This document shows, in pieces, positions 1-64,000 of a stretch of DNA of 64,000 bases. The DNA is from a virus. A program made the translations under genes and the position numbers. Location of the stretch: positions 1-64,000 of IMG/VR virus record IMGVR_UViG_3300009433_002011; one strand, given 5' to 3'. The notes beneath the pieces are model-generated. The model was given only the letters and a program-made list of their open reading frames with translations, did no database searches and was not told where the DNA came from. Positions within the stretch are counted from its first letter, which is position 1, and the number at the start of each line of letters is the position of its first letter.

Positions 1-609
1 AGACAGGACGACAAAACGATTTTCTTCAACTGTGGCAAGTGGGAGATCCGCAAGGGTCACGATATTCTCATCAATGCCTTCAAAAAGGTGCTTGAACACG
101 GAGAAGATGCTGAATTGTGGATGATGTGTACAAATCCATTCAACTCGCCCGAAGAAGATGCAAAATGGCATCAGCTATACAATCACCCTAAAGTCAAACT
201 AATTCCAAGGGCTGATACACAGGCAGAAGTGTATAATATAATGTCCCAAGTAGATTGCGGTGTATTTCCTTCTCGCGGAGAAGGCTGGAATCTAGAATTA
301 CTAGAGATGATGGCGGCAGGAAAGCACGTTGTAGCAACAGATTATTCAGCGCACACTGAATTTTGTACTAAAGAAAACGCAGGTCTTGTGTCGATAACTG
401 ACGTAGAGCCAGCGTTTGACAACAAATGGTTCTTTGGTCAGGGTAACTGGGCGAAGATTGGAGCGCACGAAGAAATGGATCTGTACATGAAAATGATGAA
501 ATATATCCTTGACAAGAAGGGTACTGTAAATCTAGCAGGAATAGAAACCGCTAAAAGATTCTCTTGGCAAAATACAGCAAGAGAGATGATAAGATGTTTA
601 AAAAAATAA
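1..609 (+). CDS. GT4-type glycosyltransferase, C-terminal part (5' end outside window)
   Basis: The frame is open from base 1, so the gene begins before the window; 202 residues are visible. They form the C-terminal, nucleotide-sugar-binding half of a GT-B fold glycosyltransferase. Near the left edge is the FFNCGKWEIRKGHD segment that normally follows the interdomain linker (strand, then a KG lead into the helix). Further on, a PSRGEGWNLELLEMMAAGKHV stretch carries the E-x7-E type donor-binding motif of GT4 enzymes, followed by ATDYSAHTEF. The role would be transfer of a sugar from an NDP-sugar to a glycan in the cytoplasm. It lies about 29 kb from the main glycan island, so sugar-transfer genes are not confined to one place. 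The next gene starts inside its last codons. The fold is clear; donor and acceptor are unknown. Confidence 0.85.
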   Translation, partial: RQDDKTIFFNCGKWEIRKGHDILINAFKKVLEHGEDAELWMMCTNPFNSPEEDAKWHQLYNHPKVKLIPRADTQAEVYNIMSQVDCGVFPSRGEGWNLELLEMMAAGKHVVATDYSAHTEFCTKENAGLVSITDVEPAFDNKWFFGQGNWAKIGAHEEMDLYMKMMKYILDKKGTVNLAGIETAKRFSWQNTAREMIRCLKK

Positions 610-932
610 AAAGTCTTTTTTCTAAAAAGAGCGATGTAAAAGCAGGAATTACTGTATACGTGGAAAAAGATGGTCAGATATATGTAGACGTAAGAATAAT
701 AGACGATTCAGACGAAACAGTAGAGTGCCTAGCTTCTTTAATTTGTATGTATTCTCCAAGCTCATTTTTTCAAGTAACATCCGTAATTAAAACTCAGTTA
801 GAATCAGCAGGAAAACAAGACTTATATGTAAAAATAATAGAAAAAGCAGCAGGAATGATAACATTTGACGAAGAAGACATTGAAGCGGATTACTCAGAAG
901 AACCTTGTATAAACCCGTCCGATATGATATAA
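594..932 (+). CDS. small hypothetical protein
   Basis: 112 residues, not recognised. The ATG at 594 is chosen because it overlaps the last codons of the glycosyltransferase, as elsewhere in this genome; a TTG further upstream would only add ten residues inside that gene. The N-terminus is strongly basic (MFKKIKSLFSKKS), the middle alternates strands and helices, and the C-terminus is acidic. There is no signal peptide, membrane helix or cysteine motif. Co-directional with the next two genes, the second of which is a sigma factor. Confidence 0.7.
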   Translation: MFKKIKSLFSKKSDVKAGITVYVEKDGQIYVDVRIIDDSDETVECLASLICMYSPSSFFQVTSVIKTQLESAGKQDLYVKIIEKAAGMITFDEEDIEADYSEEPCINPSDMI

Positions 933-943
933 TGGAGGTTGAT

Positions 944-1351
944 ATGTCAAAAAAAATAGGCTGGCAAAAATACGAAGACATGATAAAGAAACAGATTTCT
1001 TCACCTTTAGCTTCTCTAATGATGTCAGCGAACTTAGACCTAGACCTAAACCTAGAAACGGAAGAAGACGAGGTATACCAAGAAGAATTAGAACAGGCGC
1101 TAGAATCGCAAGAGATATTGGCAGTACCAGTTCCAAACTCGTTTTACGAACAGGTTTCTCTTGTCACAAACTATGACTGCTGGCTAGGACATACAAATTT
1201 TAACGTCACACCCATGATAAAGAAAGAGTTTGAAGAAGTGGAAGGAGTGGAGGTTCTAAAAATTTGCAGTAGGTATCGTTTTTTTGTCGGAGTTGGGCAG
1301 ATGTTTGACTTCAAGGATGTAAGAAAAAGAATAGAAGAAATTATTAATTGA
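944..1351 (+). CDS. small hypothetical protein upstream of the sigma factor
   Basis: 135 residues, not recognised. The start is the ATG at 944, preceded by GGAGG at 934-938; a TTG at 905 would give an N-terminal extension lying within the previous gene. The protein has an acidic stretch around residues 40-60 (runs of Glu and Asp) and a C-terminal basic/acidic helix. There are no export or membrane signals. It lies seven bases upstream of the sigma-like gene, so the two are probably co-transcribed; a regulatory partnership with the sigma factor is possible but nothing in the sequence shows it. Confidence 0.7.
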   Translation: MSKKIGWQKYEDMIKKQISSPLASLMMSANLDLDLNLETEEDEVYQEELEQALESQEILAVPVPNSFYEQVSLVTNYDCWLGHTNFNVTPMIKKEFEEVEGVEVLKICSRYRFFVGVGQMFDFKDVRKRIEEIIN

Positions 1352-1358
1352 GGAAATT

Positions 1359-1841
1359 ATGAAAATTGAAGATATATTGAGTGATTCGGACTGTCTTAAT
1401 GTTGCAAAAAAGGCATCAATACCTTTCTCTGGAGTTCTTTCTCAAGATGAGATAAATTGCTGTATCACAAATGCCGCTTGGAACTCGGTTAAGTCCTTTA
1501 ATCCAGAAAAAAATACAAAATTAACCACATTTTTGTATAAAGGAGTAGTAATAGAGTGTACAAAGCAAATAAAAAATAATAACGGCAAGAATAAAAAGTT
1601 AAAAGTTATCAATTATAGCGGATTTAATTTAATAGAAGACAAAAGCGGTTACACAAGTAACATAGATATAATGGACGAAATAAAAAACTGCAAAGATCCC
1701 GACATTATGTACGGAAGATTCTACGAAAACAAAACCCTAAGCGAGATAGCAAAAGAGAAATCTATCACAAAGGAAGCGGTGAGACTAAGAATCAAAAAAA
1801 ATCTTAAAATTATAAAATCCAGATTGTATTCTGGTGTATAA
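1359..1841 (+). CDS. sigma-70-family RNA polymerase sigma factor (phage type)
   Basis: 160 residues. The middle part, about residues 35-75 (AAWNSVKSFNPEKNTKLTTF, then a helix), has the layout of sigma region 2, where 'F.p.....f.ty' precedes the helix that meets the -10 element. The C-terminal 45 residues (ENKTLSEIAKEKSITKEAVR, then a basic helix) are a helix-turn-helix of region 4 type. The short length, without regions 1 and 3, is what small phage late sigma factors such as T4 gp55 show. It would redirect host RNA polymerase to phage promoters. The start ATG has GAGGAAAT upstream. The gene sits just before a strongly signalled candidate virion gene whose promoter lacks a -35 box. Family placement is reasonably firm; its target promoters are inferred. 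Confidence 0.72.
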   Translation: MKIEDILSDSDCLNVAKKASIPFSGVLSQDEINCCITNAAWNSVKSFNPEKNTKLTTFLYKGVVIECTKQIKNNNGKNKKLKVINYSGFNLIEDKSGYTSNIDIMDEIKNCKDPDIMYGRFYENKTLSEIAKEKSITKEAVRLRIKKNLKIIKSRLYSGV

Positions 1842-1846
1842 TAATA
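1834..1846 (+). promoter_or_regulatory. candidate late promoter (-10 only) for the 1913 gene
   Basis: GTGTATAATAATA overlaps the stop of the sigma gene and lies about 70 bases before the next start codon. No -35 box is found 16-18 bases upstream. The same ten bases, GTGTATAATA, recur on the minus strand before the 49968-50687 gene, also without a -35 box, unlike the other promoters in the window. I infer a promoter class read by the phage sigma factor. Confidence 0.45.
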
Positions 1847-1912
1847 AGGAAATAGGAATAACATTTTACGGGATACACAGGAAAATAAAATTTAACTCTA
1901 AGGAGTTTAGAT

Positions 1913-2647
1913 ATGGCATTACCTTCAAGGTACGGCTCTGCTTTTTTGGCTGGTACAAAAGGCGCAACTTTTGCTGCTGGTTATGACATTACCAACACAG
2001 TATCCGGCGCTGTCGTTGATGGTGGTACAATCATCAAAGCTGGAAACAAGGCTTCAGACAGCCCAGTAACTAACGATCTTTCCATCAATACTTTAGCTGA
2101 TAACCTTGGCGAAAGAAGAATTGGCTCTAAAGTTGTAGCAAACGCTGGTACTGGCGCTGCGACAACGGATAGAGTTGGTGTTTCTGGAGCTATTGCAGCA
2201 AATGTCGCTGACGGCGCAGTCTTGGGTTTCAACGCTAGCGCAACCCAGTGGGTTATGCAGGGTGGAAACGTAACGACCACTCTTGCAGGAAGCGCAAACA
2301 CTCGTCTCGCCAGTCCAGCTAGAGAGATTGTTAACTCTGATGGTGGATCTAATGATGTTGCGACTAAGGTTGGTAGAACCAAAACTACTGACAGACTTAT
2401 TGGATCTAAAGCAGACGAAGCATTTGACATCTACGCTGTGCCTAGCACAAATATCGTTCCGGGTCGCACCAAAGGTAGCAATGCAGGTAATGCATCTACT
2501 ATGGTCAATCCTGCTGACGGTAGTGCTGCTGAGAAGGCTGAGATTGCTCCTAGTAAGGCAGTTCCCGGTGAACTTACTTACCACTTTGGCGCACTTGCTG
2601 CTCCAACAACTGATGAGTACAAAGCCAAGAATTTACGTGAAGCTTAA
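1913..2647 (+). CDS. Ala/Gly/Thr/Ser-rich protein, candidate abundant virion protein
   Basis: 244 residues, not matched to a named family. Composition is rich in Ala, Gly, Thr, Ser and Asn with very few aromatic residues and no cysteine, signal peptide or membrane helix; such beta-prone sequence is common in phage decoration, fibre and tail-tube-like proteins. The gene is an isolated unit: a candidate promoter at 1834, a 70-base leader, a strong AAGGAG ribosome site just before the ATG, and a GC-rich terminator right after the stop. In a genome where genes otherwise overlap, this suggests a product made in large amounts. I infer a structural role. It is on the opposite strand from the other virion genes and far from them, which is the main reason for caution. 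Confidence 0.6.
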   Translation: MALPSRYGSAFLAGTKGATFAAGYDITNTVSGAVVDGGTIIKAGNKASDSPVTNDLSINTLADNLGERRIGSKVVANAGTGAATTDRVGVSGAIAANVADGAVLGFNASATQWVMQGGNVTTTLAGSANTRLASPAREIVNSDGGSNDVATKVGRTKTTDRLIGSKADEAFDIYAVPSTNIVPGRTKGSNAGNASTMVNPADGSAAEKAEIAPSKAVPGELTYHFGALAAPTTDEYKAKNLREA

Positions 2648-2676
2648 TACTTAATCTTTATTAAGCAGCATAAACG

Positions 2677-2706
2677 CCCCTCCTTTCGGGGAGGGGTATT
2701 TTCTTG
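2677..2706 (+). terminator. Rho-independent terminator
   Basis: CCCCTCC (2677-2683) pairs perfectly with GGAGGGG (2690-2696) around a six-base loop, followed by a T-rich tract (TATTTTCTT). This is the most GC-rich hairpin seen on the plus strand and cleanly ends the preceding single-gene unit. Confidence 0.88.
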
Positions 2707-2715
2707 GAGATACAA

Positions 2716-3270
2716 ATGAATTTTGGTATGAGTTTAGAGATAGTAGGAATAGTATTATCGCTGGCGGGAGGACTCTGCGCAAGCTTGGCTTGGGGCTGGA
2801 AATACATAATAAAACCAACCATAAGACTGTATAAAAATCAACAAACTTTAGTATCTTCTGTAGAAGATATTAAAAAAGAACTAACAACAAATGGTGGATC
2901 TTCAATAAAAGATACGGTCAACAGAATTGATCGTCGTCAAGTCATGCTAGACAAAAGATCCAAAGCAATATTTTATAACATAGAGAAAGCAATACTAGAA
3001 GTAGACGAAGGTGGAAACATATTGTGGGCAAATGAACAATTCCACAATGTGATGGGTACAAAGAATTTAAAGGGATTAGACTGGGTTTCATACATAGACG
3101 AACCTCAAAGAGAAAATTTCCTAAGAGAATTTGAATCATGTTCAGAAAAACTTAGAGAATTAAAATTTGAAACTGTTTCTACGGAAGGAAAGAAGATAAA
3201 GTACACAGGATTCCCATACAGAGACAACAACAAGAATTTTGGTTTTTTAATTTACTTAGAAGGAGAATGA
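2716..3270 (+). CDS. membrane-anchored PAS-domain protein
   Basis: 184 residues. Residues 5-30 are a hydrophobic helix (IVGIVLSLAGGLCASLAWGW) followed by basic residues, giving one membrane anchor. A short coiled-coil-like linker follows (about 40-75), then a PAS fold from about 80 to the end: 'ILEVDEGGNILWANEQF' is the typical PAS N-terminal strand pair and helix, and 'GFPYRDNNKNFGFLIYLEG' the last strands. There is no kinase, cyclase or DNA-binding output domain, so it may sense or dock rather than signal by catalysis. The start is the ATG at 2716 with TTGGAGA before it; the TTG at 2704 would place the start inside the ribosome site. It leads an operon of membrane and exported proteins. Confidence 0.75.
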   Translation: MNFGMSLEIVGIVLSLAGGLCASLAWGWKYIIKPTIRLYKNQQTLVSSVEDIKKELTTNGGSSIKDTVNRIDRRQVMLDKRSKAIFYNIEKAILEVDEGGNILWANEQFHNVMGTKNLKGLDWVSYIDEPQRENFLREFESCSEKLRELKFETVSTEGKKIKYTGFPYRDNNKNFGFLIYLEGE

Positions 3271-3271
3271 A

Positions 3272-3511
3272 ATGGGTTCGGACAAATTTAAGATAAACAC
3301 TGGCGATTTGATGAATGTTTTGAAAAACGGGCTACTTGTTGCAGTGGCGGCGTTTATCACATATATTATGAATAATCTTCATATTATTGACTTAGGAACG
3401 TACACAGCGCTAGTTATTCCAATCGTCACCTTGGTATTAGACACGATTGTTAAATGGGCAAAAGATAACTCAAAAGAAGAAGTAAAACCCGACTCACCAG
3501 AAGGAGAGTAA
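3272..3511 (+). CDS. small two-helix membrane protein, holin candidate
   Basis: 79 residues with two predicted membrane helices (about 18-36, LKNGLLVAVAAFITYIMN, and 42-62, TYTALVIPIVTLVLDTIV) and a hydrophilic, highly charged C-terminal tail rich in Lys, Glu and Asp. Size, two helices and charged tail fit class II phage holins, which form lesions in the inner membrane. The gene is one base downstream of the PAS gene and is followed at once by a second two-helix protein, a common arrangement for holin and antiholin. Holins share little sequence, so the assignment rests on topology and context. Confidence 0.55.
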   Translation: MGSDKFKINTGDLMNVLKNGLLVAVAAFITYIMNNLHIIDLGTYTALVIPIVTLVLDTIVKWAKDNSKEEVKPDSPEGE

Positions 3512-3512
3512 A

Positions 3513-3860
3513 ATGGATTTACTAATAGGTGTGGCTCTTTTGTGTTGGTCGTTCGGTCTTTTAATCTTTAAGCAGTTTTTTTCTGACGGCTTAACCTCTC
3601 AGGCTATGATTCAGGTTGCCGTTGCTGGGGTGGGCGCACTGGTTATACTGGGTCCAAAGATTCTAAACCTTGTTCTAAACTTTGAACTTCCAGAACAAGA
3701 CTCAGAAGACGAGGAAGCAGAAAACAACAAGGACTACGAAGACTTTAAAGCTTTAAACTACTTAAAAGATAGAGCAAAAGAAATAGAGTCAGAAGAAGCT
3801 TTTGATTTAGTTGTAAAGTTAAATACACTAATATTTTCTGGAGAATTAGATGAAAAGTAA
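3513..3860 (+). CDS. small membrane protein with acidic cytoplasmic tail
   Basis: 115 residues. Two hydrophobic helices (about 3-22 and 32-52) are followed by an acidic stretch of Glu and Asp and a helical C-terminal domain of about 50 residues. No family is recognised. It follows the two-helix protein by one base and its end overlaps the next start by eleven bases. It could be a second holin-like or antiholin protein, or a scaffold that places a soluble helical domain at the membrane; the long tail is unusual for a holin. Confidence 0.65.
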   Translation: MDLLIGVALLCWSFGLLIFKQFFSDGLTSQAMIQVAVAGVGALVILGPKILNLVLNFELPEQDSEDEEAENNKDYEDFKALNYLKDRAKEIESEEAFDLVVKLNTLIFSGELDEK

Positions 3861-4272
3861 AGCAATCTTAATTGTAGCGATACTTGTGGGCGTTGCGGGC
3901 TATGAAAACTATACAGCCGCAACCCCACAGGTTGTAGCGAACGATTCCGCTATAGGTAATGTATCTCAAGCTTTCTCTTCCATAGAATCTAAAGAAGATA
4001 AGCTAACTATTTACAAACTTTTTGCTGGCTCTGCTGAATATTTAAACAACTGCAAGTCTTTACAAGCAACACAGCAGTTTGATCCCATTCTTGGTAGAGT
4101 TCAATCGTCATACGGTTGGAATAGAGAAAAGTACCCAGCGTTTACTGATGCCGTTTCAGAATATCTTGTTTCCGTTGGTTACAATCAGCCAAAACCGCTG
4201 ACTACAGACCAACAAAGAAAAGACTTCGCCAATATATTTAAGTCTTTAGCAGAGGCAACTAAATATGAGTGA
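3850..4272 (+). CDS. exported protein of unknown function
   Basis: 140 residues. The N-terminus is a signal peptide or anchor: Lys at positions 2 and 4, a hydrophobic core AILIVAILVGVAG, then a polar region with a plausible cleavage site near residue 25. The mature part is helical with one cysteine (NNCKSL). There is no known motif. It is translationally coupled to the genes on either side and precedes the papain-like peptidase, so it could be that enzyme's substrate, inhibitor or partner in the envelope; this is inference from position only. Confidence 0.6.
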   Translation: MKSKAILIVAILVGVAGYENYTAATPQVVANDSAIGNVSQAFSSIESKEDKLTIYKLFAGSAEYLNNCKSLQATQQFDPILGRVQSSYGWNREKYPAFTDAVSEYLVSVGYNQPKPLTTDQQRKDFANIFKSLAEATKYE

Positions 4273-5173
4273 ATTTCTTGGCGGTAATGACGGCTGGGTT
4301 GATGATCCGGCAGCGGTAGAGGCGGTAATGAACGACTTACCATTTCCCGTATTTCAAGATGTTTGGACTCCCATAAAGGGTTCAGGTAAAGGGAAGAAAG
4401 TTTTACTCTACGACTATATCAAGCAAGCTTCTGGCGGCAAATTTCCAAAAAGAAAACAAACCGTTGGCGACTGCGTTGCTCAAGGGGCGGCTTATGCTGT
4501 AGATGCTGTTAAATCTGTAGACATAATTCTAAATAAAGAATTTGAAGAATGGGTAGCGGAAACTGCAACAGAAGATATTTATGCAGGAAGTCGCGTTCAG
4601 ATAGGCAAAGGTAGAATACGTGGAGACGGATCTATTGGCGCTTGGGCGGCAAGATATGTAAACGAGTACGGAGCGCTACCAAGAGGTAAATACGGAAACG
4701 TAGACCTAACAACTTATAGTGGCTCAAAAGCAAGAAGTTGGGGAAGAGGGGGCGCAGGGGTTCCTAAATCTTTAATACCAAAAGCGAAACAACACCCTAT
4801 ATTAACCGTCTCAAAAGTAACTACATACGAAGAAGTTAGAGACTTGATTTCTAACGGATATGCCGTTACAATAGCAAGCAGTCAAGGGTTTAGCTCTAGA
4901 AGAGATAGCGAAGGATTCGCTTCGCCAAAAGGTAGTTGGGCGCATCAAATGTCTATATTGGGCGTAGACGACGAGTACAAACGTCCCGGAGTGCTTGTTC
5001 AAAACTCTTGGGGTACTTGGAATGGTGGACCAAAAAGAAACGATCAGCCAGATGGATCATTCTGGGTTGACGCAGACGAAATAGAAAGACGTATTCTCAA
5101 GAAAGGTGACTCTTGGGCGTTTAGTGGATATGAAGGTTTTAAACCCCGCGAACTAAATACGAGAATAATATGA
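4265..5173 (+). CDS. papain-like (C1A-type) cysteine peptidase
   Basis: 302 residues. The papain catalytic set is visible: KQTVGDCVAQGAA with nucleophile Cys about residue 70 and the Gln that precedes it, WAHQMSILGVDDE with His about 227, and VLVQNSWGTWNGG with Asn about 247. The NSWG motif is diagnostic of the C1 fold. There is no obvious signal peptide, so it is either released by lysis or the holin-like proteins, or acts inside the cell. C1 peptidases are uncommon in phages, where endolysins are usually muramidases, amidases or CHAP/NlpC enzymes. Placement after holin-like genes suggests an envelope or host-protein target, possibly the proteinaceous wall layer of some hosts. Proteolysis is well supported; the target is not. 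Confidence 0.8.
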   Translation: MSEFLGGNDGWVDDPAAVEAVMNDLPFPVFQDVWTPIKGSGKGKKVLLYDYIKQASGGKFPKRKQTVGDCVAQGAAYAVDAVKSVDIILNKEFEEWVAETATEDIYAGSRVQIGKGRIRGDGSIGAWAARYVNEYGALPRGKYGNVDLTTYSGSKARSWGRGGAGVPKSLIPKAKQHPILTVSKVTTYEEVRDLISNGYAVTIASSQGFSSRRDSEGFASPKGSWAHQMSILGVDDEYKRPGVLVQNSWGTWNGGPKRNDQPDGSFWVDADEIERRILKKGDSWAFSGYEGFKPRELNTRII

Positions 5174-5904
5174 AAAACTTACAACTAAGCACTACTACTG
5201 TAGTGGTCTTAATAGTGTTTGCTTTGTCTATTTTTGTTGGTGCTGGAAATTCAGCACTACCAACAGAATTTAGTATTGATAAGGCAAGGTCAGAAGGTTT
5301 TGTAGCTTTTATTGTCAACGAGAAATCGTTTGACACGGAGGGAGGTGATGTTCAAAATGAATGCGAATGTAACGGCACGAAAGAACTTATCCACGGAGAT
5401 GGTCATAAAACGCCATGTCCCTGCTCAGAGAGTCCAGAGGGCTGTCAGTGTAGACCCGCCAAACCCGTAACCCAACAGGAAGTTAAACAAATACCGCAAG
5501 TGGGGGATCTAAAAAAAAAAGAACAGACGCCCCCTCTTGTGGTTTCTCAGGTAGTCAGAGAACAAGAACGCAAAGAGTCTGGAATAGATCAACAAGATGG
5601 TTTAAATAAATCTAAGAAAAAACAAATATTATTTTTTACAGCAAGTTGGTGTGGACCCTGCCAGAGTTGGAAACAAAAAGAGTTGGCAAGATTTAAAACC
5701 AACCCTAAGTGGAAGATTTCAGAAGAGCCAGAGGCCATGATAAGGATTGTAGACATCGACAAACCATCTAACAAACAGCTAATGTTTAATAAACAAACTA
5801 GGGTAGTGCCTGAGTTTGTTCTAATGGTAAACGGTAAATATAAATCCCATAAAACTGGTTATCAGTCTGCTGAAACTGTAGGACGTATGTATAACCAATG
5901 GTGA
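5170..5904 (+). CDS. exported or membrane-anchored thioredoxin with Cys-rich insert
   Basis: 244 residues. Residues 10-27 form a hydrophobic signal or anchor. A Cys-rich stretch follows (about 63-95) with CECNGTKELIHGDGHKTPCP, then C and CQC, giving six or more cysteines and two histidines; this resembles a small zinc-binding knuckle. A charged linker leads to a thioredoxin fold with the WCGPC active site at residues 160-164 and a cis-Pro element near VVPEF. It would work as a thiol-disulfide oxidoreductase outside the inner membrane, perhaps keeping the neighbouring cysteine peptidase reduced. A run of ten A (5511-5520) lies between the Cys-rich part and the thioredoxin domain. It overlaps the peptidase gene by four bases (ATGA). 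Confidence 0.82.
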   Translation: MKNLQLSTTTVVVLIVFALSIFVGAGNSALPTEFSIDKARSEGFVAFIVNEKSFDTEGGDVQNECECNGTKELIHGDGHKTPCPCSESPEGCQCRPAKPVTQQEVKQIPQVGDLKKKEQTPPLVVSQVVREQERKESGIDQQDGLNKSKKKQILFFTASWCGPCQSWKQKELARFKTNPKWKISEEPEAMIRIVDIDKPSNKQLMFNKQTRVVPEFVLMVNGKYKSHKTGYQSAETVGRMYNQW

Positions 5905-6185
5905 ATCCATACCAAGCGATGTCTTCTATCTTTTCCGAAGACGGTCTAAAAATCTTAGACTTTACCCTGAAGGTTCAGAGTGAAACCTCTATAGACATAT
6001 ATAAGAATGACGAGTCTATCGTTATAGACTTTCAGGAAAATCAACCAACGGTAACAATAAAAAAGATAATAAGACTTAAATTAACCGTAGAAGGTATCGA
6101 GCTAAGGGAAGACGGCGGGATACTTAAATTAGACTACTTCCCTAATATACCTTTTAAATACGAGTGGTTAGAAAATGAACAGTGA
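5898..6185 (+). CDS. small hypothetical protein
   Basis: 95 residues, not recognised. Beta-rich, with alternating hydrophobic and charged residues and no membrane helix. The start ATG at 5898 overlaps the end of the thioredoxin gene; no good ribosome site precedes it, so translation probably depends on coupling, and the adjoining GTG (5901) or the ATG at 5919 are alternatives. Part of the membrane/export operon. Confidence 0.6.
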   Translation: MVNPYQAMSSIFSEDGLKILDFTLKVQSETSIDIYKNDESIVIDFQENQPTVTIKKIIRLKLTVEGIELREDGGILKLDYFPNIPFKYEWLENEQ

Positions 6186-6480
6186 AATTAAAACTACAGT
6201 AGGTTTAGATATTGAAAAAAAGTTTAAAGGAAGAAGTAGAAACAAAAGAATAGCCGAGTCTTGTCTGCTGCTCGCAGACGAATGGGCAACAGTAAGGGGC
6301 GATGCGATTCAAGACTTTACAAAGTCGCAAGCAAAAAAAGCATGTAAAAAATATATAAAAGAAAACCTAAAGGAAGAGATAGCAGGAAACCCTCTTGTCA
6401 CTATGCTAGTTAGCCTTATCGTGAAGTTAATTATAGAGTGGGTTGTAGAAAATTACATCACAAAATTAATGAGACAGTAA
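6175..6480 (+). CDS. small protein with C-terminal hydrophobic helix
   Basis: 101 residues, not recognised. The first 70 residues are basic and helical; the C-terminal part (about 75-95, LVTMLVSLIVKLIIEWVV) is hydrophobic enough to be a tail anchor. It ends the operon that began with the PAS protein; a promoter for the next operon follows directly. It may be a membrane-associated accessory factor. Confidence 0.6.
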   Translation: MNSEIKTTVGLDIEKKFKGRSRNKRIAESCLLLADEWATVRGDAIQDFTKSQAKKACKKYIKENLKEEIAGNPLVTMLVSLIVKLIIEWVVENYITKLMRQ

Positions 6481-6492
6481 CACAAATTGTGC

Positions 6493-6521
6493 TTGATTTT
6501 TTACAGTTCTCAATCTATAAT
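6493..6521 (+). promoter_or_regulatory. sigma-70-type promoter for the nucleotide-metabolism operon
   Basis: TTGATT (6493-6498), a 17-base spacer and a perfect TATAAT (6516-6521). The start codon of the reductase is about 35 bases after the expected transcription start, with AGAGGAAC as ribosome site. The -35/-10 form indicates use of the host housekeeping sigma factor. Confidence 0.75.
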
Positions 6522-6562
6522 ATACTATCTACTAAACATTTAATATACAGAGGAACAAATTA

Positions 6563-8752
6563 ATGTCATTGAAGTCCCTTATGGATTATACTTTTGTTAG
6601 CAAATATGCACGATGGATACCGGAAAAGAAAAGAAGAGAAACTTGGAACGAGGCTGTAGATAGAGTCAAGCAAATGATGCTTGAGAAATACGCAGACAAA
6701 CCAGAAGTATTACCAGAAGTAGAATGGGCATACGAACAAATGCGTAAAAAGAGAGTGCTTGGTAGTCAGCGCGCTCTACAATTTGGCGGCAAGCCAATCT
6801 TTAAACACAATGCAAGAATGTATAATTGCATTGTATCTTTCTGTGACAGAACAAGATTCTTTCAAGAATGTATGTATCTTCTTCTGTGCGGCTGTGGAAC
6901 AGGGTTTAGTGTACAAAAACACCACATAGACAAACTACCAGAATTACTACCTAAAAAAGAAGGAAGTAAAAAATATGTCATACCTGACACGATTGAGGGG
7001 TGGAGTGATGCTGTCGGAGTCCTCGTATCAAGTTATTTTAATCAATTTGCTGATGAAGAGTTGTTTGTAGAATATTCTGGCAAGAATGTAAACTTCGACT
7101 ATAGCGAGATTCGCCCTGCTGGAGCATACCTTAAATCTAGTGGAGGCAAAGCACCGGGACCAGAGTCGCTTAAAAAAGCACTTACAAACATTAGAAAAAT
7201 TTTAGACAAGGCATTGAAAGATGGACAAACAAAACTCTCACCCATCCAAGCTTATGACATTGTTATGCATACCGCTGACGCTGTTATTTCTGGCGGGGTC
7301 CGCCGTAGTGCTACCATTTGCGTATTTAGCCCTGACGACACTGAGATGGCGACCGCTAAAACAGGAACTTGGTTCATCGACAACCCACAAAGAGGAAGAT
7401 CCAATAACTCGGCGCTTCTACTCAGGGACGAAACGAGCAAAGAGCAATTCGCAGAATTAATGAAATCTGTCAAAGAGTTTGGAGAACCGGGATTTGTTTG
7501 GTCAGACAGTACAGAGTTGCTAGTCAATCCCTGCGTTGAGATTGGTATGTGGCCTGTGTGCGAAAAAACAAAAGAGTCAGGATGGCAGGCTTGTAATCTT
7601 AGTACAATCAACTGTGCAAAAATTAAAACAGAACAAGACTTTTTTGATGCCTGTCGTGCCGCCACCATCATAGGCACTCTACAGGCGGGTTTTTCGGAGT
7701 TTGAATATCTGGGCAAGGCGTCAGAAAGAATTATCTCCAGAGAAGCTTTGCTTGGTGTAAGTATGACGGGTATAATGGAGCAGCATCAAATTTGCTTAGA
7801 CGCAACTGCACAAAAGCGTGGCGCTACTATTGTAAAGAAAACAAACAAAAAGATTGCAGAAATGATCGGTGTCAATCAAGCCGCTCGCACTACCTGTATC
7901 AAACCAGAAGGTACTTCTAGCTGCATCCTTGGTACATCTAGCGGCATCCATCCACATCACGCCAAACGCTACATTAGGCGAGTACAGGCAAATAAGATGG
8001 AACCTATCTATAATTACATGAAAGAAATTAACCCTAGAGCATGTGAAGAAAGCGTTTGGAGTAATAATGATAGCGATGACGTTGTTGGTTTTTGCGTAGA
8101 AGTTCCAGACGGAAGTAAAACTAAAAATGCAGTAGATGCTATTCAGTTGTTGGACTATGTAAAGTCTACACAGCAAAACTGGGTAATTAACGGTACTAAT
8201 AAAGAACTATGTACACAACCTTGGCTTGTTCATAATGTAAGTAATACTATCAATGTTAAGCCAGACGAATGGCAAGAAGTAGAAAAGTATATTTATAAGA
8301 ATAGAAAATATTTCTGTGGCATTTCTTTACTTCCTATTTCTGGAGATAAAGACTATCCTCAAGCCCCTTTTACTACCGTATATCTGCCAAGCGAACAAGT
8401 TGCACACTACGGTGACGCATCTTTGTTTGTTAGCGGTCTGATCGAAGTCGCCCTTACGCTTTGGGAAGACAATCTATGGACCGCATGTGATAGCTTGCTT
8501 GGCGTAGGTGAAAAGATCAAAGGTAATGGAAAAAAAGCTTGGAAAGACCGATGCAAGAAATTTGCCGGTAAATATTTCAATGGAGACTTGAGACAATTAA
8601 CCTACTGCATGAAAGATGTATACAACTGGAAAGAGTGGGTTGACATGAATCGTGAATATAAAGATGTAGATTTTACAAATGTTATCGAGGAAACTAACAA
8701 TGTTCAACCAGAGCAGGAGCTTGCCTGCGCAGGAGGAAAGTGCGAAATATGA
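6563..8752 (+). CDS. class II (adenosylcobalamin-dependent) ribonucleotide reductase
   Basis: 729 residues, full length for the monomeric class II enzyme, which reduces ribonucleotides (classically the triphosphates) to deoxyribonucleotides for phage DNA synthesis. Visible hallmarks: MYNCIVSF with the N-terminal redox Cys, the GCGTGFSVQ loop, SGGVRRSATI, NPCVEIGMWP with the radical Cys and nearby Glu, QACNLSTINC with the partner Cys, KPEGTSSCILGTSSGIHPHH, and a C-terminal CAGGKC pair that would shuttle electrons. Class II enzymes need vitamin B12 and no oxygen or separate radical subunit, so the host must make or import cobalamin. It begins an operon with its own promoter and overlaps the dUTPase start by four bases. 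Confidence 0.96.
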   Translation: MSLKSLMDYTFVSKYARWIPEKKRRETWNEAVDRVKQMMLEKYADKPEVLPEVEWAYEQMRKKRVLGSQRALQFGGKPIFKHNARMYNCIVSFCDRTRFFQECMYLLLCGCGTGFSVQKHHIDKLPELLPKKEGSKKYVIPDTIEGWSDAVGVLVSSYFNQFADEELFVEYSGKNVNFDYSEIRPAGAYLKSSGGKAPGPESLKKALTNIRKILDKALKDGQTKLSPIQAYDIVMHTADAVISGGVRRSATICVFSPDDTEMATAKTGTWFIDNPQRGRSNNSALLLRDETSKEQFAELMKSVKEFGEPGFVWSDSTELLVNPCVEIGMWPVCEKTKESGWQACNLSTINCAKIKTEQDFFDACRAATIIGTLQAGFSEFEYLGKASERIISREALLGVSMTGIMEQHQICLDATAQKRGATIVKKTNKKIAEMIGVNQAARTTCIKPEGTSSCILGTSSGIHPHHAKRYIRRVQANKMEPIYNYMKEINPRACEESVWSNNDSDDVVGFCVEVPDGSKTKNAVDAIQLLDYVKSTQQNWVINGTNKELCTQPWLVHNVSNTINVKPDEWQEVEKYIYKNRKYFCGISLLPISGDKDYPQAPFTTVYLPSEQVAHYGDASLFVSGLIEVALTLWEDNLWTACDSLLGVGEKIKGNGKKAWKDRCKKFAGKYFNGDLRQLTYCMKDVYNWKEWVDMNREYKDVDFTNVIEETNNVQPEQELACAGGKCEI

Positions 8753-9261
8753 GTACCCATCCAGATGAATTAGCCAGAGAGAAAATGTTAAGAAAATCAC
8801 AAAATAAACATAGAGCGCCATTTCCTAGTTGGAATGGGCCACAGTTAAAAGTGCAAAAACTTGACGGCATGGCAATTGTCCCAACCAAAGCAAACAGATC
8901 GGACGCTGGGTACGACCTTTATGCTTTACATGGGGCTATAATTGAAAAACACTGCCATAAACTAATTAAGACAGGGATCGCTATGGCTATTCCAGAAGGT
9001 TACGTTGGGTTAATTTGGCCTAGATCTGGAATGGCGTATAAACATGGAATAGACGTGTTCGCTGGCGTCATAGATTCGTCTTATAGAGGTGATATTGGGG
9101 TTATACTATACAACTCTCAGTATAACGACTACAAGTTACAAAAAGGCGACAGAATAGCACAAATAGTATTTCAAAAAGTAGAGGATTTTGACTTACAGTT
9201 GGTAAACAACTTGGACGATACAAATAGAGGATCGGGAGGGTTTGGAAGTTCTGGCTCATAA
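8749..9261 (+). CDS. dut: dUTP diphosphatase (dUTPase)
   Basis: 170 residues. All five trimeric dUTPase motifs are present in order: DAGYDLYA, PRSGMA, the GVIDSSYRG loop with the catalytic Asp, GDRIAQIVF, and a glycine-rich C-terminal RGSGGFGSSG that closes over the substrate. It hydrolyses dUTP to dUMP and pyrophosphate, keeping uracil out of DNA and supplying dUMP for dTTP. The N-terminus carries about 35 extra residues, basic and helical, before the core; their role is unknown. The ATG at 8749 overlaps the reductase stop; an earlier GTG at 8740 would add only three residues. Confidence 0.96.
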   Translation: MSTHPDELAREKMLRKSQNKHRAPFPSWNGPQLKVQKLDGMAIVPTKANRSDAGYDLYALHGAIIEKHCHKLIKTGIAMAIPEGYVGLIWPRSGMAYKHGIDVFAGVIDSSYRGDIGVILYNSQYNDYKLQKGDRIAQIVFQKVEDFDLQLVNNLDDTNRGSGGFGSSGS

Positions 9262-9282
9262 CACTAATAATAAGGCTAACAG

Positions 9283-9948
9283 ATGACCAAGAGAAAAACC
9301 AGAAAAGAAAACTTAGCACCACAAAAAGTTAAAATAGTAGAGGCTAAAACACCCAGACAAAAAGACTATATAAGAGCAATCATAGAAAACGATGTGATAT
9401 TCTGTACCGGTCCCTCTGGCTGTGGTAAGTCTTTCATAGCTTCGGGCATAGCAGCAGAACACTTACACCGTGAAGACATAGACCAAGTTGTTGTAACCCG
9501 TCCGCTGGTATGTACTGGTAAGGAAATAGGGTCGCTACCGGGAGAACTTCTCGATAAGATAGCGCCTTATCTCCTGCCAATGCAAGAAAATTTCAAGTTT
9601 TTCCTTGGAAGAGCTTACTATGGACACTATAGTAATGAAGGTAAGATTAAATATGCGCCACTAGAAATCATGCGAGGGTCTACGTTTCATAATTCATATA
9701 TGATATTAGACGAAGCACAGAACTGTACTTGGGAACAAATCAAAATGTTTATCACCCGAATGGGACAGGGCAGTAAGGTTATTATAAACGGGGACGTAAG
9801 ACAAACGGACCTAAACAGAAAGAGTGGTCTAGAAGAAATTATAGATAAGTTAGATGGACTAGAGGGTGTCGGTGTGTGTAGATTAGGATATAGCGACATC
9901 CAAAGGAACGGAATATTAGGAAATATATTAAATAGATTGGAGAATTAA
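9283..9948 (+). CDS. phoH: PhoH-like P-loop ATPase
   Basis: 221 residues. Walker A GPSGCGKS at about 43-50, the PhoH-typical VVTRPLVCTGKEIGSLPGEL segment, and Walker B ILDEAQN (Asp-Glu about 143-144), followed by INGDVRQTD. PhoH proteins are ATPases with helicase-like folds; the RNA or DNA substrate in phages is unsettled, and a link to phosphate starvation is historical and not shown here. Very common in large marine and aquatic phages. The stop overlaps the ATG of the next gene (TAATG). Confidence 0.93.
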   Translation: MTKRKTRKENLAPQKVKIVEAKTPRQKDYIRAIIENDVIFCTGPSGCGKSFIASGIAAEHLHREDIDQVVVTRPLVCTGKEIGSLPGELLDKIAPYLLPMQENFKFFLGRAYYGHYSNEGKIKYAPLEIMRGSTFHNSYMILDEAQNCTWEQIKMFITRMGQGSKVIINGDVRQTDLNRKSGLEEIIDKLDGLEGVGVCRLGYSDIQRNGILGNILNRLEN

Positions 9949-10301
9949 TGCCGATATATGATTACGAATGCAAAGACTGTGGAGCAGAAGTAACTGACGT
10001 GTTTCAAAAAGTTACAGACCCAGAGTTAAAAAAATGTGAGGCTTGTGGAACAAGCGGACTTTACAGGGTTGTTACAGGCGGGCTTCACAGTTTCATGGCG
10101 GGTAGCAACACAATAGGTAGCATTGCAGATAAGAACACTCGCACCAATAAAAATAAGATAAACGAGATGGAGGCTATGAAAAAAGAAAAGAATCCTCCAC
10201 CAGAAAAACCTTGGCATCATAAACAGGGAGATAAGTCTTTGAAAGATATAAATAAAATGTCAGAGAATCAAAAAACTAAATACATCATGGAGGGAAGATG
10301 A
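9948..10301 (+). CDS. FmdB-type zinc-ribbon protein
   Basis: 117 residues. The first 45 residues are the FmdB/CxxC_CxxC_SSSS zinc ribbon: MPIYDYECKDCG at the very N-terminus, then KKCEACG, giving two CxxC pairs for one zinc. The rest is charged, low in complexity and probably unstructured. FmdB-family proteins are putative regulators of unknown mechanism; in phages they often lie in replication operons. The zinc site is clear; function is not. Confidence 0.8.
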   Translation: MPIYDYECKDCGAEVTDVFQKVTDPELKKCEACGTSGLYRVVTGGLHSFMAGSNTIGSIADKNTRTNKNKINEMEAMKKEKNPPPEKPWHHKQGDKSLKDINKMSENQKTKYIMEGR

Positions 10302-10624
10302 AGTACATAAACGAAGATACAAAAAATATGCAAGAAATAAATATAAAAAAGGAGATAGATTTTAATAAGAACGGAACTGTTTCTCAAGGTAAAGAAAAAA
10401 CATACGCAAAAATTGTAGAATCTGAAAAAGATAAAACATACTTAATAAAAATTTATCAAAACCAACCATTTGATCCTATGGGGTCAGCGGCAACTAGAGA
10501 AAATTACTTAGAAACAAAACTTAAAAGAGTGTCAAAAGACACATTCGATTTTTATTTAATTTACTTACAAACAAAAAATTCAATTTATTTAACAAGGACA
10601 AACAGGAGATTTATAAATGAGTAA
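10298..10624 (+). CDS. small hypothetical protein
   Basis: 108 residues, very rich in Lys, Asn and Asp. Not recognised. It starts in the last codons of the zinc-ribbon gene (ATGA overlap) with GGAGGGAA before the ATG, and overlaps the next start by eight bases. The C-terminal half (FDFYLIYLQTKNSIYLT) looks like a small beta domain. Confidence 0.65.
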   Translation: MKYINEDTKNMQEINIKKEIDFNKNGTVSQGKEKTYAKIVESEKDKTYLIKIYQNQPFDPMGSAATRENYLETKLKRVSKDTFDFYLIYLQTKNSIYLTRTNRRFINE

Positions 10625-10937
10625 ACGAGGACCATTAAGTAAGATAGAAAAATTTTACATAGAAAACAACTGTGACGTAGATCTAGATGTACTATCGTCA
10701 GATTTAGATAGAGCAAAAAGTGTAGTTAAAGCCTATGCCAGCAAGTGTCAAAAAAAGAAAAAGAACACAGAAGACACTAAACAAAAAAAAGAGCCTACAC
10801 ACCTAGCATCTCAAATACCTTCCAGTAGAGGTTCTACGGTAATGACAGAAAATGGATCTACAATTTCAGATGATTTCAGAAAAAAATCACAGTTCTTAGG
10901 AAAAAGAAGTGAGTGTACAACTTCCATAAGGAGATAG
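10617..10937 (+). CDS. small basic hypothetical protein
   Basis: 106 residues. The N-terminal 45 residues are helical; the middle is a lysine-rich stretch (QKKKKN), and the rest is Ser/Thr-rich and probably disordered. Strong AGGAGA ribosome site before the ATG. The N-terminus (KRGPLSKIEKFYIENN) resembles a small helix-turn-helix, so a DNA-binding role is conceivable. Not assigned. Confidence 0.65.
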   Translation: MSKRGPLSKIEKFYIENNCDVDLDVLSSDLDRAKSVVKAYASKCQKKKKNTEDTKQKKEPTHLASQIPSSRGSTVMTENGSTISDDFRKKSQFLGKRSECTTSIRR

Positions 10938-10938
10938 A

Positions 10939-11364
10939 ATGGATAGGGAAAAATGGTTGAAAGACTATAGAAAAAATAAACAAGCGGTTTGGATTAGGTG
11001 TAAGCTAACAAATGGCGAAGAATTTAACTATGATAAATTTGAAGGATGGAGAGAGTTAAAAGCCAAGTGTGATGAAGAAGATTTATTTTTATTAGAATTG
11101 TACTTGCAATATCGCTCTCATAAGGCTACTATAGATATAAGCGATGCGGTAGATGGTGTCTATTTAATTAGATCATTGCTGGGTGCATTAGGCTCAGACT
11201 CTAAAGAATACTACACGATTGGTTTAGTAAAAGGGTCTAATGTCTCTAAAAAAATGTGGATTACACCAGAACTTGTATTAGATAAAGAATATGAAGATGA
11301 AATTGAAAACTGTTTTGAAGAAGCAATCATCTATGACAAAACGAAAGAGAACAGACAAGAGTAA
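10939..11364 (+). CDS. hypothetical protein
   Basis: 141 residues, not recognised. Mixed alpha/beta with no cysteine motif or membrane segment. The ATG at 10939 follows AAGGAGAT. It lies in the run from PhoH to RecA and its end overlaps the following gene by 32 bases in another frame. Probably a replication-associated accessory protein by position only. Confidence 0.65.
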   Translation: MDREKWLKDYRKNKQAVWIRCKLTNGEEFNYDKFEGWRELKAKCDEEDLFLLELYLQYRSHKATIDISDAVDGVYLIRSLLGALGSDSKEYYTIGLVKGSNVSKKMWITPELVLDKEYEDEIENCFEEAIIYDKTKENRQE

Positions 11365-11788
11365 GTATAAACACCAAACAACTGGTGATCATTGCACATG
11401 CGCTTCTTATTTGGCGGAAATGATGTGTCTTCGCCTAGCAGAGTACAAGAACGAAGGCAATCTTACATATAAATTCTGGAACAAGAAACCTTGGGATTGG
11501 ACTTTTAAGCAGCAAATGTTTGCTGCAAATAGTCTAATAAAGAAGTACGGCGAGAAAGCTGTACTAAAGGCGGTTGCTAATCAAAAATCCGTGTTCTCTC
11601 TAAAGAACAAACGTCTTGTCCCAGAAATAATTAAACAGAAAAAAATAATAGAAGAAGAAGACAAGAAACCTAATCAGGAATTAGACGTAAAGAAAGAAGC
11701 AAAGACTAGGAAGAAATCTTACGGAAAGAAATCTGGACTAAACAAACTTAGAGGATTAGACAATGGCAAAGAAGAAAGCCAAGAATAA
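11333..11788 (+). CDS. hypothetical basic protein preceding the recombinase
   Basis: 151 residues counted from the ATG at 11333 (MTKRKRTDKS), preferred because earlier ATGs at 11291 and 11297 lie deeper inside the upstream gene. Residues 20-40 hold a C-x-C and another Cys (HCTCASYLAEMMCLR), and KPWDWTFKQQMFAANSLIKKY suggests a compact helical domain. The C-terminal third is Lys/Glu-rich and likely disordered. It overlaps the RecA-like gene by 26 bases, hinting that the products are made together. Confidence 0.65.
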   Translation: MTKRKRTDKSKYKHQTTGDHCTCASYLAEMMCLRLAEYKNEGNLTYKFWNKKPWDWTFKQQMFAANSLIKKYGEKAVLKAVANQKSVFSLKNKRLVPEIIKQKKIIEEEDKKPNQELDVKKEAKTRKKSYGKKSGLNKLRGLDNGKEESQE

Positions 11789-12869
11789 ATTTGAAGACGA
11801 CATTGTAAGCAATGGGATTATTAAAAAATATGGAGACATTGTAGAAGAAGGCACAAAGGTGCTTAAAGATCTAGAAAATTTCCAAACCCTATCAATCTCT
11901 CCAGCCTTAGACCTAGCGCTAGGCGGTGGACTAAGAGAGGGTAGTGTAACCTTGATGGCTGGCGACCCCAAGACCGGAAAAACAACCACGGCGCTTTATG
12001 CTGCGGCAAAGGCTCAACAAGCAGGAAAAACTGTTGTCTATTTTAATACAGAGGGTAGGCTAACAAAAGAAAACTTCAAAGGTATTAAAGGTTTAGATGT
12101 AGAAAAAATTAAGATTGTCCAAGCTACAGATGCTCAACCTGTAGTGTCAGCAGAAACCTTTTTAAATGTAATAGAAACCTACGTCAAAAATACACCAGAT
12201 TTCTTTGGAATTGTAGACTCATCTTCTAGCATGGTCCCCCAAGACGAATTAGATGGTGAGATTCGGACAGGTGTCAGGAATCAGTTACCTCGCCTAAACT
12301 CCATGTTTTTCAAAAGAATTTCTAATGATGTTTCAAGAACAAGAGCTATGCTGGTTTGCATCTTGCACAACATAGCTAACACAGGGGGTTCAAGATGGTC
12401 GCCCGCTAAAATGGCAGATGGAGGAAACATGATTCAGTATCAAGCTGGAACCAACATGGTAATTACCCACAGGGGCAAGTGGGAAGAGACAGACGAGAAT
12501 GGTCACGATGTAGGTCAGGTTGCTAACTGGCTAGTAAAAACCTCTGCGTCTGGAGGTAAACCTAACTCAAACGCTGTATCCTATATCAAGTATGGAACAG
12601 GCATTGATGAGGTTAGAGAACTTTGTGAAATAGCAAACGAACTAACCTTTATTAAACAAGCTGGCGCTTGGTACACCGTATCATCTGCTATAGGATCTGA
12701 AGACAAAAGAATTTTATCGCTACTGAAAAAACACGAAGTAGACGCAAAAAATCAAGAAGCTCTAGAGAAATTCTTTAAGTTTCAAGGTATGGCGAACCTG
12801 AGTAAATTCATAAAAGAGAACAAAGAGATACAAGAGTTTCTGTACGATGAAATCAAAAGTGTTCTATGA
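11763..12869 (+). CDS. RecA/UvsX-family recombinase
   Basis: 368 residues. The core ATPase is evident: SPALDLALGGGLREGSVTL, Walker A GDPKTGKT at about 67-74, the VVYFNTEGR strand, a Walker B-like FGIVDSSSSM, the HNIANTGG strand, and MIQYQAGTNMVI. The protein would form filaments on single-stranded DNA and catalyse strand exchange in phage repair and recombination-dependent replication. The lack of the long RecA C-terminal domain and the overall layout resemble phage UvsX and archaeal RadA-like proteins more than bacterial RecA. Next to it are a Vsr-like nuclease, the helicase and the primase, as in T4-type replication modules. Confidence 0.92.
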   Translation: MAKKKAKNKFEDDIVSNGIIKKYGDIVEEGTKVLKDLENFQTLSISPALDLALGGGLREGSVTLMAGDPKTGKTTTALYAAAKAQQAGKTVVYFNTEGRLTKENFKGIKGLDVEKIKIVQATDAQPVVSAETFLNVIETYVKNTPDFFGIVDSSSSMVPQDELDGEIRTGVRNQLPRLNSMFFKRISNDVSRTRAMLVCILHNIANTGGSRWSPAKMADGGNMIQYQAGTNMVITHRGKWEETDENGHDVGQVANWLVKTSASGGKPNSNAVSYIKYGTGIDEVRELCEIANELTFIKQAGAWYTVSSAIGSEDKRILSLLKKHEVDAKNQEALEKFFKFQGMANLSKFIKENKEIQEFLYDEIKSVL

Positions 12870-13288
12870 AAGTTACGGGTTTAAACGGTAGAGGCTACAA
12901 TCTAGACCTTAAAAAATATATTATAAAAAAAGATGACAAAACAAAGAAATCTCGCTATCATATGGTAGCAAGAGATCTGTTACATGAAATGTTTTCTGGT
13001 TATTCTATATTAGAAGAGGTAAAACTTCCGGGTTCTAGGTGTCCTAGTAAAAAATCTGTATTGTTCTTGGATTTTTTCATACCCAACTTGTCATTAGGGA
13101 TAGAGGTTCATGGGCAACAGCACTACGAATTTTGTAAGTTTTTTCATAAAACTAAAGCCGGATTCTTAACCTCTTTGAAAAGAGATAGTGTAAAAGAAGA
13201 TTGGTGTAACTTAAACAAAATAGATTTAATTGTATTAAAGTATTCAGAAAGTATAGAAGATTGGAGAAAACAAATTGACAGCCGCTGA
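12866..13288 (+). CDS. Vsr/EDxHD-fold endonuclease-like protein
   Basis: 140 residues. The centre shows the restriction-endonuclease-like core used by Vsr and related nucleases: a helix with Glu (ARDLLHEMF), then FLDFFIPNLSLGIEVHGQQH, where Asp and Glu-x-x-Gly-x-Gln-His would bind metal, then a helix and the strand LIVLKYSE. No DNA-recognition domain is fused, unlike the related 48030 gene. ATGA overlap with the recombinase argues that it serves recombination or repair rather than being a mobile intruder. The fold call is good; the DNA substrate is unknown. Confidence 0.72.
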   Translation: MKVTGLNGRGYNLDLKKYIIKKDDKTKKSRYHMVARDLLHEMFSGYSILEEVKLPGSRCPSKKSVLFLDFFIPNLSLGIEVHGQQHYEFCKFFHKTKAGFLTSLKRDSVKEDWCNLNKIDLIVLKYSESIEDWRKQIDSR

Positions 13289-13739
13289 AAGATTGAAAGA
13301 GTTTTTAGATGGTATTGAAAATTACATAACCGCTAAAAACATAACGCCAACAAAGTTTAACCCAGAGTTCGCCATAGCAGAAACGCTTTCTTTAGATGGT
13401 ATGCAAAAGTTAACTCAGGAAGAATGTTTTGGTCATGCTTACCAACTAATGCAGTACGTAGACCACGTAGGTTCAGAACGCGCCAACTGCGAAAACGTAA
13501 TACGGTGGTGCGAGAACTCTCTTCAAAGTATTATATCTGAATTGATAAGTAGTGGTGTCTGGGATACATACGCCAAGCACGAAACCAAGGTGGCTACTAT
13601 TCTTAGAAATGACGATCTAGCGAGAAAAATTAATGACTGGAAAATAACTGCTCAAGGAAGGCTTGAAAATATCAAGTCTAGAGAGTATAATATAAGAAGG
13701 AAGGCTGACATACTATTTGAAAAAGGTAAAAGAAAATGA
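13275..13739 (+). CDS. hypothetical helical protein, possible recombination accessory
   Basis: 154 residues, mostly helical with a basic C-terminus. The start is a TTG at 13275 with TTGGAGA about nine bases before it; no ATG occurs until about residue 43, inside what looks like the conserved body, so the rare start is likely real. Position and size are like the UvsY mediator of T4, which loads UvsX on SSB-coated DNA, but I see no sequence feature that proves it. Ends in an ATGA overlap with the next gene. Confidence 0.6.
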   Translation: MTAAERLKEFLDGIENYITAKNITPTKFNPEFAIAETLSLDGMQKLTQEECFGHAYQLMQYVDHVGSERANCENVIRWCENSLQSIISELISSGVWDTYAKHETKVATILRNDDLARKINDWKITAQGRLENIKSREYNIRRKADILFEKGKRK

Positions 13740-14161
13740 ATTCAGAAGATATGGCTAATTTTATTGAATCACTTAGCCCAGAGCAAATGTCTCAATTTCA
13801 ACAGGTGTTTAAAACTATCGGTGATACGATGGGTGTAGAAACAAAAGAAGAACCCGAACAAAAAGAAGAGATAGCCTCTTCTAATATAGAAGTAAATGAA
13901 GATTTTACTGTTACTAGAAAGATAAATGATTCTACAAGGAGAAATCCGGTGAAAGCCAAGAAGAATAAATGGGTTGACGATGGTAGCTTTCAACTAGAAG
14001 GCGAAGAAGAGTTTTCTTCAGACAGAAAAAGAAGTTCTAGAAATAGAGGTAAAACCAAGAAGCTTGAGCTTGAGTGTTCTGTTTGTGGAAAAAAATACAT
14101 GGAACATGCTAGTTTAGTTTATGGAGAGTATCACCGATGTAATCGGTGTGGGGGCAAGTAA
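13736..14161 (+). CDS. protein with C-terminal zinc ribbon
   Basis: 141 residues. The first 35 residues form a helix (FIESLSPEQMSQFQQVFKTI), the middle is charged and disordered, and the last 35 contain two CxxC knuckles (ECSVCGKKY and HRCNRCGGK) for one zinc ion. It lies between the recombinase block and DnaB helicase, whose ATG overlaps its stop (TAATG). It could be a helicase-loading or single-strand-DNA-contact factor; this is positional inference. Confidence 0.7.
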   Translation: MNSEDMANFIESLSPEQMSQFQQVFKTIGDTMGVETKEEPEQKEEIASSNIEVNEDFTVTRKINDSTRRNPVKAKKNKWVDDGSFQLEGEEEFSSDRKRSSRNRGKTKKLELECSVCGKKYMEHASLVYGEYHRCNRCGGK

Positions 14162-15606
14162 TGGAATCTAAGTTGTTAGACTTAGGCGCAGAGAGAGCAG
14201 TGTTAGCTGGTCTCTTTACCTACGGTCTAGAATCATACGTTGAAATAAGTGATATAATAGATCACAATAGCTTTTGCCATCAAAATAATCAGCTAATATA
14301 CAAATGCATTGAGAAAATACTACTAAAAGAAACTCAGGTTGACCTACCCGCATTGCTTTCTGCTGCGGATCAGTTGGGTTTTTCTGAAACCATACAAACC
14401 AAACAAGAACTTGAATACATAAATTCTTTAATGGAGTTCCCAGTAAAGAAAGATAATGTAATCCACTTTGCTGCGCAGATTAAAAAGTTTGAGTTTGCCA
14501 GAAAGATTAGAAGTCTTGCCAGCAAGATTGGTAGAGATATAGAAGAAATAAAAGGTGACGAAGATATTGACGATATTATTGGTATCGTAGAAAATCCAAT
14601 TACAGAGTTTCTTCAAGACGACGATACTAGAGATAAACCTGAAAAAATAGGTGAAGGATTAGAAGAATATGTTGACTTTCTTATCGAAAACAAGTGTGAC
14701 CAGATTGGTGTACCTAGCGGGTTTGATAGGTACGATGCCGCCATTGGCGGTGGTCTTAGACGTAAATGTGTAGACCTAGTTTCTGCTAGACCTAAAGTTG
14801 GCAAGTCTGTATTCGGTGACAACGTTGCCGTGTCTGTAGCAAGAAAGGGTGTACCCGTTTTGATGCTAGATACAGAGATGAGCAAAGAAGATCACTTAAA
14901 CAGAATCTTATCTAGTATGAGTGGAGTTCCCATTAGTGAAATATCTACAGGAAAATTTGCACAAGATGAAGAAAAGTTTATCGCTGTTAAATCAGCAATG
15001 GAAGAAATAAAAGATATACCATATACATACGTTAGTGTGGCAGGAGCGCCATTTGAGAATATCCTAAATCATATCAAGCGATGGGTAATTCAAGAAGTCG
15101 GCACAGATGAAAACGGAAGAACAAACGAGTGTGTAGTTGTTTATGACTATCTCAAACTCATGTCGTCTGCTGGTATATCTGGGAACATTCAAGAATATCA
15201 AGCGCTTGGATTCCAAATTACAAACCTACACAACCTTGCTGTTAAGTATGACTTCGCGTGTCTTGCGTTTGTTCAACTGAATAGAGATGGTATCACAAAA
15301 GAGTCTACAGACGCTGTAAGCGGTTCTGACAGACTTATCTGGCTGTGTACATCATTCTCCATCTTTAAAGAAAAGTCAGCGGAGGAACTTGCAGAAGATG
15401 GTCCAAAGGCAGGCAATAGAAAACTTGTACCCATCGTCTCTAGACATGGACCCGGAATGCATGATGGAAACTACATAAACCTCAGAATGGATGGCGACTA
15501 TGCTAAACTTTCAGAACTAAGAACAAGAGATGAGTTTATTAAATCTGGAACAGACGATGCCCTAGAAGGCGCTGAATTACCATTTGACGAGGAAAAAAAT
15601 GACTAG
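14161..15606 (+). CDS. dnaB: DnaB-type replicative DNA helicase
   Basis: 481 residues. An N-terminal helical domain (about 1-115, starting LDLGAERAVLAGLF as in DnaB) precedes the RecA-fold motor: GVPSGFDRYDAAIGGGLRR, Walker A ARPKVGKS at about 209-216, LMLDTEMSKEDH, and Walker B VVYDYLKLMSS. It should unwind the phage fork as a hexamer and recruit the primase encoded 200 bases downstream. The ATG at 14161 is chosen over a GTG at 14146 since it overlaps the preceding stop as usual here. Confidence 0.93.
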   Translation: MESKLLDLGAERAVLAGLFTYGLESYVEISDIIDHNSFCHQNNQLIYKCIEKILLKETQVDLPALLSAADQLGFSETIQTKQELEYINSLMEFPVKKDNVIHFAAQIKKFEFARKIRSLASKIGRDIEEIKGDEDIDDIIGIVENPITEFLQDDDTRDKPEKIGEGLEEYVDFLIENKCDQIGVPSGFDRYDAAIGGGLRRKCVDLVSARPKVGKSVFGDNVAVSVARKGVPVLMLDTEMSKEDHLNRILSSMSGVPISEISTGKFAQDEEKFIAVKSAMEEIKDIPYTYVSVAGAPFENILNHIKRWVIQEVGTDENGRTNECVVVYDYLKLMSSAGISGNIQEYQALGFQITNLHNLAVKYDFACLAFVQLNRDGITKESTDAVSGSDRLIWLCTSFSIFKEKSAEELAEDGPKAGNRKLVPIVSRHGPGMHDGNYINLRMDGDYAKLSELRTRDEFIKSGTDDALEGAELPFDEEKND

Positions 15607-15823
15607 ATATGAAGCACAATTTAATGGTGGGCCTTCTCATGGAGATGTGATCCCACTTCCTGACGCACAGTCTGTATACAAGGTTACTAAAGTTTACGAA
15701 AGTGGACTAATGACACAATCTTCATATTGGCTAGTTAAAACAGAAGATGAAAAGTTATTCTACGACTTACAAGAAGAAGTGTTTGTAAAGTATACAACAC
15801 ACCTTAACAGAGACCCCAGATGA
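15599..15823 (+). CDS. small phage protein with GGPSHGD motif
   Basis: 74 residues. The N-terminus YEAQFNGGPSHGDVIPLPD matches a recurrent small phage domain in which a GGP-x-x-G segment precedes IPLP; the rest is a short beta-sheet. Function is unknown. It sits between helicase and primase, overlapping both by a few bases (ATG at 15599 within the helicase end, ATGA with the primase). Confidence 0.65.
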   Translation: MTRYEAQFNGGPSHGDVIPLPDAQSVYKVTKVYESGLMTQSSYWLVKTEDEKLFYDLQEEVFVKYTTHLNRDPR

Positions 15824-16833
15824 CAAACACAAAGAAAAAGCTTGATTTAGATAAAGTAAAAGATCTAATCCTTGATAACATAGATGTCTTGCTGGAAGAT
15901 TTAGACTTAGAGTACGAGCAGATATCCGATAACATTTTTATGAAATGCCCAATACACGGAGGTGACAACGATAAAGGCTTGTCAATATCCCTAACTCAAA
16001 AGAACTGGCGGTGTTGGACTCGCGGATGTCAAGAAGATTTTGGTACTGATATATTTGGGTTTATTCGCGCCGTCAGGGAGGACGGTACGTTTTCGGAAAC
16101 ACTAGGATACATATGTAAACTTTACAACATTGGAAACGAGTACAGGTCTACATCAACCAAGCCAAAAGTTAAGAAAAGTGAGTTTGATGAGATAGTTAAT
16201 ATATTTAGTAAAAAGAAAAAGACTACAGAATCAGAGTATGTGAGAGATGTAGAAACGTTAAATAATTCTTTTTATTTTGAAAAGAGAGGATTTTTACCTG
16301 ACACATTAGAGCATTTTGGAGTACAAGATTGTATAGATAAAAACTCAAAGATGTGGAATCGTGCTATCATCCCAGTAACTTTTAAACAAAAAGAGATAGC
16401 ATATATAGCGAGAGCGGCAAAGAATTTTATACAACCTAAATATTTGTTCTCCGTAGGCTTTAAGAAAACAGACTATCTGTATAATTACGACAATGCAATG
16501 GGGGTTGCTCAAGAGAAAAGCACACTTTTTGTTGTAGAGGGTCAAGGCGATGTTTGGAGGATGTACGAAGCTGGTGTTAAAAATTGCGTAGGTCTTTTTG
16601 GTAAAGATATCTCTGAAACCCAAAAATCTCTCATTGTAAAATCAGGTGTTACAAACTTAGTTGTACTGACAGACATGGACCAAGCAGGTAGAGAAGGAAG
16701 AATGAAGATACAGAGAGAGTTAAATAGAATGTTCAATTTAATTTATCCTCCTATGCCAAAAAAAGACGTAGGAGATACATCTGTTAAAAAAATAGAGAAA
16801 CATATTTTATCCCAAGTACAAGGACTTTATTGA
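15820..16833 (+). CDS. DnaG-type DNA primase
   Basis: 337 residues. The N-terminal CHC2-like zinc ribbon is visible (KCPIHGGDN then WRCWTRGCQ, about residues 45-75), followed by FGFIRAV. The Toprim catalytic domain starts near 220 with LFVVEGQGDVWRMYEAG, where Glu is the catalytic acid, and continues with VLTDMDQAGREG, the D-x-D pair. It would make RNA primers for lagging-strand synthesis with the upstream helicase. It is shorter than cellular DnaG because the C-terminal helicase-binding domain is missing. Confidence 0.9.
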   Translation: MTNTKKKLDLDKVKDLILDNIDVLLEDLDLEYEQISDNIFMKCPIHGGDNDKGLSISLTQKNWRCWTRGCQEDFGTDIFGFIRAVREDGTFSETLGYICKLYNIGNEYRSTSTKPKVKKSEFDEIVNIFSKKKKTTESEYVRDVETLNNSFYFEKRGFLPDTLEHFGVQDCIDKNSKMWNRAIIPVTFKQKEIAYIARAAKNFIQPKYLFSVGFKKTDYLYNYDNAMGVAQEKSTLFVVEGQGDVWRMYEAGVKNCVGLFGKDISETQKSLIVKSGVTNLVVLTDMDQAGREGRMKIQRELNRMFNLIYPPMPKKDVGDTSVKKIEKHILSQVQGLY

Positions 16834-17618
16834 TGATTCTAGGTATATCCGGAAAGAAGCAAGCAGGTAAAACAACCGTTGCTAATATAATCCACGGCGA
16901 AGTGTTGCTTCAAAAAGAAATGATCGGTGATTATAACATAAACGAACAAGGGAAGTTGTTGATCAAAACAAGTAACTCTAAAGGTCAGGAAGGTTGGGGT
17001 GAGTTTGAAATAGAAAGAAAGGACGAGCAGTTCATAGAGTATGCTCATTACAACATGTGGCCTAATGTAAAACTATATAATTTTGCCGATTCGTTAAAAG
17101 ACATGTGTATAAATCTATTTGGGTTTACATACGATCAAGCCTATGGTACAGACGAACAAAAAAATCAAACACTTTCCGATATAAGATGGGAAGATATGCC
17201 AAGGCATCAAAACATGAAGATAATGAAGAAAATGCCAGTAGACTCAAAAAAGAGTTGGGGCTGGAGAGAAGGGGAAATGACAGCGCGAGAATTCATGCAG
17301 TTTTTTGGAACTGATATTATGCGTAATATTCATCCAAACGTATGGACCAATGCTTGCTTAAACAAAATCACAAAAGAAGGTAGCGAACTTTCTATTGTTG
17401 CAGATGTAAGATTTCCTAACGAAGTAGAAGCAATTAACAGGGCGGGGGGTAAAGTCGTAAGACTAGAAAGAGACGTACACGAAGACAAGCACGATAGCGA
17501 GACTGCGCTAGACGTAGACAACTATAATCACGCTAATTTCTGGAGTGTTCTTGATAACGGTAATATGACAATTGGCGATACTATAATAGAAGTCAAAAAA
17601 ATATTGGAGCAGATTTAA
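16833..17618 (+). CDS. deoxynucleoside monophosphate kinase
   Basis: 261 residues. P-loop ISGKKQAGKTTVAN at the N-terminus, then FADSLKDMCINLFGF, the substrate-binding segment typical of phage dNMP kinases (T4 gp1 type), and VADVRFPNEVEAI later on. It phosphorylates dNMPs released from host DNA or made by the dUTPase route. The ATG at 16833 is taken as start; a TTG one codon earlier adds nothing. Overlaps the primase stop and is followed by the nuclease gene at a TAATG junction. Confidence 0.9.
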   Translation: MILGISGKKQAGKTTVANIIHGEVLLQKEMIGDYNINEQGKLLIKTSNSKGQEGWGEFEIERKDEQFIEYAHYNMWPNVKLYNFADSLKDMCINLFGFTYDQAYGTDEQKNQTLSDIRWEDMPRHQNMKIMKKMPVDSKKSWGWREGEMTAREFMQFFGTDIMRNIHPNVWTNACLNKITKEGSELSIVADVRFPNEVEAINRAGGKVVRLERDVHEDKHDSETALDVDNYNHANFWSVLDNGNMTIGDTIIEVKKILEQI

Positions 17619-18655
17619 TGATAGTAACATATATAAGATCTTCAAGTTATAATAATTACGACTTCTGTCAAATGCAGTACTTTCTAACCTATGTTTTGGG
17701 GCATAGGTCTGATAGTAATAAAAAAGCAGACTTAGGAACTATGGCCCATAAGGTGATGGAAATTCTTGCTGGACTAAAAAAGTTTCAGCAGGATAACCCT
17801 AAAAGAAAATATTTAGTTATCGAGGACGATAAATGCGGTAAGATTAGAATCACAAAAGACGAACTTTACACGGACGAGTTCGTGGAAAGAATGTGTGAAT
17901 TAGCAGTCACAGATTATGCAGAGGGATCAATTCATAACTTCACAAGGGGAGACAGGAAGGTTGTTAGAGATACTGTATTCACTTTTCTTAATCACTCAGA
18001 CAGTCTTTTTGACCCAAGACAGAGAAACATTTACCACCCAGAAGCGCAGTTTGACATTCCTATTGAAGAAGATTGGGCTAAGTTTGAATACGAAATAGAA
18101 GGAAAAAAAGTCTCTGGTCAACTAGCAATCAAGGGAACTATCGACTTGACAACTTTGATAGGAGATGATACAATTGAAGTCATTGACTGGAAAAGCGGTC
18201 GTAGGATGGACTGGATAACAGGAGAGGTAAAAGACTATAAAAAGCTAGAACAAGACCCTCAACTGTTACTGTATTTCTATGCCATATCTAAACTATACAA
18301 AGATTTTCCTAATAGGATTATGAGCATTTTCTTTTACAAAGACAAAGATGGTAAAGTTGACCCAATGCCTTTTAGTATATGTCTTGGGCCGGAAGATGAG
18401 AAAAGATTCTTAAAAATGCTTAGAAAACAGTTTGAGGGAATAAGAGACAATGTATCTCCTAAACCGTTAAAGGAGGACAGGAGTCACTGGAAATGTACGA
18501 AGCTGTGTCATTTTTACAAAAACAACTGGGAAGGTACAGACACTCCTATCTGCATCCATGTTGGCAACAAGCTAAAAGCAGACGGAATGAAAAAGACAGT
18601 AAAAGATTGCACTAAAAAAGGTTTTTCCATAGGATATTACGAGGCACCGGGATGA
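17618..18655 (+). CDS. Cas4/AddB-like PD-(D/E)XK nuclease, probably iron-sulfur
   Basis: 345 residues. The N-terminus has the RecB-family signature SSSYNNYDFCQMQYFLTY, including the cysteine that in AddB and Cas4 is the first ligand of a [4Fe-4S] cluster, then LGTMAHKVME (GxxxH helix). The catalytic core is VIDWKSGRR with an upstream Asp. Near the C-terminus, CTKLCHFY and later PICIH supply the other cysteines of such a cluster. The enzyme would resect DNA ends, 5'-3' in Cas4-like relatives, feeding the RecA-like protein. No CRISPR genes are near. Confidence 0.85.
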   Translation: MIVTYIRSSSYNNYDFCQMQYFLTYVLGHRSDSNKKADLGTMAHKVMEILAGLKKFQQDNPKRKYLVIEDDKCGKIRITKDELYTDEFVERMCELAVTDYAEGSIHNFTRGDRKVVRDTVFTFLNHSDSLFDPRQRNIYHPEAQFDIPIEEDWAKFEYEIEGKKVSGQLAIKGTIDLTTLIGDDTIEVIDWKSGRRMDWITGEVKDYKKLEQDPQLLLYFYAISKLYKDFPNRIMSIFFYKDKDGKVDPMPFSICLGPEDEKRFLKMLRKQFEGIRDNVSPKPLKEDRSHWKCTKLCHFYKNNWEGTDTPICIHVGNKLKADGMKKTVKDCTKKGFSIGYYEAPG

Positions 18656-19527
18656 GAGAAATAAATATAGTAGGACATGAGGGTGAAAGTGGTTTTGAAA
18701 GAGATATGTTTGACCACCTATATCACGGCGTAAAATTAAATGAATATAGCTATGACGACGACCCCTCTAAAATAGATAGGCCAGTTTTGGAATATTCTCA
18801 CATGGGATTTGGTATCCCTGATGAAGTTGCTAATTTTGCAGAAAAATTACCTAATGGATATCTCATATATCATAAGTCTAACGAGTTCCCATATCAACAA
18901 TATCCTCAATTTATTCAACAAAAAGCAAATTTATATAAAGATGCCATCCATGTCTTTAGACCTAATTGGATGCCGAGCTTCGATTTACCTAATGTAACAT
19001 TTATGCCATTATTTTGGGGAAAAGGTCATGGAGAAATGAGAGAGCCTACAAAAGAGACAAAAAAGTTTAAAACTGCCATGATAGGCGAATTGAAGTCTGA
19101 CAGAGCAGAAGTTCTAGAAGTAATGAAGAAAATGGAAGATCATTTTCATTATTTTAACAAGGGTTGGCTTTCTCAAGACATGATAACACCAGAACAATCT
19201 ATGGATGTGTATGCAAATTCAGTAATTTGCCCCTGTCCTATGGGCAATGTCCACCCAGAATGTAATAGATTTGCAGAGATTTTAAACTCAGGAGGCATAC
19301 CGGTCTTGAAAGAGTACTGGAATCGCGACTGGCACTGTAGAATTTATGGATTTGATTCTCCAATTCCGTTTGTTAAATCGTGGAATGAGCTTCCAGAAGT
19401 GTATAATAAGGTGATAAAAGAAGGTGTTTACAACTTTGCTATGAGGCTGCACCAGTGGTGGTACGCCAAGAGAATAGAAATCAGGGATAATTTTCAGAAT
19501 ATATTGCTGGAGAAGATAAATGTTTAA
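18652..19527 (+). CDS. exostosin/GT47-like glycosyltransferase
   Basis: 291 residues. The C-terminal half carries the exostosin-like pattern: SVICPCPMGNVHPECNRFAE followed by ILNSGGIPVL, where Glu and the GGIPV strand line the sugar-nucleotide pocket of a GT-B fold. It is separated from the main glycan island by 10 kb and is translationally coupled to the DUF1501 genes after it, so its glycan product may belong with those exported proteins. Donor and acceptor are unknown. Confidence 0.75.
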   Translation: MREINIVGHEGESGFERDMFDHLYHGVKLNEYSYDDDPSKIDRPVLEYSHMGFGIPDEVANFAEKLPNGYLIYHKSNEFPYQQYPQFIQQKANLYKDAIHVFRPNWMPSFDLPNVTFMPLFWGKGHGEMREPTKETKKFKTAMIGELKSDRAEVLEVMKKMEDHFHYFNKGWLSQDMITPEQSMDVYANSVICPCPMGNVHPECNRFAEILNSGGIPVLKEYWNRDWHCRIYGFDSPIPFVKSWNELPEVYNKVIKEGVYNFAMRLHQWWYAKRIEIRDNFQNILLEKINV

Positions 19528-20794
19528 CCATATTCACATCGGACGTAGAGCTTTTCTTCAAACAAGCCTGTTTGCTGCTGCTGGAACCCAGTATGCGCTT
19601 GGCGAGCAAAAGCACTACGAAAGCGTTGAAGGTCAAGCAAAAAGTATGATTTTCATATATCTTCCGGGCGGAATGGCCGCTCAAGAGACGCTTGACCCTA
19701 AAACTGTAGCCCCTCTAGAGTATCGTGGTTCTATGAAAGCGATCAACACCAATGTTGATGGAATTCAGATCAATGAAAGATTTACAAAAACCGCGCAGAT
19801 CATGGATAAATTGACAATTATCAGGAGCATGACGCATGGAGAGGCTGCACACGAACGAGGAACAAACAGTATTTTCACAGGTTACAAGCCTAGTCCTGCA
19901 CTCCAGTATCCTTCTATGGGTTCTGTTGTGTCTCATGAGTTCGGTTCTAGGGATAATCTTCCTGCTTACATTTGTGTGCCGGAAAAACCCAACGAGTTTG
20001 CAGGAACCGGATATTTAAGCAATGCCTACGCTCCGTTTTCTTTGGGTTCTGATCCCGCTTCTGATAAATTCAAAGTTAGAGACTTATCTTTTAATGTGAC
20101 TGACGAACAATTCATCAAGCGTAAAAGATTGCTAGAGATTGTAAACAAAAACATGAATCAGAAAGTTAATTCTGATGCTGTAAAAGCTATGAATACTTTT
20201 TATGAAAAAGCTTACGATCTTGTTGGAGATCAAAAAGCTCAAGACGCTTTTGACATAGAAAAAGAAAAACCAGAAGTACGCGATAGGTACGGACGCAATA
20301 CTGCTGGCGCAAGGATGCTTATGTCCAGAAGATTAGTTGAAGCGGGTGCTAGGTTTGTGTCGATGACTTATGGTAGTTGGGATATGCACCAAAATATCTT
20401 TGGCGGTATAGATTCTCAAGTTCCACCATTTGATCAAGCGTTTGCTGCGCTAATTCAAGACTTGACCGAAAGAGGGCTTTTGGAATCTACCTTGGTTTGT
20501 GTAGTGTCGGAGTTTGGAAGAACTCCTAAAATAAATAAAGATGCTGGACGCGACCACTATCCCAAGGTGTTTAGTTCTATCCTTGCTGGAGGTGGAATTA
20601 AAGGCGGCATGACTTACGGCAGAACTGATGCTACTGGTACAGAGCCAGAAGATAATCCAGTTCCTATTCCACACTGGGCGACAACTATCTATCATCAAAT
20701 GGGAATAAATGCCGATAAAGAACTAATGGCTCCCGGAGATAGACCTATTGAAATTGTAGATTTTGGTGAAGTAATTAAGGATATTATAGTATGA
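19520..20794 (+). CDS. DUF1501 family exported protein, copy 1
   Basis: 424 residues. The N-terminus GRRAFLQTSLFAAAG is a twin-arginine-type leader, so the folded protein should cross the inner membrane. DUF1501 landmarks follow: FIYLPGGMAAQETLDPK, HGEAAHERGTNSIFTGY, SMGSVVSHEFG, GSWDMHQN, and SEFGRTPKINKDAGRDHYP with AGGGIKGG. DUF1501 proteins have an alkaline-phosphatase/sulfatase-like fold, are very numerous in Planctomycetota and have no firmly known substrate. In this copy the usual GGP-S/P-x-x-D segment is GGMAAQE, losing the Asp that copy 2 keeps. Such genes are unexpected in a phage. Confidence 0.9.
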   Translation: MFNHIHIGRRAFLQTSLFAAAGTQYALGEQKHYESVEGQAKSMIFIYLPGGMAAQETLDPKTVAPLEYRGSMKAINTNVDGIQINERFTKTAQIMDKLTIIRSMTHGEAAHERGTNSIFTGYKPSPALQYPSMGSVVSHEFGSRDNLPAYICVPEKPNEFAGTGYLSNAYAPFSLGSDPASDKFKVRDLSFNVTDEQFIKRKRLLEIVNKNMNQKVNSDAVKAMNTFYEKAYDLVGDQKAQDAFDIEKEKPEVRDRYGRNTAGARMLMSRRLVEAGARFVSMTYGSWDMHQNIFGGIDSQVPPFDQAFAALIQDLTERGLLESTLVCVVSEFGRTPKINKDAGRDHYPKVFSSILAGGGIKGGMTYGRTDATGTEPEDNPVPIPHWATTIYHQMGINADKELMAPGDRPIEIVDFGEVIKDIIV

Positions 20795-22023
20795 TTAACA
20801 GAAGACATTTTTTACAACATGCGGGTGGATTAGCGTCTGTATCCGCAGCGTCAACTGCGTTTGGTCAAAAGATCATTGATAGTCGTGAGGATTTAGGAAA
20901 GAACGAGAAGGGCGCAATCCTTATTTGGCTTAATGGCGGTCCTCCGACTATTGATATGTGGGATGTAAAGTTTGGCGCTCCTACTGGCGGTCCAACAAGA
21001 CCTATCACTACAACTGGCGACTTCCAAATCAACGAGCTTATGCCAGAGCTTGCAAAGCAAGGAAAAGATTTTTCTATTGTTAGAAATATGGCAACAAGAG
21101 AAGCAGACCACATGCGAGGTCGCTACTATATGCACACAGGCTTCAAGCCAAATCCAAATATGAGTCACCCATCAATGGGATCTGTAATATCTTACGAACT
21201 ATCTCAAGATAGAGACTACCTAGAAATACCGCCATTCTTTTCAATTAGTACAGGAAGTATTGGTGGCGGGTTTCTGGGTTCTGCTTGGAATCCTTTTGTT
21301 GTAAGTTCAAACGGTCAAGTTAGAAACCTTGGCGATTCTGTAGATAACGAAAGGATGCAAGCTCTTGCTGCGATAGAAACAGGTTTTGTAAAAAGAAGCA
21401 ACAGTGACATGGCAAAGAGTCATATGAAAATGTTGCAACAAACATTTAGACTTAATACAAGCCCACAAATGAAAGCCTTAAAACCAACAGACGAACCTAA
21501 GAATGTAATTGACGCTTACGGCGAGACAGGATTTGGTAAGGGCGCTTTGATGGCGAGAAGGTTGCTTCAAACAGGTGTGCCATTTGTAGAGCTTGGCTTT
21601 GGCGGTTGGGACTTACACCAAAACACGCACGAAACGTTATCAACTAAACTTCCAGAATTAGACAAGGTAGTTTCTACTCTTATGCTGGATTTAAAACGTC
21701 TTGACATGTGGAACAATACTGCTATCGTTATGATGGGAGAATTTGGTAGAACTCCAAAAATTAATCAAAACGCTGGTCGTGACCATTGGGCAAGATGCTG
21801 GTCTGCATTTGTTTCTGGTGGATTAATTAAAGGTGGTCAAGCGATTGGCTCAACAAGCGACGATGGAAAAGAAATAACTAGCGATCTAGTATACTCGTCA
21901 GAAGATTTAATGATGACAATTTGCAAGTCTCTTGGAATTAGTACAGAAAAAAGTTATACAGCAAAGAATGGTCGCCCAATGAGAATTGCGAACAACGGCA
22001 AAATAATAGAAGGTTTGGTGTAG
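20791..22023 (+). CDS. DUF1501 family exported protein, copy 2
   Basis: 410 residues. Twin-arginine-like leader NRRHFLQHAGGLASVS, then the same order of motifs as its neighbour: IWLNGGPPTIDMWDVK with the Asp present, ADHMRGRYYMHTGF, SHPSMGSVISYEL, GGWDLHQNTHE, GEFGRTPKINQNAGRDHWA and SGGLIKGGQ. It starts inside the stop of copy 1 (ATGA), so the two are made together. The two proteins are clearly related but differ over much of their length, so the duplication is old or each was acquired separately. A role as exported hydrolase of sulfate or phosphate esters is inference from the fold. Confidence 0.9.
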   Translation: MINRRHFLQHAGGLASVSAASTAFGQKIIDSREDLGKNEKGAILIWLNGGPPTIDMWDVKFGAPTGGPTRPITTTGDFQINELMPELAKQGKDFSIVRNMATREADHMRGRYYMHTGFKPNPNMSHPSMGSVISYELSQDRDYLEIPPFFSISTGSIGGGFLGSAWNPFVVSSNGQVRNLGDSVDNERMQALAAIETGFVKRSNSDMAKSHMKMLQQTFRLNTSPQMKALKPTDEPKNVIDAYGETGFGKGALMARRLLQTGVPFVELGFGGWDLHQNTHETLSTKLPELDKVVSTLMLDLKRLDMWNNTAIVMMGEFGRTPKINQNAGRDHWARCWSAFVSGGLIKGGQAIGSTSDDGKEITSDLVYSSEDLMMTICKSLGISTEKSYTAKNGRPMRIANNGKIIEGLV

Positions 22024-22697
22024 TGGATATTATATCAGAATTTAACAAGTCACTTTCTTCAAGGCTAGACTCGGTTGTTTATACAAACAAAACGAGAACT
22101 TGGAAAGTACCAAAAATTATAACCATAGACTGGGAAGGCGTTTTACCAGAGCCTCCTAAAAACACATCTGAAGAAACAAAGAAAGAACTTCAGTACTTAG
22201 AAAAACTAACAAGTAAGTTAGGCTATGAAGAAAAAAATCTAATAGATCTTGTTGACAAAGAACCTTTAGATTTGTATAAACCAATCTTTAGTAAAATGGG
22301 AAAGCCTATCCCAAAGAAAGATTTTGAAAAAATATGGAAGATATCAGAGCCTATTGTAATGAACTTGAAACATAAGTTTAATAGGCCGCGACCCAAGCAG
22401 TTAGGAGATCTTTTAAATTACAAAATAAATGTAACAGAATCAAAAACACACCACACCCCGGCTTATCCATCGGGTCATACCGTTTATGCGGCCTTGGGTG
22501 CTTACCTTTTTTCAGACATGTATCCACATAAATCGTCTGAGTTTTTTAAAATGATAAATCTTGCCGGATTTGCTCGCTGCCTACAAGGTGTCCATTATCC
22601 ATCAGACAACGAAGCGTCTATGGTAATCAGCGGTGCTATTTGGCAAGATGTTAGATATAAATTATTTCCAAATTTACAACATTATAGGAGCAGATAA
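22023..22697 (+). CDS. PAP2-family acid phosphatase
   Basis: 224 residues. The three PAP2/vanadium-haloperoxidase motifs are present: K-x6-RP in KHKFNRPRP, PAYPSGHTVYAA, and ARCLQGVHYPSD, where the usual leading Ser is Ala but Arg, His and Asp remain. There is no signal peptide and no row of membrane helices, so it resembles soluble class A acid phosphatases. The start is a GTG overlapping the stop of DUF1501 copy 2 (TAGTG), which ties it to that cluster. It would remove phosphate from a soluble or lipid-linked substrate such as a polyprenyl or nucleotide phosphate; which one is unknown. Confidence 0.85.
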   Translation: MDIISEFNKSLSSRLDSVVYTNKTRTWKVPKIITIDWEGVLPEPPKNTSEETKKELQYLEKLTSKLGYEEKNLIDLVDKEPLDLYKPIFSKMGKPIPKKDFEKIWKISEPIVMNLKHKFNRPRPKQLGDLLNYKINVTESKTHHTPAYPSGHTVYAALGAYLFSDMYPHKSSEFFKMINLAGFARCLQGVHYPSDNEASMVISGAIWQDVRYKLFPNLQHYRSR

Positions 22698-23368
22698 TGT
22701 CTAATCAAAGAAAAAATTACGTTTTTGACATGGATCAATCCTTTCATTACAATAAAAACTTAGGTTTTGATATGGATGAACATGGATGGACGGAAGAAGT
22801 AACAGAAGAAAATTTTTATATTCCGTCAGAAGCAGAATATGAAGATTTAGGAGAAGAATCAGAAGAGTGGAACTGGGCGGCAGATCGTCCCGGTCTCTGG
22901 GAAAATATTCGCAGAAAAAAAGAGCGAGAAGGTAAAAATTATAAACCCGCCAAGACTGTAAAAGAGGGTAGACCCACCCAAGAGCAACTAAAGAAATCAC
23001 AGTCTAAATATAAATACAAAGATCCTAAAACGGGTCAGGTTTATGAGTATGAACAAAAAGGTATCTATAAAAAAGAAGGAAGAACACTTATTCCTGCTAA
23101 AGCAGAGCTTGATTACACAGAGTCAGCAGAGTATCAGGGTCGAAAAGTAAAGCTTGGCAAACCCTTCAAGACTCCCGGAGGTCCAAAGAAAAGCGCTGTC
23201 TACGTAAAGAATGGTAGTGGAAAAGTGGTCATTGTTAGGTTTGGCGATCCAAACATGAAAATTAAAAAGAATATTCCGGGTCGCCGGAAAAACTTCAGAG
23301 CAAGACATAACTGTAGTAATCCCGGTCCTCGCTGGAAAGCAAGATACTGGTCTTGTAGAGCTTGGTGA
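22697..23368 (+). CDS. phage protein with conserved RARH/ARYWSC C-terminal tail
   Basis: 223 residues. The N-terminal half is acidic, then strongly basic and low in complexity. The last 80 residues carry a tail I recognise as recurring in unrelated phage proteins: VIVRFGDPNMKIKK, a basic RRKNFRARHNC, then WKARYWSCRAW at the end, with two conserved cysteines. Its function has not been settled to my knowledge; it may be a nucleic-acid-binding or virion-targeting tail. TAATG overlap with the phosphatase gene. Confidence 0.72.
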   Translation: MSNQRKNYVFDMDQSFHYNKNLGFDMDEHGWTEEVTEENFYIPSEAEYEDLGEESEEWNWAADRPGLWENIRRKKEREGKNYKPAKTVKEGRPTQEQLKKSQSKYKYKDPKTGQVYEYEQKGIYKKEGRTLIPAKAELDYTESAEYQGRKVKLGKPFKTPGGPKKSAVYVKNGSGKVVIVRFGDPNMKIKKNIPGRRKNFRARHNCSNPGPRWKARYWSCRAW

Positions 23369-23372
23369 TGCC

Positions 23373-23636
23373 GTGATTACAAACGTATCTCCAACAAAGT
23401 TGTACGGAATTAGCGACAACTATAACCTTGTCGTTGTCGAGGATGGTGACGGGGAGTTACACAATTTAGTTTTTTCTAATTCAGAAATATTAAAAAGTAG
23501 ACTAAGGGGATCAAGATATTCACATAAAGTGCCAAAGTATAAATTAAAATTTTTAGATTGTACGGAAGTATTTGTTGTGTCTACTCTCGTCTCCCTTGTT
23601 GTAGGGATTTTAACAGGCTGTTTTTTAGGAAGATGA
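23373..23636 (+). CDS. small protein with C-terminal membrane helix
   Basis: 87 residues from a GTG at 23373, five bases after the preceding stop; no strong ribosome site is visible, so the start is tentative. About 65 soluble residues are followed by a hydrophobic tail (VFVVSTLVSLVVGILTGCFLG), giving a tail-anchored topology. Not recognised. Confidence 0.5.
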   Translation: MITNVSPTKLYGISDNYNLVVVEDGDGELHNLVFSNSEILKSRLRGSRYSHKVPKYKLKFLDCTEVFVVSTLVSLVVGILTGCFLGR

Positions 23637-23637
23637 A

Positions 23638-24759
23638 GTGAAGCTATCTAAATGTGAATGCCAATGCGCAGGGTTTTGCGCTACGTTTGGCAAGGAGATG
23701 GACCAAGTAAATTACTCTTGGTGTAAAAATACCACGCAAGAAAAAAGATTAAAGTATTTTTTAGAGAATAACAAAGCGGTCCATACAGATGAAAGTTATA
23801 TTGATTATATAAAAAGAAAATATGAGATAGCAAGATTTTACAACACGCCAAAAGACATTGATGAAGTTGAAATAGTAACATTTCACTTTAATTTGTCTAA
23901 ATCAAAAAGATTAAAAGAAACCTACCAAGAGTGGATAGAGTCTCTTTCTGTTCTAGGTCAATATGTAAAGTGTTATGAAATTGTTTTTGACGACGCTGAA
24001 CCAGAAATAGAAAACTCAATAGTAATTAAAGGCTATTCGGACAAGCACTGCCTCTGGCAGAAAGAGCCTTTACTAAATCTAGCATTTCGCAATCTTGAAA
24101 AACACAAAAAATACTTCTGTTGGATAGATCACGATCTGGTTTTCAAAGAAAGGAATTGGCTAAAAGAATCTATAGATAAATTAAAATCAGGCCATGACGC
24201 TGTGCAGTTATTTGAAAAAGTGTCTTATCTAGACAAGTCAGGAGAATTTCTTTTTGATTCTGTGGGCAGAGCTAAGACTATGCACGATAACATATTTCAT
24301 AAGAAGTCTAGAAATCCTTATGGATCTCCGGGTGGCGCTTGGATAGCAAGGGTAGATAAGCTTAAAGACATATTCCCGACTCCCACAATAATAACAGGAA
24401 GCGGTGACGAATGGCTAGCTTATGCTCTTTATGGGTCAACTAGGATATCTCCAGCCTCAAAATCAACCCTAGAAGCATATCCAAAAGAAGTGCAAGATTT
24501 TTTGATATCATATGTAAAAAGAATTGGAAAAAATAATCTTAAAATAGATTATCAGCAAGGAATTTGTTATCATCTTTGGCATGGGGATATAAAAAACAGA
24601 CAGTATATGACTAGGCATAAAATATTAGAAAAACATAATTTTGATCCTAGATGTGATATGTTTGTAAATAAAGACGGGATACTAGAATTAACGGGTAACA
24701 AAAAAGGCATAGAAAAAGATTTAGTTGAGTATTTTACTCAAAGAAAAGAAGATGGTTGA
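23638..24759 (+). CDS. glycosyltransferase (GT-A-like) with Cys-rich N-terminus
   Basis: 373 residues from a GTG just after the preceding stop. The start region holds CECQCAGFC with a further Cys near residue 29, likely a small zinc knuckle. The remainder is a GT-A-like transferase: EVEIVTFHFNLSKSKRLKET, KYFCWIDHDLVF with a D-x-D-like pair that would hold metal and nucleotide sugar, and PGGAWIARVDKL as acceptor-side element. A strong promoter for the polymerase overlaps its last codons. Confidence 0.68.
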   Translation: MKLSKCECQCAGFCATFGKEMDQVNYSWCKNTTQEKRLKYFLENNKAVHTDESYIDYIKRKYEIARFYNTPKDIDEVEIVTFHFNLSKSKRLKETYQEWIESLSVLGQYVKCYEIVFDDAEPEIENSIVIKGYSDKHCLWQKEPLLNLAFRNLEKHKKYFCWIDHDLVFKERNWLKESIDKLKSGHDAVQLFEKVSYLDKSGEFLFDSVGRAKTMHDNIFHKKSRNPYGSPGGAWIARVDKLKDIFPTPTIITGSGDEWLAYALYGSTRISPASKSTLEAYPKEVQDFLISYVKRIGKNNLKIDYQQGICYHLWHGDIKNRQYMTRHKILEKHNFDPRCDMFVNKDGILELTGNKKGIEKDLVEYFTQRKEDG

Positions 24760-24784
24760 CAAAAGTTGATTTACGGTCTATTAT
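24756..24784 (+). promoter_or_regulatory. sigma-70-type promoter for the polymerase operon
   Basis: Perfect TTGACA (24756-24761), 17-base spacer, TATTAT (24779-24784). It lies at the extreme 3' end of the glycosyltransferase gene and gives a leader of roughly 23 bases. The leader ends with TTGAAAGGAGATATTGATG, which differs by one base from that of the SSB gene at 29215. Confidence 0.85.
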
Positions 24785-24813
24785 AAGTAGACCCATGTTG
24801 AAAGGAGATATTG

Positions 24814-26481
24814 ATGACTTGGTTCCCACTCTGTAATTACACGCACTACTCACTGCTGAAAGGGTTTTCTAAACCCAAAGAACTTGCAGCAAAATGCAAA
24901 GATAACGACTTCCGCGCCTGCGGTATCGCTGACTACAAGACTATATCTGGCGCTGTGGCTTTCTATCAAGCTTGCGTAGCGAACAACATCAAGCCAATTA
25001 TAGGCTGTTCGTTCGACAGCTTCACGTTGTTTGCGAAGAACGAAAGAGGATGGTTTGACCTTATAAAGATTGTGTCTTTGTTAGATGAAAATGGAGACTA
25101 CAATGCAAGCGACTTATCTAAAATTTGCAACAAAGGAAACTTAATTGTTCTGGCAGAATCTGCTGCGGATTCGCCAATCAAAAAAAGCTGGTACGAGAAA
25201 AGTAGATGCTTCCAAGACTCGCATTACACAGAATCGGAAGACGCTAATCTACACAGGATTTTGCTTTGCTCTGAAATGAAGACTACTCTTCCCAAATTGA
25301 GAAGGAAGTTCAAAAACAAAGAAGATTTTCCTAACAAAAAGTTTTTTGACTACTCTCATTTTTTTGTTCCAGATAAAACTGGAGCAACAGAAGCTATGCT
25401 TGAAGACCCAGTAGGAACACAGAATCTTGACGATATATACGATCAGTGTGAAGATTATAACATTCTAAGCAAACCTATTCTTCCTAAGTTTGATACCCCT
25501 AACGGAGAGTCAGAAAAAGATTATCTAAGGACACTGGCTAGAAGAGGATGGAAAAATCTACTCGCAGAAAAAATCACAGAAGAAGAAGGTCGTCAAAAGT
25601 ATGGAGACAGATTCAGGAAAGAATTTGAAGTTATTGAAGAAGCAGATTTGTTTGGTTACTTTCTTATTGTTCGTGATATTATCAAGTATGCGGTAGATCA
25701 AGGTTGGATGGTAGGTCCGGGTCGTGGCTCTGCTGCTGGATGTTTAATATCTTACCTGATTGGAATCACACAAATTGATCCGATTGAGTTTGACTTATTG
25801 TTTGAGCGCTTCTATAATAGTGGCAGAAACACCAAAGACAATGTGTCACTTCCAGATATCGACATAGATATCCCCGGCAAGAAAAGAGATAAGATCATAT
25901 CGTATATCAAAGATAAATACGGACACGGCAATGTTAGTCAGATGGTGACGTTCGGTAGACTACAGGGGCGTAGCGCAATCAAAGAAATCCTACGTGTAAA
26001 CGAAGCGTGTGGGTTTAGCGTGATGAACGAGATTACAAAATATATTCCAGACGAAGCGGCTATCTCTGATCAACTATCACAGATGGACGAGGAAGACAGA
26101 TCTATTATTAGGTGGGCGTTGCAAAACAACGAACAAGACTTGTATGATTATTGTCACATAAATGAGAAGGGTTACTTAGAAGGTGACTATGCAGAATATT
26201 TTGAACAAGCGATCAAGATAGAGGGTACGCTGAAAACTCAAGGCAAACATGCTGCGGGTGTTGTTATATCAGCAAACAAACTATCAGAAGTTTGCCCTAT
26301 GGTAAACTCAAAAAGTAGTGATGAAAAGATAGCAGGACTAGAAATGGCAGACTTAGAGGCACTTGGTCACGTTAAGTTTGACGTTCTAGCAATTAACCTG
26401 CTGGACAAACTTATGTATATTGACTACATAGTAGCCAATCCAGATTCCGTAAAAATGAAGGAAAATAATGTCGAACCGTGA
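24814..26481 (+). CDS. dnaE: DNA polymerase III alpha subunit, N-terminal half (PHP and palm)
   Basis: 555 residues from the ATG at 24814, well spaced from AAAGGAGA; a TTG one codon earlier is less likely. The PHP domain comes first, but its metal site is degenerate: the usual HxH before YSLLxG reads NYTH and the later DH reads DY (GIADYKTISGAVAFY). The palm follows with GPGRGSAAGCLISYLIGIT, LPDIDIDIP with two catalytic Asp, GRLQGRSAIKEILRV, and VKFDVLAINLLDK with the third. The protein stops about 25 residues later, where intact DnaE passes into the fingers; the rest is encoded at 27611. The end overlaps the exonuclease start. Confidence 0.93.
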   Translation: MTWFPLCNYTHYSLLKGFSKPKELAAKCKDNDFRACGIADYKTISGAVAFYQACVANNIKPIIGCSFDSFTLFAKNERGWFDLIKIVSLLDENGDYNASDLSKICNKGNLIVLAESAADSPIKKSWYEKSRCFQDSHYTESEDANLHRILLCSEMKTTLPKLRRKFKNKEDFPNKKFFDYSHFFVPDKTGATEAMLEDPVGTQNLDDIYDQCEDYNILSKPILPKFDTPNGESEKDYLRTLARRGWKNLLAEKITEEEGRQKYGDRFRKEFEVIEEADLFGYFLIVRDIIKYAVDQGWMVGPGRGSAAGCLISYLIGITQIDPIEFDLLFERFYNSGRNTKDNVSLPDIDIDIPGKKRDKIISYIKDKYGHGNVSQMVTFGRLQGRSAIKEILRVNEACGFSVMNEITKYIPDEAAISDQLSQMDEEDRSIIRWALQNNEQDLYDYCHINEKGYLEGDYAEYFEQAIKIEGTLKTQGKHAAGVVISANKLSEVCPMVNSKSSDEKIAGLEMADLEALGHVKFDVLAINLLDKLMYIDYIVANPDSVKMKENNVEP

Positions 26482-27145
26482 TATAATTGTTTTTGACTTT
26501 GAGACAGGCGGTAGAAATCCAGTTACATGTCAGCCAACTCAGTTGGCGGCGATAGCTTTGGATGGAAGAAACTTTAGACTCAAAGGTGAGTTTAATAGCA
26601 AGATTTGGGCAGAAACGGACGACGAAAAGGCCACAAAGAAAGGTCTTGGACCTATTGAGGATGGCGCACTAAAAGTTACAGGACAAACCAGAGAAGAAAT
26701 AGCAAAAGCACCTAAACCAAAAGCTGTATGGAAAAAGTTTTGCGCTTTTGTAGACAAGTATAACTGGAAGGGAACTTCGTTCTTCGCACCCATTGCTGCT
26801 GGATATAACATTTTAGGATACGATATGATTATCGTAGACAGACTCTGTAAAGAATACGGACCTTGGGACGACCAAAGACAGAGACAGAAGCTGTTTCATC
26901 AAATTCATAAAATCGACATGATGGACAACTATTATATGTGGACAGAGGGAGATCCTAGTGTAAAATCTAGGAGCATGGACGCGATTAGAGACAGGATGGG
27001 TATGTCAACAGAGAATGCTCACGATGCCTTACAGGACGTAAAGGATACGGCAAATCTAATGATTAAGTTTATGAAGACCCATCGCGCTGTATATAGAAAC
27101 CTGAAACTTGAAAAAGCATTTGCGGATGGGAATACTTACCTATGA
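26468..27145 (+). CDS. DnaQ-like DEDDh 3'-5' exonuclease
   Basis: 225 residues. Exo I VFDFETGG (Asp and Glu), Exo II AGYNILGYDMIIVD (Asn and Asp), and Exo III HDALQDVKDTANL with the His-x4-Asp of the DEDDh class. It would be the proofreading nuclease of the phage polymerase, consistent with the loss of PHP metal ligands there. It starts 14 bases inside the polymerase N-half gene and ends in an ATGA overlap with the HNH gene, so the proofreader is translated between the two polymerase halves. Confidence 0.92.
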   Translation: MSNRDIIVFDFETGGRNPVTCQPTQLAAIALDGRNFRLKGEFNSKIWAETDDEKATKKGLGPIEDGALKVTGQTREEIAKAPKPKAVWKKFCAFVDKYNWKGTSFFAPIAAGYNILGYDMIIVDRLCKEYGPWDDQRQRQKLFHQIHKIDMMDNYYMWTEGDPSVKSRSMDAIRDRMGMSTENAHDALQDVKDTANLMIKFMKTHRAVYRNLKLEKAFADGNTYL

Positions 27146-27618
27146 ATTTAAGACAGCTAACTTTGTTTGAATTACCAGAAACTGCAAACCATGAAGTTTC
27201 TGATAAAGATGTAATTGATGTCAGTAAGATAAAAGCTAACTTTATTGGCGACAAAGAGATGCATAGAAAATCCAACATCATGATTTCTAAGTTAAACTCT
27301 ATGAATTCTGGTAAATATTTCCTTCATAAGAATACTGGTGATTTTCCGTATGTAATAGGAACAAAGGGTAAAAAGTTATCCATAAGCACTACTAGAAATC
27401 AGTACCCCTGCATAGGTATGGGTGGAGTTGTAATAGCTATGCATAGATTAGTAGCATTAGCATTTGTAGAAAATGATGACACTTCTAAAAAACTAGAAGT
27501 AGATCACATAAACGATGATAAGTCAGATTACAGAGTAGAAAACTTACAGTGGGTAACAAACGGTTTTAACTCTAAAAAAGCTCAACAGAAAAGAAAAAGT
27601 AATAAAACTAATGATTGA
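27142..27618 (+). CDS. HNH endonuclease inserted in the split polymerase locus
   Basis: 158 residues. The HNH core is in the second half: MHRLVALAFVEND, then LEVDHINDDKSDYRVENLQW with the metal-binding His and Asn, as in homing endonucleases of the HNH_3 type. The first 50 residues have no recognised domain. It lies between the exonuclease and the polymerase C-half gene and overlaps both by a few bases. Endonucleases of this type often spread by cutting alleles that lack them, so it may be the agent, or a relic, of the event that split the polymerase. Confidence 0.85.
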   Translation: MNLRQLTLFELPETANHEVSDKDVIDVSKIKANFIGDKEMHRKSNIMISKLNSMNSGKYFLHKNTGDFPYVIGTKGKKLSISTTRNQYPCIGMGGVVIAMHRLVALAFVENDDTSKKLEVDHINDDKSDYRVENLQWVTNGFNSKKAQQKRKSNKTND

Positions 27619-29170
27619 TTATAACGATGAAAAGACTTGGGATCTTTTTAAAGAAGGTAGAACTAAAGGTGTCTTTCAACTAGAAAGCAATCTTGGACGC
27701 GCTTGGTCCAAAAGACTACAACCTACCAACCTTGAAGAACTTGGAGCATTGATCGCTTTGATTAGACCGGGATCGCTAAAAGCGATAACAGATGGCAAGT
27801 CTATGACTCAGCACTACGTTGATAGAAAAAGCGGCTTAGATGTAATTAAGTATTTGCATGAGTCGCTAACAGACGTATTGCAGTCCACCAAGGGTGTGTT
27901 GATTTATCAAGAACAGTCCATGCGCATTGCTCAAGAGCTTGCAGGTTTCAACCTACAAGAAGCAGACGTGCTTCGCAAGGCGATTGGAAAGAAGAAAGCA
28001 GACCTCATGGCTAAAGTTAAAAAAGACTTTCTAGAGGGGTGTGTGACGCAAGCAATTGTAGACGTAGAAACCGCAGAAGAAATTTTTGGGTGGATTGAGA
28101 AGTCTTCTAGGTATTCGTTTAATAAGTCTCATGCAATTTGCTACGCAGAAAATTCTTATAAGAGCGCTTGGTATAAAGCTAATCATACAAAGCAATTCTT
28201 TCTGTCATACCTAACCTATGCGAATGAAAAGCAAGATCCGCACCAAGAAATATACGAGCTTGTTTCTGAGGCAAAGCTGTTTGACATTGAAGTAAAAATT
28301 CCTAAGATCAGTTTGTTTAATAGAACTTTTGGCGTTTATAAGAGCAATGTTTACTTTGGTCTTAAAGATATAAAATCATTAACTGGTGTAAATGGCGACA
28401 AGGTTATAAACGCAATATCTGAAGCCTGCGCAACTACAAGTAAAAAGCCTAAGCACTTTACTTGGTTGGATGTACTTGTATATTTATCGCCTAAAATAAA
28501 TGCAACAGCCTTTAAAGCTCTGTGTTCTGTAGGGTTCTTCTCTACGGAATCTATTGGCGTCACTAGAAATAAAGCTCTTTACGAATATCTAATATTTAAA
28601 AATCTAACAAAGGCAGAATTGAAGTGGCTGACATTAAATTACCCTGTGCGAAAGTGGAATAATCTTTACGATGCTTTCAAAGCACTATCGCCCACAAAGA
28701 AAGAAGGCGGTGGGACAAGCAAGGTTGATAGAAAGCAAGTCATAGAAAATGAGATGTTTTTCATAGAAAATCCTCCTTACGATCTTTCCGACGACCCAGA
28801 GTGGATCGTTGAACAAGAAAAGAAGTTTTTGGGATGCCCCATATCACTATCTAAGGTAGAAGCATCTGACACTTCTCACTCTAACACTACGTGTAAAGAG
28901 ATTTTAAATGGCAAACACGGCAAAGATATTTGTATAGTAGCAAATGTAAGCAGGTTGCAGAAGTATAAATGCAAAAAAGGCAAGAGTAAAGGCAAGGATA
29001 TGTGTTTTCTAACACTAGAAGATGAAAGCTGCTCTATTGACAACGTGGTAGTCTTTCCAGAGACCACAGAGAAAACTAAATACATACTAGACGAAGGTCT
29101 TAACTTATTATTCTGTGGAGAGGTAGAAAAAGATGGCTCATTTATTATTAATAAAATACATGAAATATAA
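27611..29170 (+). CDS. dnaE: DNA polymerase III alpha subunit, C-terminal half (fingers to OB fold)
   Basis: 519 residues. The start MIDYNDEKTWDLFKEGRTKG aligns with the point in DnaE where the fingers begin (usually LDDPKTYELL..GDTTGVFQLES). GVFQLES, the ALIRPG loop, YQEQSMRIAQELAGF, LRKAIGKKK and SRYSFNKSHA follow in order. The last 100 residues are an OB-like fold. The SFNKSH segment, where cyanobacterial DnaE carries its split intein, is uninterrupted, so this split is of another kind. It should pair with the 24814 product into one active enzyme. The start overlaps the HNH stop by eight bases. Confidence 0.93.
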   Translation: MIDYNDEKTWDLFKEGRTKGVFQLESNLGRAWSKRLQPTNLEELGALIALIRPGSLKAITDGKSMTQHYVDRKSGLDVIKYLHESLTDVLQSTKGVLIYQEQSMRIAQELAGFNLQEADVLRKAIGKKKADLMAKVKKDFLEGCVTQAIVDVETAEEIFGWIEKSSRYSFNKSHAICYAENSYKSAWYKANHTKQFFLSYLTYANEKQDPHQEIYELVSEAKLFDIEVKIPKISLFNRTFGVYKSNVYFGLKDIKSLTGVNGDKVINAISEACATTSKKPKHFTWLDVLVYLSPKINATAFKALCSVGFFSTESIGVTRNKALYEYLIFKNLTKAELKWLTLNYPVRKWNNLYDAFKALSPTKKEGGGTSKVDRKQVIENEMFFIENPPYDLSDDPEWIVEQEKKFLGCPISLSKVEASDTSHSNTTCKEILNGKHGKDICIVANVSRLQKYKCKKGKSKGKDMCFLTLEDESCSIDNVVVFPETTEKTKYILDEGLNLLFCGEVEKDGSFIINKIHEI

Positions 29171-29199
29171 TTGACTTTTTTAAAATTCTATGCTATAAT
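29171..29199 (+). promoter_or_regulatory. sigma-70-type promoter for SSB and the glycan island
   Basis: TTGACT (29171-29176), 17-base spacer, perfect TATAAT (29194-29199), starting at the base after the polymerase stop codon. The short leader ends in TTGAAAGGAGAAATTGATG, almost identical to the polymerase leader. Confidence 0.88.
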
Positions 29200-29230
29200 A
29201 TTACATAAGACAGCTTGAAAGGAGAAATTG

Positions 29231-29551
29231 ATGAATAATTGCACTTTTACCGGGTATCTTTTACATGACCCACAGATAGACAGCGATGCAGATGAACCAT
29301 CCTGTTGCACTGTAAAAATGGTAACTTACGAGTATCGTAAAAATAAACGTGGAGAAAAGAAGAAAGTTCCCACTACAATAACCTTGCAGGCTTGGGCTAG
29401 CGGCGCAGAGACCATCTTTAAACTTGGCAGGAAAGGCACTAAGATGACCGTCTATGCCTCTGCTAGAAACAGCTTTATGAAAACAGAAGCTAGTGACGAT
29501 ATTATATTTAGAATTAATGAATTTGACTTTGGTTGTTTAGATAAGGAATAA
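29231..29551 (+). CDS. ssb: single-stranded DNA-binding protein (OB fold)
   Basis: 106 residues from the ATG at 29231. The N-terminus NNCTFTGYLLHDPQI matches the SSB opening (N-x-V-x-L-x-G-x-L-x-x-DP), followed by TVKMVTYEYRKNKRGEKKKV, TITLQAWASGAETIFKLGRK and KMTVYASARNSF, the strands and helix of the OB fold. It lacks the acidic C-terminal tip of bacterial SSB, though it ends DKE. It would coat single strands at the fork. It has its own promoter and shares a leader with the polymerase gene; the glycosyltransferase after it starts one base past its stop. Confidence 0.82.
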   Translation: MNNCTFTGYLLHDPQIDSDADEPSCCTVKMVTYEYRKNKRGEKKKVPTTITLQAWASGAETIFKLGRKGTKMTVYASARNSFMKTEASDDIIFRINEFDFGCLDKE

Positions 29552-29552
29552 A

Positions 29553-31244
29553 ATGAGAAAGAAAAGAATTCTGTTTTGCAGCGAAGCTACCTTTCTAAAC
29601 ACTGGGTATGCAACTTACACCAGAGAAATTTTGAACTACCTTCATGGTACAGGTAAGTATGAAATTGCTGAGATGGCATCCTATGGACAAAAAAACGACC
29701 CAAGAGCGGCTAACATTCCGTGGACATATTACGGCGTAGCGCCAAATACAGAGTGTGAACCAAAAGCATCCGAAGAAGAAATAAATTCTTACAACTCAAA
29801 TCCTGTCAATCAGTTTGGTGGATGGGCATTTGAGCATGTTTGCTTAGATTTCTTACCAGACTTCGTATGCGATATTCGTGACTTTTGGATGCTTGATTTT
29901 GCGGAAAGATCTCCATTTAGACCGTTTTTTAAATGGGCTGTTATGCCAACAGTAGACGCAAGGCCGCAAGCTAGGCAATGGATTGCCACTTATGCAAACG
30001 CAGATGCGTGTCTGACATATTCAGATTGGGCTGGCGGCGTTTTAGAAGATCAATCTGGAGGTAAGATTAATTACCTTGGAAGCGCCCCTCCTTCTGCGCA
30101 CCCTGCCTACGCACCCGTTCCAGATAAGAACGCCCACAAGCTCTCTATGGGAATTGACCCAGACTATAAAGTAATCGGAACAGTTATGCGCAACCAAAGA
30201 CGTAAACTGTATCCAGACTTATTCGAGGCATTCAAGTTATTCTTAGATAAGTCAGAAAATAAAAAATACTACTTATACTGTCATACATCTTATCCAGACT
30301 TGGGTTGGGATATACCAGAACTTCTACATCAGCATGAATTAGCTTCTAATGTACTGTTTACATACATCTGTCCAGAAACAAAAAAACCTTTTGTCTCTAC
30401 GTTCAGAGGGGCGATAGCGCAATCTCCTTACACCGGAAAATGGGGTTGTACACTATCTAATGTAAAAAATGGTTTGAGTTATGAAGATTTATCAAATGTA
30501 GTAAACTGTTTTGATTTGTATGCTCAATACGCAAACTGTGAGGGATTTGGACTACCTCAAGTAGAAGCTGCGGCTTGTGGGGTTCCCGTCTGCGGAACTG
30601 ATTATTCTGCTATGGAAAGTGTTTTACGGAAGTTAGGCGGATACCCCATCAAGCCAGCGGCTTTGTATAAAGAGCTAGAAACTGGGTGCTTACGCGCAGT
30701 TCCAGATAATGAAGCGGCAGCAGACTTTTTCTTGGATTTCTTTGACGAATCCGACGAATGGCGACTTATTAAAGGCGAACGAACAAGAGAGAAGTTTGAA
30801 GAATATTATCAGTGGCACCTGAGCGGTTCTGTTTGGGAAAAATATTTTGACGAGACAGAGCCAGTGTCTTTCGAGCATGGTTGGGCTTCTCAACCAAGGC
30901 TGCATCAACCCGCAGAAAAAATTAAACTTCAAGGCAATGAAAATCATTCTAGTTTATGTCAATGGCTTATAGCAAATGTCTTAGGAGATCAAAGTAAACT
31001 GAATACATATTTTGAATCAAGAATGACCAGAGACTTGATTTATCAACAGACCACACAATCAACTGGAGGTATGTACTTCAATGAATCTTCTGCTGCTTTT
31101 GATGGTCAAAACCATAGACAGCCTTTTAACTTTGATTCTGCTTATGATCAAATGAAAATGCAGTGCGATCTAAGAAATCACTGGGAACAAGCTAGAGTTC
31201 AAAGAATTCAGCAGATTTCTCAACAACAGGTGACGAATGTATAA
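29553..31244 (+). CDS. GT4-type glycosyltransferase with long C-terminal extension
   Basis: 563 residues, larger than a typical GT4 enzyme. The N-terminal domain opens with RILFCSEATFLNTGYATYTR. The donor domain contains VIGTVMRNQRRKLYPDL and CEGFGLPQVEAAACGVPVCG, with the E-x7-E pair and the G-V-P-V strand. After about residue 450 a glutamine-rich, probably flexible tail of over 100 residues follows. First gene of the glycan island, probably transcribed from the SSB promoter. Confidence 0.85.
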   Translation: MRKKRILFCSEATFLNTGYATYTREILNYLHGTGKYEIAEMASYGQKNDPRAANIPWTYYGVAPNTECEPKASEEEINSYNSNPVNQFGGWAFEHVCLDFLPDFVCDIRDFWMLDFAERSPFRPFFKWAVMPTVDARPQARQWIATYANADACLTYSDWAGGVLEDQSGGKINYLGSAPPSAHPAYAPVPDKNAHKLSMGIDPDYKVIGTVMRNQRRKLYPDLFEAFKLFLDKSENKKYYLYCHTSYPDLGWDIPELLHQHELASNVLFTYICPETKKPFVSTFRGAIAQSPYTGKWGCTLSNVKNGLSYEDLSNVVNCFDLYAQYANCEGFGLPQVEAAACGVPVCGTDYSAMESVLRKLGGYPIKPAALYKELETGCLRAVPDNEAAADFFLDFFDESDEWRLIKGERTREKFEEYYQWHLSGSVWEKYFDETEPVSFEHGWASQPRLHQPAEKIKLQGNENHSSLCQWLIANVLGDQSKLNTYFESRMTRDLIYQQTTQSTGGMYFNESSAAFDGQNHRQPFNFDSAYDQMKMQCDLRNHWEQARVQRIQQISQQQVTNV

Positions 31245-31875
31245 TGCTCAAGCATGTCAAGATATATTTGTTGACAAAATTCTTAATAAAACAGAAGGAT
31301 TTTTTGTTGATATAGGCGCAGGTACAGGCGGCCTACCCACTCACGCTGCGGGTTTCTATAGTAATACTTATTATTTTGAGACATTTAAAAACTGGAAAGG
31401 TATAGCTATTGATTACGATAGTAGTTGGTGGTCAAGAGTCAGTCCGTTAAGATTAGCAGATTGTATATGTGTAGATTTACTAGAAAAAAACATAAACGAA
31501 GTGCTAGACAAGTCAAATTGTCCTACAGAAATTGATTATCTTTCTATAGACGTAGATGATGCGCAAATGAAAGTGTTTAACGATTTTGATTTTGATAAAT
31601 ACAAATTTAAAGTGTTGACTCTGGAGCATAATTTATTTCAATCAGATCCTAATTGTGGACAAAATAGAACAGAGGAACACAGGAAGAATATTATAAAAGA
31701 ACATGCACACTACAGAAAGACACTATCTAAACATGGATATAAATTACTTTGGGGAAATGTGTCTTTGGAAGGATACGGCCCTGTAGAAGATTGGTTTGTA
31801 GACGAAGAAACATTTGAAAAAAATAAAGATATTCAAAAAGAATATGCTAATTGCTTGGAGACAATGAATATATGA
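31237..31875 (+). CDS. FkbM-like SAM-dependent methyltransferase
   Basis: 212 residues. GFFVDIGAGTGG is the SAM-binding motif I; SNTYYFETFKNWKGIAIDY is typical of FkbM-type enzymes, which methylate hydroxyls on sugars or polyketides; IDYLSIDVDDAQM is the later acidic strand. It would cap or tune sugars in the glycan made by its neighbours. It overlaps the preceding and following genes by eight and four bases. Confidence 0.78.
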   Translation: MYNAQACQDIFVDKILNKTEGFFVDIGAGTGGLPTHAAGFYSNTYYFETFKNWKGIAIDYDSSWWSRVSPLRLADCICVDLLEKNINEVLDKSNCPTEIDYLSIDVDDAQMKVFNDFDFDKYKFKVLTLEHNLFQSDPNCGQNRTEEHRKNIIKEHAHYRKTLSKHGYKLLWGNVSLEGYGPVEDWFVDEETFEKNKDIQKEYANCLETMNI

Positions 31876-33008
31876 AAGTTTTATACATAGGACACTATAA
31901 AGAGTTTGGTGGCTGGTCACAAGCTGCAATAGACAACATTTTGGCTTTAGATAAGATTGGCGTAGATGTTGTTTGCAGAAATGTCACACTAACTCAGGAT
32001 AGGAAAGACGTTGACAAAAGAATTTTAGCGCTAGAATCAAAAAGCACAGAAGGTTGTAATATTTGTATTCAACACGTCTTACCGCATCATATTGTGGGTT
32101 CAGATGGTTTTGATAAAAATATTGCCTTTGTTGAAACGGAAACTCTAGATATTACTCATTTACCTTGGACTGAATTTTTAAAACAGGTAGATCAAGTCTG
32201 GGTTGCAAATAAAGACTCCGAAAAAGCGATAAAAGGAGATGGAATAGAAAACGTAAAGATTGTACCACATACTTGCGATACCGCTAAATACAAAAAAAGA
32301 TATACAGAACTTTCTATTCCAGATACAGAAAACTGTTTTAAGTTTTACTATATTGGCGACGTTAACGACAGAAAAAATATAGAGTCTATACTTACTTGTT
32401 TCTTTAGTGAGTTCGATAGATCAGAAAAAGCTTCTTTAATATTAAAAATAAACAAATTCGGATATTCTCCAGAGCAAATATCAGAGCATGTTGATAAAAT
32501 TTCAACAAAGGTAAAATCCTCCCTTAGAATGCATCAAGATGTTAATGAATACAAAAAGCTCGTCATCATCTCTGATAAAACATCCGACGAAGACATATGT
32601 TCTATTCATCAAAACATGGATTGTTTCTTATGTCCTACCCACGGCGAGGCTTGGTCTATTCCTTCTTTTGACGCTATGGCTTTTGGCAACACTCCCATCT
32701 GTAGTAATTTTGGTGGACCAAAAGAGTTTATAGATAAATCAGACTGGAAAACTGGACATTTAGTGGATGGCGCTTTTTCTGTTTGTAAATGTTCAGATGC
32801 TGCTTTTCCAGACATCTTTACGGGTAGAGAATACTGGTTTCAACCATGCGAAATGGGTACTAGAAAGCAAATGAGACAGTATTTTGATTCTTGGAATAAA
32901 AATCCTATTATGTATAAAAACAGAAATCAAGCAGCAGGACTAAAAAGAGCAGAGATGTTCTCTTACGAAAACATTGGAAAATTGATGAAGGATATTATTA
33001 ATGAGTAG
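31872..33008 (+). CDS. GT4-type glycosyltransferase
   Basis: 378 residues from the ATG at 31872 (KVLYIGHYKEFGGWSQA), which overlaps the previous stop; the ribosome site is the TTGGAGA about 12 bases upstream. The donor domain has the strand FKFYYIGDVNDRKN followed by a helix and, later, CPTHGEAWSIPSFDAMAFG with the conserved acidic pair, then TPICSNFGG. Assigned to transfer of a sugar onto the island's glycan; specificity unknown. Confidence 0.82.
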   Translation: MKVLYIGHYKEFGGWSQAAIDNILALDKIGVDVVCRNVTLTQDRKDVDKRILALESKSTEGCNICIQHVLPHHIVGSDGFDKNIAFVETETLDITHLPWTEFLKQVDQVWVANKDSEKAIKGDGIENVKIVPHTCDTAKYKKRYTELSIPDTENCFKFYYIGDVNDRKNIESILTCFFSEFDRSEKASLILKINKFGYSPEQISEHVDKISTKVKSSLRMHQDVNEYKKLVIISDKTSDEDICSIHQNMDCFLCPTHGEAWSIPSFDAMAFGNTPICSNFGGPKEFIDKSDWKTGHLVDGAFSVCKCSDAAFPDIFTGREYWFQPCEMGTRKQMRQYFDSWNKNPIMYKNRNQAAGLKRAEMFSYENIGKLMKDIINE

Positions 33009-33987
33009 TCAGACAGCTTCTATTATAAGCAAAGCCACACAAAAGAAAGATAAATACAATATTTTAACTTTTGATACACATGAAAGATACCAGTACCAAC
33101 AAGCAAAGACTGGTCATAATTTCTTTTCTTTTAGGTATGACGGATGTAAAGAGTGGGATAACAACTATTCAGAACTTCCAGAAAACTATTACGTTATGCC
33201 TAAAAATTCTATTATGACAAGTATAGATTTTGATTTTATTTTATCTCATAGTAAATTTGGTCAATTTCAAGCAGCGCACAGTATTAATCAAAGACTTGGT
33301 TTACCCATTGTTTCTCTTGAGCATACCCTACCTATAGACAACTGGCCGGAAAGTCAGTTGAATAATTTTAGATCTATGGCTGGTAATATTAATGTATTTA
33401 TATCAGAATACTCTGCTGGCAAATGGAACATGAACTGCGACAATAGAGTTATCCATCACTCAGTAGACACAGAGCTTTTTAAAATACATGACACAGAAAA
33501 GAATGGAAAAGTTTTAAGTGTTGTAAACGATTTTGTAAATAGAGATTATTGTTGTAATTATTCTGGCTGGAAAAGAATTACAGAAGGACTACCAGTTAAA
33601 CTGGTGGGTAACACTCCGGGGCTTTCCAAGCCAGCAAAAGACATCCATGAGCTAGCATCAGAGTATCAGGAAGCGTCCGTTTTCTTAAATACGTCTACAG
33701 TAAGCCCTGTGCCTACATCGCTCTTAGAGGCCATGTCATGCGGTTGTGCGGTTGTGTCTACTGCTACATGTATGATACCAGAAATAATAAAGAATGGCGT
33801 TAATGGATATATCTCAAACAACGAGCAAGACTTGAAGGGGTACGCCAAGGAGCTACTTGAAGATCCTTCGCTAGCAGCTAAGATGGGACAGGCAGCAAGA
33901 GAAACAATCTTAGAAAAGTTTTCAGAAGATAAATTTATAAACAATTGGAACGAAGTATTTGACCTCGCATACGGGATGAAAAAATGA
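33001..33987 (+). CDS. GT4-type glycosyltransferase
   Basis: 328 residues. The donor-binding half is typical: VLSVVNDFVNRD, GLPVKLVGNTPGLSKP, then VFLNTSTVSPVPTSLLEAMS followed by CGCAVVSTATCMIPEII with the E-A-M-x-x-G pattern, and NGYISNNEQDL. The N-terminal domain contains HTLPIDNWPE. Overlaps neighbours on both sides (TAATGA and ATGA). Confidence 0.85.
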   Translation: MSSQTASIISKATQKKDKYNILTFDTHERYQYQQAKTGHNFFSFRYDGCKEWDNNYSELPENYYVMPKNSIMTSIDFDFILSHSKFGQFQAAHSINQRLGLPIVSLEHTLPIDNWPESQLNNFRSMAGNINVFISEYSAGKWNMNCDNRVIHHSVDTELFKIHDTEKNGKVLSVVNDFVNRDYCCNYSGWKRITEGLPVKLVGNTPGLSKPAKDIHELASEYQEASVFLNTSTVSPVPTSLLEAMSCGCAVVSTATCMIPEIIKNGVNGYISNNEQDLKGYAKELLEDPSLAAKMGQAARETILEKFSEDKFINNWNEVFDLAYGMKK

Positions 33988-34406
33988 AATTACAAATTAT
34001 AGAAGATGAGTCACAAAAAATTGAAGGCTTTGATACTGTTTTCCTAAACCAGCAAAATCAAAATCTAAATCTAGATAATGTTGCTAATAATTCTTGTGAG
34101 TTAATAATAGCTAAGGGCGCTTTAGATAACACACCTAGTCCAACAGATTTTTTAAATTTGATATGCTCTAAGTTACGATCAGGAGGATCTGTCGTTGTCT
34201 CTGGCGTAGAGCTAAGATGTTTCTTTAAAAACGTTATAAACGGAATGACAGATGAAGATAGCGCGTCTGCAATTATTGGAAAAAGCCTTTCTTTGTCAAC
34301 AATTGATTCAGTAAAAAACAAGCTTAGGTCTTTTGGGTTATTTGTCAAGTCTTCTACAATCAACGGAGCTTTTTATGAAGTCACAGCAGAAAGAAGAGCG
34401 TCTTAG
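33984..34406 (+). CDS. methyltransferase-like protein lacking the SAM-binding motif
   Basis: 140 residues. The segment LIIAKGALDNTPSPTDFLNL then ICSKLRSGGSVVVSG resembles the second half of a class I methyltransferase (the 'LEHVPDP..FL.E..RLLKPGG' strand and helix). The N-terminal SAM-binding glycine loop is missing, so it is either a shortened, inactive relative or a partner protein. It overlaps the next gene by 32 bases in another frame. Confidence 0.55.
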   Translation: MKLQIIEDESQKIEGFDTVFLNQQNQNLNLDNVANNSCELIIAKGALDNTPSPTDFLNLICSKLRSGGSVVVSGVELRCFFKNVINGMTDEDSASAIIGKSLSLSTIDSVKNKLRSFGLFVKSSTINGAFYEVTAERRAS

Positions 34407-34902
34407 TCAACAGCTACTGTTTGGGTTGGTGCTATTTGATTCTAAAGAAGCTTCCAACATAGAAGAAGCGATTGACTCTTTACTAAAAATAGATTATCCA
34501 TCAGGGAAATTAAAAATAATAGTGTCTTCGCACATCAATAAAAACCCAAATGTTTACATAAATTATATTAACACGTTACTAGAAAAATTTAAGCACACTA
34601 GACTACTAATGAATCATGGATTAGAGACAAAGACAGAGGTAGAACACAATGCTTTTTCTTTATGTCAACATGCAAACTATCTAGTCAAGATGAATGTGGA
34701 TCAACAAATACCATCAGATTTTTTTGTAAAAATAAATGAGAATATTACAAAAAAAGATACGGTCTTGGTCTATAATGATTTAGTGGCACTCCCTTATAAA
34801 CTAGTCTCAAGAAACTATTTATTATTTAATGACTACGATAAAACTTCAGACAAATTGATAGAAAAATCTAAACAAGATAATTTATTTAAAAATATAAAAT
34901 GA
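34375..34902 (+). CDS. GT2-like glycosyltransferase fragment or short form
   Basis: 175 residues from the ATG at 34375 with GGAGC before it. The start resembles family 2 enzymes: FGLVLFDSKEASNIEEAIDS with helix and strand IIVSSHINKN, and later CQHANYLVKMNVDQQIP, where the usual D-x-D would be NVD. It is much shorter than a full GT-A domain, so it may be a minimal or degenerate enzyme. Part of the coupled gene run. Confidence 0.5.
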   Translation: MKSQQKEERLSQQLLFGLVLFDSKEASNIEEAIDSLLKIDYPSGKLKIIVSSHINKNPNVYINYINTLLEKFKHTRLLMNHGLETKTEVEHNAFSLCQHANYLVKMNVDQQIPSDFFVKINENITKKDTVLVYNDLVALPYKLVSRNYLLFNDYDKTSDKLIEKSKQDNLFKNIK

Positions 34903-35642
34903 GAACAGAAAAGTACATAATATCAGCAAAAGAGCCGCATCGTAAAGAGGACATAGTAAAAGACTATGTGACAGTGGTTTTACTTGGCGAGAATCACGGA
35001 CATAGGATGAAATCTTATGGGCCGATACCATTGCTAAAAGTAGACGCAAAAACACTTTTACAAAAACAAATAGAAGCAATAAAAGCAGTATTTCCTAGAT
35101 ATGAAATAATATTATGCTCTGGCTTTGATGCTAAAAAAACAACAGAATACGTTAAAAATAATTTTAAAAAAGAAAACATAAGGATTGTAGAAAATCAATT
35201 ACATTACAATTCAAACTGCTGCGAAAGCGCAAGATTATGTCTAAACAATACTATGAATACTAAGATATTGATATGCTCTGGCAATATCTTATTAACGCCT
35301 TCTTACTTATCTTCTATTGACTATAAAAAAACATCAATAAATGTACAGCAAGAAAATTTTAAATCAGAGTTTTTTGTTTCGGCTATAGTAAATAAGAAAA
35401 AACTACAATCGTTTTGTTTAGGAGAAAAAGCTGATTTCTGGACAGAAAATTTATACTTAAACGGCCAAGGGGTCGTGGATCAATTTTATTCAATAGTATC
35501 AAATCCTGATTTTAAAAATAAGTTTATGTTTGAAGCAATAAATGAACTTCTTAAAAACAACACGGTTTCCGTTACAGATGTCGGTAAAAACAAGATAACA
35601 AAACTAAACAATATAAAAACCTTAAAGAGAATTAAACAATGA
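34899..35642 (+). CDS. nucleotidyltransferase-like (GT-A fold) protein
   Basis: 247 residues. The segment VTVVLLGENHGHRMKSYGPI then PLLKVDAKTLLQKQIEAIK matches the outline of sugar-1-phosphate nucleotidyltransferases (normally LAGGxGxRxxPLTxxxPKxLxxV), but the glycine-rich loop is altered to LLGENHGHRM. An activator for a sugar nucleotide is therefore possible, for example filling the missing RmlA step, but the degenerate loop makes catalysis uncertain. Overlaps both neighbours by four bases. Confidence 0.55.
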   Translation: MRTEKYIISAKEPHRKEDIVKDYVTVVLLGENHGHRMKSYGPIPLLKVDAKTLLQKQIEAIKAVFPRYEIILCSGFDAKKTTEYVKNNFKKENIRIVENQLHYNSNCCESARLCLNNTMNTKILICSGNILLTPSYLSSIDYKKTSINVQQENFKSEFFVSAIVNKKKLQSFCLGEKADFWTENLYLNGQGVVDQFYSIVSNPDFKNKFMFEAINELLKNNTVSVTDVGKNKITKLNNIKTLKRIKQ

Positions 35643-36514
35643 AACTATTAATTCAAAATTATTCAAACTCATGCTCAAATCAGCCCATGTACCTGAACGA
35701 GTGCTTTTCTAAAATTGGTGTTGACTGTAAGCTATGGAATCTTAATGAGCCAATTAGTGTATATGACAAGCTAGACTCGGAGCGCCCGGATGTCCTGATC
35801 ACTAGTTTTCAAACGATACAACAAGATTTAATTTCATATCTTAGTGGTAACAAAATTAAAATTGTTATAGACATAACAGGTATAGATCAAAATATTTTTG
35901 ATAATCTAAATCAATTAGTGACAAGCCAAGGGATAGAATGTCCCTTCTTCATGTCTCAAGATTACAAATTTCTTAATAATGTAAATTATGGCTCTAGAAA
36001 AATTGTAAATATTTTGCCTTGTTACGATATTTTTTCTAACAAAACCCCTACTCCTGACTATAATATAAAAGCAGCAATTATTTCAAACAGGGTGTGCGAC
36101 AAATTTTCAGAAGCTTGCAAGATGTATGACACATATCATAAGATTGTCTTAGCAGACAATCCAGATCCCAATTTTGACTTACAAGCAAACGTGCTGAATA
36201 TGAATTCTCTTTATGAAAAATACCAAGAAGTAGTATTAACAGGCGATGTAAACTTTACATGTTCACAAGTATTTTTTGACGGTTTTGTAAAAGCAGAAAA
36301 ACTAACAGTGAGAGTTCCAGAAGAACAAAAAGAACTTTTTAATCAGGTTCTAGCAACTCTGTTTTACGAAGAAAAAGACACACCAAACATAGATAATATA
36401 AAACAGCAGATAAAAAAACATCACAGTTGTTTCAATAGGGCGGCGCAACTGGCGGCAGAGCTAGGAGAAGAAGAAGTTTCAAAAACTCTACTGGAGATAG
36501 CAAAACAGATATGA
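35639..36514 (+). CDS. hypothetical protein of the glycan island
   Basis: 291 residues, not firmly recognised. The N-terminus (KLLIQNYSNSCSNQPMYLNE, then a strand ending DVLITSF) looks like the first Rossmann-like half of a GT-B enzyme, and a VDITGIDQNI strand follows, but the usual donor-site E-x7-E is not visible. A C-terminal helical pair ends the protein. It is probably a divergent glycosyltransferase, judged from position and the alternating strand-helix pattern. Confidence 0.5.
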   Translation: MKLLIQNYSNSCSNQPMYLNECFSKIGVDCKLWNLNEPISVYDKLDSERPDVLITSFQTIQQDLISYLSGNKIKIVIDITGIDQNIFDNLNQLVTSQGIECPFFMSQDYKFLNNVNYGSRKIVNILPCYDIFSNKTPTPDYNIKAAIISNRVCDKFSEACKMYDTYHKIVLADNPDPNFDLQANVLNMNSLYEKYQEVVLTGDVNFTCSQVFFDGFVKAEKLTVRVPEEQKELFNQVLATLFYEEKDTPNIDNIKQQIKKHHSCFNRAAQLAAELGEEEVSKTLLEIAKQI

Positions 36515-37212
36515 AATTACTAACACAGTTTCCCACCTACAGTAGACCAAAAAAGTTTTTAGATGTACTCAAGCAATACATTGAGACTTGTAGCGAAAAG
36601 AATGAGATATTTTTTAATATTAACTGCGATGTGGATGATTTAACAATGACGGATCAGCAAGTGGTCAATGAAATTCACAGGTTACTCAAAGTTAAAAATA
36701 ATGTAGACGGCACTGTTTGGTTTGATAAAAACACAGACAAGATTAGTGCAATCAACGATCACATAGAAGGTAAAGATTTTGACGTTGTTATTTGCGCGTC
36801 AGACGACATGATTCCAAAGGTTTGGTATTGGGACGTAGAAATCGCCAACGCCATGAATCAACACTTTCCTGATCTAGATGGTTGCGTTCACTTCAACGAC
36901 GGTAACACAAATGGCGAACTTATTACATTCTCTATCCTAGGCAAGAAGCTGTATGATTATTTTGGCTACATCTATCACCCAGATTATAAGAGCCTATACT
37001 GTGATGACGAATTTACACAAGAAGTAAAACGTTTAGACAAAGAGAAGTATATAAACAAAGTAATAATTAAACATGACCATTATAGCCTCAAGAAAGATTC
37101 ACAGCATGATAACGCTACCGTAAAAACTTTACATTACTCTGGAAGAGATCAAATGGTTTTTGAAAAGAGAAAAGAGCTAGGATTTCCCAAACAAAAAATA
37201 ACAAACGACTAG
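36511..37212 (+). CDS. GT-A-like glycosyltransferase
   Basis: 233 residues. KLLTQFPTYSRPKKFLDVLK at the N-terminus and DVVICASDDMIPK in the centre (a D-D pair at the end of a strand, as in GT2 enzymes) indicate a GT-A fold. HFNDGNTNGELITFSILGKK may form the acceptor side. Similar short enzymes are common in aquatic phage glycan clusters. Overlaps the preceding gene (ATGA). Confidence 0.68.
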   Translation: MKLLTQFPTYSRPKKFLDVLKQYIETCSEKNEIFFNINCDVDDLTMTDQQVVNEIHRLLKVKNNVDGTVWFDKNTDKISAINDHIEGKDFDVVICASDDMIPKVWYWDVEIANAMNQHFPDLDGCVHFNDGNTNGELITFSILGKKLYDYFGYIYHPDYKSLYCDDEFTQEVKRLDKEKYINKVIIKHDHYSLKKDSQHDNATVKTLHYSGRDQMVFEKRKELGFPKQKITND

Positions 37213-37221
37213 GAGAAAGCT

Positions 37222-37869
37222 GTGGAAATATTAGGACAATTGCCAAATTTAATGGCACACATTAGAAATCAAGGCATAAACCTACAGATAAAAGGTTGTA
37301 TTCACATTGGCGCACACGTAGGTCAAGAATACCCACTGTACAAACAGTTCGACATAAGCAATCTTTTGTTTTATGAGGCGCTGCCGGATAACTTTGAAAG
37401 ACTAAAGAAGACGATAGGCACAGATTTTTTAGTGGATGCTAGAAATATAGCACTAGGAAATACAAACGGAACCGTAGAAATGCACCTAGAGGACAGAGGT
37501 TTGTCGTCTTCCGTTCTAAAACCAAAACACCATCTAGAACAGTACCCACAAATTAAGTTTGAAAAAACAGAAACTGTAAAAATAACAAAACTAGACGACG
37601 AAGAGTTTGATAGAGAAAAATATAATTTTATCAATATAGATGTTCAAGGCTACGAGTTAGAAGTTTTTAAGGGCGCAGAAGAGACACTGAAGCATGTAGA
37701 CTTAGTGCTAACAGAGATAAACAAAAAAGAAATGTACGAAGGTTGCGCACTTGTAGATGACATGGATCAATATTTATTTGAAAGAGACTTTCAAAGAATA
37801 GCAACCTACTGGCAACAAGACGGTGAAACTTGGGGTGATGGACTTTATTTAAAGGTGAACAATGCTTAA
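37222..37869 (+). CDS. FkbM-family methyltransferase
   Basis: 215 residues from a GTG with AGGAGA in front. KGCIHIGAHVGQEYPLYKQF is motif I of FkbM enzymes (usually VDVGAHxGxxxxxF), LLFYEALPDNFERLKK the acidic strand that binds the ribose of SAM, and INIDVQGYELEVFKGAEE the catalytic-side signature. Second FkbM-like enzyme in the island, so the glycan probably carries more than one O-methyl group. Confidence 0.87.
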   Translation: MEILGQLPNLMAHIRNQGINLQIKGCIHIGAHVGQEYPLYKQFDISNLLFYEALPDNFERLKKTIGTDFLVDARNIALGNTNGTVEMHLEDRGLSSSVLKPKHHLEQYPQIKFEKTETVKITKLDDEEFDREKYNFINIDVQGYELEVFKGAEETLKHVDLVLTEINKKEMYEGCALVDDMDQYLFERDFQRIATYWQQDGETWGDGLYLKVNNA

Positions 37870-38746
37870 TCTGTGCTGTGTCTCTGATCATAAGTTTCTA
37901 TGTAGAGGATTAACACTATACGAGTCACTAAGCAAGTTAGATGAAAATTTTAATATTCATTACTTGTGTATAGACAGTGATAGCTACAAGAAATTAAATA
38001 CTATTAACGACCCTAGAATTATAGCCTACGATATAAACGTTTTTTTAGAAACCGACGAAGCGCTACAAAAATTAAGAGACAGCGACTATAGATATTTTTG
38101 TTGGTCACTAGCTTCTTATTTTACAAACTTTTTAGTAAACGAGCTACAGGAAGATGTTACTTACATAGATGCGGATATTTTTTTTCATCAAAGCGTAAGA
38201 GATATGCTGTTTAAAATGGCTCAAAAGGATATTGGTATTTTTAGACATAGGCAATATCCGATAAATATACCAAACCCAAACGGAAGATTTAATGTAGGCG
38301 TTGTTCATTTTAAAAACACAGATCTTGCTAAAGCTTACCTTTTTTGGTGGAAAGACGCAGTGCTTCATAAAAAGTATCCAGAATTAGCTACCTGTGGAGA
38401 TCAAAGGTATCTAGATGCTTTTTTAGAAATCAATCAAGAAAACATATTTATTGATGGCGATATTGGTCATGGATCACCTTGGGAATGGCAATTGTATGAC
38501 TTTCAAAATTACCAAAAAGACGGGACAATTATTTGGAACGGTAAAGTAGAGAAACTTTTCTACAGTCATTTTTCACAATTTGAATATTCTTTATCAGAAA
38601 ATAGTTACACTCCTTCTACTACACACTACTGCTTTACGCCTATGGAATTGTATGCGCAAGACGAAAACCTTAAATTTATTTACGATGATTATTTTGATCA
38701 AATAAAACTGACACATAAGAAGTACAATTTGGAGGCTATAAAATGA
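37862..38746 (+). CDS. GT8-like glycosyltransferase
   Basis: 294 residues. DVTYIDADIFFHQS contains the D-x-D that binds manganese and the nucleotide sugar; FNVGVVHFKN is the NxGV strand found in GT8 enzymes; CGDQRYLDAF follows as in that family (usually 'DQ..LN'). The enzyme would use a UDP-sugar with retention of configuration. Overlaps the FkbM gene end by eight bases. Confidence 0.78.
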   Translation: MLNLCCVSDHKFLCRGLTLYESLSKLDENFNIHYLCIDSDSYKKLNTINDPRIIAYDINVFLETDEALQKLRDSDYRYFCWSLASYFTNFLVNELQEDVTYIDADIFFHQSVRDMLFKMAQKDIGIFRHRQYPINIPNPNGRFNVGVVHFKNTDLAKAYLFWWKDAVLHKKYPELATCGDQRYLDAFLEINQENIFIDGDIGHGSPWEWQLYDFQNYQKDGTIIWNGKVEKLFYSHFSQFEYSLSENSYTPSTTHYCFTPMELYAQDENLKFIYDDYFDQIKLTHKKYNLEAIK

Positions 38747-39642
38747 TATTTGTAGTAACAGGCGGCAGAGGTTTTATTGGCAGCCATTTTGTAGAAAAGG
38801 TTATCGGTGAAGGTCACGAAGTTATAGACATAGACAAAATGACTTATGCCTCAAACATTGCGCTACCTTGGGACAATAGCCCGCAATACACCCACATAAA
38901 AGCAGACGTTGGAGAAATAACCCACATCCCAGTTTGTGACGTGCTTGTTAATTTTGCGGCAGAGTCTCATGTAGATAATTCCATAGAAGCGCCAAAAGTG
39001 TTCTTAAAATCCAACGTAGAGGGCGTATTCAACCTCTTAAACCTTCTTAGAGCAAAGATATATCAAAAGCCTAAATTCATTCACATAAGCACAGATGAAG
39101 TATACGGAGACGTAAACACTGAAGGACAAGACAAAACAGAAAGTAGTATTTTAAATCCAAGTAATCCATACTCAGCCACAAAAGCCGCTGCCGAAATGCT
39201 AATATTTTCATATGCTAGGACGTTTGGTGTAAACTATCAGATTGTAAGAAGCACGAATAACTATGGCGATAGACAATATCCTGAAAAGCTTATTCCTAGA
39301 ATACTACACAGCTTAGATAATGGTCAGAAAATACCAATCCACGGAGACGGCAGCTATGTTAGAGACTGGCTTTATGTTAAAGATAACGTAGACGCTATTT
39401 ATAAAATATGCTTTTCTGAAAAAGAAAACGAGATATGGAATGTATCTGCATATAATTATTTAAAAAATCTAGAGGTTGTGGAAAAAGCGTGTCAATGGAA
39501 AGGAATAGAAGATTATTTATCGCATGTCGAATTTATAGACAATAGAATGGGACAAGACTGGAGATACTCTATAAACTCTCAAAAACTAAGAGATAGTCTA
39601 GACTGGGAACCAAACCACAAGGAGTTGTACAACTTTGTCTAA
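38743..39642 (+). CDS. rmlB: dTDP-glucose 4,6-dehydratase (RmlB-like)
   Basis: 299 residues, compact for RmlB (usually 330-360). NAD-binding VTGGRGFIGSHF, then NFAAESHVDNSI, HISTDEVYGDV with the catalytic Thr-Asp-Glu, YSATKAAAEML with Tyr-x3-Lys, RSTNNYGDRQYPEKLIPRI and HGDGSYVRDWLYVKD are all RmlB hallmarks. It converts dTDP-glucose to dTDP-4-keto-6-deoxyglucose. That intermediate is the substrate for the isomerase and aminotransferase at 42040 and 41139, so the pathway is collected in this island; the RmlA step must come from the host or a neighbour. Confidence 0.92.
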   Translation: MIFVVTGGRGFIGSHFVEKVIGEGHEVIDIDKMTYASNIALPWDNSPQYTHIKADVGEITHIPVCDVLVNFAAESHVDNSIEAPKVFLKSNVEGVFNLLNLLRAKIYQKPKFIHISTDEVYGDVNTEGQDKTESSILNPSNPYSATKAAAEMLIFSYARTFGVNYQIVRSTNNYGDRQYPEKLIPRILHSLDNGQKIPIHGDGSYVRDWLYVKDNVDAIYKICFSEKENEIWNVSAYNYLKNLEVVEKACQWKGIEDYLSHVEFIDNRMGQDWRYSINSQKLRDSLDWEPNHKELYNFV

Positions 39643-40528
39643 TATAAAAATAACATTTGGTATGATAGTATTTGAGGGCGATTATGTTCTAAAAGAATGT
39701 TTAGAGCAAGTGTATCCTTTTGCGCATCAAATACTTATAGCAGAAGGTCCAGTTGATTACTGGCAAAGACAGGGTAGAACAACATCTACAGACAGAACAA
39801 ATAAGATATTAGATAACTTTCCAGATCCAGAAAACAAGATAAAGATTACACACGGTCAATATTCAGAGAAAGATGACCAATGTAAAGCATATATGAAATT
39901 TATTGATGACGAGACAGATTATTTGTGGAATCTAGATTCTGACGAAGTTTACAAATCAAAAGATCTAGAAAATATAATTTCTTTTTTGGAAAAATATGAA
40001 CCAACAAGCGTAGGCGTTAGAAGCTGCTCATTTTATGGCGGATTAGATAATTACTTAACTGGATTTGAATTAAATCGTGATAACTTTTTAAGGATATTTA
40101 AGTATCAGCCGGGATCTACTTGGCTCACACATCGCCCGCCAACAATGAAATATAATCCAGATATACCAAGAAAGCATGTAGATAGTAATACTTTATATGA
40201 TATGATAGGCGCGCAAATGTATCACTATTCTTATGTGTTCCCAGATCAAGTTTACAAAAAAGTTTCTTACTACAAAGACAGTGTTTCTAAAGAGCTTTGT
40301 ATTGACGATTACTTTAATCAAATATACCTACCTTGGGTAACAGGAGACGAGTCAAAAAAAATGCAGATAGAAAGAAAATGGTTTGGTGTGCATGAGTTTA
40401 AACCAAACGTGAGAGGTGAGTGTTTTACAAATAAGTTTTCGGGTCAGCACCCAAGAAGCATTCAAGAAAATGTGGATACATTAAATAAAGCGATTAAAGA
40501 ACAACTATCTAAATACAAAGGAAATTAA
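39635..40528 (+). CDS. GT2-like glycosyltransferase
   Basis: 297 residues from a TTG overlapping the RmlB stop, with AAGGAG farther upstream. ITFGMIVFEGDYVLKECLEQ at the N-terminus and DYLWNLDSDEVYK (D-x-D-E) in the middle are typical of family 2 enzymes related to those of lipopolysaccharide cores (normally 'MIVKNEE..L', 'WILxLDADE'). The E-G-D substitution for N-E-E at the first motif is notable. C-terminal part has YHYSYVFPDQV. Confidence 0.75.
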   Translation: MSNIKITFGMIVFEGDYVLKECLEQVYPFAHQILIAEGPVDYWQRQGRTTSTDRTNKILDNFPDPENKIKITHGQYSEKDDQCKAYMKFIDDETDYLWNLDSDEVYKSKDLENIISFLEKYEPTSVGVRSCSFYGGLDNYLTGFELNRDNFLRIFKYQPGSTWLTHRPPTMKYNPDIPRKHVDSNTLYDMIGAQMYHYSYVFPDQVYKKVSYYKDSVSKELCIDDYFNQIYLPWVTGDESKKMQIERKWFGVHEFKPNVRGECFTNKFSGQHPRSIQENVDTLNKAIKEQLSKYKGN

Positions 40529-41146
40529 ATGCAAAAAGATGCTTGGAAAAATGATGAGATCTGCAATCTAGTATTCAATAGAAAATTTCCTCATGTAGTA
40601 CACAGCGATCACTTTGAGAGTATAAGCAAGTGTCTTGAAGCCACAAGTGACGTGAAAAGTATTATCGACGTGGGTTGCGGCAACGCAGAGTTTGGAGATG
40701 TCTGCCAATCAGTTGGTAGCGATAATGTAGATTATACCGGTGCAGATCTACCACATATGATAGATAAGGTAGCATCAGTTCAAAGGTCAAATTTTAATTA
40801 TATTAGGTTTGACGTAGATAAAGATAATTTAAGTTTTCTAAATAATTACGACTTAGTTTTTATGAATGCTTTTATTAGTGAAATGAAAAATCCAATAGAA
40901 ACACTTGCTAAGATATTAACTGTATCAAAAAAATACGTATTAGTTCATAGACAAGATGTGGGAGAGAAAACTTCTTTAGAAGAGTATACACCGTATAGTC
41001 AAAATCTAATAGCAACTAACTCCACGGTTTCTAAAGATGAATTACAAAAAACCATAACAGATTGCGGATTTACATTAGATTATATGTGTAATTCTTTCGA
41101 TGGACTAGATTCTAAAAAAACATTTTTATTAAAAAAAGATGATTAA
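40529..41146 (+). CDS. class I SAM-dependent methyltransferase
   Basis: 205 residues. Motif I IIDVGCGNAEFGDV binds SAM, followed by the acidic strand YTGADLPHMIDKV, the central YDLVFMNAFISEMKNP strand, and ILTVSKKYVLVHR. A sugar or small-molecule methyltransferase in the glycan pathway is the likely role. The ATG directly follows the previous stop; its end overlaps the aminotransferase by eight bases. Confidence 0.85.
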   Translation: MQKDAWKNDEICNLVFNRKFPHVVHSDHFESISKCLEATSDVKSIIDVGCGNAEFGDVCQSVGSDNVDYTGADLPHMIDKVASVQRSNFNYIRFDVDKDNLSFLNNYDLVFMNAFISEMKNPIETLAKILTVSKKYVLVHRQDVGEKTSLEEYTPYSQNLIATNSTVSKDELQKTITDCGFTLDYMCNSFDGLDSKKTFLLKKDD

Positions 41147-42059
41147 ACTTTTTGACATACCGAACCATATCATAGACACATCTGTGCTTGGCAATTTGCT
41201 TCACGGCGAAATAGTTCAAGAGTTTGAAGCAGCGTTCGCTAGTTATGTCGGGGCAAAGTATTCTTGCACAGCAAATAGCGCTTCTAGCTTAATATTCTTG
41301 GCGCTAAAAAGATATCATCAAAATCAAATAGTAAAAATTCCAAGCACAATACCCATTGTCGTTCCTAATGCTATTGTAAATTCAGATCACAAAATAGAAT
41401 TTTACGACGATATAGAATGGGTAGGAAGTTGCTATCACCTGCATGAAGATATATACGACTCAGCGCAGCAAGTTAGTAGAAATCAATACGCAAATTTAAA
41501 AGATGATGATGCACTTATGATATTTAGTTTCTATCCCACTAAGCCGGTTAGTGGTTGTGACGGAGGAATAATAGTGTCAAACAATAAAGAAAAAATTGAA
41601 CACTTCCAAACGATGACAATGAATGGGACTGGCTTTGATAATAACAGTTGGAAGAGAAAGCAGCGCTGCGCAGGTTATAAAATGCATTGGACTTCTGCTC
41701 AGGCATATATAGCAAATGAAAATCTTAAAAATTTAAGTCAAAAAAATAACAGATTAGATAAAATAAAACTTGCATATAATGATGCGTTTGGTTATAATAA
41801 TACAAGTAGGCACTTATATAGAATCAGAGTTAAATCAAACATTGATTTTGTAAATAAAATGAAAGAGCAAAATATTCAATGCGGAGTACACTATGAGCAT
41901 TGTCACGGAAAAGCTGCATATCAAACCAGCCAAATCATGTTGCAAACTTTACCAAAATCAGAAGCAGAGTCCAGACAAACTGTTAGCTTGCCGTTTCATG
42001 ATCAACTCAGTCAAGAAGACATAGACAAGGTTATATCATATGCTAAAAAATTTAGATAA
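41139..42059 (+). CDS. DegT/FdtB-like PLP-dependent sugar aminotransferase
   Basis: 306 residues, shorter than the usual 360-380. Recognised by GEIVQEFEAAFASYVGAKYS, TANSASSLIFLALKR, YDSAQQVS with the Asp that contacts the cofactor ring, and FSFYPTKPVSGCDGGIIVS with the PLP-binding Lys. The stretch between WVGSCYHL and EDIYDSAQ is about 40 residues shorter than usual. It would aminate a 3-keto-6-deoxy sugar made by RmlB and the isomerase, giving a dTDP-3-amino-3,6-dideoxyhexose. Overlaps the isomerase gene by 20 bases. Confidence 0.87.
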   Translation: MIKLFDIPNHIIDTSVLGNLLHGEIVQEFEAAFASYVGAKYSCTANSASSLIFLALKRYHQNQIVKIPSTIPIVVPNAIVNSDHKIEFYDDIEWVGSCYHLHEDIYDSAQQVSRNQYANLKDDDALMIFSFYPTKPVSGCDGGIIVSNNKEKIEHFQTMTMNGTGFDNNSWKRKQRCAGYKMHWTSAQAYIANENLKNLSQKNNRLDKIKLAYNDAFGYNNTSRHLYRIRVKSNIDFVNKMKEQNIQCGVHYEHCHGKAAYQTSQIMLQTLPKSEAESRQTVSLPFHDQLSQEDIDKVISYAKKFR

Positions 42060-42426
42060 ATTTGAAGGTTCTGACGGAACACTTTTTGCAATTAATAAAG
42101 ATATTGATTTATCTGCAAAGAGAATGTTTTTTGTTTCAAATGTTCCAAAAGGAGAGGTTAGGGGTAATCATGCGCACATTGAAGATAAACAACTTTTGAT
42201 ATGCATACAGGGTAAAATCTTAGTATCGCTTGATGACGGCAAAAAAATAAAACAGTGCGTAATAGAAAAGGGTCAGTCTGTGTTAATGAATAATATGATT
42301 TGGGGGAAGCAAACATATTTAACTGGCGATGATATTCTTTTAGTGCTATGTAATAATGAATATGAAGAATCGGACTACATGACAAACTATGAAGAATTTT
42401 TAAACACCGTAAAAGCAAAGGATTAA
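42040..42426 (+). CDS. FdtA/WxcM-like dTDP-4-keto-6-deoxyhexose 3,4-ketoisomerase
   Basis: 128 residues, normal for the family. A cupin fold with the diagnostic RGNHAHIEDKQLLICIQGKI, where the histidines act in the isomerisation, then LVSLDDGKK and the YEESDYMTNYEEFL end. It moves the keto group of dTDP-4-keto-6-deoxyglucose from C4 to C3. With RmlB and the aminotransferase it forms the core of the Fuc3N or Qui3N pathway; which epimer is made cannot be read from sequence. No matching acetyltransferase is seen. Confidence 0.9.
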   Translation: MLKNLDKFEGSDGTLFAINKDIDLSAKRMFFVSNVPKGEVRGNHAHIEDKQLLICIQGKILVSLDDGKKIKQCVIEKGQSVLMNNMIWGKQTYLTGDDILLVLCNNEYEESDYMTNYEEFLNTVKAKD

Positions 42427-42428
42427 CA

Positions 42429-43127
42429 GTGCCGCCAATTGTAATAGGAAATAAACCTTACAACAAATTAAAATTAGATAATCTGCTAGACAGCTTCCAT
42501 AGTAATATTCGCTGTAATATGGGGATACCAAAAGAAAACAACGGATCTATTAAAGATCAATTAGCTCTTTGTAGTCATGTTTTTGATAACTTTATAAAAC
42601 AAAAATCAAGCTGGGAAACTGTTTTTAAGGTTTATGGAGAGGAATATAAACAAGAGCATTTAAGATATTTTTACGATAATTTTTCAGAAAAAGACTACAA
42701 TTCTGTTTGGTATGCAGATGCTAGTTATGTAAATGGTAGATACAATAATTTTTTAAAATCTATTGAATGTCCCTACAGGTTTAAGACACGACCAAGAACT
42801 GGATTTGTCTGCCTTTTAGAGCTAATTTTAAACAAAGAAAAACCCTTTGTTTTTGGTTTTAGTATAACAAAGGAAACTAGAAAAAGCTATTACGTTGAGG
42901 ATTTTGTTTTTAAAAGAGAAGATGAAAAAAAATCTTGTCATGACAAAGAAAGCGAAGTAAATATACTGAGATGGCTACATGCAAATAATTACATAGACGC
43001 TACGCTATGTATGTTAAAAGACACAAATCCGACTACTATAGGTGTTGCTGGCTTAAAACCATCTCTTGAAATGATCGAACTTTTGAACCACGTATATGGA
43101 AACATAATTAATGAAGAAACATATTGA
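42429..43127 (+). CDS. hypothetical protein, possible sialyltransferase-like enzyme
   Basis: 232 residues from a GTG with AAAGGA before it. Residues 5-40 (PYNKLKLDNLLDSFHSNIRC) and the segment CHDKESEVNILRWLHANNYI resemble the first strand and the His-x2-Glu-type element of GT29/GT42-like transferases. A CMP-sugar-synthetase-like gene follows two genes later, which would supply such an enzyme. I regard this as a weak assignment. Confidence 0.45.
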   Translation: MPPIVIGNKPYNKLKLDNLLDSFHSNIRCNMGIPKENNGSIKDQLALCSHVFDNFIKQKSSWETVFKVYGEEYKQEHLRYFYDNFSEKDYNSVWYADASYVNGRYNNFLKSIECPYRFKTRPRTGFVCLLELILNKEKPFVFGFSITKETRKSYYVEDFVFKREDEKKSCHDKESEVNILRWLHANNYIDATLCMLKDTNPTTIGVAGLKPSLEMIELLNHVYGNIINEETY

Positions 43128-43560
43128 AATTCATACAGACAAGCTGTTTACAAACATTACAGAGCAAGTACAAGAATTTGCTACAGAGTGGCGCAAATCT
43201 GGAATAGTAAACGTTTTTTCCCCTCATACAACAATGAGTGTATGGCTAACAGAAGATGAGCTTTTACATCATGCAGATGTAAGATTTTTTCTGGATGCTC
43301 AAGCGCCAATAACCAAGTCGCCAGAAGGACAGCATAAAAACACTAAATACATGCACGATATGATTTCTTTAAGATCAGATGTTCATCACTCAGAAAGAAT
43401 AAACGGACATTCGCACATAAGATCCATGTTTTTTAATTCTTCTGAAACGATACCAATCGAAAATGGAAAGCTAATGCTTGGAGAATGGAAGAAAATATTC
43501 GCCGTAGAGCTAGATCCGATTAGGTTGAGAAAGCTAACCTGTACATTTATTGGTGAATAA
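43111..43560 (+). CDS. YjbQ/UPF0047 family protein
   Basis: 149 residues. VNVFSPHTTMSVWLTEDE near the start and NGHSHIRSMFFNSSETIPIE then NGKLMLGEWKKIFAVELDPIRLRK later are the conserved blocks of YjbQ, a small trimeric fold with thiamine-phosphate synthase activity detected in some members. Its job in a glycan cluster is unknown; presence in a phage is unusual. Coupled to both neighbours. Confidence 0.88.
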   Translation: MKKHIEIHTDKLFTNITEQVQEFATEWRKSGIVNVFSPHTTMSVWLTEDELLHHADVRFFLDAQAPITKSPEGQHKNTKYMHDMISLRSDVHHSERINGHSHIRSMFFNSSETIPIENGKLMLGEWKKIFAVELDPIRLRKLTCTFIGE

Positions 43561-44213
43561 TGAAATATTTTATTTATATTAAAGAAAACTCTCAAAGAGT
43601 CAAGTTTAAGAATTTTTTAAAAGTGCGTGGGCTACCTTTATGGAGAAATTTAATCAAAGAACTTGAAGGGCAAGACGTATACATTGATACAGACAGTGAA
43701 GACGTATATCACGAATGTCAAAAAATATCTCATGTAACATGCTACAAAAGATTAGAAGAGCATATCAAGCTAGAACAAGATCCTAAGTTTAAAGTCAGTC
43801 CAGCGCTTTTGATGATTGATAGATTTTTAGATATGTACGTTAAAGATGAACATGAGATAATTGTCACGCCCCACGTAACATCCCCCTTCATAACACTGCA
43901 AACAATACAAAGCGCATCAGAAAAGCTAAAAGAAGGATACGACTCTGTTCAAGCTTGTACGTCGCACAAAGAATTTGCATATTACAAAAATGAACCAATA
44001 AATTTTGATCCAAGCGTAGTTCAAAAAACTCAAGACTTGGAACCAGTAAAATTAGGAAACGGAGCATTTTTTATCTTTACCAAAAAAACTTTTAAAGAAA
44101 ATAATAATAGAACAGGCAAGAAGCCGTTTCTATATCCGATCTCTATGCCAGAAGCCATAGAAATTGACACGTATGAAGACTTAAAAATAGCGAGGACTTG
44201 GAAAAATGATTGA
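43560..44213 (+). CDS. NeuA-like CMP-sugar synthetase (cytidylyltransferase)
   Basis: 217 residues. KENSQRVKFKNFLKVRGLPL replaces the usual RxGSKRxxxKNxxxxxGKPL at the nucleotide site; IIVTPHVTSPFITLQT corresponds to the 'xDPTxPFxxxxxI' strand, and EAIEIDTYEDLKIA to the conserved IDIDTxEDLxxA end. Such enzymes activate acidic nine- or eight-carbon sugars with CTP. No NeuB-type synthase is in view, so the acid sugar would come from elsewhere or from the DRE-TIM enzyme next to it. The altered first motif means activity is probable but not certain. Confidence 0.72.
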   Translation: MKYFIYIKENSQRVKFKNFLKVRGLPLWRNLIKELEGQDVYIDTDSEDVYHECQKISHVTCYKRLEEHIKLEQDPKFKVSPALLMIDRFLDMYVKDEHEIIVTPHVTSPFITLQTIQSASEKLKEGYDSVQACTSHKEFAYYKNEPINFDPSVVQKTQDLEPVKLGNGAFFIFTKKTFKENNNRTGKKPFLYPISMPEAIEIDTYEDLKIARTWKND

Positions 44214-45147
44214 GATTATTGATGTAACACTAAGAGATGGTGGACACGCTGTAAACTTCGACTGGCCTATAGAGTTTGCTAGAGATTATTATAAGACACT
44301 ATCCAGTCTACATCAAGTGGGAACCCTAGAACTTGGCTACTGGGGGCAGACTTCTAAGACTGCAAACACTTTTTACAATCTTGACTATGAAAAGGTTTGT
44401 GATGTAACAGAAGGGTCTGGACTAAATAACGTCTCTATCATGATTGACTACCATTATTGTAGTCACAACATGAGTGATTATCCAACGTGCAATCAATCAG
44501 AAATATCTATGATTAGAATGTGCGCGAGAAAAGAAGATATGAACGAAGCTATGCTGTTCGGTAAAGAGCTAAAGCAGTACACCGGACTTAATGTTAGTTT
44601 TAATATTTTTAATGCTTCAAATTATTCATTTATGGAACTTACAGACTTATCCACCAAGATAAAAGATTGGCCGTTTGATTATGTGTATTTTGCAGACACT
44701 CATGGCGACTTAGACTTAACAAAAGACTTTTGGAAATTTCAACACTTCTTTGATGTGTGCCATGAACATGGAAAGAGAACAGGATTTCATTTACATGATC
44801 ACAGCGGCATGGCTATGGTTAACTATAGAGAAATATTAAAGAAACCAGTAGACAGCACCGACACGTCTATAAAAGGCATGGGAAAAGGCTCTGGTAATTT
44901 AAAGCTAGAATACGTTTTAGAAAAATCCCATGTTGCTGATTTAGCAAAATTAATATTAGAGTATAATGAACTACTGAGTATTCAGCCAACTCCATACGAA
45001 CTCATAACCTCTAAATATGCCCTGACTGACAACTATGCAAAAGAAGCATCAGAAAGATGTATGGATATTCATAAATTTGAATCTATATGCAAGCTGATCA
45101 AAGGCGTAGACAAAGACTCATACTGCGAGGATGTGCTAAATGGCTAA
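44206..45147 (+). CDS. DRE-TIM metallolyase / HMGL-like aldolase
   Basis: 313 residues. DVTLRDGGHAVNF is the DRE-TIM signature at the first strand, FADTHGDLD the acidic end of the fifth, GFHLHDHSGMAMVN the metal-binding histidines, and IKGMGKGSGNLKLEYVL the glycine-rich closing motif. Known relatives include 4-hydroxy-2-oxovalerate aldolase and homocitrate synthase: they join or split carbon chains at a keto acid. Between a CMP-sugar synthetase and a short-chain reductase it may build or trim a keto-acid sugar. This would be an unusual route and is inferred from position. Confidence 0.85.
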   Translation: MIEIIDVTLRDGGHAVNFDWPIEFARDYYKTLSSLHQVGTLELGYWGQTSKTANTFYNLDYEKVCDVTEGSGLNNVSIMIDYHYCSHNMSDYPTCNQSEISMIRMCARKEDMNEAMLFGKELKQYTGLNVSFNIFNASNYSFMELTDLSTKIKDWPFDYVYFADTHGDLDLTKDFWKFQHFFDVCHEHGKRTGFHLHDHSGMAMVNYREILKKPVDSTDTSIKGMGKGSGNLKLEYVLEKSHVADLAKLILEYNELLSIQPTPYELITSKYALTDNYAKEASERCMDIHKFESICKLIKGVDKDSYCEDVLNG

Positions 45148-45796
45148 AGTATTAATTACCGGAACCACTTCTGGTCTGGGCGAATCACTGCTAAAAACAT
45201 ATAGCGAAGAAGGACATAGCGTTCAATCTATTGATCGAAAAGATTGCGATTTCAAAAAATTAGATCAAGTAGAACAGGCTATAGATCAATACGCAAAAAG
45301 GGTTAGCTATGATTACGTGTTTTTAAATGCGGGAATACTAGGACAATTATTACCCGCTAGAAATACAAGTCTCTATGATTATCAAGAAGCTTTCAATATA
45401 AACGTGTGGTCTAATAAAATTATTATTGACAAACTGCTAAAAAACGATAGTGTTAAAAATGTAATATGCGTTTCTTCTGGCGCAGCATCCAAGGGTTATT
45501 ATGGATGGTCGATATACTGCGCCACAAAAGCAGCTATAAAACAATTAATGTCCTGCTACGCAATAGAAAATCCAGAAGTAAACTTTTTATCACTAGCTCC
45601 GGGGTTGGTCAAGACAAAGATGCAAGACGAAATACACAGATACGATGAAAAAGATATACCCTCTGTGAAAAAATTTAAAGAAGCATATGATACAATGCAA
45701 ACGCCAGATGAGTGCGCAGAAAAAATATACAAACATTTAGATTCAATACTACAGCAAAAACAAGACTTTTTTGATTTGAGGAAATTAAATGAATAA
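45140..45796 (+). CDS. short-chain dehydrogenase/reductase
   Basis: 218 residues. TGTTSGLGESL is the dinucleotide-binding TGxxxGxG, FLNAGILGQ the NAG strand, CVSSGAAS the Ser, and YCATKAAIKQL the catalytic Tyr-x3-Lys. LAPGLVKTKMQ completes the classical SDR fold. It would oxidise or reduce a sugar or keto-acid in the neighbouring pathway. Overlaps the aldolase and following gene by eight bases each. Confidence 0.88.
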   Translation: MAKVLITGTTSGLGESLLKTYSEEGHSVQSIDRKDCDFKKLDQVEQAIDQYAKRVSYDYVFLNAGILGQLLPARNTSLYDYQEAFNINVWSNKIIIDKLLKNDSVKNVICVSSGAASKGYYGWSIYCATKAAIKQLMSCYAIENPEVNFLSLAPGLVKTKMQDEIHRYDEKDIPSVKKFKEAYDTMQTPDECAEKIYKHLDSILQQKQDFFDLRKLNE

Positions 45797-46607
45797 CTTA
45801 ATTATAGAGTGCTTAAAAAATAAAAGCAATGTATCTTTTGGTAAATTGGGAGGAACTGAAACTTCTTACATTTACGACTTCCTTGTAAACAATGGAAGGT
45901 GTACAAAAAACCCGTATGAACTTTTCTGGCAATCTGGTGTTCTGTGTCCCAATCCAGATTCGCTTGCAGAGTTTATTAAGGTGTACATAGATGCTGCGCT
46001 GCACATGGATCATTTAATAAAATGGTTTCATCCACTAAGTGACGGAAAGCTTTTAGACGAGGTTTGCCTGCAACACTTAGGATATAAAAATGAACTTTTT
46101 GATGGACATCAAGAACTAGAGCCTTTTCTAAAAGGACCGGAGGGATGGCATTATCATCTAGGTGATACAAAACTCTTGTTTGTTTCTCCGTTTCCAGACA
46201 CAGTTGATATACAAAAAGAAAAATATTCTGAAATATGGCAAGGCGCTCCAAAGCCAGAGGTGGTAGCGGTTAGATATCCGTTTGCAGAGTGCTATACTGG
46301 AGAAGAACCCAAGGTGGTATGGCAAGACAGATTAGCGCAAATGAAAGAAGAAATAGCAAACCAAGATTTTGATTTTGCTGCGCTCGGCTGTGGAGCTATG
46401 GGTATTCCTCTCTGCAAGTTTATACAAAATGAACTTGGAAAAGGTTGTATATACTTAGGTGGTGGAAATCAACTACTGTTTGGCATAAAAGGAAAAAGGT
46501 GGGAAGACAACGATTCTTTCAAAGAAATGCTGCAAAACCCAGCTTGGATTAGACCGCTACCAAACGAAACCCCAAAAGAACAAATAGAAGGTGGAGCATA
46601 TTTTTAA
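45789..46607 (+). CDS. GT-D-like glycosyltransferase (DUF1792-like)
   Basis: 272 residues. VSFGKLGGTETSYI near the N-terminus and the strand-helix block DFAALGCGAMGIPLCKFIQN followed by GCIYLGGGNQLLFGIKGKRW are features of the GT-D fold family that handles hexose transfer in Gram-positive adhesin glycosylation. The D-x-E of that family is represented by the GGTE here. Function in transfer is therefore likely but the fold call is from pattern only. Last gene before the fucose-synthase promoter. Confidence 0.6.
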   Translation: MNNLIIECLKNKSNVSFGKLGGTETSYIYDFLVNNGRCTKNPYELFWQSGVLCPNPDSLAEFIKVYIDAALHMDHLIKWFHPLSDGKLLDEVCLQHLGYKNELFDGHQELEPFLKGPEGWHYHLGDTKLLFVSPFPDTVDIQKEKYSEIWQGAPKPEVVAVRYPFAECYTGEEPKVVWQDRLAQMKEEIANQDFDFAALGCGAMGIPLCKFIQNELGKGCIYLGGGNQLLFGIKGKRWEDNDSFKEMLQNPAWIRPLPNETPKEQIEGGAYF

Positions 46608-46614
46608 AAATAAC

Positions 46615-46644
46615 TTGACGAAAGTGTATTTCCTAAACTATAAT
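46615..46644 (+). promoter_or_regulatory. sigma-70-type promoter for the fucose-synthase-like gene
   Basis: TTGACG (46615-46620), 18-base spacer, perfect TATAAT (46639-46644), then AAGGAGG ribosome site (46651-46657). The 57-base gap is one of the few real intergenic spaces in the window. Confidence 0.82.
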
Positions 46645-46664
46645 AATAGTAAGGAGGACTATAT

Positions 46665-47597
46665 ATGAGAATACTACTAACTGGCGGAACAGGGTTTCTT
46701 GGTAAGAACATTCAAGAAAACCTTGGTCAATTTATGAATCAAGACTACTCATTAAGCGTGATGGGTTCTAGTGTTTACGATCTCAGGTGTCAACACGCTT
46801 GTAGAAAAATGGTTCAATACCATAATCCAGATGTAATAGTACATGCGGCTGGGTCTGTGGGCGGAATCGGAGCAAATCAAGAAAACCCCGGTAAGTTTAT
46901 GTACGAGAATCTTATCATGGGGGCAAATCTTGTAGAAAGAGCTAGAATTGAGAAGGTACAAAAGTTTGTTCTACTTGGAACTGTTTGTGCTTATCCTAAA
47001 CACACGCCTGTACCTTTTGTAGAGGAACATCTGTGGGATGGCTATCCAGAGGAAACAAATGCGCCATACGGAATCGCAAAGAAGACGCTCATGCGGCTCT
47101 TACAGGCATACGGAGAGCAGTATGGTATGCGTGGCGCTAATTTGATTCCAGTCAATATGTACGGACCACACGATCACTTCAATCTAACCAGTAGTCACGT
47201 TATTCCTGCTCTAATTCTTAAATTCTATAACGCTATGAAAGATGGCGGCAACGTAGAGCTTTGGGGAACAGGTAGCGCATCTAGAGAGTTCCTTTACGCA
47301 GCAGACTGCGTACAGGCAATTGCTAGAGCCATAGAAACAGAAGTTGACCTAGATCCCATAAACATCGGAACTGGTAAAGAGATTACGATTAGAGATCTAG
47401 CAACTGAAATAGCAGAACAAATGGGCTATGAAGGTGAAATCAAATGGCAAGCAGATAAGCCAGACGGACAACCTAGACGCTGTTTAGACACCAGCAAGGC
47501 GAAGGAACTGCTTGACTTTGAGGCTAAAACTAATTTACAGACAGGATTAAAAGAAACCATAAAGTGGTTTCTAAACGACAAAAAATTGGAGAAGTAA
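46665..47597 (+). CDS. GDP-L-fucose synthase-like NAD-dependent epimerase
   Basis: 310 residues. LTGGTGFLGKNI binds NADP(H); HAAGSVGGIGANQENP is the fucose-synthase-type HAA...GG segment; LGTVCAYPKHTPVPF carries the catalytic Ser replaced by Thr-Val-Cys; YGIAKKTLM is Tyr-x3-Lys; MYGPHDHFN and RRCLDTSKAKELL agree with the WcaG/Fcl family. It would make GDP-L-fucose from GDP-4-keto-6-deoxymannose, whose dehydratase Gmd is not visible here. It has its own promoter, so it may be expressed at another time or level than the rest. Confidence 0.88.
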   Translation: MRILLTGGTGFLGKNIQENLGQFMNQDYSLSVMGSSVYDLRCQHACRKMVQYHNPDVIVHAAGSVGGIGANQENPGKFMYENLIMGANLVERARIEKVQKFVLLGTVCAYPKHTPVPFVEEHLWDGYPEETNAPYGIAKKTLMRLLQAYGEQYGMRGANLIPVNMYGPHDHFNLTSSHVIPALILKFYNAMKDGGNVELWGTGSASREFLYAADCVQAIARAIETEVDLDPINIGTGKEITIRDLATEIAEQMGYEGEIKWQADKPDGQPRRCLDTSKAKELLDFEAKTNLQTGLKETIKWFLNDKKLEK

Positions 47598-47599
47598 TT

Positions 47600-48037
47600 A
47601 TGAACTTAGGGTTTTATGTAGACTCTCCGTCACAAAATGGCGCAGATCAAATATACAAAAGTATGAACAAATGGCTTGAAGAAGGACAAATAGATAACGG
47701 AAATTTGTTCTATAACGATATTGGATTTAATGAAACACAACCTAAATTTGGTGTGTTCAACTCTACTGACATTTGGCAGTTTACAGGTAATTTAATTATA
47801 ACAAGTTACAATGCAGCATCCTCAATAGGAAATGTAATTAACAAATTTAAAGCAGCGTTTTTCTACACAAGTCAGCAGCAGAAAAATATCATGCAAATTA
47901 TACATATTTTCAATACATTACCATTTATCGTTTCTAACAAAGAAGATTACGAATATATAAAAAGAATAACCGGCAAAGAACCAACACTCATGGAGTCTAT
48001 GAATCTAGATAAGATAAAGGAGGTTTTCAATGAATAA
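47600..48037 (+). CDS. hypothetical protein following fucose synthase
   Basis: 145 residues from the ATG at 47600 (NLGFYVDSPSQNGADQIYKS) with TTGGAG in front; a GTG at 47564 inside the previous gene is less likely. Alternating strands and helices resemble the N-terminal half of a GT-B enzyme but the donor domain is absent. Not assigned. Overlaps the nuclease gene by eight bases. Confidence 0.6.
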   Translation: MNLGFYVDSPSQNGADQIYKSMNKWLEEGQIDNGNLFYNDIGFNETQPKFGVFNSTDIWQFTGNLIITSYNAASSIGNVINKFKAAFFYTSQQQKNIMQIIHIFNTLPFIVSNKEDYEYIKRITGKEPTLMESMNLDKIKEVFNE

Positions 48038-48800
48038 TCTTGACAAACAAATCATAGAGATGTATAATGATCATAGTAAGAGTACTTATGAGATCGCAAA
48101 GTCTTTAAACACATATCCAAATAAAATTAGAAGAACACTGATAAAGCATGGGTATACACTAAAGGATAAAAGCGAAGCGCAGAAAAATGCCTTAAAGACG
48201 GGTAGATGCGCTCATCCTACTGCGGGCAAACAAAGAACGGAAAAAGAAAAGCTTAAAATTAGCGAAGGAATGGAAAACCACTGGGAAGGCATGAGCGACG
48301 AACAAAGAAAAGATCGCGTAGATCAAGCTAAAGAGCGATGGAAAAACATGGACGCAGCGCAAAAAGACAAAATGTGCAAACTAGCCACAGACGCAATTAG
48401 AAAAGCCGGAAGAGAAGGGTCTAAGCTAGAAAAATTTGTTGCTGATAAGTTAAGCACAAATGGCTATACAATAGATTTTCACAATAAAAACTTAATTCCT
48501 AATGAAAAATTAGAAATAGATCTTTACATACCGTCTTTGAAGACTATAATAGAGATAGATGGCCCTTCACACTTTCTTCCAATCTGGGGAGAAGAGAAGC
48601 TACAGAAGCAAATAAAAGCAGATTTACAAAAAAGCGGTAGAATTTTAAGCAGGGGATTTGCTATAATAAGAGTAAAGGCAATCGCAAACGCAAGTTTGAA
48701 AAAGAAGGAGAACCTAGTATCTAACATTGTAAAAACACTAAGTAGTATTGAAAAGAAGTTTCCACCAAAAACTAAAAGATTTATAGAGGTTGAATTATGA
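48030..48800 (+). CDS. homing-type endonuclease (HTH plus EDxHD/Vsr-like nuclease)
   Basis: 256 residues. Residues 1-45 are a helix-turn-helix (STYEIAKSLNTYPNKIRRTL), a basic helical middle part with repeated modular DNA-contact segments follows (about 60-125), and the catalytic core comes last: LEKFVADKL, then LEIDLYIPSLKTIIEIDGPS with a following His, and later IIRVKA. The E, D, E-x-D-G and H positions fit the EDxHD family of phage homing nucleases such as I-Bth0305I. It shares its catalytic core with the 12866 protein. It is a free-standing gene between coupled genes and is probably a selfish element tolerated there. Confidence 0.77.
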   Translation: MNNLDKQIIEMYNDHSKSTYEIAKSLNTYPNKIRRTLIKHGYTLKDKSEAQKNALKTGRCAHPTAGKQRTEKEKLKISEGMENHWEGMSDEQRKDRVDQAKERWKNMDAAQKDKMCKLATDAIRKAGREGSKLEKFVADKLSTNGYTIDFHNKNLIPNEKLEIDLYIPSLKTIIEIDGPSHFLPIWGEEKLQKQIKADLQKSGRILSRGFAIIRVKAIANASLKKKENLVSNIVKTLSSIEKKFPPKTKRFIEVEL

Positions 48801-49573
48801 GTGATAATGGATATGTACAAAATGATTTGTTTGAAGACGTTGAGCTTGCTACTCCTTCTAACACTAACACTTCCGTTAAAGATGTGATTGAGGGTGCGCC
48901 TTCACCAACAGATCCAGAGTGGAATGATTATGTGCTTGGGCATTTTGAAGATAATGAAATGTTTGAGAAGATGCCCCTGTGTAATGGGTTGAGAAGAGTT
49001 GCAGAATTGCTGATGGGCAGGATTGTATTTAGTGGTCCGATTCAAGTGTTTCCTCCTTCTGGTGGAAATGAGATTGGTAGGTCTACTGTTATCTGGAAAG
49101 TGGAGTTTGAAGATGGGTCTGCCTTCTGTGATGTTGCTGACTCTTGGGAAGGCAATACAGACGACACATTTTGCGTCTACAACACCGCCACGGCAGCAAC
49201 GCGAGCGGAAGGTCGCGCACTCAGAAAAGCGCTTAGAATTCGTGTCGTAGCAGCAGAAGAGGTGACTAAAAAGAATACTGCGGAGATTGCTAAAAGTATT
49301 AGCAGAACTACTGGAGTACAAACTACACAAGGAGAATATCAATCCACAGGTAGAATGACAAACAATCAAGAAAATTTCGTAGATGGTAAATCTAAGCAGT
49401 TGGACATCAATCCAGCTAAATTATTTAAAGAAGTATTCAATCTCTCTGTGTCAAAGAAGATTGATAAAAAGCAAGCAAGTGATGCTATTGAGAAACTCAA
49501 TGAATATCAACAAAACAAAGGGTCAATCCCTAGTTCAATTACTGGTTATCAACAAGATTGGAGAAGCGCATGA
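48797..49573 (+). CDS. possible single-strand annealing/recombination protein
   Basis: 258 residues. In the centre TVIWKVEFEDGSAFCDVADS then TATAATRAEGRALRKALRI resembles the strand-helix core of Rad52/Sak/Erf-type annealing proteins, where a basic RA-x2-RAL-x2-AL helix contacts DNA. The C-terminal third is polar with a helical end (KQASDAIEKLNEYQ). A zinc-ribbon protein follows it, overlapping by four bases. The assignment is by local pattern and needs a profile search. Confidence 0.5.
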   Translation: MSDNGYVQNDLFEDVELATPSNTNTSVKDVIEGAPSPTDPEWNDYVLGHFEDNEMFEKMPLCNGLRRVAELLMGRIVFSGPIQVFPPSGGNEIGRSTVIWKVEFEDGSAFCDVADSWEGNTDDTFCVYNTATAATRAEGRALRKALRIRVVAAEEVTKKNTAEIAKSISRTTGVQTTQGEYQSTGRMTNNQENFVDGKSKQLDINPAKLFKEVFNLSVSKKIDKKQASDAIEKLNEYQQNKGSIPSSITGYQQDWRSA

Positions 49574-49905
49574 AGGTAGTATATCAAACAAGAAATGGTC
49601 GTCTTAACGTAGAGCTTACTGGAGATGACCAAAAGTCAATCTTTGCAGAAATCGCAAAGTTTCAGGAAGTTTTTGAGGAAACCGTTTGCGGCAAATGTGG
49701 AAGTGATAATGTTAAGTTTGTGGTGAGAACCGTAGACGAAAACGAATATTACGAACTTAGATGCGCAGACTGTGGCGCTCGTCTAGCATTTGGCGTAAAC
49801 AAGAAGGGTGGAACCCTGTTTCCTAAGCGTAAAGACGGAGATGGAAACTGGCTTCCCGACAAAGGTTGGGTCAAGTGGAATGCCAAGACAGGCCAGAATG
49901 AATAA
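49570..49905 (+). CDS. zinc-ribbon protein, last plus-strand gene
   Basis: 111 residues from the ATG at 49570 with TTGGAGA before it, overlapping the previous stop. CGKCGSDNVKF and LRCADCGARL form a four-Cys zinc ribbon; GGTLFPKRKDGDGNWLPDKG then a W-x-K-W end is a recognisable tail shared with small phage DNA-metabolism proteins. It probably works with the upstream annealing-like protein. Terminated by the hairpin at 49943. Confidence 0.72.
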   Translation: MKVVYQTRNGRLNVELTGDDQKSIFAEIAKFQEVFEETVCGKCGSDNVKFVVRTVDENEYYELRCADCGARLAFGVNKKGGTLFPKRKDGDGNWLPDKGWVKWNAKTGQNE

Positions 49906-49909
49906 AAAA

Positions 49910-49934
49910 GGCCAGTAGCACACCACTACTGACC
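49910..49934 (-). terminator. terminator for the minus-strand virion unit
   Basis: Read on the minus strand, GGTCAGTAG pairs with CTACTGGCC (one mismatch) around a seven-base loop and is followed by TTTTTTATT. It ends transcription coming leftwards from the 49968-50687 gene. Confidence 0.82.
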
Positions 49935-49942
49935 TAGTTAGA

Positions 49943-49969
49943 GAGTCGTCGAAAGGCGGCTCTTTTTTT
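49943..49969 (+). terminator. terminator for the plus-strand operon
   Basis: GAGTCGTC (49943-49950), GAAA loop, GGCGGCTC (49955-49962; two G-T pairs) followed by seven T. It lies directly after the minus-strand hairpin; the T-run reaches the stop codon of the minus-strand gene. Confidence 0.87.
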
Positions 49970-50687
49970 ATAGATATTCCAGAGTAAAGTACAATCCGTA
50001 TTGCGTTTTACTTCCAATGCTATCAGGAGAAGCGCTTAGAGCCAGATACCAATCATGACGTTCTGCTTCATGTGCAGCGCCTTCTTTAGTTATGTAGTTT
50101 GCTTGACCGTCAGTGCTTGATGCCAATGCGTCCCCAGCATTTGTGTTTAGACCGCTTACACCCGGAGAAGACGTAAAGTCCATATCCACCATGTTATCTT
50201 CTGGATCAAACTCAAGCCAATCGTGAGTTGATCTACCTCTGTGAGACAAAGCGTTAGTTGTGTTGGCTACACCATTGGGGTGACGAAGTTCGTAAACTTT
50301 TGTAGTAACACCGCTAGCTTGATTATCTATATCGTTTCTATCAAAAATACGCAATTTGCAGTTTTGTACTCTAACTGCTTCGTCGTGAGTGAATCTGACA
50401 TTTAACGGAGCGTAGTAATTAGGCATAGACTCATTATCAATCTCGCCGCCATCATTATGAGAAACACCACTTACCGACAGGTATTTCGTATTGCTAACCT
50501 TAACACCGGACGCAGTTCCATTGGAATTGCTTACAAATGTAGATTCTTGAAATTGTCCGACCGGAACAGATAGGCCGAAACTCCTCCCAAAAAAGCCAAG
50601 GCCAGAGCCTGCTGTATGGTTAATTAAAGTTGCGTCCGTACTAACTGACGCAGTATTTATATTAGCATGAAACGTTATAGCTGCCAT
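49968..50687 (-). CDS. probable virion structural protein
   Basis: 239 residues, no membrane or signal segment. Asn, Ser, Gly and Thr-rich beta-type sequence with RFTHDEAVRVQNCKLRIFDR in the middle and an aromatic C-terminus (YGLYFTLEYL), typical of phage tail, baseplate or decoration proteins though I cannot name a family. AGGAGATT ribosome site before the ATG. It is the promoter-proximal gene of its own unit, so it may be made in larger amounts than the giants upstream. Virion role is from context and composition. Confidence 0.7.
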   Translation of the reverse strand: MAAITFHANINTASVSTDATLINHTAGSGLGFFGRSFGLSVPVGQFQESTFVSNSNGTASGVKVSNTKYLSVSGVSHNDGGEIDNESMPNYYAPLNVRFTHDEAVRVQNCKLRIFDRNDIDNQASGVTTKVYELRHPNGVANTTNALSHRGRSTHDWLEFDPEDNMVDMDFTSSPGVSGLNTNAGDALASSTDGQANYITKEGAAHEAERHDWYLALSASPDSIGSKTQYGLYFTLEYL

Positions 50688-50720
50688 TATTTAATCTCCT
50701 GTAAAGAAAATATTCTGTTA

Positions 50721-50730
50721 TATTATACAC
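50721..50730 (-). promoter_or_regulatory. candidate late promoter (-10 only) for the 49968-50687 gene
   Basis: Minus-strand GTGTATAATA with TATAAT at 50722-50727, about 35 bases before the start codon, and no convincing -35 box (only TTTAGA-like bases). Ten bases are identical to the element at 1834. It lies in the 56-base gap after the 1505-residue gene. Confidence 0.5.
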
Positions 50731-50743
50731 GAAAAAGTTTATT

Positions 50744-53700
50744 TTATCTAAACATAGTGCCGCCACCAAGATTGCCGTTTAAGCCACCAAAGAAGCCCCC
50801 TCCATTAAAATTGAAGTTACCAAACCCTCCTCCTGCTGCAAAACCATTAGCAGCATTGTTGCCATTAGAAGAAGAAGAATTTTGATTTTGACCTTGGGCA
50901 TTCGAGGCCAAAGAGCCTCCATCTGAGCCATTGGTCAATATTTCTAGTCTAACCATTTGCTCAAGCTCTGCCGGTCGGAAATTTGAATGCATTCTAGTAT
51001 GTGAAATATCATTATGAAAATGTAAAAATACGTCGTAATGATTTCTTTTTGATTGCATACCTTCTGATAGAGTAGAAGTAGAAGCTGTTGGATTTATTGA
51101 TAAAGATTTGTTTACAGCGTCTGTTTCTTGAAGATGTTGAGTTGTGTCACCTTCTCTCTGTAGGGGTGGATCAGGTGTTAATTTAATTGGACCAGTAGTA
51201 TTAAGCGCCTCCATTGGTTTTGCGTCCTCTAGCACCGTAGTAACCATAGAGCCTCGACACATGTATCCTACAAATCCCTCTCCAGATTCAGAATCTGGGT
51301 GCGCCACAATTTTAATTTTAAACATTGAAAAATCTGGAAAAGGAGTTCCAAAACCATTAGTTTCGGTGGTGTAAGAAACACTCGCTGTGGTTCTTGGAAA
51401 ATCTTCAGGAGCAAAGCCAAATCCAGTAGATTCGGTTTCAAAGCCAATAACCCCACCGTTACCATCTACAATAGCTTTTAATAAAACACCACCACCAGAT
51501 CCTCCCTCTACCACAAACTTGCTATTACTTGTATATCCTTGACCTCTGTTTACAATTAATATATCTTGATCAGCATCAACAATTCTACTTGATATAACTC
51601 CCACATAGTCACCATTTAAAAAACCAAAATCTGTGCTTATGTCTAGCACTTGATCGGAAGTATTGCTTATGACTCCACCGGCATTACCGCCAGCGGGTAC
51701 GTATTTTATCTCAGGCATTCCAATCGTAGCAAATTTATAAGAATAAGGAAGTAATTTACCTCTTCTTTGAGTGTTTACCCTCCAGTGTATTTTATTTCTA
51801 AGTTTTGTAACGCCTACTTTTGGACCGGGAAGCGAGCCTGCAACAGTATCAAGAGATTCTTGAATTGAATCAGCATAAACCCTCTTTCCATCCGCAGGAA
51901 TCTGAGTGTTATCCCAGTATGTAGGAACAGTAAAATCAACATCAGACTCGCTAGCATCAACTTTACCGTTACCATAAATTCTAGCAGCATTAAGGTTTTC
52001 TTCTTGGACTATGGGTTTTTTTGCTATATTAGAATCTGGATTAAAATGATGAACAACAAAGAATCTAGGATCATAGATCATTTGGTCTCTAGGCCAGTTT
52101 TGGTAAACCCTAGCGTACAACTGTGTTGTATTCATAGTTGAAAAATCACCACCCCTAAACGAAGGTGGGTAGGCAAGCTGTGTAGAATCCACGGCGTCAT
52201 CAAGACCAATCGCATTTTCTGTATTGAATTGAACTTGATCCCTTGTTGCGATAGTAACTACTGCGCCTATAACACCAACGCCACCTCCGGGAACTTGTGT
52301 GTCCATCCAGTCTTCATTCCACCAAAATCGTGGAGCATTATTCATATCATCAGATGTTAAAAATCCCCACTCATATTTAGACAAGCCCGCATTGTATCTC
52401 AAGCCACCTTTATTGAACCCAACTCCGGGATTGCCGTATATATCACTATCCAGCGCAAAAAGCTTAAACTTTTCAAATCTATCAGCTGAGATGCTTTTGC
52501 CAGCTATTTTAGGAGTTTCAGAAATTTGAGGATTTCTAAACAGAGAAAAAGGAGAAAGGGATGGTGTAAGAGCGTCATACTCAGGATTAAAAAAGGATTG
52601 ATTAAACGCATACCCTTCTTTAGCAAAAGATCCTCTATTTAGGCTATTAAAATCAAAAGCACTTCTATAAAATGTGCCGTCAAAGTCAAACCCTTCAAAC
52701 GAAGAATACACTTCTTGTATTAGCGGTCTAAACTCTATCTTGAGAGGGTTTACTGGCTTTAAATCAAACGCGCTATCTTCATAGTAATAAACAGAATCGT
52801 TTGTAATAATTTGATCTTCTAAACCAACTTGTTTTTTATGCACCCAAGATAAACATTTCTCTAATCCAAAATCATCTTTGCTAAAATACTGCGCTACAAC
52901 GTCTCTAAAATAAGGAGTTTCTACTTGATTATTTAATTCTCCTATAATTCCAATGTTTGAAATCGGTTGCCCATTGATACCCAAAGGCGAAGCATTTGTT
53001 CCGATATCTGCGGGTAGATGTTTTAAAGACCCAGCTTCTCCTTCTGGAAAAATTCCAAACTCTTGATGTTTGTTCGTAGCAACCGCATTATTTCTAACAT
53101 TGTTTAAATTTTTAAAAGGCTCTTTTGCAGCATAAAAGAAAGGAGTCTGAGACTGATAATTACCAAAGCTTTTATAATTTTTAGGCGCGAGGAAAAAATC
53201 TTTATCTTCATTCATCAATTCTGCATATTTTTCAGAGGCGCTATATCCATCTGGAAAAACACAACCAAAAAACGGATAACTATTCTTTTCTCCATTAAGG
53301 CCGCCACCCTCAAAATCATCATTTTTTTGATTGAAGGAAAACTGCGTACAAGAAAGGGCGTTTCCGTTTATACCATCGTCTCCGTCGTATTCCTCTGCCA
53401 GAGAAAAAGTTTCGCTAAGATCCGCATCACTCTGTGAATTAGCGCCCGCTGGAAAATTACCTTTTCTTCTTAATCCCCCAATGCCTATTCCCATAAAATC
53501 CCAAGATGTGACTTGCATATATCCGTTTAAAACGCGAGCGTATCGGTTTACAGAATCAGGATATCTATCGCTATTCTCTGTTGTTTTTATAGGCTCAACC
53601 GCACCGTCAAAAGGTGCTGTTTCTGCCACGCTATAATACCAACGATAAAAAGATTGTTCGTATTGATTAGGTGTAATTTTACTGTCTGACTTATTGTCCT

Positions 53701-55261
53701 CAGACATATTAAGTTCATCAAAAGTTGATAAATTAAGAAACCAATCATGATTCCTAAAAAAGAACATACTATTGGTCATCAAGTATGTAAAGTCCCACTT
53801 AGGATCTGCTGGAGTTATAAAGTCAGAAGCAGTCCCTACAGACTGTGGAATCCAAACCCCATGTATTTTTTGAAGAACTACGTTGTCGCCCTTTGCAAAG
53901 CTTCTGTTTGTGGGGTTTATTACATCTACAATAACTTTTCTGTTTACTGCATTCTTTTCTCTACAATTTTTAGTATAATGAAAATCTGGCATCCATTGCA
54001 GAGGATTGCCATTCTGCATAGCAAGAATAACTGCCTTACCTTTGCCGACCTTCATTCCCGATTCATAGGAAAGCAATGTGAGTTCGTCGTCTGCTAGAAA
54101 TGATTCTAGATCCGGCTGTTCAGCAGCCTCTAGATCTTCTGTAATTATAGCAAAAACCTGAGTTGTGCCACCCTCCCACTTTCCTGTCGTTTCGTTGTAA
54201 CTAAGATCTACCTCGCCAGCTACGGCATTTGAGGGATCTGGATTAACACTAGGGGGAGTTCTGCCTTTTTCATCTTTATCCTTATAAGGCCATCCGTAAG
54301 ATGTTAACGGGGTGCTAACAACAGTTAGAGAACTTGTTGTAGTTTTACGCGCAGTATTCTTGGGTTTGTATATATCATAAAGATATAGTTTAAAATAAAC
54401 ATCTTCTTTCTTAGAACACCCTGTGCAACCATCCACTATTCCATCTTGCTTTAAAATATTCTTAGGAATATCCAGCAAAAACTCTGGAAGAGCAAGCCAC
54501 TGTAGATATTTCTCTTTACTAGACTTAATATCATTTATAAAATAGTTTAGAGCGAGGTCTGTATCAGTCCAGTTTGCTCTGTCTACGTTTTGATTCAATA
54601 ACCTAACGTAGTTATTCATCTCAATAACTCTGTGTATCAGGCTTGTGCCGTCTTGAGTTAATGGGGATGTGACATATTTTCTAATTGGCTGGTTTGCAGC
54701 AGAAGACCAGCCTGTAATGTTATAATTATCAAAAAACTCAGCATCTAAATTGTTCCAAGTAAAGTCACCCTCTGCGGCGCTATAAGTCCAATTCATGTCC
54801 TTGCCGCCCATACCTTCGCTCTCAACCTTTACATATTCTCCGCTCCTACCTCTTGTTCTCCAACCATGATAGAAACAAAATTTTTCTTGTACAAAATCCT
54901 CGTCTCTAGTGCCACCGTCAGGATCACAAAATTGCTCTGCGGTTTGATTTGATAAAGTAAATAAAGCTTCATGAGGCCAGTTGTTTAGGGAAATATCAGA
55001 GTACTTGTGTCTCCAAAATTTTTGATTCCTATATTCCTTCATGAAGTGCTGTTCATCATTTCCTAGTTCGTCAACCCTTGTGTAGTCAAGTCTTCTTACA
55101 CCTCCGTCATTTCTAACGTGCAACCAATCAAACAGCGTACCCGTAGTAAACGCAGCAATCCCCAAGTCTAATAATCTAGGGCTATCTGTTGTTATATAAT
55201 GATAACCATCATCAGCATTCCGATAGTTATTAATTTGTGTATTATATATGTTTGATGTCAT
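50744..55261 (-). CDS. giant virion protein of 1505 residues
   Basis: Not matched to a named family. A mostly beta-rich sequence with many Asn, Asp, Ser, Phe and Tyr, a CTGCSKK cysteine pair near residue 285, and Pro/Asp-rich linkers between blocks. The last 50 residues (about 1455-1505) are low in complexity, made of Gly, Asn, Phe and Ala. There is no signal peptide or membrane helix. Size and surrounding genes point to a tail, baseplate or fibre component. The ATG has AAAAGGAA before it and lies 23 bases after the 1773-residue gene. Confidence 0.75.
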   Translation of the reverse strand: MTSNIYNTQINNYRNADDGYHYITTDSPRLLDLGIAAFTTGTLFDWLHVRNDGGVRRLDYTRVDELGNDEQHFMKEYRNQKFWRHKYSDISLNNWPHEALFTLSNQTAEQFCDPDGGTRDEDFVQEKFCFYHGWRTRGRSGEYVKVESEGMGGKDMNWTYSAAEGDFTWNNLDAEFFDNYNITGWSSAANQPIRKYVTSPLTQDGTSLIHRVIEMNNYVRLLNQNVDRANWTDTDLALNYFINDIKSSKEKYLQWLALPEFLLDIPKNILKQDGIVDGCTGCSKKEDVYFKLYLYDIYKPKNTARKTTTSSLTVVSTPLTSYGWPYKDKDEKGRTPPSVNPDPSNAVAGEVDLSYNETTGKWEGGTTQVFAIITEDLEAAEQPDLESFLADDELTLLSYESGMKVGKGKAVILAMQNGNPLQWMPDFHYTKNCREKNAVNRKVIVDVINPTNRSFAKGDNVVLQKIHGVWIPQSVGTASDFITPADPKWDFTYLMTNSMFFFRNHDWFLNLSTFDELNMSEDNKSDSKITPNQYEQSFYRWYYSVAETAPFDGAVEPIKTTENSDRYPDSVNRYARVLNGYMQVTSWDFMGIGIGGLRRKGNFPAGANSQSDADLSETFSLAEEYDGDDGINGNALSCTQFSFNQKNDDFEGGGLNGEKNSYPFFGCVFPDGYSASEKYAELMNEDKDFFLAPKNYKSFGNYQSQTPFFYAAKEPFKNLNNVRNNAVATNKHQEFGIFPEGEAGSLKHLPADIGTNASPLGINGQPISNIGIIGELNNQVETPYFRDVVAQYFSKDDFGLEKCLSWVHKKQVGLEDQIITNDSVYYYEDSAFDLKPVNPLKIEFRPLIQEVYSSFEGFDFDGTFYRSAFDFNSLNRGSFAKEGYAFNQSFFNPEYDALTPSLSPFSLFRNPQISETPKIAGKSISADRFEKFKLFALDSDIYGNPGVGFNKGGLRYNAGLSKYEWGFLTSDDMNNAPRFWWNEDWMDTQVPGGGVGVIGAVVTIATRDQVQFNTENAIGLDDAVDSTQLAYPPSFRGGDFSTMNTTQLYARVYQNWPRDQMIYDPRFFVVHHFNPDSNIAKKPIVQEENLNAARIYGNGKVDASESDVDFTVPTYWDNTQIPADGKRVYADSIQESLDTVAGSLPGPKVGVTKLRNKIHWRVNTQRRGKLLPYSYKFATIGMPEIKYVPAGGNAGGVISNTSDQVLDISTDFGFLNGDYVGVISSRIVDADQDILIVNRGQGYTSNSKFVVEGGSGGGVLLKAIVDGNGGVIGFETESTGFGFAPEDFPRTTASVSYTTETNGFGTPFPDFSMFKIKIVAHPDSESGEGFVGYMCRGSMVTTVLEDAKPMEALNTTGPIKLTPDPPLQREGDTTQHLQETDAVNKSLSINPTASTSTLSEGMQSKRNHYDVFLHFHNDISHTRMHSNFRPAELEQMVRLEILTNGSDGGSLASNAQGQNQNSSSSNGNNAANGFAAGGGFGNFNFNGGGFFGGLNGNLGGGTMFR

Positions 55262-55284
55262 TTTTATTCCTTTTTTCTTTTCCT

Positions 55285-58200
55285 TTAATCATCAAATTTA
55301 GGCATAAACAGAGGAGCTATTGTGTTGCTTATAGAGTTCATATTTACTTGAGCCTTGCTTGGCATTTGTGGATTGTTTGATTCGTCGTAAGGTATCTGCT
55401 GTTCTTCTTCTGCTGTTGCATATTCCTGAACACCAAGTGTTATGCTGTCAACGTATCCTGCATATGCTCCAAGAAGATCCAAAGTAGATGAAACAATGTG
55501 CGGAGTTACAGCTTCTTCTTCTCCACCTTCCTCGTTAGTCAGCCTCTCTTTTCTTTTTTGAACGGAGATAGCTCTTCTCCAAGCATTAGCTCGCTCTGGC
55601 CTAGCAACAGATTCGTCCACATTTATTCTACTAAAATCATTAATAAGATTATTAGCGCCAGCAAAAGCTGACTTTATAGAATTAGCTGTAGAGCTTGTAG
55701 CGCTTCTTATCAAACCCTTTCTAACCATTTCGTTATTTGTGTCAATAATCTTTTGTCTTTCTCTTACTATTTGTGCTATTGCGTCTTCTTTTTGTTTTTG
55801 CAATCTTCCAAAGCGCGATGTATAAAGATCCATTTTAACTGTAGTCTTTACGCCAGCTTGAGATACGTCTATAGAAACAGATGTAACAAGCGGCCCTCCG
55901 TCTTGCAAGGCTTTTCCTATTGATATTCCGGCAGGAGTAGAAGGGAAAACAAATCCACCTCTTTCAGAAAATAGTAGCAAGCTATTGGAAAACTCTGCTT
56001 CTAAAACGCCAGCCTCGTTCATTAATTGATATCCGGCGTAATTCCAAGGCGCTAAGTCTTCGTTCTTTACAAATTCTACTTTACCTCCGATGTCCGTATA
56101 TCTATCTTTACTTCCGTCTATATTTGCAGCAGATCTCCAAGGTCCGTAGCACCTTTCTGTTGACATGAGAGGTAGCGCAACTAAATTTGGAAAAACGGGC
56201 GACCCAGCAGATGTTGTAATAGATTCTCTGTCGGCACGTATTAAACTTGCAACAGACTCTCTTTGCGCTTGCTGGGCAGCTTCTATATCCTCGAAAGTAA
56301 AATCACTACAATCAAGCGGAACCTTTTCATTTACAATCTGCGCAGGTTTTTCAAATCCTTCTGGCCCCCTAACAACATCTTGAGTCATAATATTTTTTAT
56401 AGAAGCAGTATTTTTACTTAATATTTCTGCATCCATAAATCTTTGATTTACATTTGTAGAGACAACTCCGGGTAAGGTTATAAGAGCGTATACATGATCG
56501 CTATCTAGATTTTGTTCTTCTGTATCTATTATAAACGAGTCAGTTTGTTTATCATATCTTCTGGCATACTCTACATGTCTTATAATTGTACTGTCTAGTC
56601 CTCCACCGTTTATCTGTCTATTAGGATTCCCAAACGTTGTTTCTACTTCAAAAGTTTTGTCATTGAATAGAAACTGTTGAGGTGGCAAGACCCTTTCGTA
56701 TCCAATATTTTGTGCAACTTCTTTAAATCTACTGCTAGGCTCAAATATTGGTTGTGCAAAAGGCTTAACGCACTTATATGTGGGGCAACCTAAATCATCT
56801 GTACCTTCAATGACTTTAGCTGGAGCAAAATTAGGCACGTACCTTATGTCTCTTCCAAAAACTAAAGCTGGAGTTTCTTCGCTTTTTGGCGGCATAAAGA
56901 GACGAGGCTCTACGCTACATTTAACATAAGCAACGGAAGTTGGTTTTTTGTCTGGCCCAGACTCTCTTTTTACATGATCCTGTAAAGATTCTGGCTGGTC
57001 AGTATTCACGTTGTCTAATTCTGATAAAACATCAGGAATAAGTGTGTTGCCTTGTATAACTTCTTGAGTTATAGAGTCAGCGCCTATGCCTTTAAAATCT
57101 AAATATTGACTATTATCAAACCTAACATAACATTCTATACGTCCATCGTCAGACACAAAGTTCGACAAGTCTTTTGGAACAAAATTGTATTGGGCCGCAG
57201 GGGATAATTTTGAGTCAGGTATAGATCTGCTTTCAACTTGAGACAAAGATAGATTTCTTGGATATAGAGCAAAGTTTAGAAATCCACCTTGTGGCTCAGG
57301 CACATAGTTAAACGCCCATTTTTCTGAGAGTGGGTTATAATTACCTTTTAGCGCTCCGTATCCATAAGTTAAATCAGCAGTGTTGGGATCTTTTGAGCCA
57401 ATAAAATTATCTTTATATAAAAATCTTTCATAAGACCAAGACTTATTTATTAATTGATCCTGTCTAATCTGATTCATTTTGAATATGTGAGACTGAGACT
57501 CTAGTAAATCTTGACCATCTGCATTTACGGGTAAAGGTCTGAACCCATATGGCCCCTGATAAATTTCTCTTATGTTGTCTGTAACGTCAGCTATATTTCC
57601 ATCTGCATCGGCTGAAAAATAATTTTTTAGTGCAGGTATTTCGCTATAATTTACATTACAAAACCTTGGAATTTTTACTAGAAACTTCTTTCCTAAGTTT
57701 TCTTGCGCTATTTTTGCTACAAACTCATGTATTTTTCTAGCATTTCTTTCTCCCCTTCTAGCTAGATTAGAAAGATTAACTGATAAAGCGTTTGCTGTTC
57801 TAAGCACATTGTCTACTTTTGCTATATTTCCACTAGCTTTGATTAGTTCGTTTTCAGTTGCTGTGATAGCTCTTTGTTGCTCGTATATGCAGTTTATTGT
57901 TTCTTTTAGGCCATCTATAGCATCTTCCCCGGCGTAACTAGCTAACTCCTCTAGCATTTTCGTTTCTTCTTCTAAAGCCTCAAAGTTTGCCTTATAAACG
58001 TTATTCATTGGGTCAGAAGAAGCGTAGTTTTTAATTGTTTCTATCTGACTTCTAACTCTAGTAACTGCATCTGTCACTTTTGCCACGCCCGCTTTAGATA
58101 TACCAATGTTTTGCGCTCTCTTGTAGTAAAGAGGATAGCCGTAAGGAGGAGAGCAAGGGCTTGCTGGCGTATTATCATCGCTCATAAAGTTTTTGTCTGA

Positions 58201-60606
58201 ATTAAACACGCACCTTGGTACAGAAACTCCAAACTCTCTGTTTAAAAGTTGTGCTGGACTTGTTTCTATAAAAGTCTCATCTGCACCATCACATGAAGAT
58301 TTCAGAACACCAGTAGTAATTATGTCGGGTTCACCCTCAAGTGTAGGTGTTATGCAAGTACCAAGAGGTTCACTAAGATCACCACCTAAACCTTCTATAT
58401 CTTTAGATGTAGTTTTGGCTAACTCTTTATAAAATGCTTTATTTTGACCTAGTTCTTCAATATAACTATCGTTATATTTACATATAAAATCTTTCCATTC
58501 ATCGTAACCTTTTATGGCATGTCTAAGTTCCATCTCTGTTGCAACATAATAATTGCCAACACCAAACGCATCTAGAGAAGAAGCGTCTAGCATTATTTGT
58601 TGATATGCACCAAAACCCCTTGGAATAGACAAGGCATTTTTACCTAAAAAACCATAAAACGGTAAAACTTGTTGTTTAAGAGAAGCCTCTAGGGTCCACT
58701 GTTTTTCGTTTATATTTTGTAAATTGTTAGGAACCCCAGCGGCTTGCTTTCTAGCCTCCAAGCTATCTCTATCTTTATAAGTAGAGAAGTAATACATTTC
58801 AACTTCTTGTGCGCCAGCCACAAATTTATCAGTGGTAACATTTGAAAGCTCAAACCCAAGATTTCTATTCTCAACATAAATACCTTTATTCTCAAGTTGA
58901 TTTATATAAGACTGTATAGAGCCATATGAAGGTTGCTTGGATCTGTCAATAGCATCTATTCTTATGACACCATGAATAATATTAGATATGGCCTGCTTGT
59001 ATTTATCACTACCAAAATCGTAACCGGTCGCTTTCTTGATCCAATAGTTATTCTTAGCAAAAGCTGCATTCATTATAGCGGCTTTTTCATCCTGCTCATC
59101 TTCAAGATCTGTCAAAGGATCGACAACAGGAAGAAGACTAACAAAAAGATCATGACTAATGACATCGCAAAGCTCTTGCGCCAAAGCTAATATATCTATT
59201 TGGTTATATTTTAGCATGTATGCTTTTGGTATTTTGTTTAGAGGTATCCCACCAAAGTCTACAATGTAATTAAATCCTCTAAAATCTATAGTTCCTCCAA
59301 ATCCTGCTTCTAAATATTCTTCAGGTAATTTTCCATATTGTTGAAACAGCGCGGCTAGCGCTTGACTAACTCTATACCAAGGTATACCCTGTTCGGTTCT
59401 TCTAGAAAAACCCTCTCCGGTTATAGGAAAAAATTTAGGAAATAATTCTTCGTCTGCACCAACTTCAGTGTCTATAGACTCTCTGCTAAAAATTTTACCT
59501 TGGTTTGGAACCGATGTCACAGTTTGAGAAAACTTGTAAATATCCCAGTAATCAGCAGAAGGATTCAGTTGTAGTTGATTTTCTGTATTAACAGGGAAAT
59601 TAATAGTTGTTACTGATTTATCTTTGTCTCTACCAAAATATTGAACTTGTCCAGTCTGATTAACTTGTTTTTCAACAATCCACTTAAACTCAGAGGTTTG
59701 ATCTAGTCGTCTTTGCAAACTATCGCTTGGGTCGTATTCTAAAAATCCATAAACATTAAAAAGATTTTTATTGTTAAATGTAGTGCCAGCATAGTCGTTT
59801 AATATAAGAGAACAGTTTCCTAGTATTTCTCTTGGGTCTGTTACTTGTGCTGTTTGAACTGGATTTCCATTTGCGCCTCTGGTTTCAGAAACGCTTTGTA
59901 GTATACCTCCAAATACAAAGTGTTCATACCCTCTGTCTTTATCGTCGTGTGTATGAAGAAAACTTTTATCAACCCAAGTTCTTTTATCGTCTCTTGGATC
60001 TTCTATATCTGGAAAAATAAGCGTCTTTTCATTTTTTCTTAGATAAAACTTACCTCTAGCATTAGGAAAGTCTCCAGAAGGCTCAAAAGGAGTCGTAGAG
60101 AATGCCCCACTAGGCTGAATTAACTCATCCTCAAAATCCCATTTTTTTAAATCTATAGAGGATATGCCGTAAGTTTCATCTATTGTTCTTCTGTAAGCCT
60201 GCTCAACGGTTGCCCAGTTCTTACCAAACTTAAAGAAAACAGGAGTCCCAACTGGAGGTGGTACAAAATTGTCACCATTTCCAGAATGATATACATCGTC
60301 ACCTAATCCTAGAAACGTAGAATCAGATTTATTGTACTCATCTTCTACCAAAGATACAGACAAGTTACTACTGCTGTCGCCAAAGCCACCCGCTATATTA
60401 AAATTTCTTATACTAGCGCCCAAAAAGGTTTGTTGATTGAACCCTTCATTGCCTTCCGTCCAGCCGCCTTTAGAGAAAGTTCCAGATGGACCTTGAGGTA
60501 AAACAAATTTACTAGGCCACTCAGACCCCTTTCCGGTTGCTTGGTTTTGGTTAAAAGCGCCAGTTGGTGGTATTATTGAATAGTTTGGTTTATGTTCATC
60601 ACTCAT
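55285..60606 (-). CDS. giant virion protein of 1773 residues
   Basis: Not matched to a named family. Residues 1-830 are mixed, rich in Asn, Asp, Phe and Gly. About 840-985 form a long helical, coiled-coil-like region (many Lys, Glu, Ala and Leu heptads). After a second globular part a shorter coiled-coil lies at about 1590-1635 (KQKEDAIAQIVRERQKIIDT). The C-terminus is acidic. A large elongated tail or baseplate protein fits the architecture; tape-measure function is possible but the helical share is too low for a typical one. Overlap-like junction with the 60610 gene (three bases apart). Confidence 0.75.
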   Translation of the reverse strand: MSDEHKPNYSIIPPTGAFNQNQATGKGSEWPSKFVLPQGPSGTFSKGGWTEGNEGFNQQTFLGASIRNFNIAGGFGDSSSNLSVSLVEDEYNKSDSTFLGLGDDVYHSGNGDNFVPPPVGTPVFFKFGKNWATVEQAYRRTIDETYGISSIDLKKWDFEDELIQPSGAFSTTPFEPSGDFPNARGKFYLRKNEKTLIFPDIEDPRDDKRTWVDKSFLHTHDDKDRGYEHFVFGGILQSVSETRGANGNPVQTAQVTDPREILGNCSLILNDYAGTTFNNKNLFNVYGFLEYDPSDSLQRRLDQTSEFKWIVEKQVNQTGQVQYFGRDKDKSVTTINFPVNTENQLQLNPSADYWDIYKFSQTVTSVPNQGKIFSRESIDTEVGADEELFPKFFPITGEGFSRRTEQGIPWYRVSQALAALFQQYGKLPEEYLEAGFGGTIDFRGFNYIVDFGGIPLNKIPKAYMLKYNQIDILALAQELCDVISHDLFVSLLPVVDPLTDLEDEQDEKAAIMNAAFAKNNYWIKKATGYDFGSDKYKQAISNIIHGVIRIDAIDRSKQPSYGSIQSYINQLENKGIYVENRNLGFELSNVTTDKFVAGAQEVEMYYFSTYKDRDSLEARKQAAGVPNNLQNINEKQWTLEASLKQQVLPFYGFLGKNALSIPRGFGAYQQIMLDASSLDAFGVGNYYVATEMELRHAIKGYDEWKDFICKYNDSYIEELGQNKAFYKELAKTTSKDIEGLGGDLSEPLGTCITPTLEGEPDIITTGVLKSSCDGADETFIETSPAQLLNREFGVSVPRCVFNSDKNFMSDDNTPASPCSPPYGYPLYYKRAQNIGISKAGVAKVTDAVTRVRSQIETIKNYASSDPMNNVYKANFEALEEETKMLEELASYAGEDAIDGLKETINCIYEQQRAITATENELIKASGNIAKVDNVLRTANALSVNLSNLARRGERNARKIHEFVAKIAQENLGKKFLVKIPRFCNVNYSEIPALKNYFSADADGNIADVTDNIREIYQGPYGFRPLPVNADGQDLLESQSHIFKMNQIRQDQLINKSWSYERFLYKDNFIGSKDPNTADLTYGYGALKGNYNPLSEKWAFNYVPEPQGGFLNFALYPRNLSLSQVESRSIPDSKLSPAAQYNFVPKDLSNFVSDDGRIECYVRFDNSQYLDFKGIGADSITQEVIQGNTLIPDVLSELDNVNTDQPESLQDHVKRESGPDKKPTSVAYVKCSVEPRLFMPPKSEETPALVFGRDIRYVPNFAPAKVIEGTDDLGCPTYKCVKPFAQPIFEPSSRFKEVAQNIGYERVLPPQQFLFNDKTFEVETTFGNPNRQINGGGLDSTIIRHVEYARRYDKQTDSFIIDTEEQNLDSDHVYALITLPGVVSTNVNQRFMDAEILSKNTASIKNIMTQDVVRGPEGFEKPAQIVNEKVPLDCSDFTFEDIEAAQQAQRESVASLIRADRESITTSAGSPVFPNLVALPLMSTERCYGPWRSAANIDGSKDRYTDIGGKVEFVKNEDLAPWNYAGYQLMNEAGVLEAEFSNSLLLFSERGGFVFPSTPAGISIGKALQDGGPLVTSVSIDVSQAGVKTTVKMDLYTSRFGRLQKQKEDAIAQIVRERQKIIDTNNEMVRKGLIRSATSSTANSIKSAFAGANNLINDFSRINVDESVARPERANAWRRAISVQKRKERLTNEEGGEEEAVTPHIVSSTLDLLGAYAGYVDSITLGVQEYATAEEEQQIPYDESNNPQMPSKAQVNMNSISNTIAPLFMPKFDD

Positions 60607-60609
60607 TTA

Positions 60610-61500
60610 TTAATCCTCGCATGATTCTCCTGATGTCCAAATAGCTCCGGGGTAAGCTTCACAAGCCTGCTGGGAAACATTAGATCTACAAGTGCCGTCT
60701 GGATAGTCACATTTACCTTCTATATATGAAGCGTTTGTTTTGTTTCCAGAAAACAATCCGTCTTCGTCGTAAACATAGGACAATCCACCCGTAGCTATGT
60801 TTCTTTTTTTTACGTCAGATAAATACTCTACTTCTATATATTTTCTTTTTTGTTTGTTCCTTAAACCTTGAAGATTGACACTAGGATCTGTGTAATCAGG
60901 CGATTCAATATTATATTCTGTTTCATCTACGTGTTTATGATACGGAAACTCAGGAAGGTAATGTATATATTTGTTAAATTGTACTTCTGGTATAAGGGGC
61001 GCTACATTGGGTGAGTTGGATAAATTTTCTACTTGTCTAAAACCCTCCCAATGTAAAATACCACTTTGTCTTTCTTTGTCTATTAATACAAAAGCTGCCT
61101 CTGGGTACGTTTGATATATTCCGCTAGCTTCCCACCAAGAGATAGAAAACATTTCCCCATACACATTGTCTGGGTAAGATGTATTATATGGATATGGAAA
61201 AGGGAAGTTTAGGCCAGAGGCTACAATATACTTATCAGCAGACTCGCCATCATCTTGCCCTTCAGTAAGCAGAAACTCTTTATGTCTAAGTGTTGAATTT
61301 TTTACAAGATAGTTTGGGTTTCTAGTACTCCAGCTTCCACTAGCAGAATAATAAACATCTCCCGTAGGCGTGGTAGAATCCCAGTCAGAAGATGTGTGCT
61401 GCTTAAACTCAAAAAAGTTAGCTTCTCCAGACGGTAATAACATACCGCTAGCAACTCTGACCTGCTCTGATGTTAGTGGGGTTATTCCTGAATGGCTCAT
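60610..61500 (-). CDS. virion-associated protein with Cys-containing C-terminus
   Basis: 296 residues, not recognised. Rich in Ser, Tyr, Trp and Pro with much predicted beta-structure; the end carries several cysteines (CDYPDGTCRSNVSQQACEAY and a final SCED), unusual for a cytoplasmic protein and like small disulfide-rich domains. Opening MSHSGITPLTSEQVRVASGM. ATGA overlap with the 603-residue gene. Probably part of the tail or fibre. Confidence 0.68.
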   Translation of the reverse strand: MSHSGITPLTSEQVRVASGMLLPSGEANFFEFKQHTSSDWDSTTPTGDVYYSASGSWSTRNPNYLVKNSTLRHKEFLLTEGQDDGESADKYIVASGLNFPFPYPYNTSYPDNVYGEMFSISWWEASGIYQTYPEAAFVLIDKERQSGILHWEGFRQVENLSNSPNVAPLIPEVQFNKYIHYLPEFPYHKHVDETEYNIESPDYTDPSVNLQGLRNKQKRKYIEVEYLSDVKKRNIATGGLSYVYDEDGLFSGNKTNASYIEGKCDYPDGTCRSNVSQQACEAYPGAIWTSGESCED

Positions 61501-63308
61501 TTATCTAACTCGTAAGTCCAAGATAAACTAATATTATAAGAGCCTTCCTTGGGACTCCAACCTTCCTGTGGTGGAGATAAGAAATACTTTCTAACACCCT
61601 GCTCACCTTCAGGACTTAGCTCTTGAATCAACTTGCTTATTTGGCTAGCTGTTGGTTCTATCACGCTGGGTTTTTTTAGAAGTAAAGAATTTCTAGTTGA
61701 ACCGTAAGGTATCTTTGTATAATCCATCTGTAAAACCAATTGAACATCTCTTCTGTACTCAGTCCTCCCTCCAATATATTGAAGCACAGGTCCGGTTGGA
61801 CGACCAAGAACAGGAATTACAGCAAATACATCTCCGGGATACGTGTCGGTTACAGTTATATTTTCAGACAACACTCCAGAAACAATATTTGTAGGTCTGT
61901 TGTCAAAAGATAAATTATATGTTATCTCTCCCGTATTCTCATTCATCCCCAGAGACACTGAATTAGGTTGAGAATTAAGTTGAACCGCAACAGAAGCATT
62001 TGCTCTTTTGTACAAGTCAGCGCCGATGCCAAACCTACCACTATTAGATATCAACATATATTTATTAATAGCAACATCGTAAGCACCGGATGCGGAGTTC
62101 TGTAGATGTTTTCCGCCAAAAGCAGAGCCGCTTGGATCAATAGGTGTAAGACCCTTGACATTTCCATCAATACTTACGGAAACAAATGGGCTGCTTATGT
62201 CGCTAGAAATATTCATGCTGTAGGTTTCGTAGGACGTACCGCTAGCTAGCAAGAATGTTTCTGTGACCGCATAGCTACCAGCAGACTGGTTTATCTGTTC
62301 TGTTCTTGTGTGATTATATCCCTGATAAGCATCATGTAAATTTATTATACCTTTACCTATGAGTCCAGAGCTATTTGGATACAAGTCTTTTACAGAACTA
62401 CATAGCTTTTTTTGAACAAATAGTCTAGCTTGTTCCCACGCATCTCTCTTTACTATTTCACTCTCTGTGTCGTCTTTTGGTCCGTAGTGAGTTTTACCGG
62501 TGGCGTTTATTGTATGAGTTACTCTATAAGATCTATTTACATGAGGCTGTTCTGTAAGGGTATCGTCTATTTCTAAAGACCAGTCTTCAGAAAAATCACT
62601 TATGAAAGCACCGCTTAAACTAGCTAGAACTGGGTGTGCATTAGGATGAAACTGCTTATCTTGTTCTCTTAATAAATCTTGTTCTAGCAAACCGCTTCTA
62701 GCAATACCATCTCCTGCTATCAAAGCGCCTTCGGCATCAACGTGAAGCTTGCTGTTTAAAAGAGTATCTGCTTCAAGTGTAATTGTATAATCACATTTAT
62801 CTACATAGATACCTTCTTCAAAACTAATATCCAAAACCCTTGGATAACAAATAATTGTTTCTTCGTCGTCAGACCAGTTTGACAACTCTACCCTTTGCCC
62901 ATCTCTGGCGAACAGTCCTCTTAGTGCCTTTTGTTTGACAAACAAGGCGTGTGAAGCTTCGTTAGGAGGAACTTTCTGCTTGATAGGATACTTATCTGCA
63001 CCTATAACGTTATCAAAACTTTTGTAAGGACCGACTTTACTGGTTGCATAGCTTCCCGGATAAGTAGCAGGAATAGAATGAAAGTCGTACCTTACGTGTT
63101 CACTAGCGCCAACGTCAAATACGGGTTTTGTGGCGTAAGGAGTACCTTGATCCGCCAAAAGTGTGCCATTTAATGTTATCGTGTATACCGCACCAAATGC
63201 TTCGCCCGCGCCGTTTTTAAGAATAGACGTTCCTATGGACATAAAAGGCACTGGCCTTAATGTACATTTTTGCTGGGTGTCGTTATTATAACTTACTCTA
63301 ATGGGCAT
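61497..63308 (-). CDS. tail or baseplate-type structural protein
   Basis: 603 residues, beta-rich, without signal or membrane segments. Features seen: PIRVSYNNDTQQKCTLRP at the start, a central ISFEEGIYVDKCDYTITLEA block and a C-terminal YNISLSWTYELDK strand. The order of beta blocks and the coupling with larger structural genes fit a baseplate hub or tail protein; no named family was recognised. The ATG overlaps the stop of the preceding gene (TAATG). Confidence 0.7.
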   Translation of the reverse strand: MPIRVSYNNDTQQKCTLRPVPFMSIGTSILKNGAGEAFGAVYTITLNGTLLADQGTPYATKPVFDVGASEHVRYDFHSIPATYPGSYATSKVGPYKSFDNVIGADKYPIKQKVPPNEASHALFVKQKALRGLFARDGQRVELSNWSDDEETIICYPRVLDISFEEGIYVDKCDYTITLEADTLLNSKLHVDAEGALIAGDGIARSGLLEQDLLREQDKQFHPNAHPVLASLSGAFISDFSEDWSLEIDDTLTEQPHVNRSYRVTHTINATGKTHYGPKDDTESEIVKRDAWEQARLFVQKKLCSSVKDLYPNSSGLIGKGIINLHDAYQGYNHTRTEQINQSAGSYAVTETFLLASGTSYETYSMNISSDISSPFVSVSIDGNVKGLTPIDPSGSAFGGKHLQNSASGAYDVAINKYMLISNSGRFGIGADLYKRANASVAVQLNSQPNSVSLGMNENTGEITYNLSFDNRPTNIVSGVLSENITVTDTYPGDVFAVIPVLGRPTGPVLQYIGGRTEYRRDVQLVLQMDYTKIPYGSTRNSLLLKKPSVIEPTASQISKLIQELSPEGEQGVRKYFLSPPQEGWSPKEGSYNISLSWTYELDK

Positions 63309-64000
63309 TATTTACCTCTTATCCTTAAATTCATATTGGCTATGATCTGAGGGTCTTTTAGCAACAAATCTAAAGAATTATTAGAAGTGCCACTAGCAAC
63401 CTGCATATACAAAGGCATATCTCCACTTCCTACATAAGCTCCAAAGCTGTAGAGATTCATATTATTATACACTATATCGGACGATGGACCGGGAATAGAA
63501 AGATTCATAAAACCGCTTCTAGGAACAGGTTGACCATCTGTTATCAAGTTAAACTCTTGATTGACGCCAGTTCCAGATATTAATTCACCCCTAACCAATT
63601 CTACATATGGTCTGTGAGCAACAAAGCCTTTGGTTGCTGGATCTTGACCCGAAACCTCCAAGAAAACATCACCATTTTCATTAGCAATGATTATACCACT
63701 CACTTCAAATGTTTCTTGTCCACCTGTGGTATTTTGGTAAACAATATTTCTCAATCTGTCTGCTTGACTTTCTGGTTTGTGTCCAAATACCTGTGCATCA
63801 ATGTAACTTGCAGCATTTGGTAGGGATGCAAGCTGTTCTCTAAGCATCGCGTCAAAAGTATAAGAAGAACCAGCATCTTCAAGCTCTTGTGTTGTATGTT
63901 GACCACTGGTTGGATAGTTATGATTTGGAGAACCGGCAACCATAACGTAATCGCTATCTCCACGTCTAGCTCTATCTATGGCAACAGAGAATCCAAAGAA
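63308..64000 (-). CDS. FG-GAP-like structural protein, C-terminal part (5' end outside window)
   Basis: The frame stays open to base 64000 with no stop, so the gene begins beyond the window; 230 residues are visible, and the ATG at 63943 is probably internal. The first residues read FFGFSVAIDRARRGDSDYVM, then VAGSPNH and AGSSYTFDAMLRE: this is the FG-GAP pattern (FGxSVAI, GDYxxVGAP, GxAYxF) of beta-propeller adhesion proteins. The rest is beta-rich (NLSIPGPSSDIVYNNMNLYS). A role in binding host surface is likely if propeller repeats continue outside the window. Confidence 0.7.
   Translation of the reverse strand, partial: FFGFSVAIDRARRGDSDYVMVAGSPNHNYPTSGQHTTQELEDAGSSYTFDAMLREQLASLPNAASYIDAQVFGHKPESQADRLRNIVYQNTTGGQETFEVSGIIIANENGDVFLEVSGQDPATKGFVAHRPYVELVRGELISGTGVNQEFNLITDGQPVPRSGFMNLSIPGPSSDIVYNNMNLYSFGAYVGSGDMPLYMQVASGTSNNSLDLLLKDPQIIANMNLRIRGK

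Follow-up and report, generated by a model that had tools for sequence, protein, structure and literature searches.

Tandem DUF1501 genes with twin-arginine leaders in a conserved slot of one part of an uncultivated tailed phage group

A role in releasing phosphate during infection is ascribed to the phoA-type genes that cyanophages carry as auxiliary genes. In Planctomycetota, DUF1501 (PF07394) is hugely multiplied together with DUF1549/DUF1553, and the literature searched yielded no activity or function for any DUF1501 protein. As set out in the main text of its report, Phage-ZRK32, which infects a cultured deep-sea planctomycete, measures 21.9 kb and carries auxiliary genes for a glutamine amidotransferase, an amidoligase and others (PMC10945688). 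A 61-aa protein of a Pseudomonas phage is named DUF1501 in the text of another article (PMC5418858), and beyond that mention our literature searches turned up no report on phage DUF1501.

We analysed a 64,000-nt stretch (the window) of the IMG/VR record IMGVR_UViG_3300009433_002011, which is that of a tailed phage encoding DnaB, primase, a UvsX-like recombinase, ribonucleotide reductase, PhoH and DNA polymerase (PHROGs), as well as a tape measure protein of 2464 aa. Its DUF1501 genes occupy a slot bordered upstream by a PD-(D/E)XK exonuclease-like gene (17618..18655) and downstream by the N-terminal part of a DNA polymerase III alpha-like gene (24811..26481), with the genes placed here by coordinates all on the plus strand. 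The exonuclease is followed by an RXYLT1_C-type glycosyltransferase-like gene (18652..19527), which overlaps DUF1501-A by 8 bases, and then by DUF1501-A (19520..20794; 424 aa), DUF1501-B (20791..22023; 410 aa), a PAP2 or class A acid-phosphatase-like protein of 224 aa with a GTG start (22023..22697), and a phrog_7595-type protein of unknown function (22697..23368), a recurrent neighbour that sister phages without DUF1501 also have. The open reading frames, strands and coordinates of A, B and PAP2 given in the preliminary description all agreed with our re-check, as did the overlaps said to join them, with ATGA at the A stop and B start and TAGTG at the B stop and PAP2 start; the junction of PAP2 with the next gene reads TAATG. 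Both A and B belong to the DUF1501 family by its Pfam profile, scoring 368 and 303 bits against a curated cut-off of 27, while NCBIfam yielded no family for the proteins designated A, B, C or D at E 0.1. The upstream gene had been called exostosin-like, an identity that we dropped, since its Exostosin_GT47 score (13.9) lies under the Pfam cut-off of 33.4 and RXYLT1_C passes instead (37 vs cut-off 27). The region is repeated in two further contigs with proteins 99-100% identical to those of the window, in one (L004) throughout and in the other (L003) with the exception of PAP2, which is split into two pieces of 96% and 67% identity in what looks like a frameshift.

We compared viral loci, all of which were found via A or the A/B alignment and among which one contig may count more than once. 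Among 78 loci with full-length A, 6 kb of downstream sequence was available in 50; B lay there in 40 and was missing from the remaining 10. Wherever both border genes were present (18 loci), all DUF1501 copies were located between exonuclease and polymerase. The preliminary description had raised the worry of a chimeric assembly of bacterial and phage DNA, which is refuted by this shared synteny: A is followed by B in 40/50 loci and sits in the same slot in 18/18, and the virus-encoded DUF1501 set with export leaders that it had proposed is kept across phages. Two to four copies were found in 18 of 19 large viral records and a single copy in one; these records were picked for carrying A, and the presence of DUF1501 in 20/20 large records is an effect of that selection. 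Many of the phage records are fragments. Six loci (L072, L073, L109-L112) have A but no other module gene in the flank available, and may in part be bacterial contigs with a viral classification; they were kept in the counts and in the tree.

A different picture was obtained from a sample chosen by the exonuclease, i.e. independently of DUF1501, in which loci are not unique by contig (L309-L312 look alike). DUF1501 was present in the slot of 15 of the 29 such loci with 6 kb downstream. The other 14 had no DUF1501 in the slot and kept the surrounding order, with PAP2 in 12 of them, and 13 of these 14 records had no DUF1501 anywhere in the DNA examined. DUF1501 is therefore dispensable for some relatives and is ruled out as a core gene of the phage group; it is a marker of part of this group of large tailed phages, while PAP2 is a wider neighbour. 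The glycosyltransferase is found directly upstream of A in only 3 of 73 full-A loci, the window included, and in one locus where A is cut (L020), and at this place it is a feature of the window's own lineage. With PAP2 also present in sister phages without DUF1501, the four-gene module envisaged earlier was rejected on gene order across loci. Phages with and without DUF1501 in the same slot provide a compact natural comparison for what DUF1501 does.

The preliminary description named a frequent occurrence of clusters of this kind among known phages as a point that would tell against it. This holds for uncultivated contigs, with a DUF1501 relative encoded by 487 of 506 pattern-matching IMG/VR stretches (not all of them necessarily phage), but not for the GenBank phages searched. 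In 50,697 phage records tblastn matched neither A (E up to 1e-5) nor, with the limit at E 0.01, B or D. C had one weak match, which covers 27% of the query at 31% identity with E 7e-4 and sits in an unannotated 6.9-kb fecal contig. The polymerase matched 1199 GenBank phage records, all at <60% identity (25-33% in the best 20 of the 1199), which puts this phage group at a great distance from those covered by the search.

The PAP2 protein scores 51.5 bits against a Pfam cut-off of 27.2, aligns with 7f18 at E 2.5e-8, and reaches only 23.8 against the NCBIfam equivalog PhoC, far under its cut-off of 430. Class A acid phosphatases share the motifs K-x6-RP, PSGH and R-x5-H-x3-D, and the window protein carries all three. 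Periplasmic enzymes of class A have a secretion signal; the N-terminus of the window protein has no strongly hydrophobic stretch, its best 15-residue hydropathy within the first 45 residues being 0.43, compared with 0.70 for A and 1.03 for B, and an export signal is not clear. The solubility suggested earlier fits and export does not: PAP2 is probably cytoplasmic, and we regard it as a separate acid-phosphatase-like enzyme present in the slot independently of DUF1501.

By contrast with PAP2, both DUF1501 proteins have the twin-arginine leaders that had been ascribed to them and that are usual in bacterial members of the family, with R9-R10 of A at 19544-19549 and R4-R5 of B at 20800-20805. The A pair is invariant in all 21 phage rows of the alignment and in all 80 phage and bacterial rows together, and, as a raw count, 170 of the 171 distinct phage copies have an RR pair ahead of the DUF1501 domain. 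A looser Tat pattern matched 164/171 phage and 107/114 bacterial starts, but also 198/683 later windows, and was not used. From these leaders, the DUF1501 proteins appear marked for leaving the cytoplasm.

Comparison of A with its counterparts in four contigs (L005, L008, L012 and L013) gave dN/dS values of 0.012, 0.022, 0.036 and 0.035, respectively, while B gave 0.068, 0.034, 0.093 and 0.093, and DnaB gave 0.102, 0.018 and 0.041 and was saturated in the fourth. These ratios show A to be under strict purifying selection of apparently helicase grade. A ranks with the best conserved of the proteins examined, being 98-99% identical in L005 and L008, the primases of which are 58% and 87% identical.

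The best Planctomycetota relatives are 66% (A), 55% (B) and 60% (D, a further DUF1501 copy) identical to the phage proteins. The best 80 of 574 confirmed genome loci for A show 59-66% identity, and by their titles 76 are from Planctomycetota, one is from Verrucomicrobiota, one from an unnamed bacterium, and two from a SAR202 (Chloroflexota) MAG. The last two (L113 and L118) are phage-like contigs with the phage gene order, which we take to be misbinned, although SAR202 could also be the host of this phage type. Judging by similarity, Planctomycetota bacteria appear to be the source from which the phages took their DUF1501 genes, and the captured genes make Planctomycetota the most likely hosts; against this, a search of 392 Planctomycetota genomes with the phage exonuclease gave no match at E 1e-20. 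The DUF1501 block is perhaps a marker of planctomycete viruses. In a quick tree of 131 rows with long branches, the phage label takes nine changes, at least seven of them forced by starred branches, which suggests that capture recurred in A or in B, but a single clade is not rejected for all phage A (p-AU 0.637) or for all phage B (p-AU 0.327), and recurrent capture was not retained.

The pairing with DUF1549/DUF1553 seen in planctomycetes was not found in the phage records. A profile search, run without a planctomycete control, found DUF1549 (PF07583) in none of 20 records, many of them fragments, and DUF1553 (PF07587) was found in none of 19 viral records, again including many fragments, as against 72 matches in the planctomycete control. 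In that control each of the 21 DUF1501 genes listed, out of 77 matches, has a DUF1553 gene no more than 5.8 kb away; for random positions, the share with one inside 7 kb is 8.6%. A tblastn search with B gave 77, 80, 168 and 170 matches in four planctomycete genomes.

A structure model of A with pLDDT 87, which replaced an earlier one with pLDDT 69, gave Z scores of 17-20 to NPPs, PafA and sulfatases over 230-275 residues in the top 50 rows, and the modelled fold is that of the alkaline phosphatase superfamily. DUF1501 proteins do not have the D-H metal-ligand pair that follows a late beta strand in the superfamily: its position is taken by E331-F332, invariant in 80/80 aligned rows, although the profile alignment that places it is weak (E 0.5; local E 2.1e-4 in a second comparison), and EF-G/S-R is present in 171/171 distinct phage copies. 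In the superfamily, a Ser/Thr/Cys nucleophile lies nine residues before a TG motif. The column of His111 is conserved in 80/80 rows, and a His at exactly this spacing is seen in 156/171 phage and 93/114 bacterial copies, suggesting that His stands near the nucleophile register where Ser/Thr/Cys would be expected; the six relatives compared were chosen by the TG-spacing motif, and profile alignment of that half gave no fit. Phage copies keep the putative active-site residues of the family. The type I sulfatase signature C/S-x-P-x-R, four residues before TG, occurs in none of the 171 phage and 114 bacterial distinct copies. The structural comparison with sulfatases proposed earlier was borne out for the superfamily fold and not for the signature, and with E-F in place of D-H the idea of hydrolases acting as sulfatases was abandoned.

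Our preferred reading, with a probability of about 0.4, is that the phage DUF1501 proteins are exported, host-derived stand-ins acting on the periplasm or envelope of a probably planctomycete host. They would be made in the replication phase and would leave as folded proteins via the host Tat system; in the periplasm they would replace or outnumber host DUF1501 beside host DUF1549/DUF1553 partners, and the altered processing of envelope or periplasmic polymers would favour the phage through superinfection block, envelope loosening or nutrients. That the multi-copy set commandeers the host DUF1549/DUF1553 system, as swapped subunits or decoys, is a tentative proposal of distinctly lower probability; if true, these phages would take over the host by way of its periplasm, using planctomycete machinery whose phosphatase-fold active site is non-canonical, and this route would belong to one part of the phage group and be missing from its sisters. 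An NPP/PafA-like fold, the PhoH gene in the record and an accessory distribution fitting an auxiliary gene (15/29) would all suit nutrient acquisition, in which exported proteins act on esters in the periplasm or outside the cell and free phosphate (or sulfate) during infection, but E-F in place of the D-H pair, the putative His near the nucleophile register, and the presence of several copies from different subfamilies make it rather unlikely.

Superinfection exclusion or receptor removal, with exported proteins destroying or masking the phage receptor on the infected cell, is unlikely: it would account for the export leader, the several diverging copies and the location in the replication region away from tail genes, but A is strongly conserved, unlike a fast-changing receptor system. 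A role as an aid to lysis or release, through loosening of an envelope polymer of the host ahead of the burst, is quite improbable: profile scans recognised no lysis gene among the window proteins beside the block, and late genes are not usually placed between exonuclease and polymerase. Tat leaders and, by eye, small proteins with export-type starts between or near DUF1501 genes (L069, L092, L113) would agree with such a role. Finally, copies 55-66% identical to bacterial proteins, and missing from half of the exonuclease-chosen relatives, might be thought an artefact of joining bacterial to phage DNA or a functionless passenger; a slot shared by many contigs, the sister contigs L003 and L004, and dN/dS of 0.012-0.036 for A leave this hardly credible.

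Among known systems, the cyanophage phoA-type genes resemble the stand-ins of our preferred reading in being host-derived and coding for exported proteins of the phosphatase superfamily, and differ in family, copy number and probable host. NPPs and PafA alkaline phosphatase are alike in fold, but show only 9-15% identity in the top-50 rows, with D-H changed to E-F in phage DUF1501. Type I sulfatases share the superfamily fold and a weak profile match at the D-H/E-F strand, but not their signature. A DUF1501 protein of an uncultured Caudovirales phage, A0A6J5M742 (BFVD; 489 aa), has a related predicted fold at 14% identity. Phage-ZRK32 is a planctomycete phage with auxiliary genes, and the main text of its report does not contain the term DUF (PMC10945688). 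The closest cellular relatives are the DUF1501 proteins of Planctomycetota: the bacterial genes adjoin DUF1549/DUF1553, which were not found in the phage records, and the two share the family score, the Tat leader, the putative active-site residues and, in the case of A, up to 66% identity.

Gene calls, strand and junctions of the region spanning DUF1501-A (A; 19520-20794, plus strand), DUF1501-B (B; 20791-22023, plus strand) and the acid-phosphatase-like PAP2 protein (22023-22697, plus strand) were as given in the preliminary description, and Pfam membership of all three products is clear. The upstream gene (18652-19527) does encode a glycosyltransferase, of the RXYLT1_C type, while its designation as exostosin-like received no confident Pfam call. 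Neither A nor B had a family in PHROGs v4 at E 0.001 or better, the single match of A (E 0.0071) being at chance level. The window covers bases 1-64,000 of a virus record 99,388 bases in length, which carries replication genes and a 2464-aa tape measure protein and is therefore a tailed phage; another contig, L004 (162,690 bases), displays 99-100% protein identity to the window in all genes compared. On the near-identical sister contig L003, PAP2 is split in two pieces (12504-13177; 96% and 67%), and may represent a broken gene or misread sequence. Elsewhere in the record, the DNA polymerase III alpha-like gene (24811-29170) is split into two parts that flank a DnaQ-like gene and an HNH-type ORF (both recognized by eye), the latter without a match in the related loci L008 and L012. 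A long series of apparent glycosyltransferases, methyltransferases, epimerases and an aminotransferase at 29553-48037 (by eye; 29553 alone tested) is perhaps a glycan-making cassette. A single 4846-aa open reading frame adjoins tail genes on the minus strand across the window end (63308-77848 of the full record), and a thioredoxin-domain protein at 5170-5904 has an N-terminus that reads as hydrophobic.

Searches of IMG/VR confirmed 33 of 38 pattern-matching stretches with A as the query, 25 of 25 with B (24 loci), and 487 of 506 with 21 aligned phage copies, the best 80 of the 487 being kept. The common gene order extends to phages with primases about 45-56% identical to that of the window, and at all 18 loci in which the exonuclease (17618-18655 in the window) and the polymerase are both visible, every DUF1501 copy lies between the two. 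A full A is present in 78 loci, 50 of them with at least 6 kb downstream; B is found within those 6 kb in 40, and not in the remaining ten (L017, L018, L019, L026, L061, L072, L109, L110, L111 and L112). In L061, B is upstream of A rather than downstream; L017 and L019 belong to records in which B is found at another locus (L048 and L047, respectively). Many relatives possess further copies, C and D: of 73 loci, 42 have C upstream of A at a distance of at most 3 kb, and among the loci compared for gene order, those with all four copies read C-A-D-B. Two to four DUF1501 copies occur in 18 of 19 large viral records picked for carrying A, and one copy in the other; PAP2 is present in 15 of the 19 (the twentieth record in these counts is a 1.4-Mb SAR202 MAG containing locus L113), and 15 of 35 A loci have it no more than 6 kb away. 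The proposed four-gene order beginning with the glycosyltransferase is not general, this gene being directly upstream of A in 3 of 73 loci. One 32-kb contig, IMGVR_UViG_3300030330_003793, harbors two A copies near its opposite ends (L007 and L009; 98% and 94% to the window), resulting from either duplication or an assembly fault. Small Cys-rich/Pro-rich proteins with what appear by eye to be export-type starts lie between or near DUF1501 genes in L069 (11267-11668 and 12969-13439, both without a Pfam match), L092 (2721-3212) and L113 (7432-7833).

The counts obtained with A, B or the A/B alignment all start from DUF1501. With the phage exonuclease as the query, 314 of 317 stretches were confirmed, and 29 of the best 80 kept had at least 6 kb downstream. 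DUF1501 was found in these 6 kb in 15 loci (within the DNA covered, one copy in five, two in six, three in three and four in one) and was missing from 14, in which the gene order is otherwise unchanged. Exonuclease identity to that of the window was 69-100% in the former and 64-68% in the latter in this sample; a simple distance rule was rejected, since some phages with A have exonucleases about 50-59% identical to it. The phrog_7595-type protein, which occupies the same slot in many relatives (22697-23368 in the window), is present in all 14 loci without DUF1501, and PAP2 in 12 (missing in L296 and L306). The DUF1501 block thus marks part of the phage group, while PAP2 and the phrog_7595-type protein are wider fixtures of the slot, so that the window's A-B-PAP2 run is a DUF1501 pair beside an independent PAP2. 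One of the 14 whole records, that of L311, does contain a DUF1501 copy (G423:C1:63-1247; 430 bits), near the record start and outside the exonuclease slot.

The R9-R10 pair of A is invariant in all 80 aligned rows, and of 171 distinct copies, 170 have an RR pair, consistent with an export leader, ahead of the DUF1501 domain; the remaining one, L108, begins at a contig end. In Nei-Gojobori comparisons of the window with nine relatives (L004 having no synonymous difference in A), the four measurable dN/dS values for A were 0.012 (L005), 0.022 (L008), 0.036 (L012) and 0.035 (L013). DnaB yielded 0.102, 0.018 and 0.041 in three of these four and 0.091 in L088; B yielded 0.034-0.093 across the four relatives measurable for A and 0.131, near saturation, in L063; and PAP2 yielded 0.116, in L008 only. 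In L005, dS of A is 0.56, as opposed to 1.37-2.47 for B, DnaB, the recombinase and one small gene, with other genes saturated, which hints at exchange of A between phages.

A structural model of A built with 80 sequences (pLDDT 87, pTM 0.86) retrieved sulfatases, LtaS and phosphatases with Foldseek at low TM-scores, and the VIA-align top 50 gave Z of 17-20 to NPPs, PafA and sulfatases. E331-F332-G333 aligns opposite D-H-G in sulfatases and in an NPP-like protein in a weak profile alignment (E 0.5; local E 2.1e-4), with D288-x-H290 near an earlier D...H pair in the global profile alignment only. The EF-G/S-R motif is found in all 171 distinct phage copies. All 80 aligned rows have H111, which stands nine residues ahead of TG in 156 of 171 copies, the position of the nucleophile in phosphatases and sulfatases; the six comparison relatives displayed for this spacing had been selected by it, and the H111-bearing half of A gave no alignment in the profile comparison. 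H111 may lie at the nucleophile register. Because phage and bacterial copies have the same putative active-site residues, the phage proteins would be expected to have the same function as their bacterial counterparts.

Scanning genomes with phage A proteins confirmed 574 stretches, the best 80 of which (59-66% identity) comprise, judged by their record titles, 76 from Planctomycetota, one from Verrucomicrobiota, one from a further bacterium and two from a SAR202 MAG. Both of the last have phage gene order: they are contigs (L113 and L118) within MAG OSU_TB57, filed as SAR202, and either were binned wrongly or hint at a different host. Cellular relatives of the other copies, sought in Planctomycetota only, were found for B in 11 of 199 genomes (E 1e-100 or better; best 55%), for D in 11 of 149 (E 1e-70; best 60%) and for C in 3 of 149 (E 1e-60; best 40%). 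A tree of 131 rows, in which 68 representatives stand for 227 phage rows and 63 for 119 bacterial rows, was built by a quick method and has long branches; in it, the phage label takes nine changes, at least seven of them forced by starred branches. Phage A may form one clade, as may phage B, and the plain reading of the sequences is that A, B and D would derive from different Planctomycetota subfamilies.

Downstream of two bacterial relatives of A (L143, L137) are a PPC-domain gene and a DUF1549/DUF1553 gene, and a gene of the latter kind lies upstream of a bacterial relative of B (L194). In the planctomycete control genome G021, which gave 77 DUF1501 matches, each of the 21 genes listed has a DUF1553 gene at most 5.8 kb away, compared with 8.6% of random positions within 7 kb of one. 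DUF1549 was found in none of 20 records searched, and DUF1553 in none of 19 viral records, with 72 matches in the planctomycete control. The data show the leaders and the conserved site, selection acting on A, the common genomic place, Planctomycetota relatives, missing neighbors and presence in only part of the group. Phage DUF1501 proteins would act in the periplasm of a planctomycete host, where host DUF1549/DUF1553 proteins may be their targets or partners, and an envelope or periplasmic polymer would be altered during infection. Alternatively, the exported proteins could free phosphate or sulfate, remove a receptor, or aid lysis.

Among 50,697 phage records, tblastn found no match for A or PAP2 (E up to 1e-5) nor for B or D (E up to 0.01); C had one match, on an unannotated 6.9-kb fecal contig (27% of length, 31% identity, E 7e-4). 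Relatives of the polymerase among GenBank phages are all distant. A viral protein named DUF1501 in BFVD (14% identity) indicates that the domain has already been annotated in an uncultured phage, and a search of open-licence PubMed Central literature found no report of a multi-copy phage DUF1501 set without its bacterial neighbors. An exported host-derived protein encoded by a virus is, as a kind, already known.
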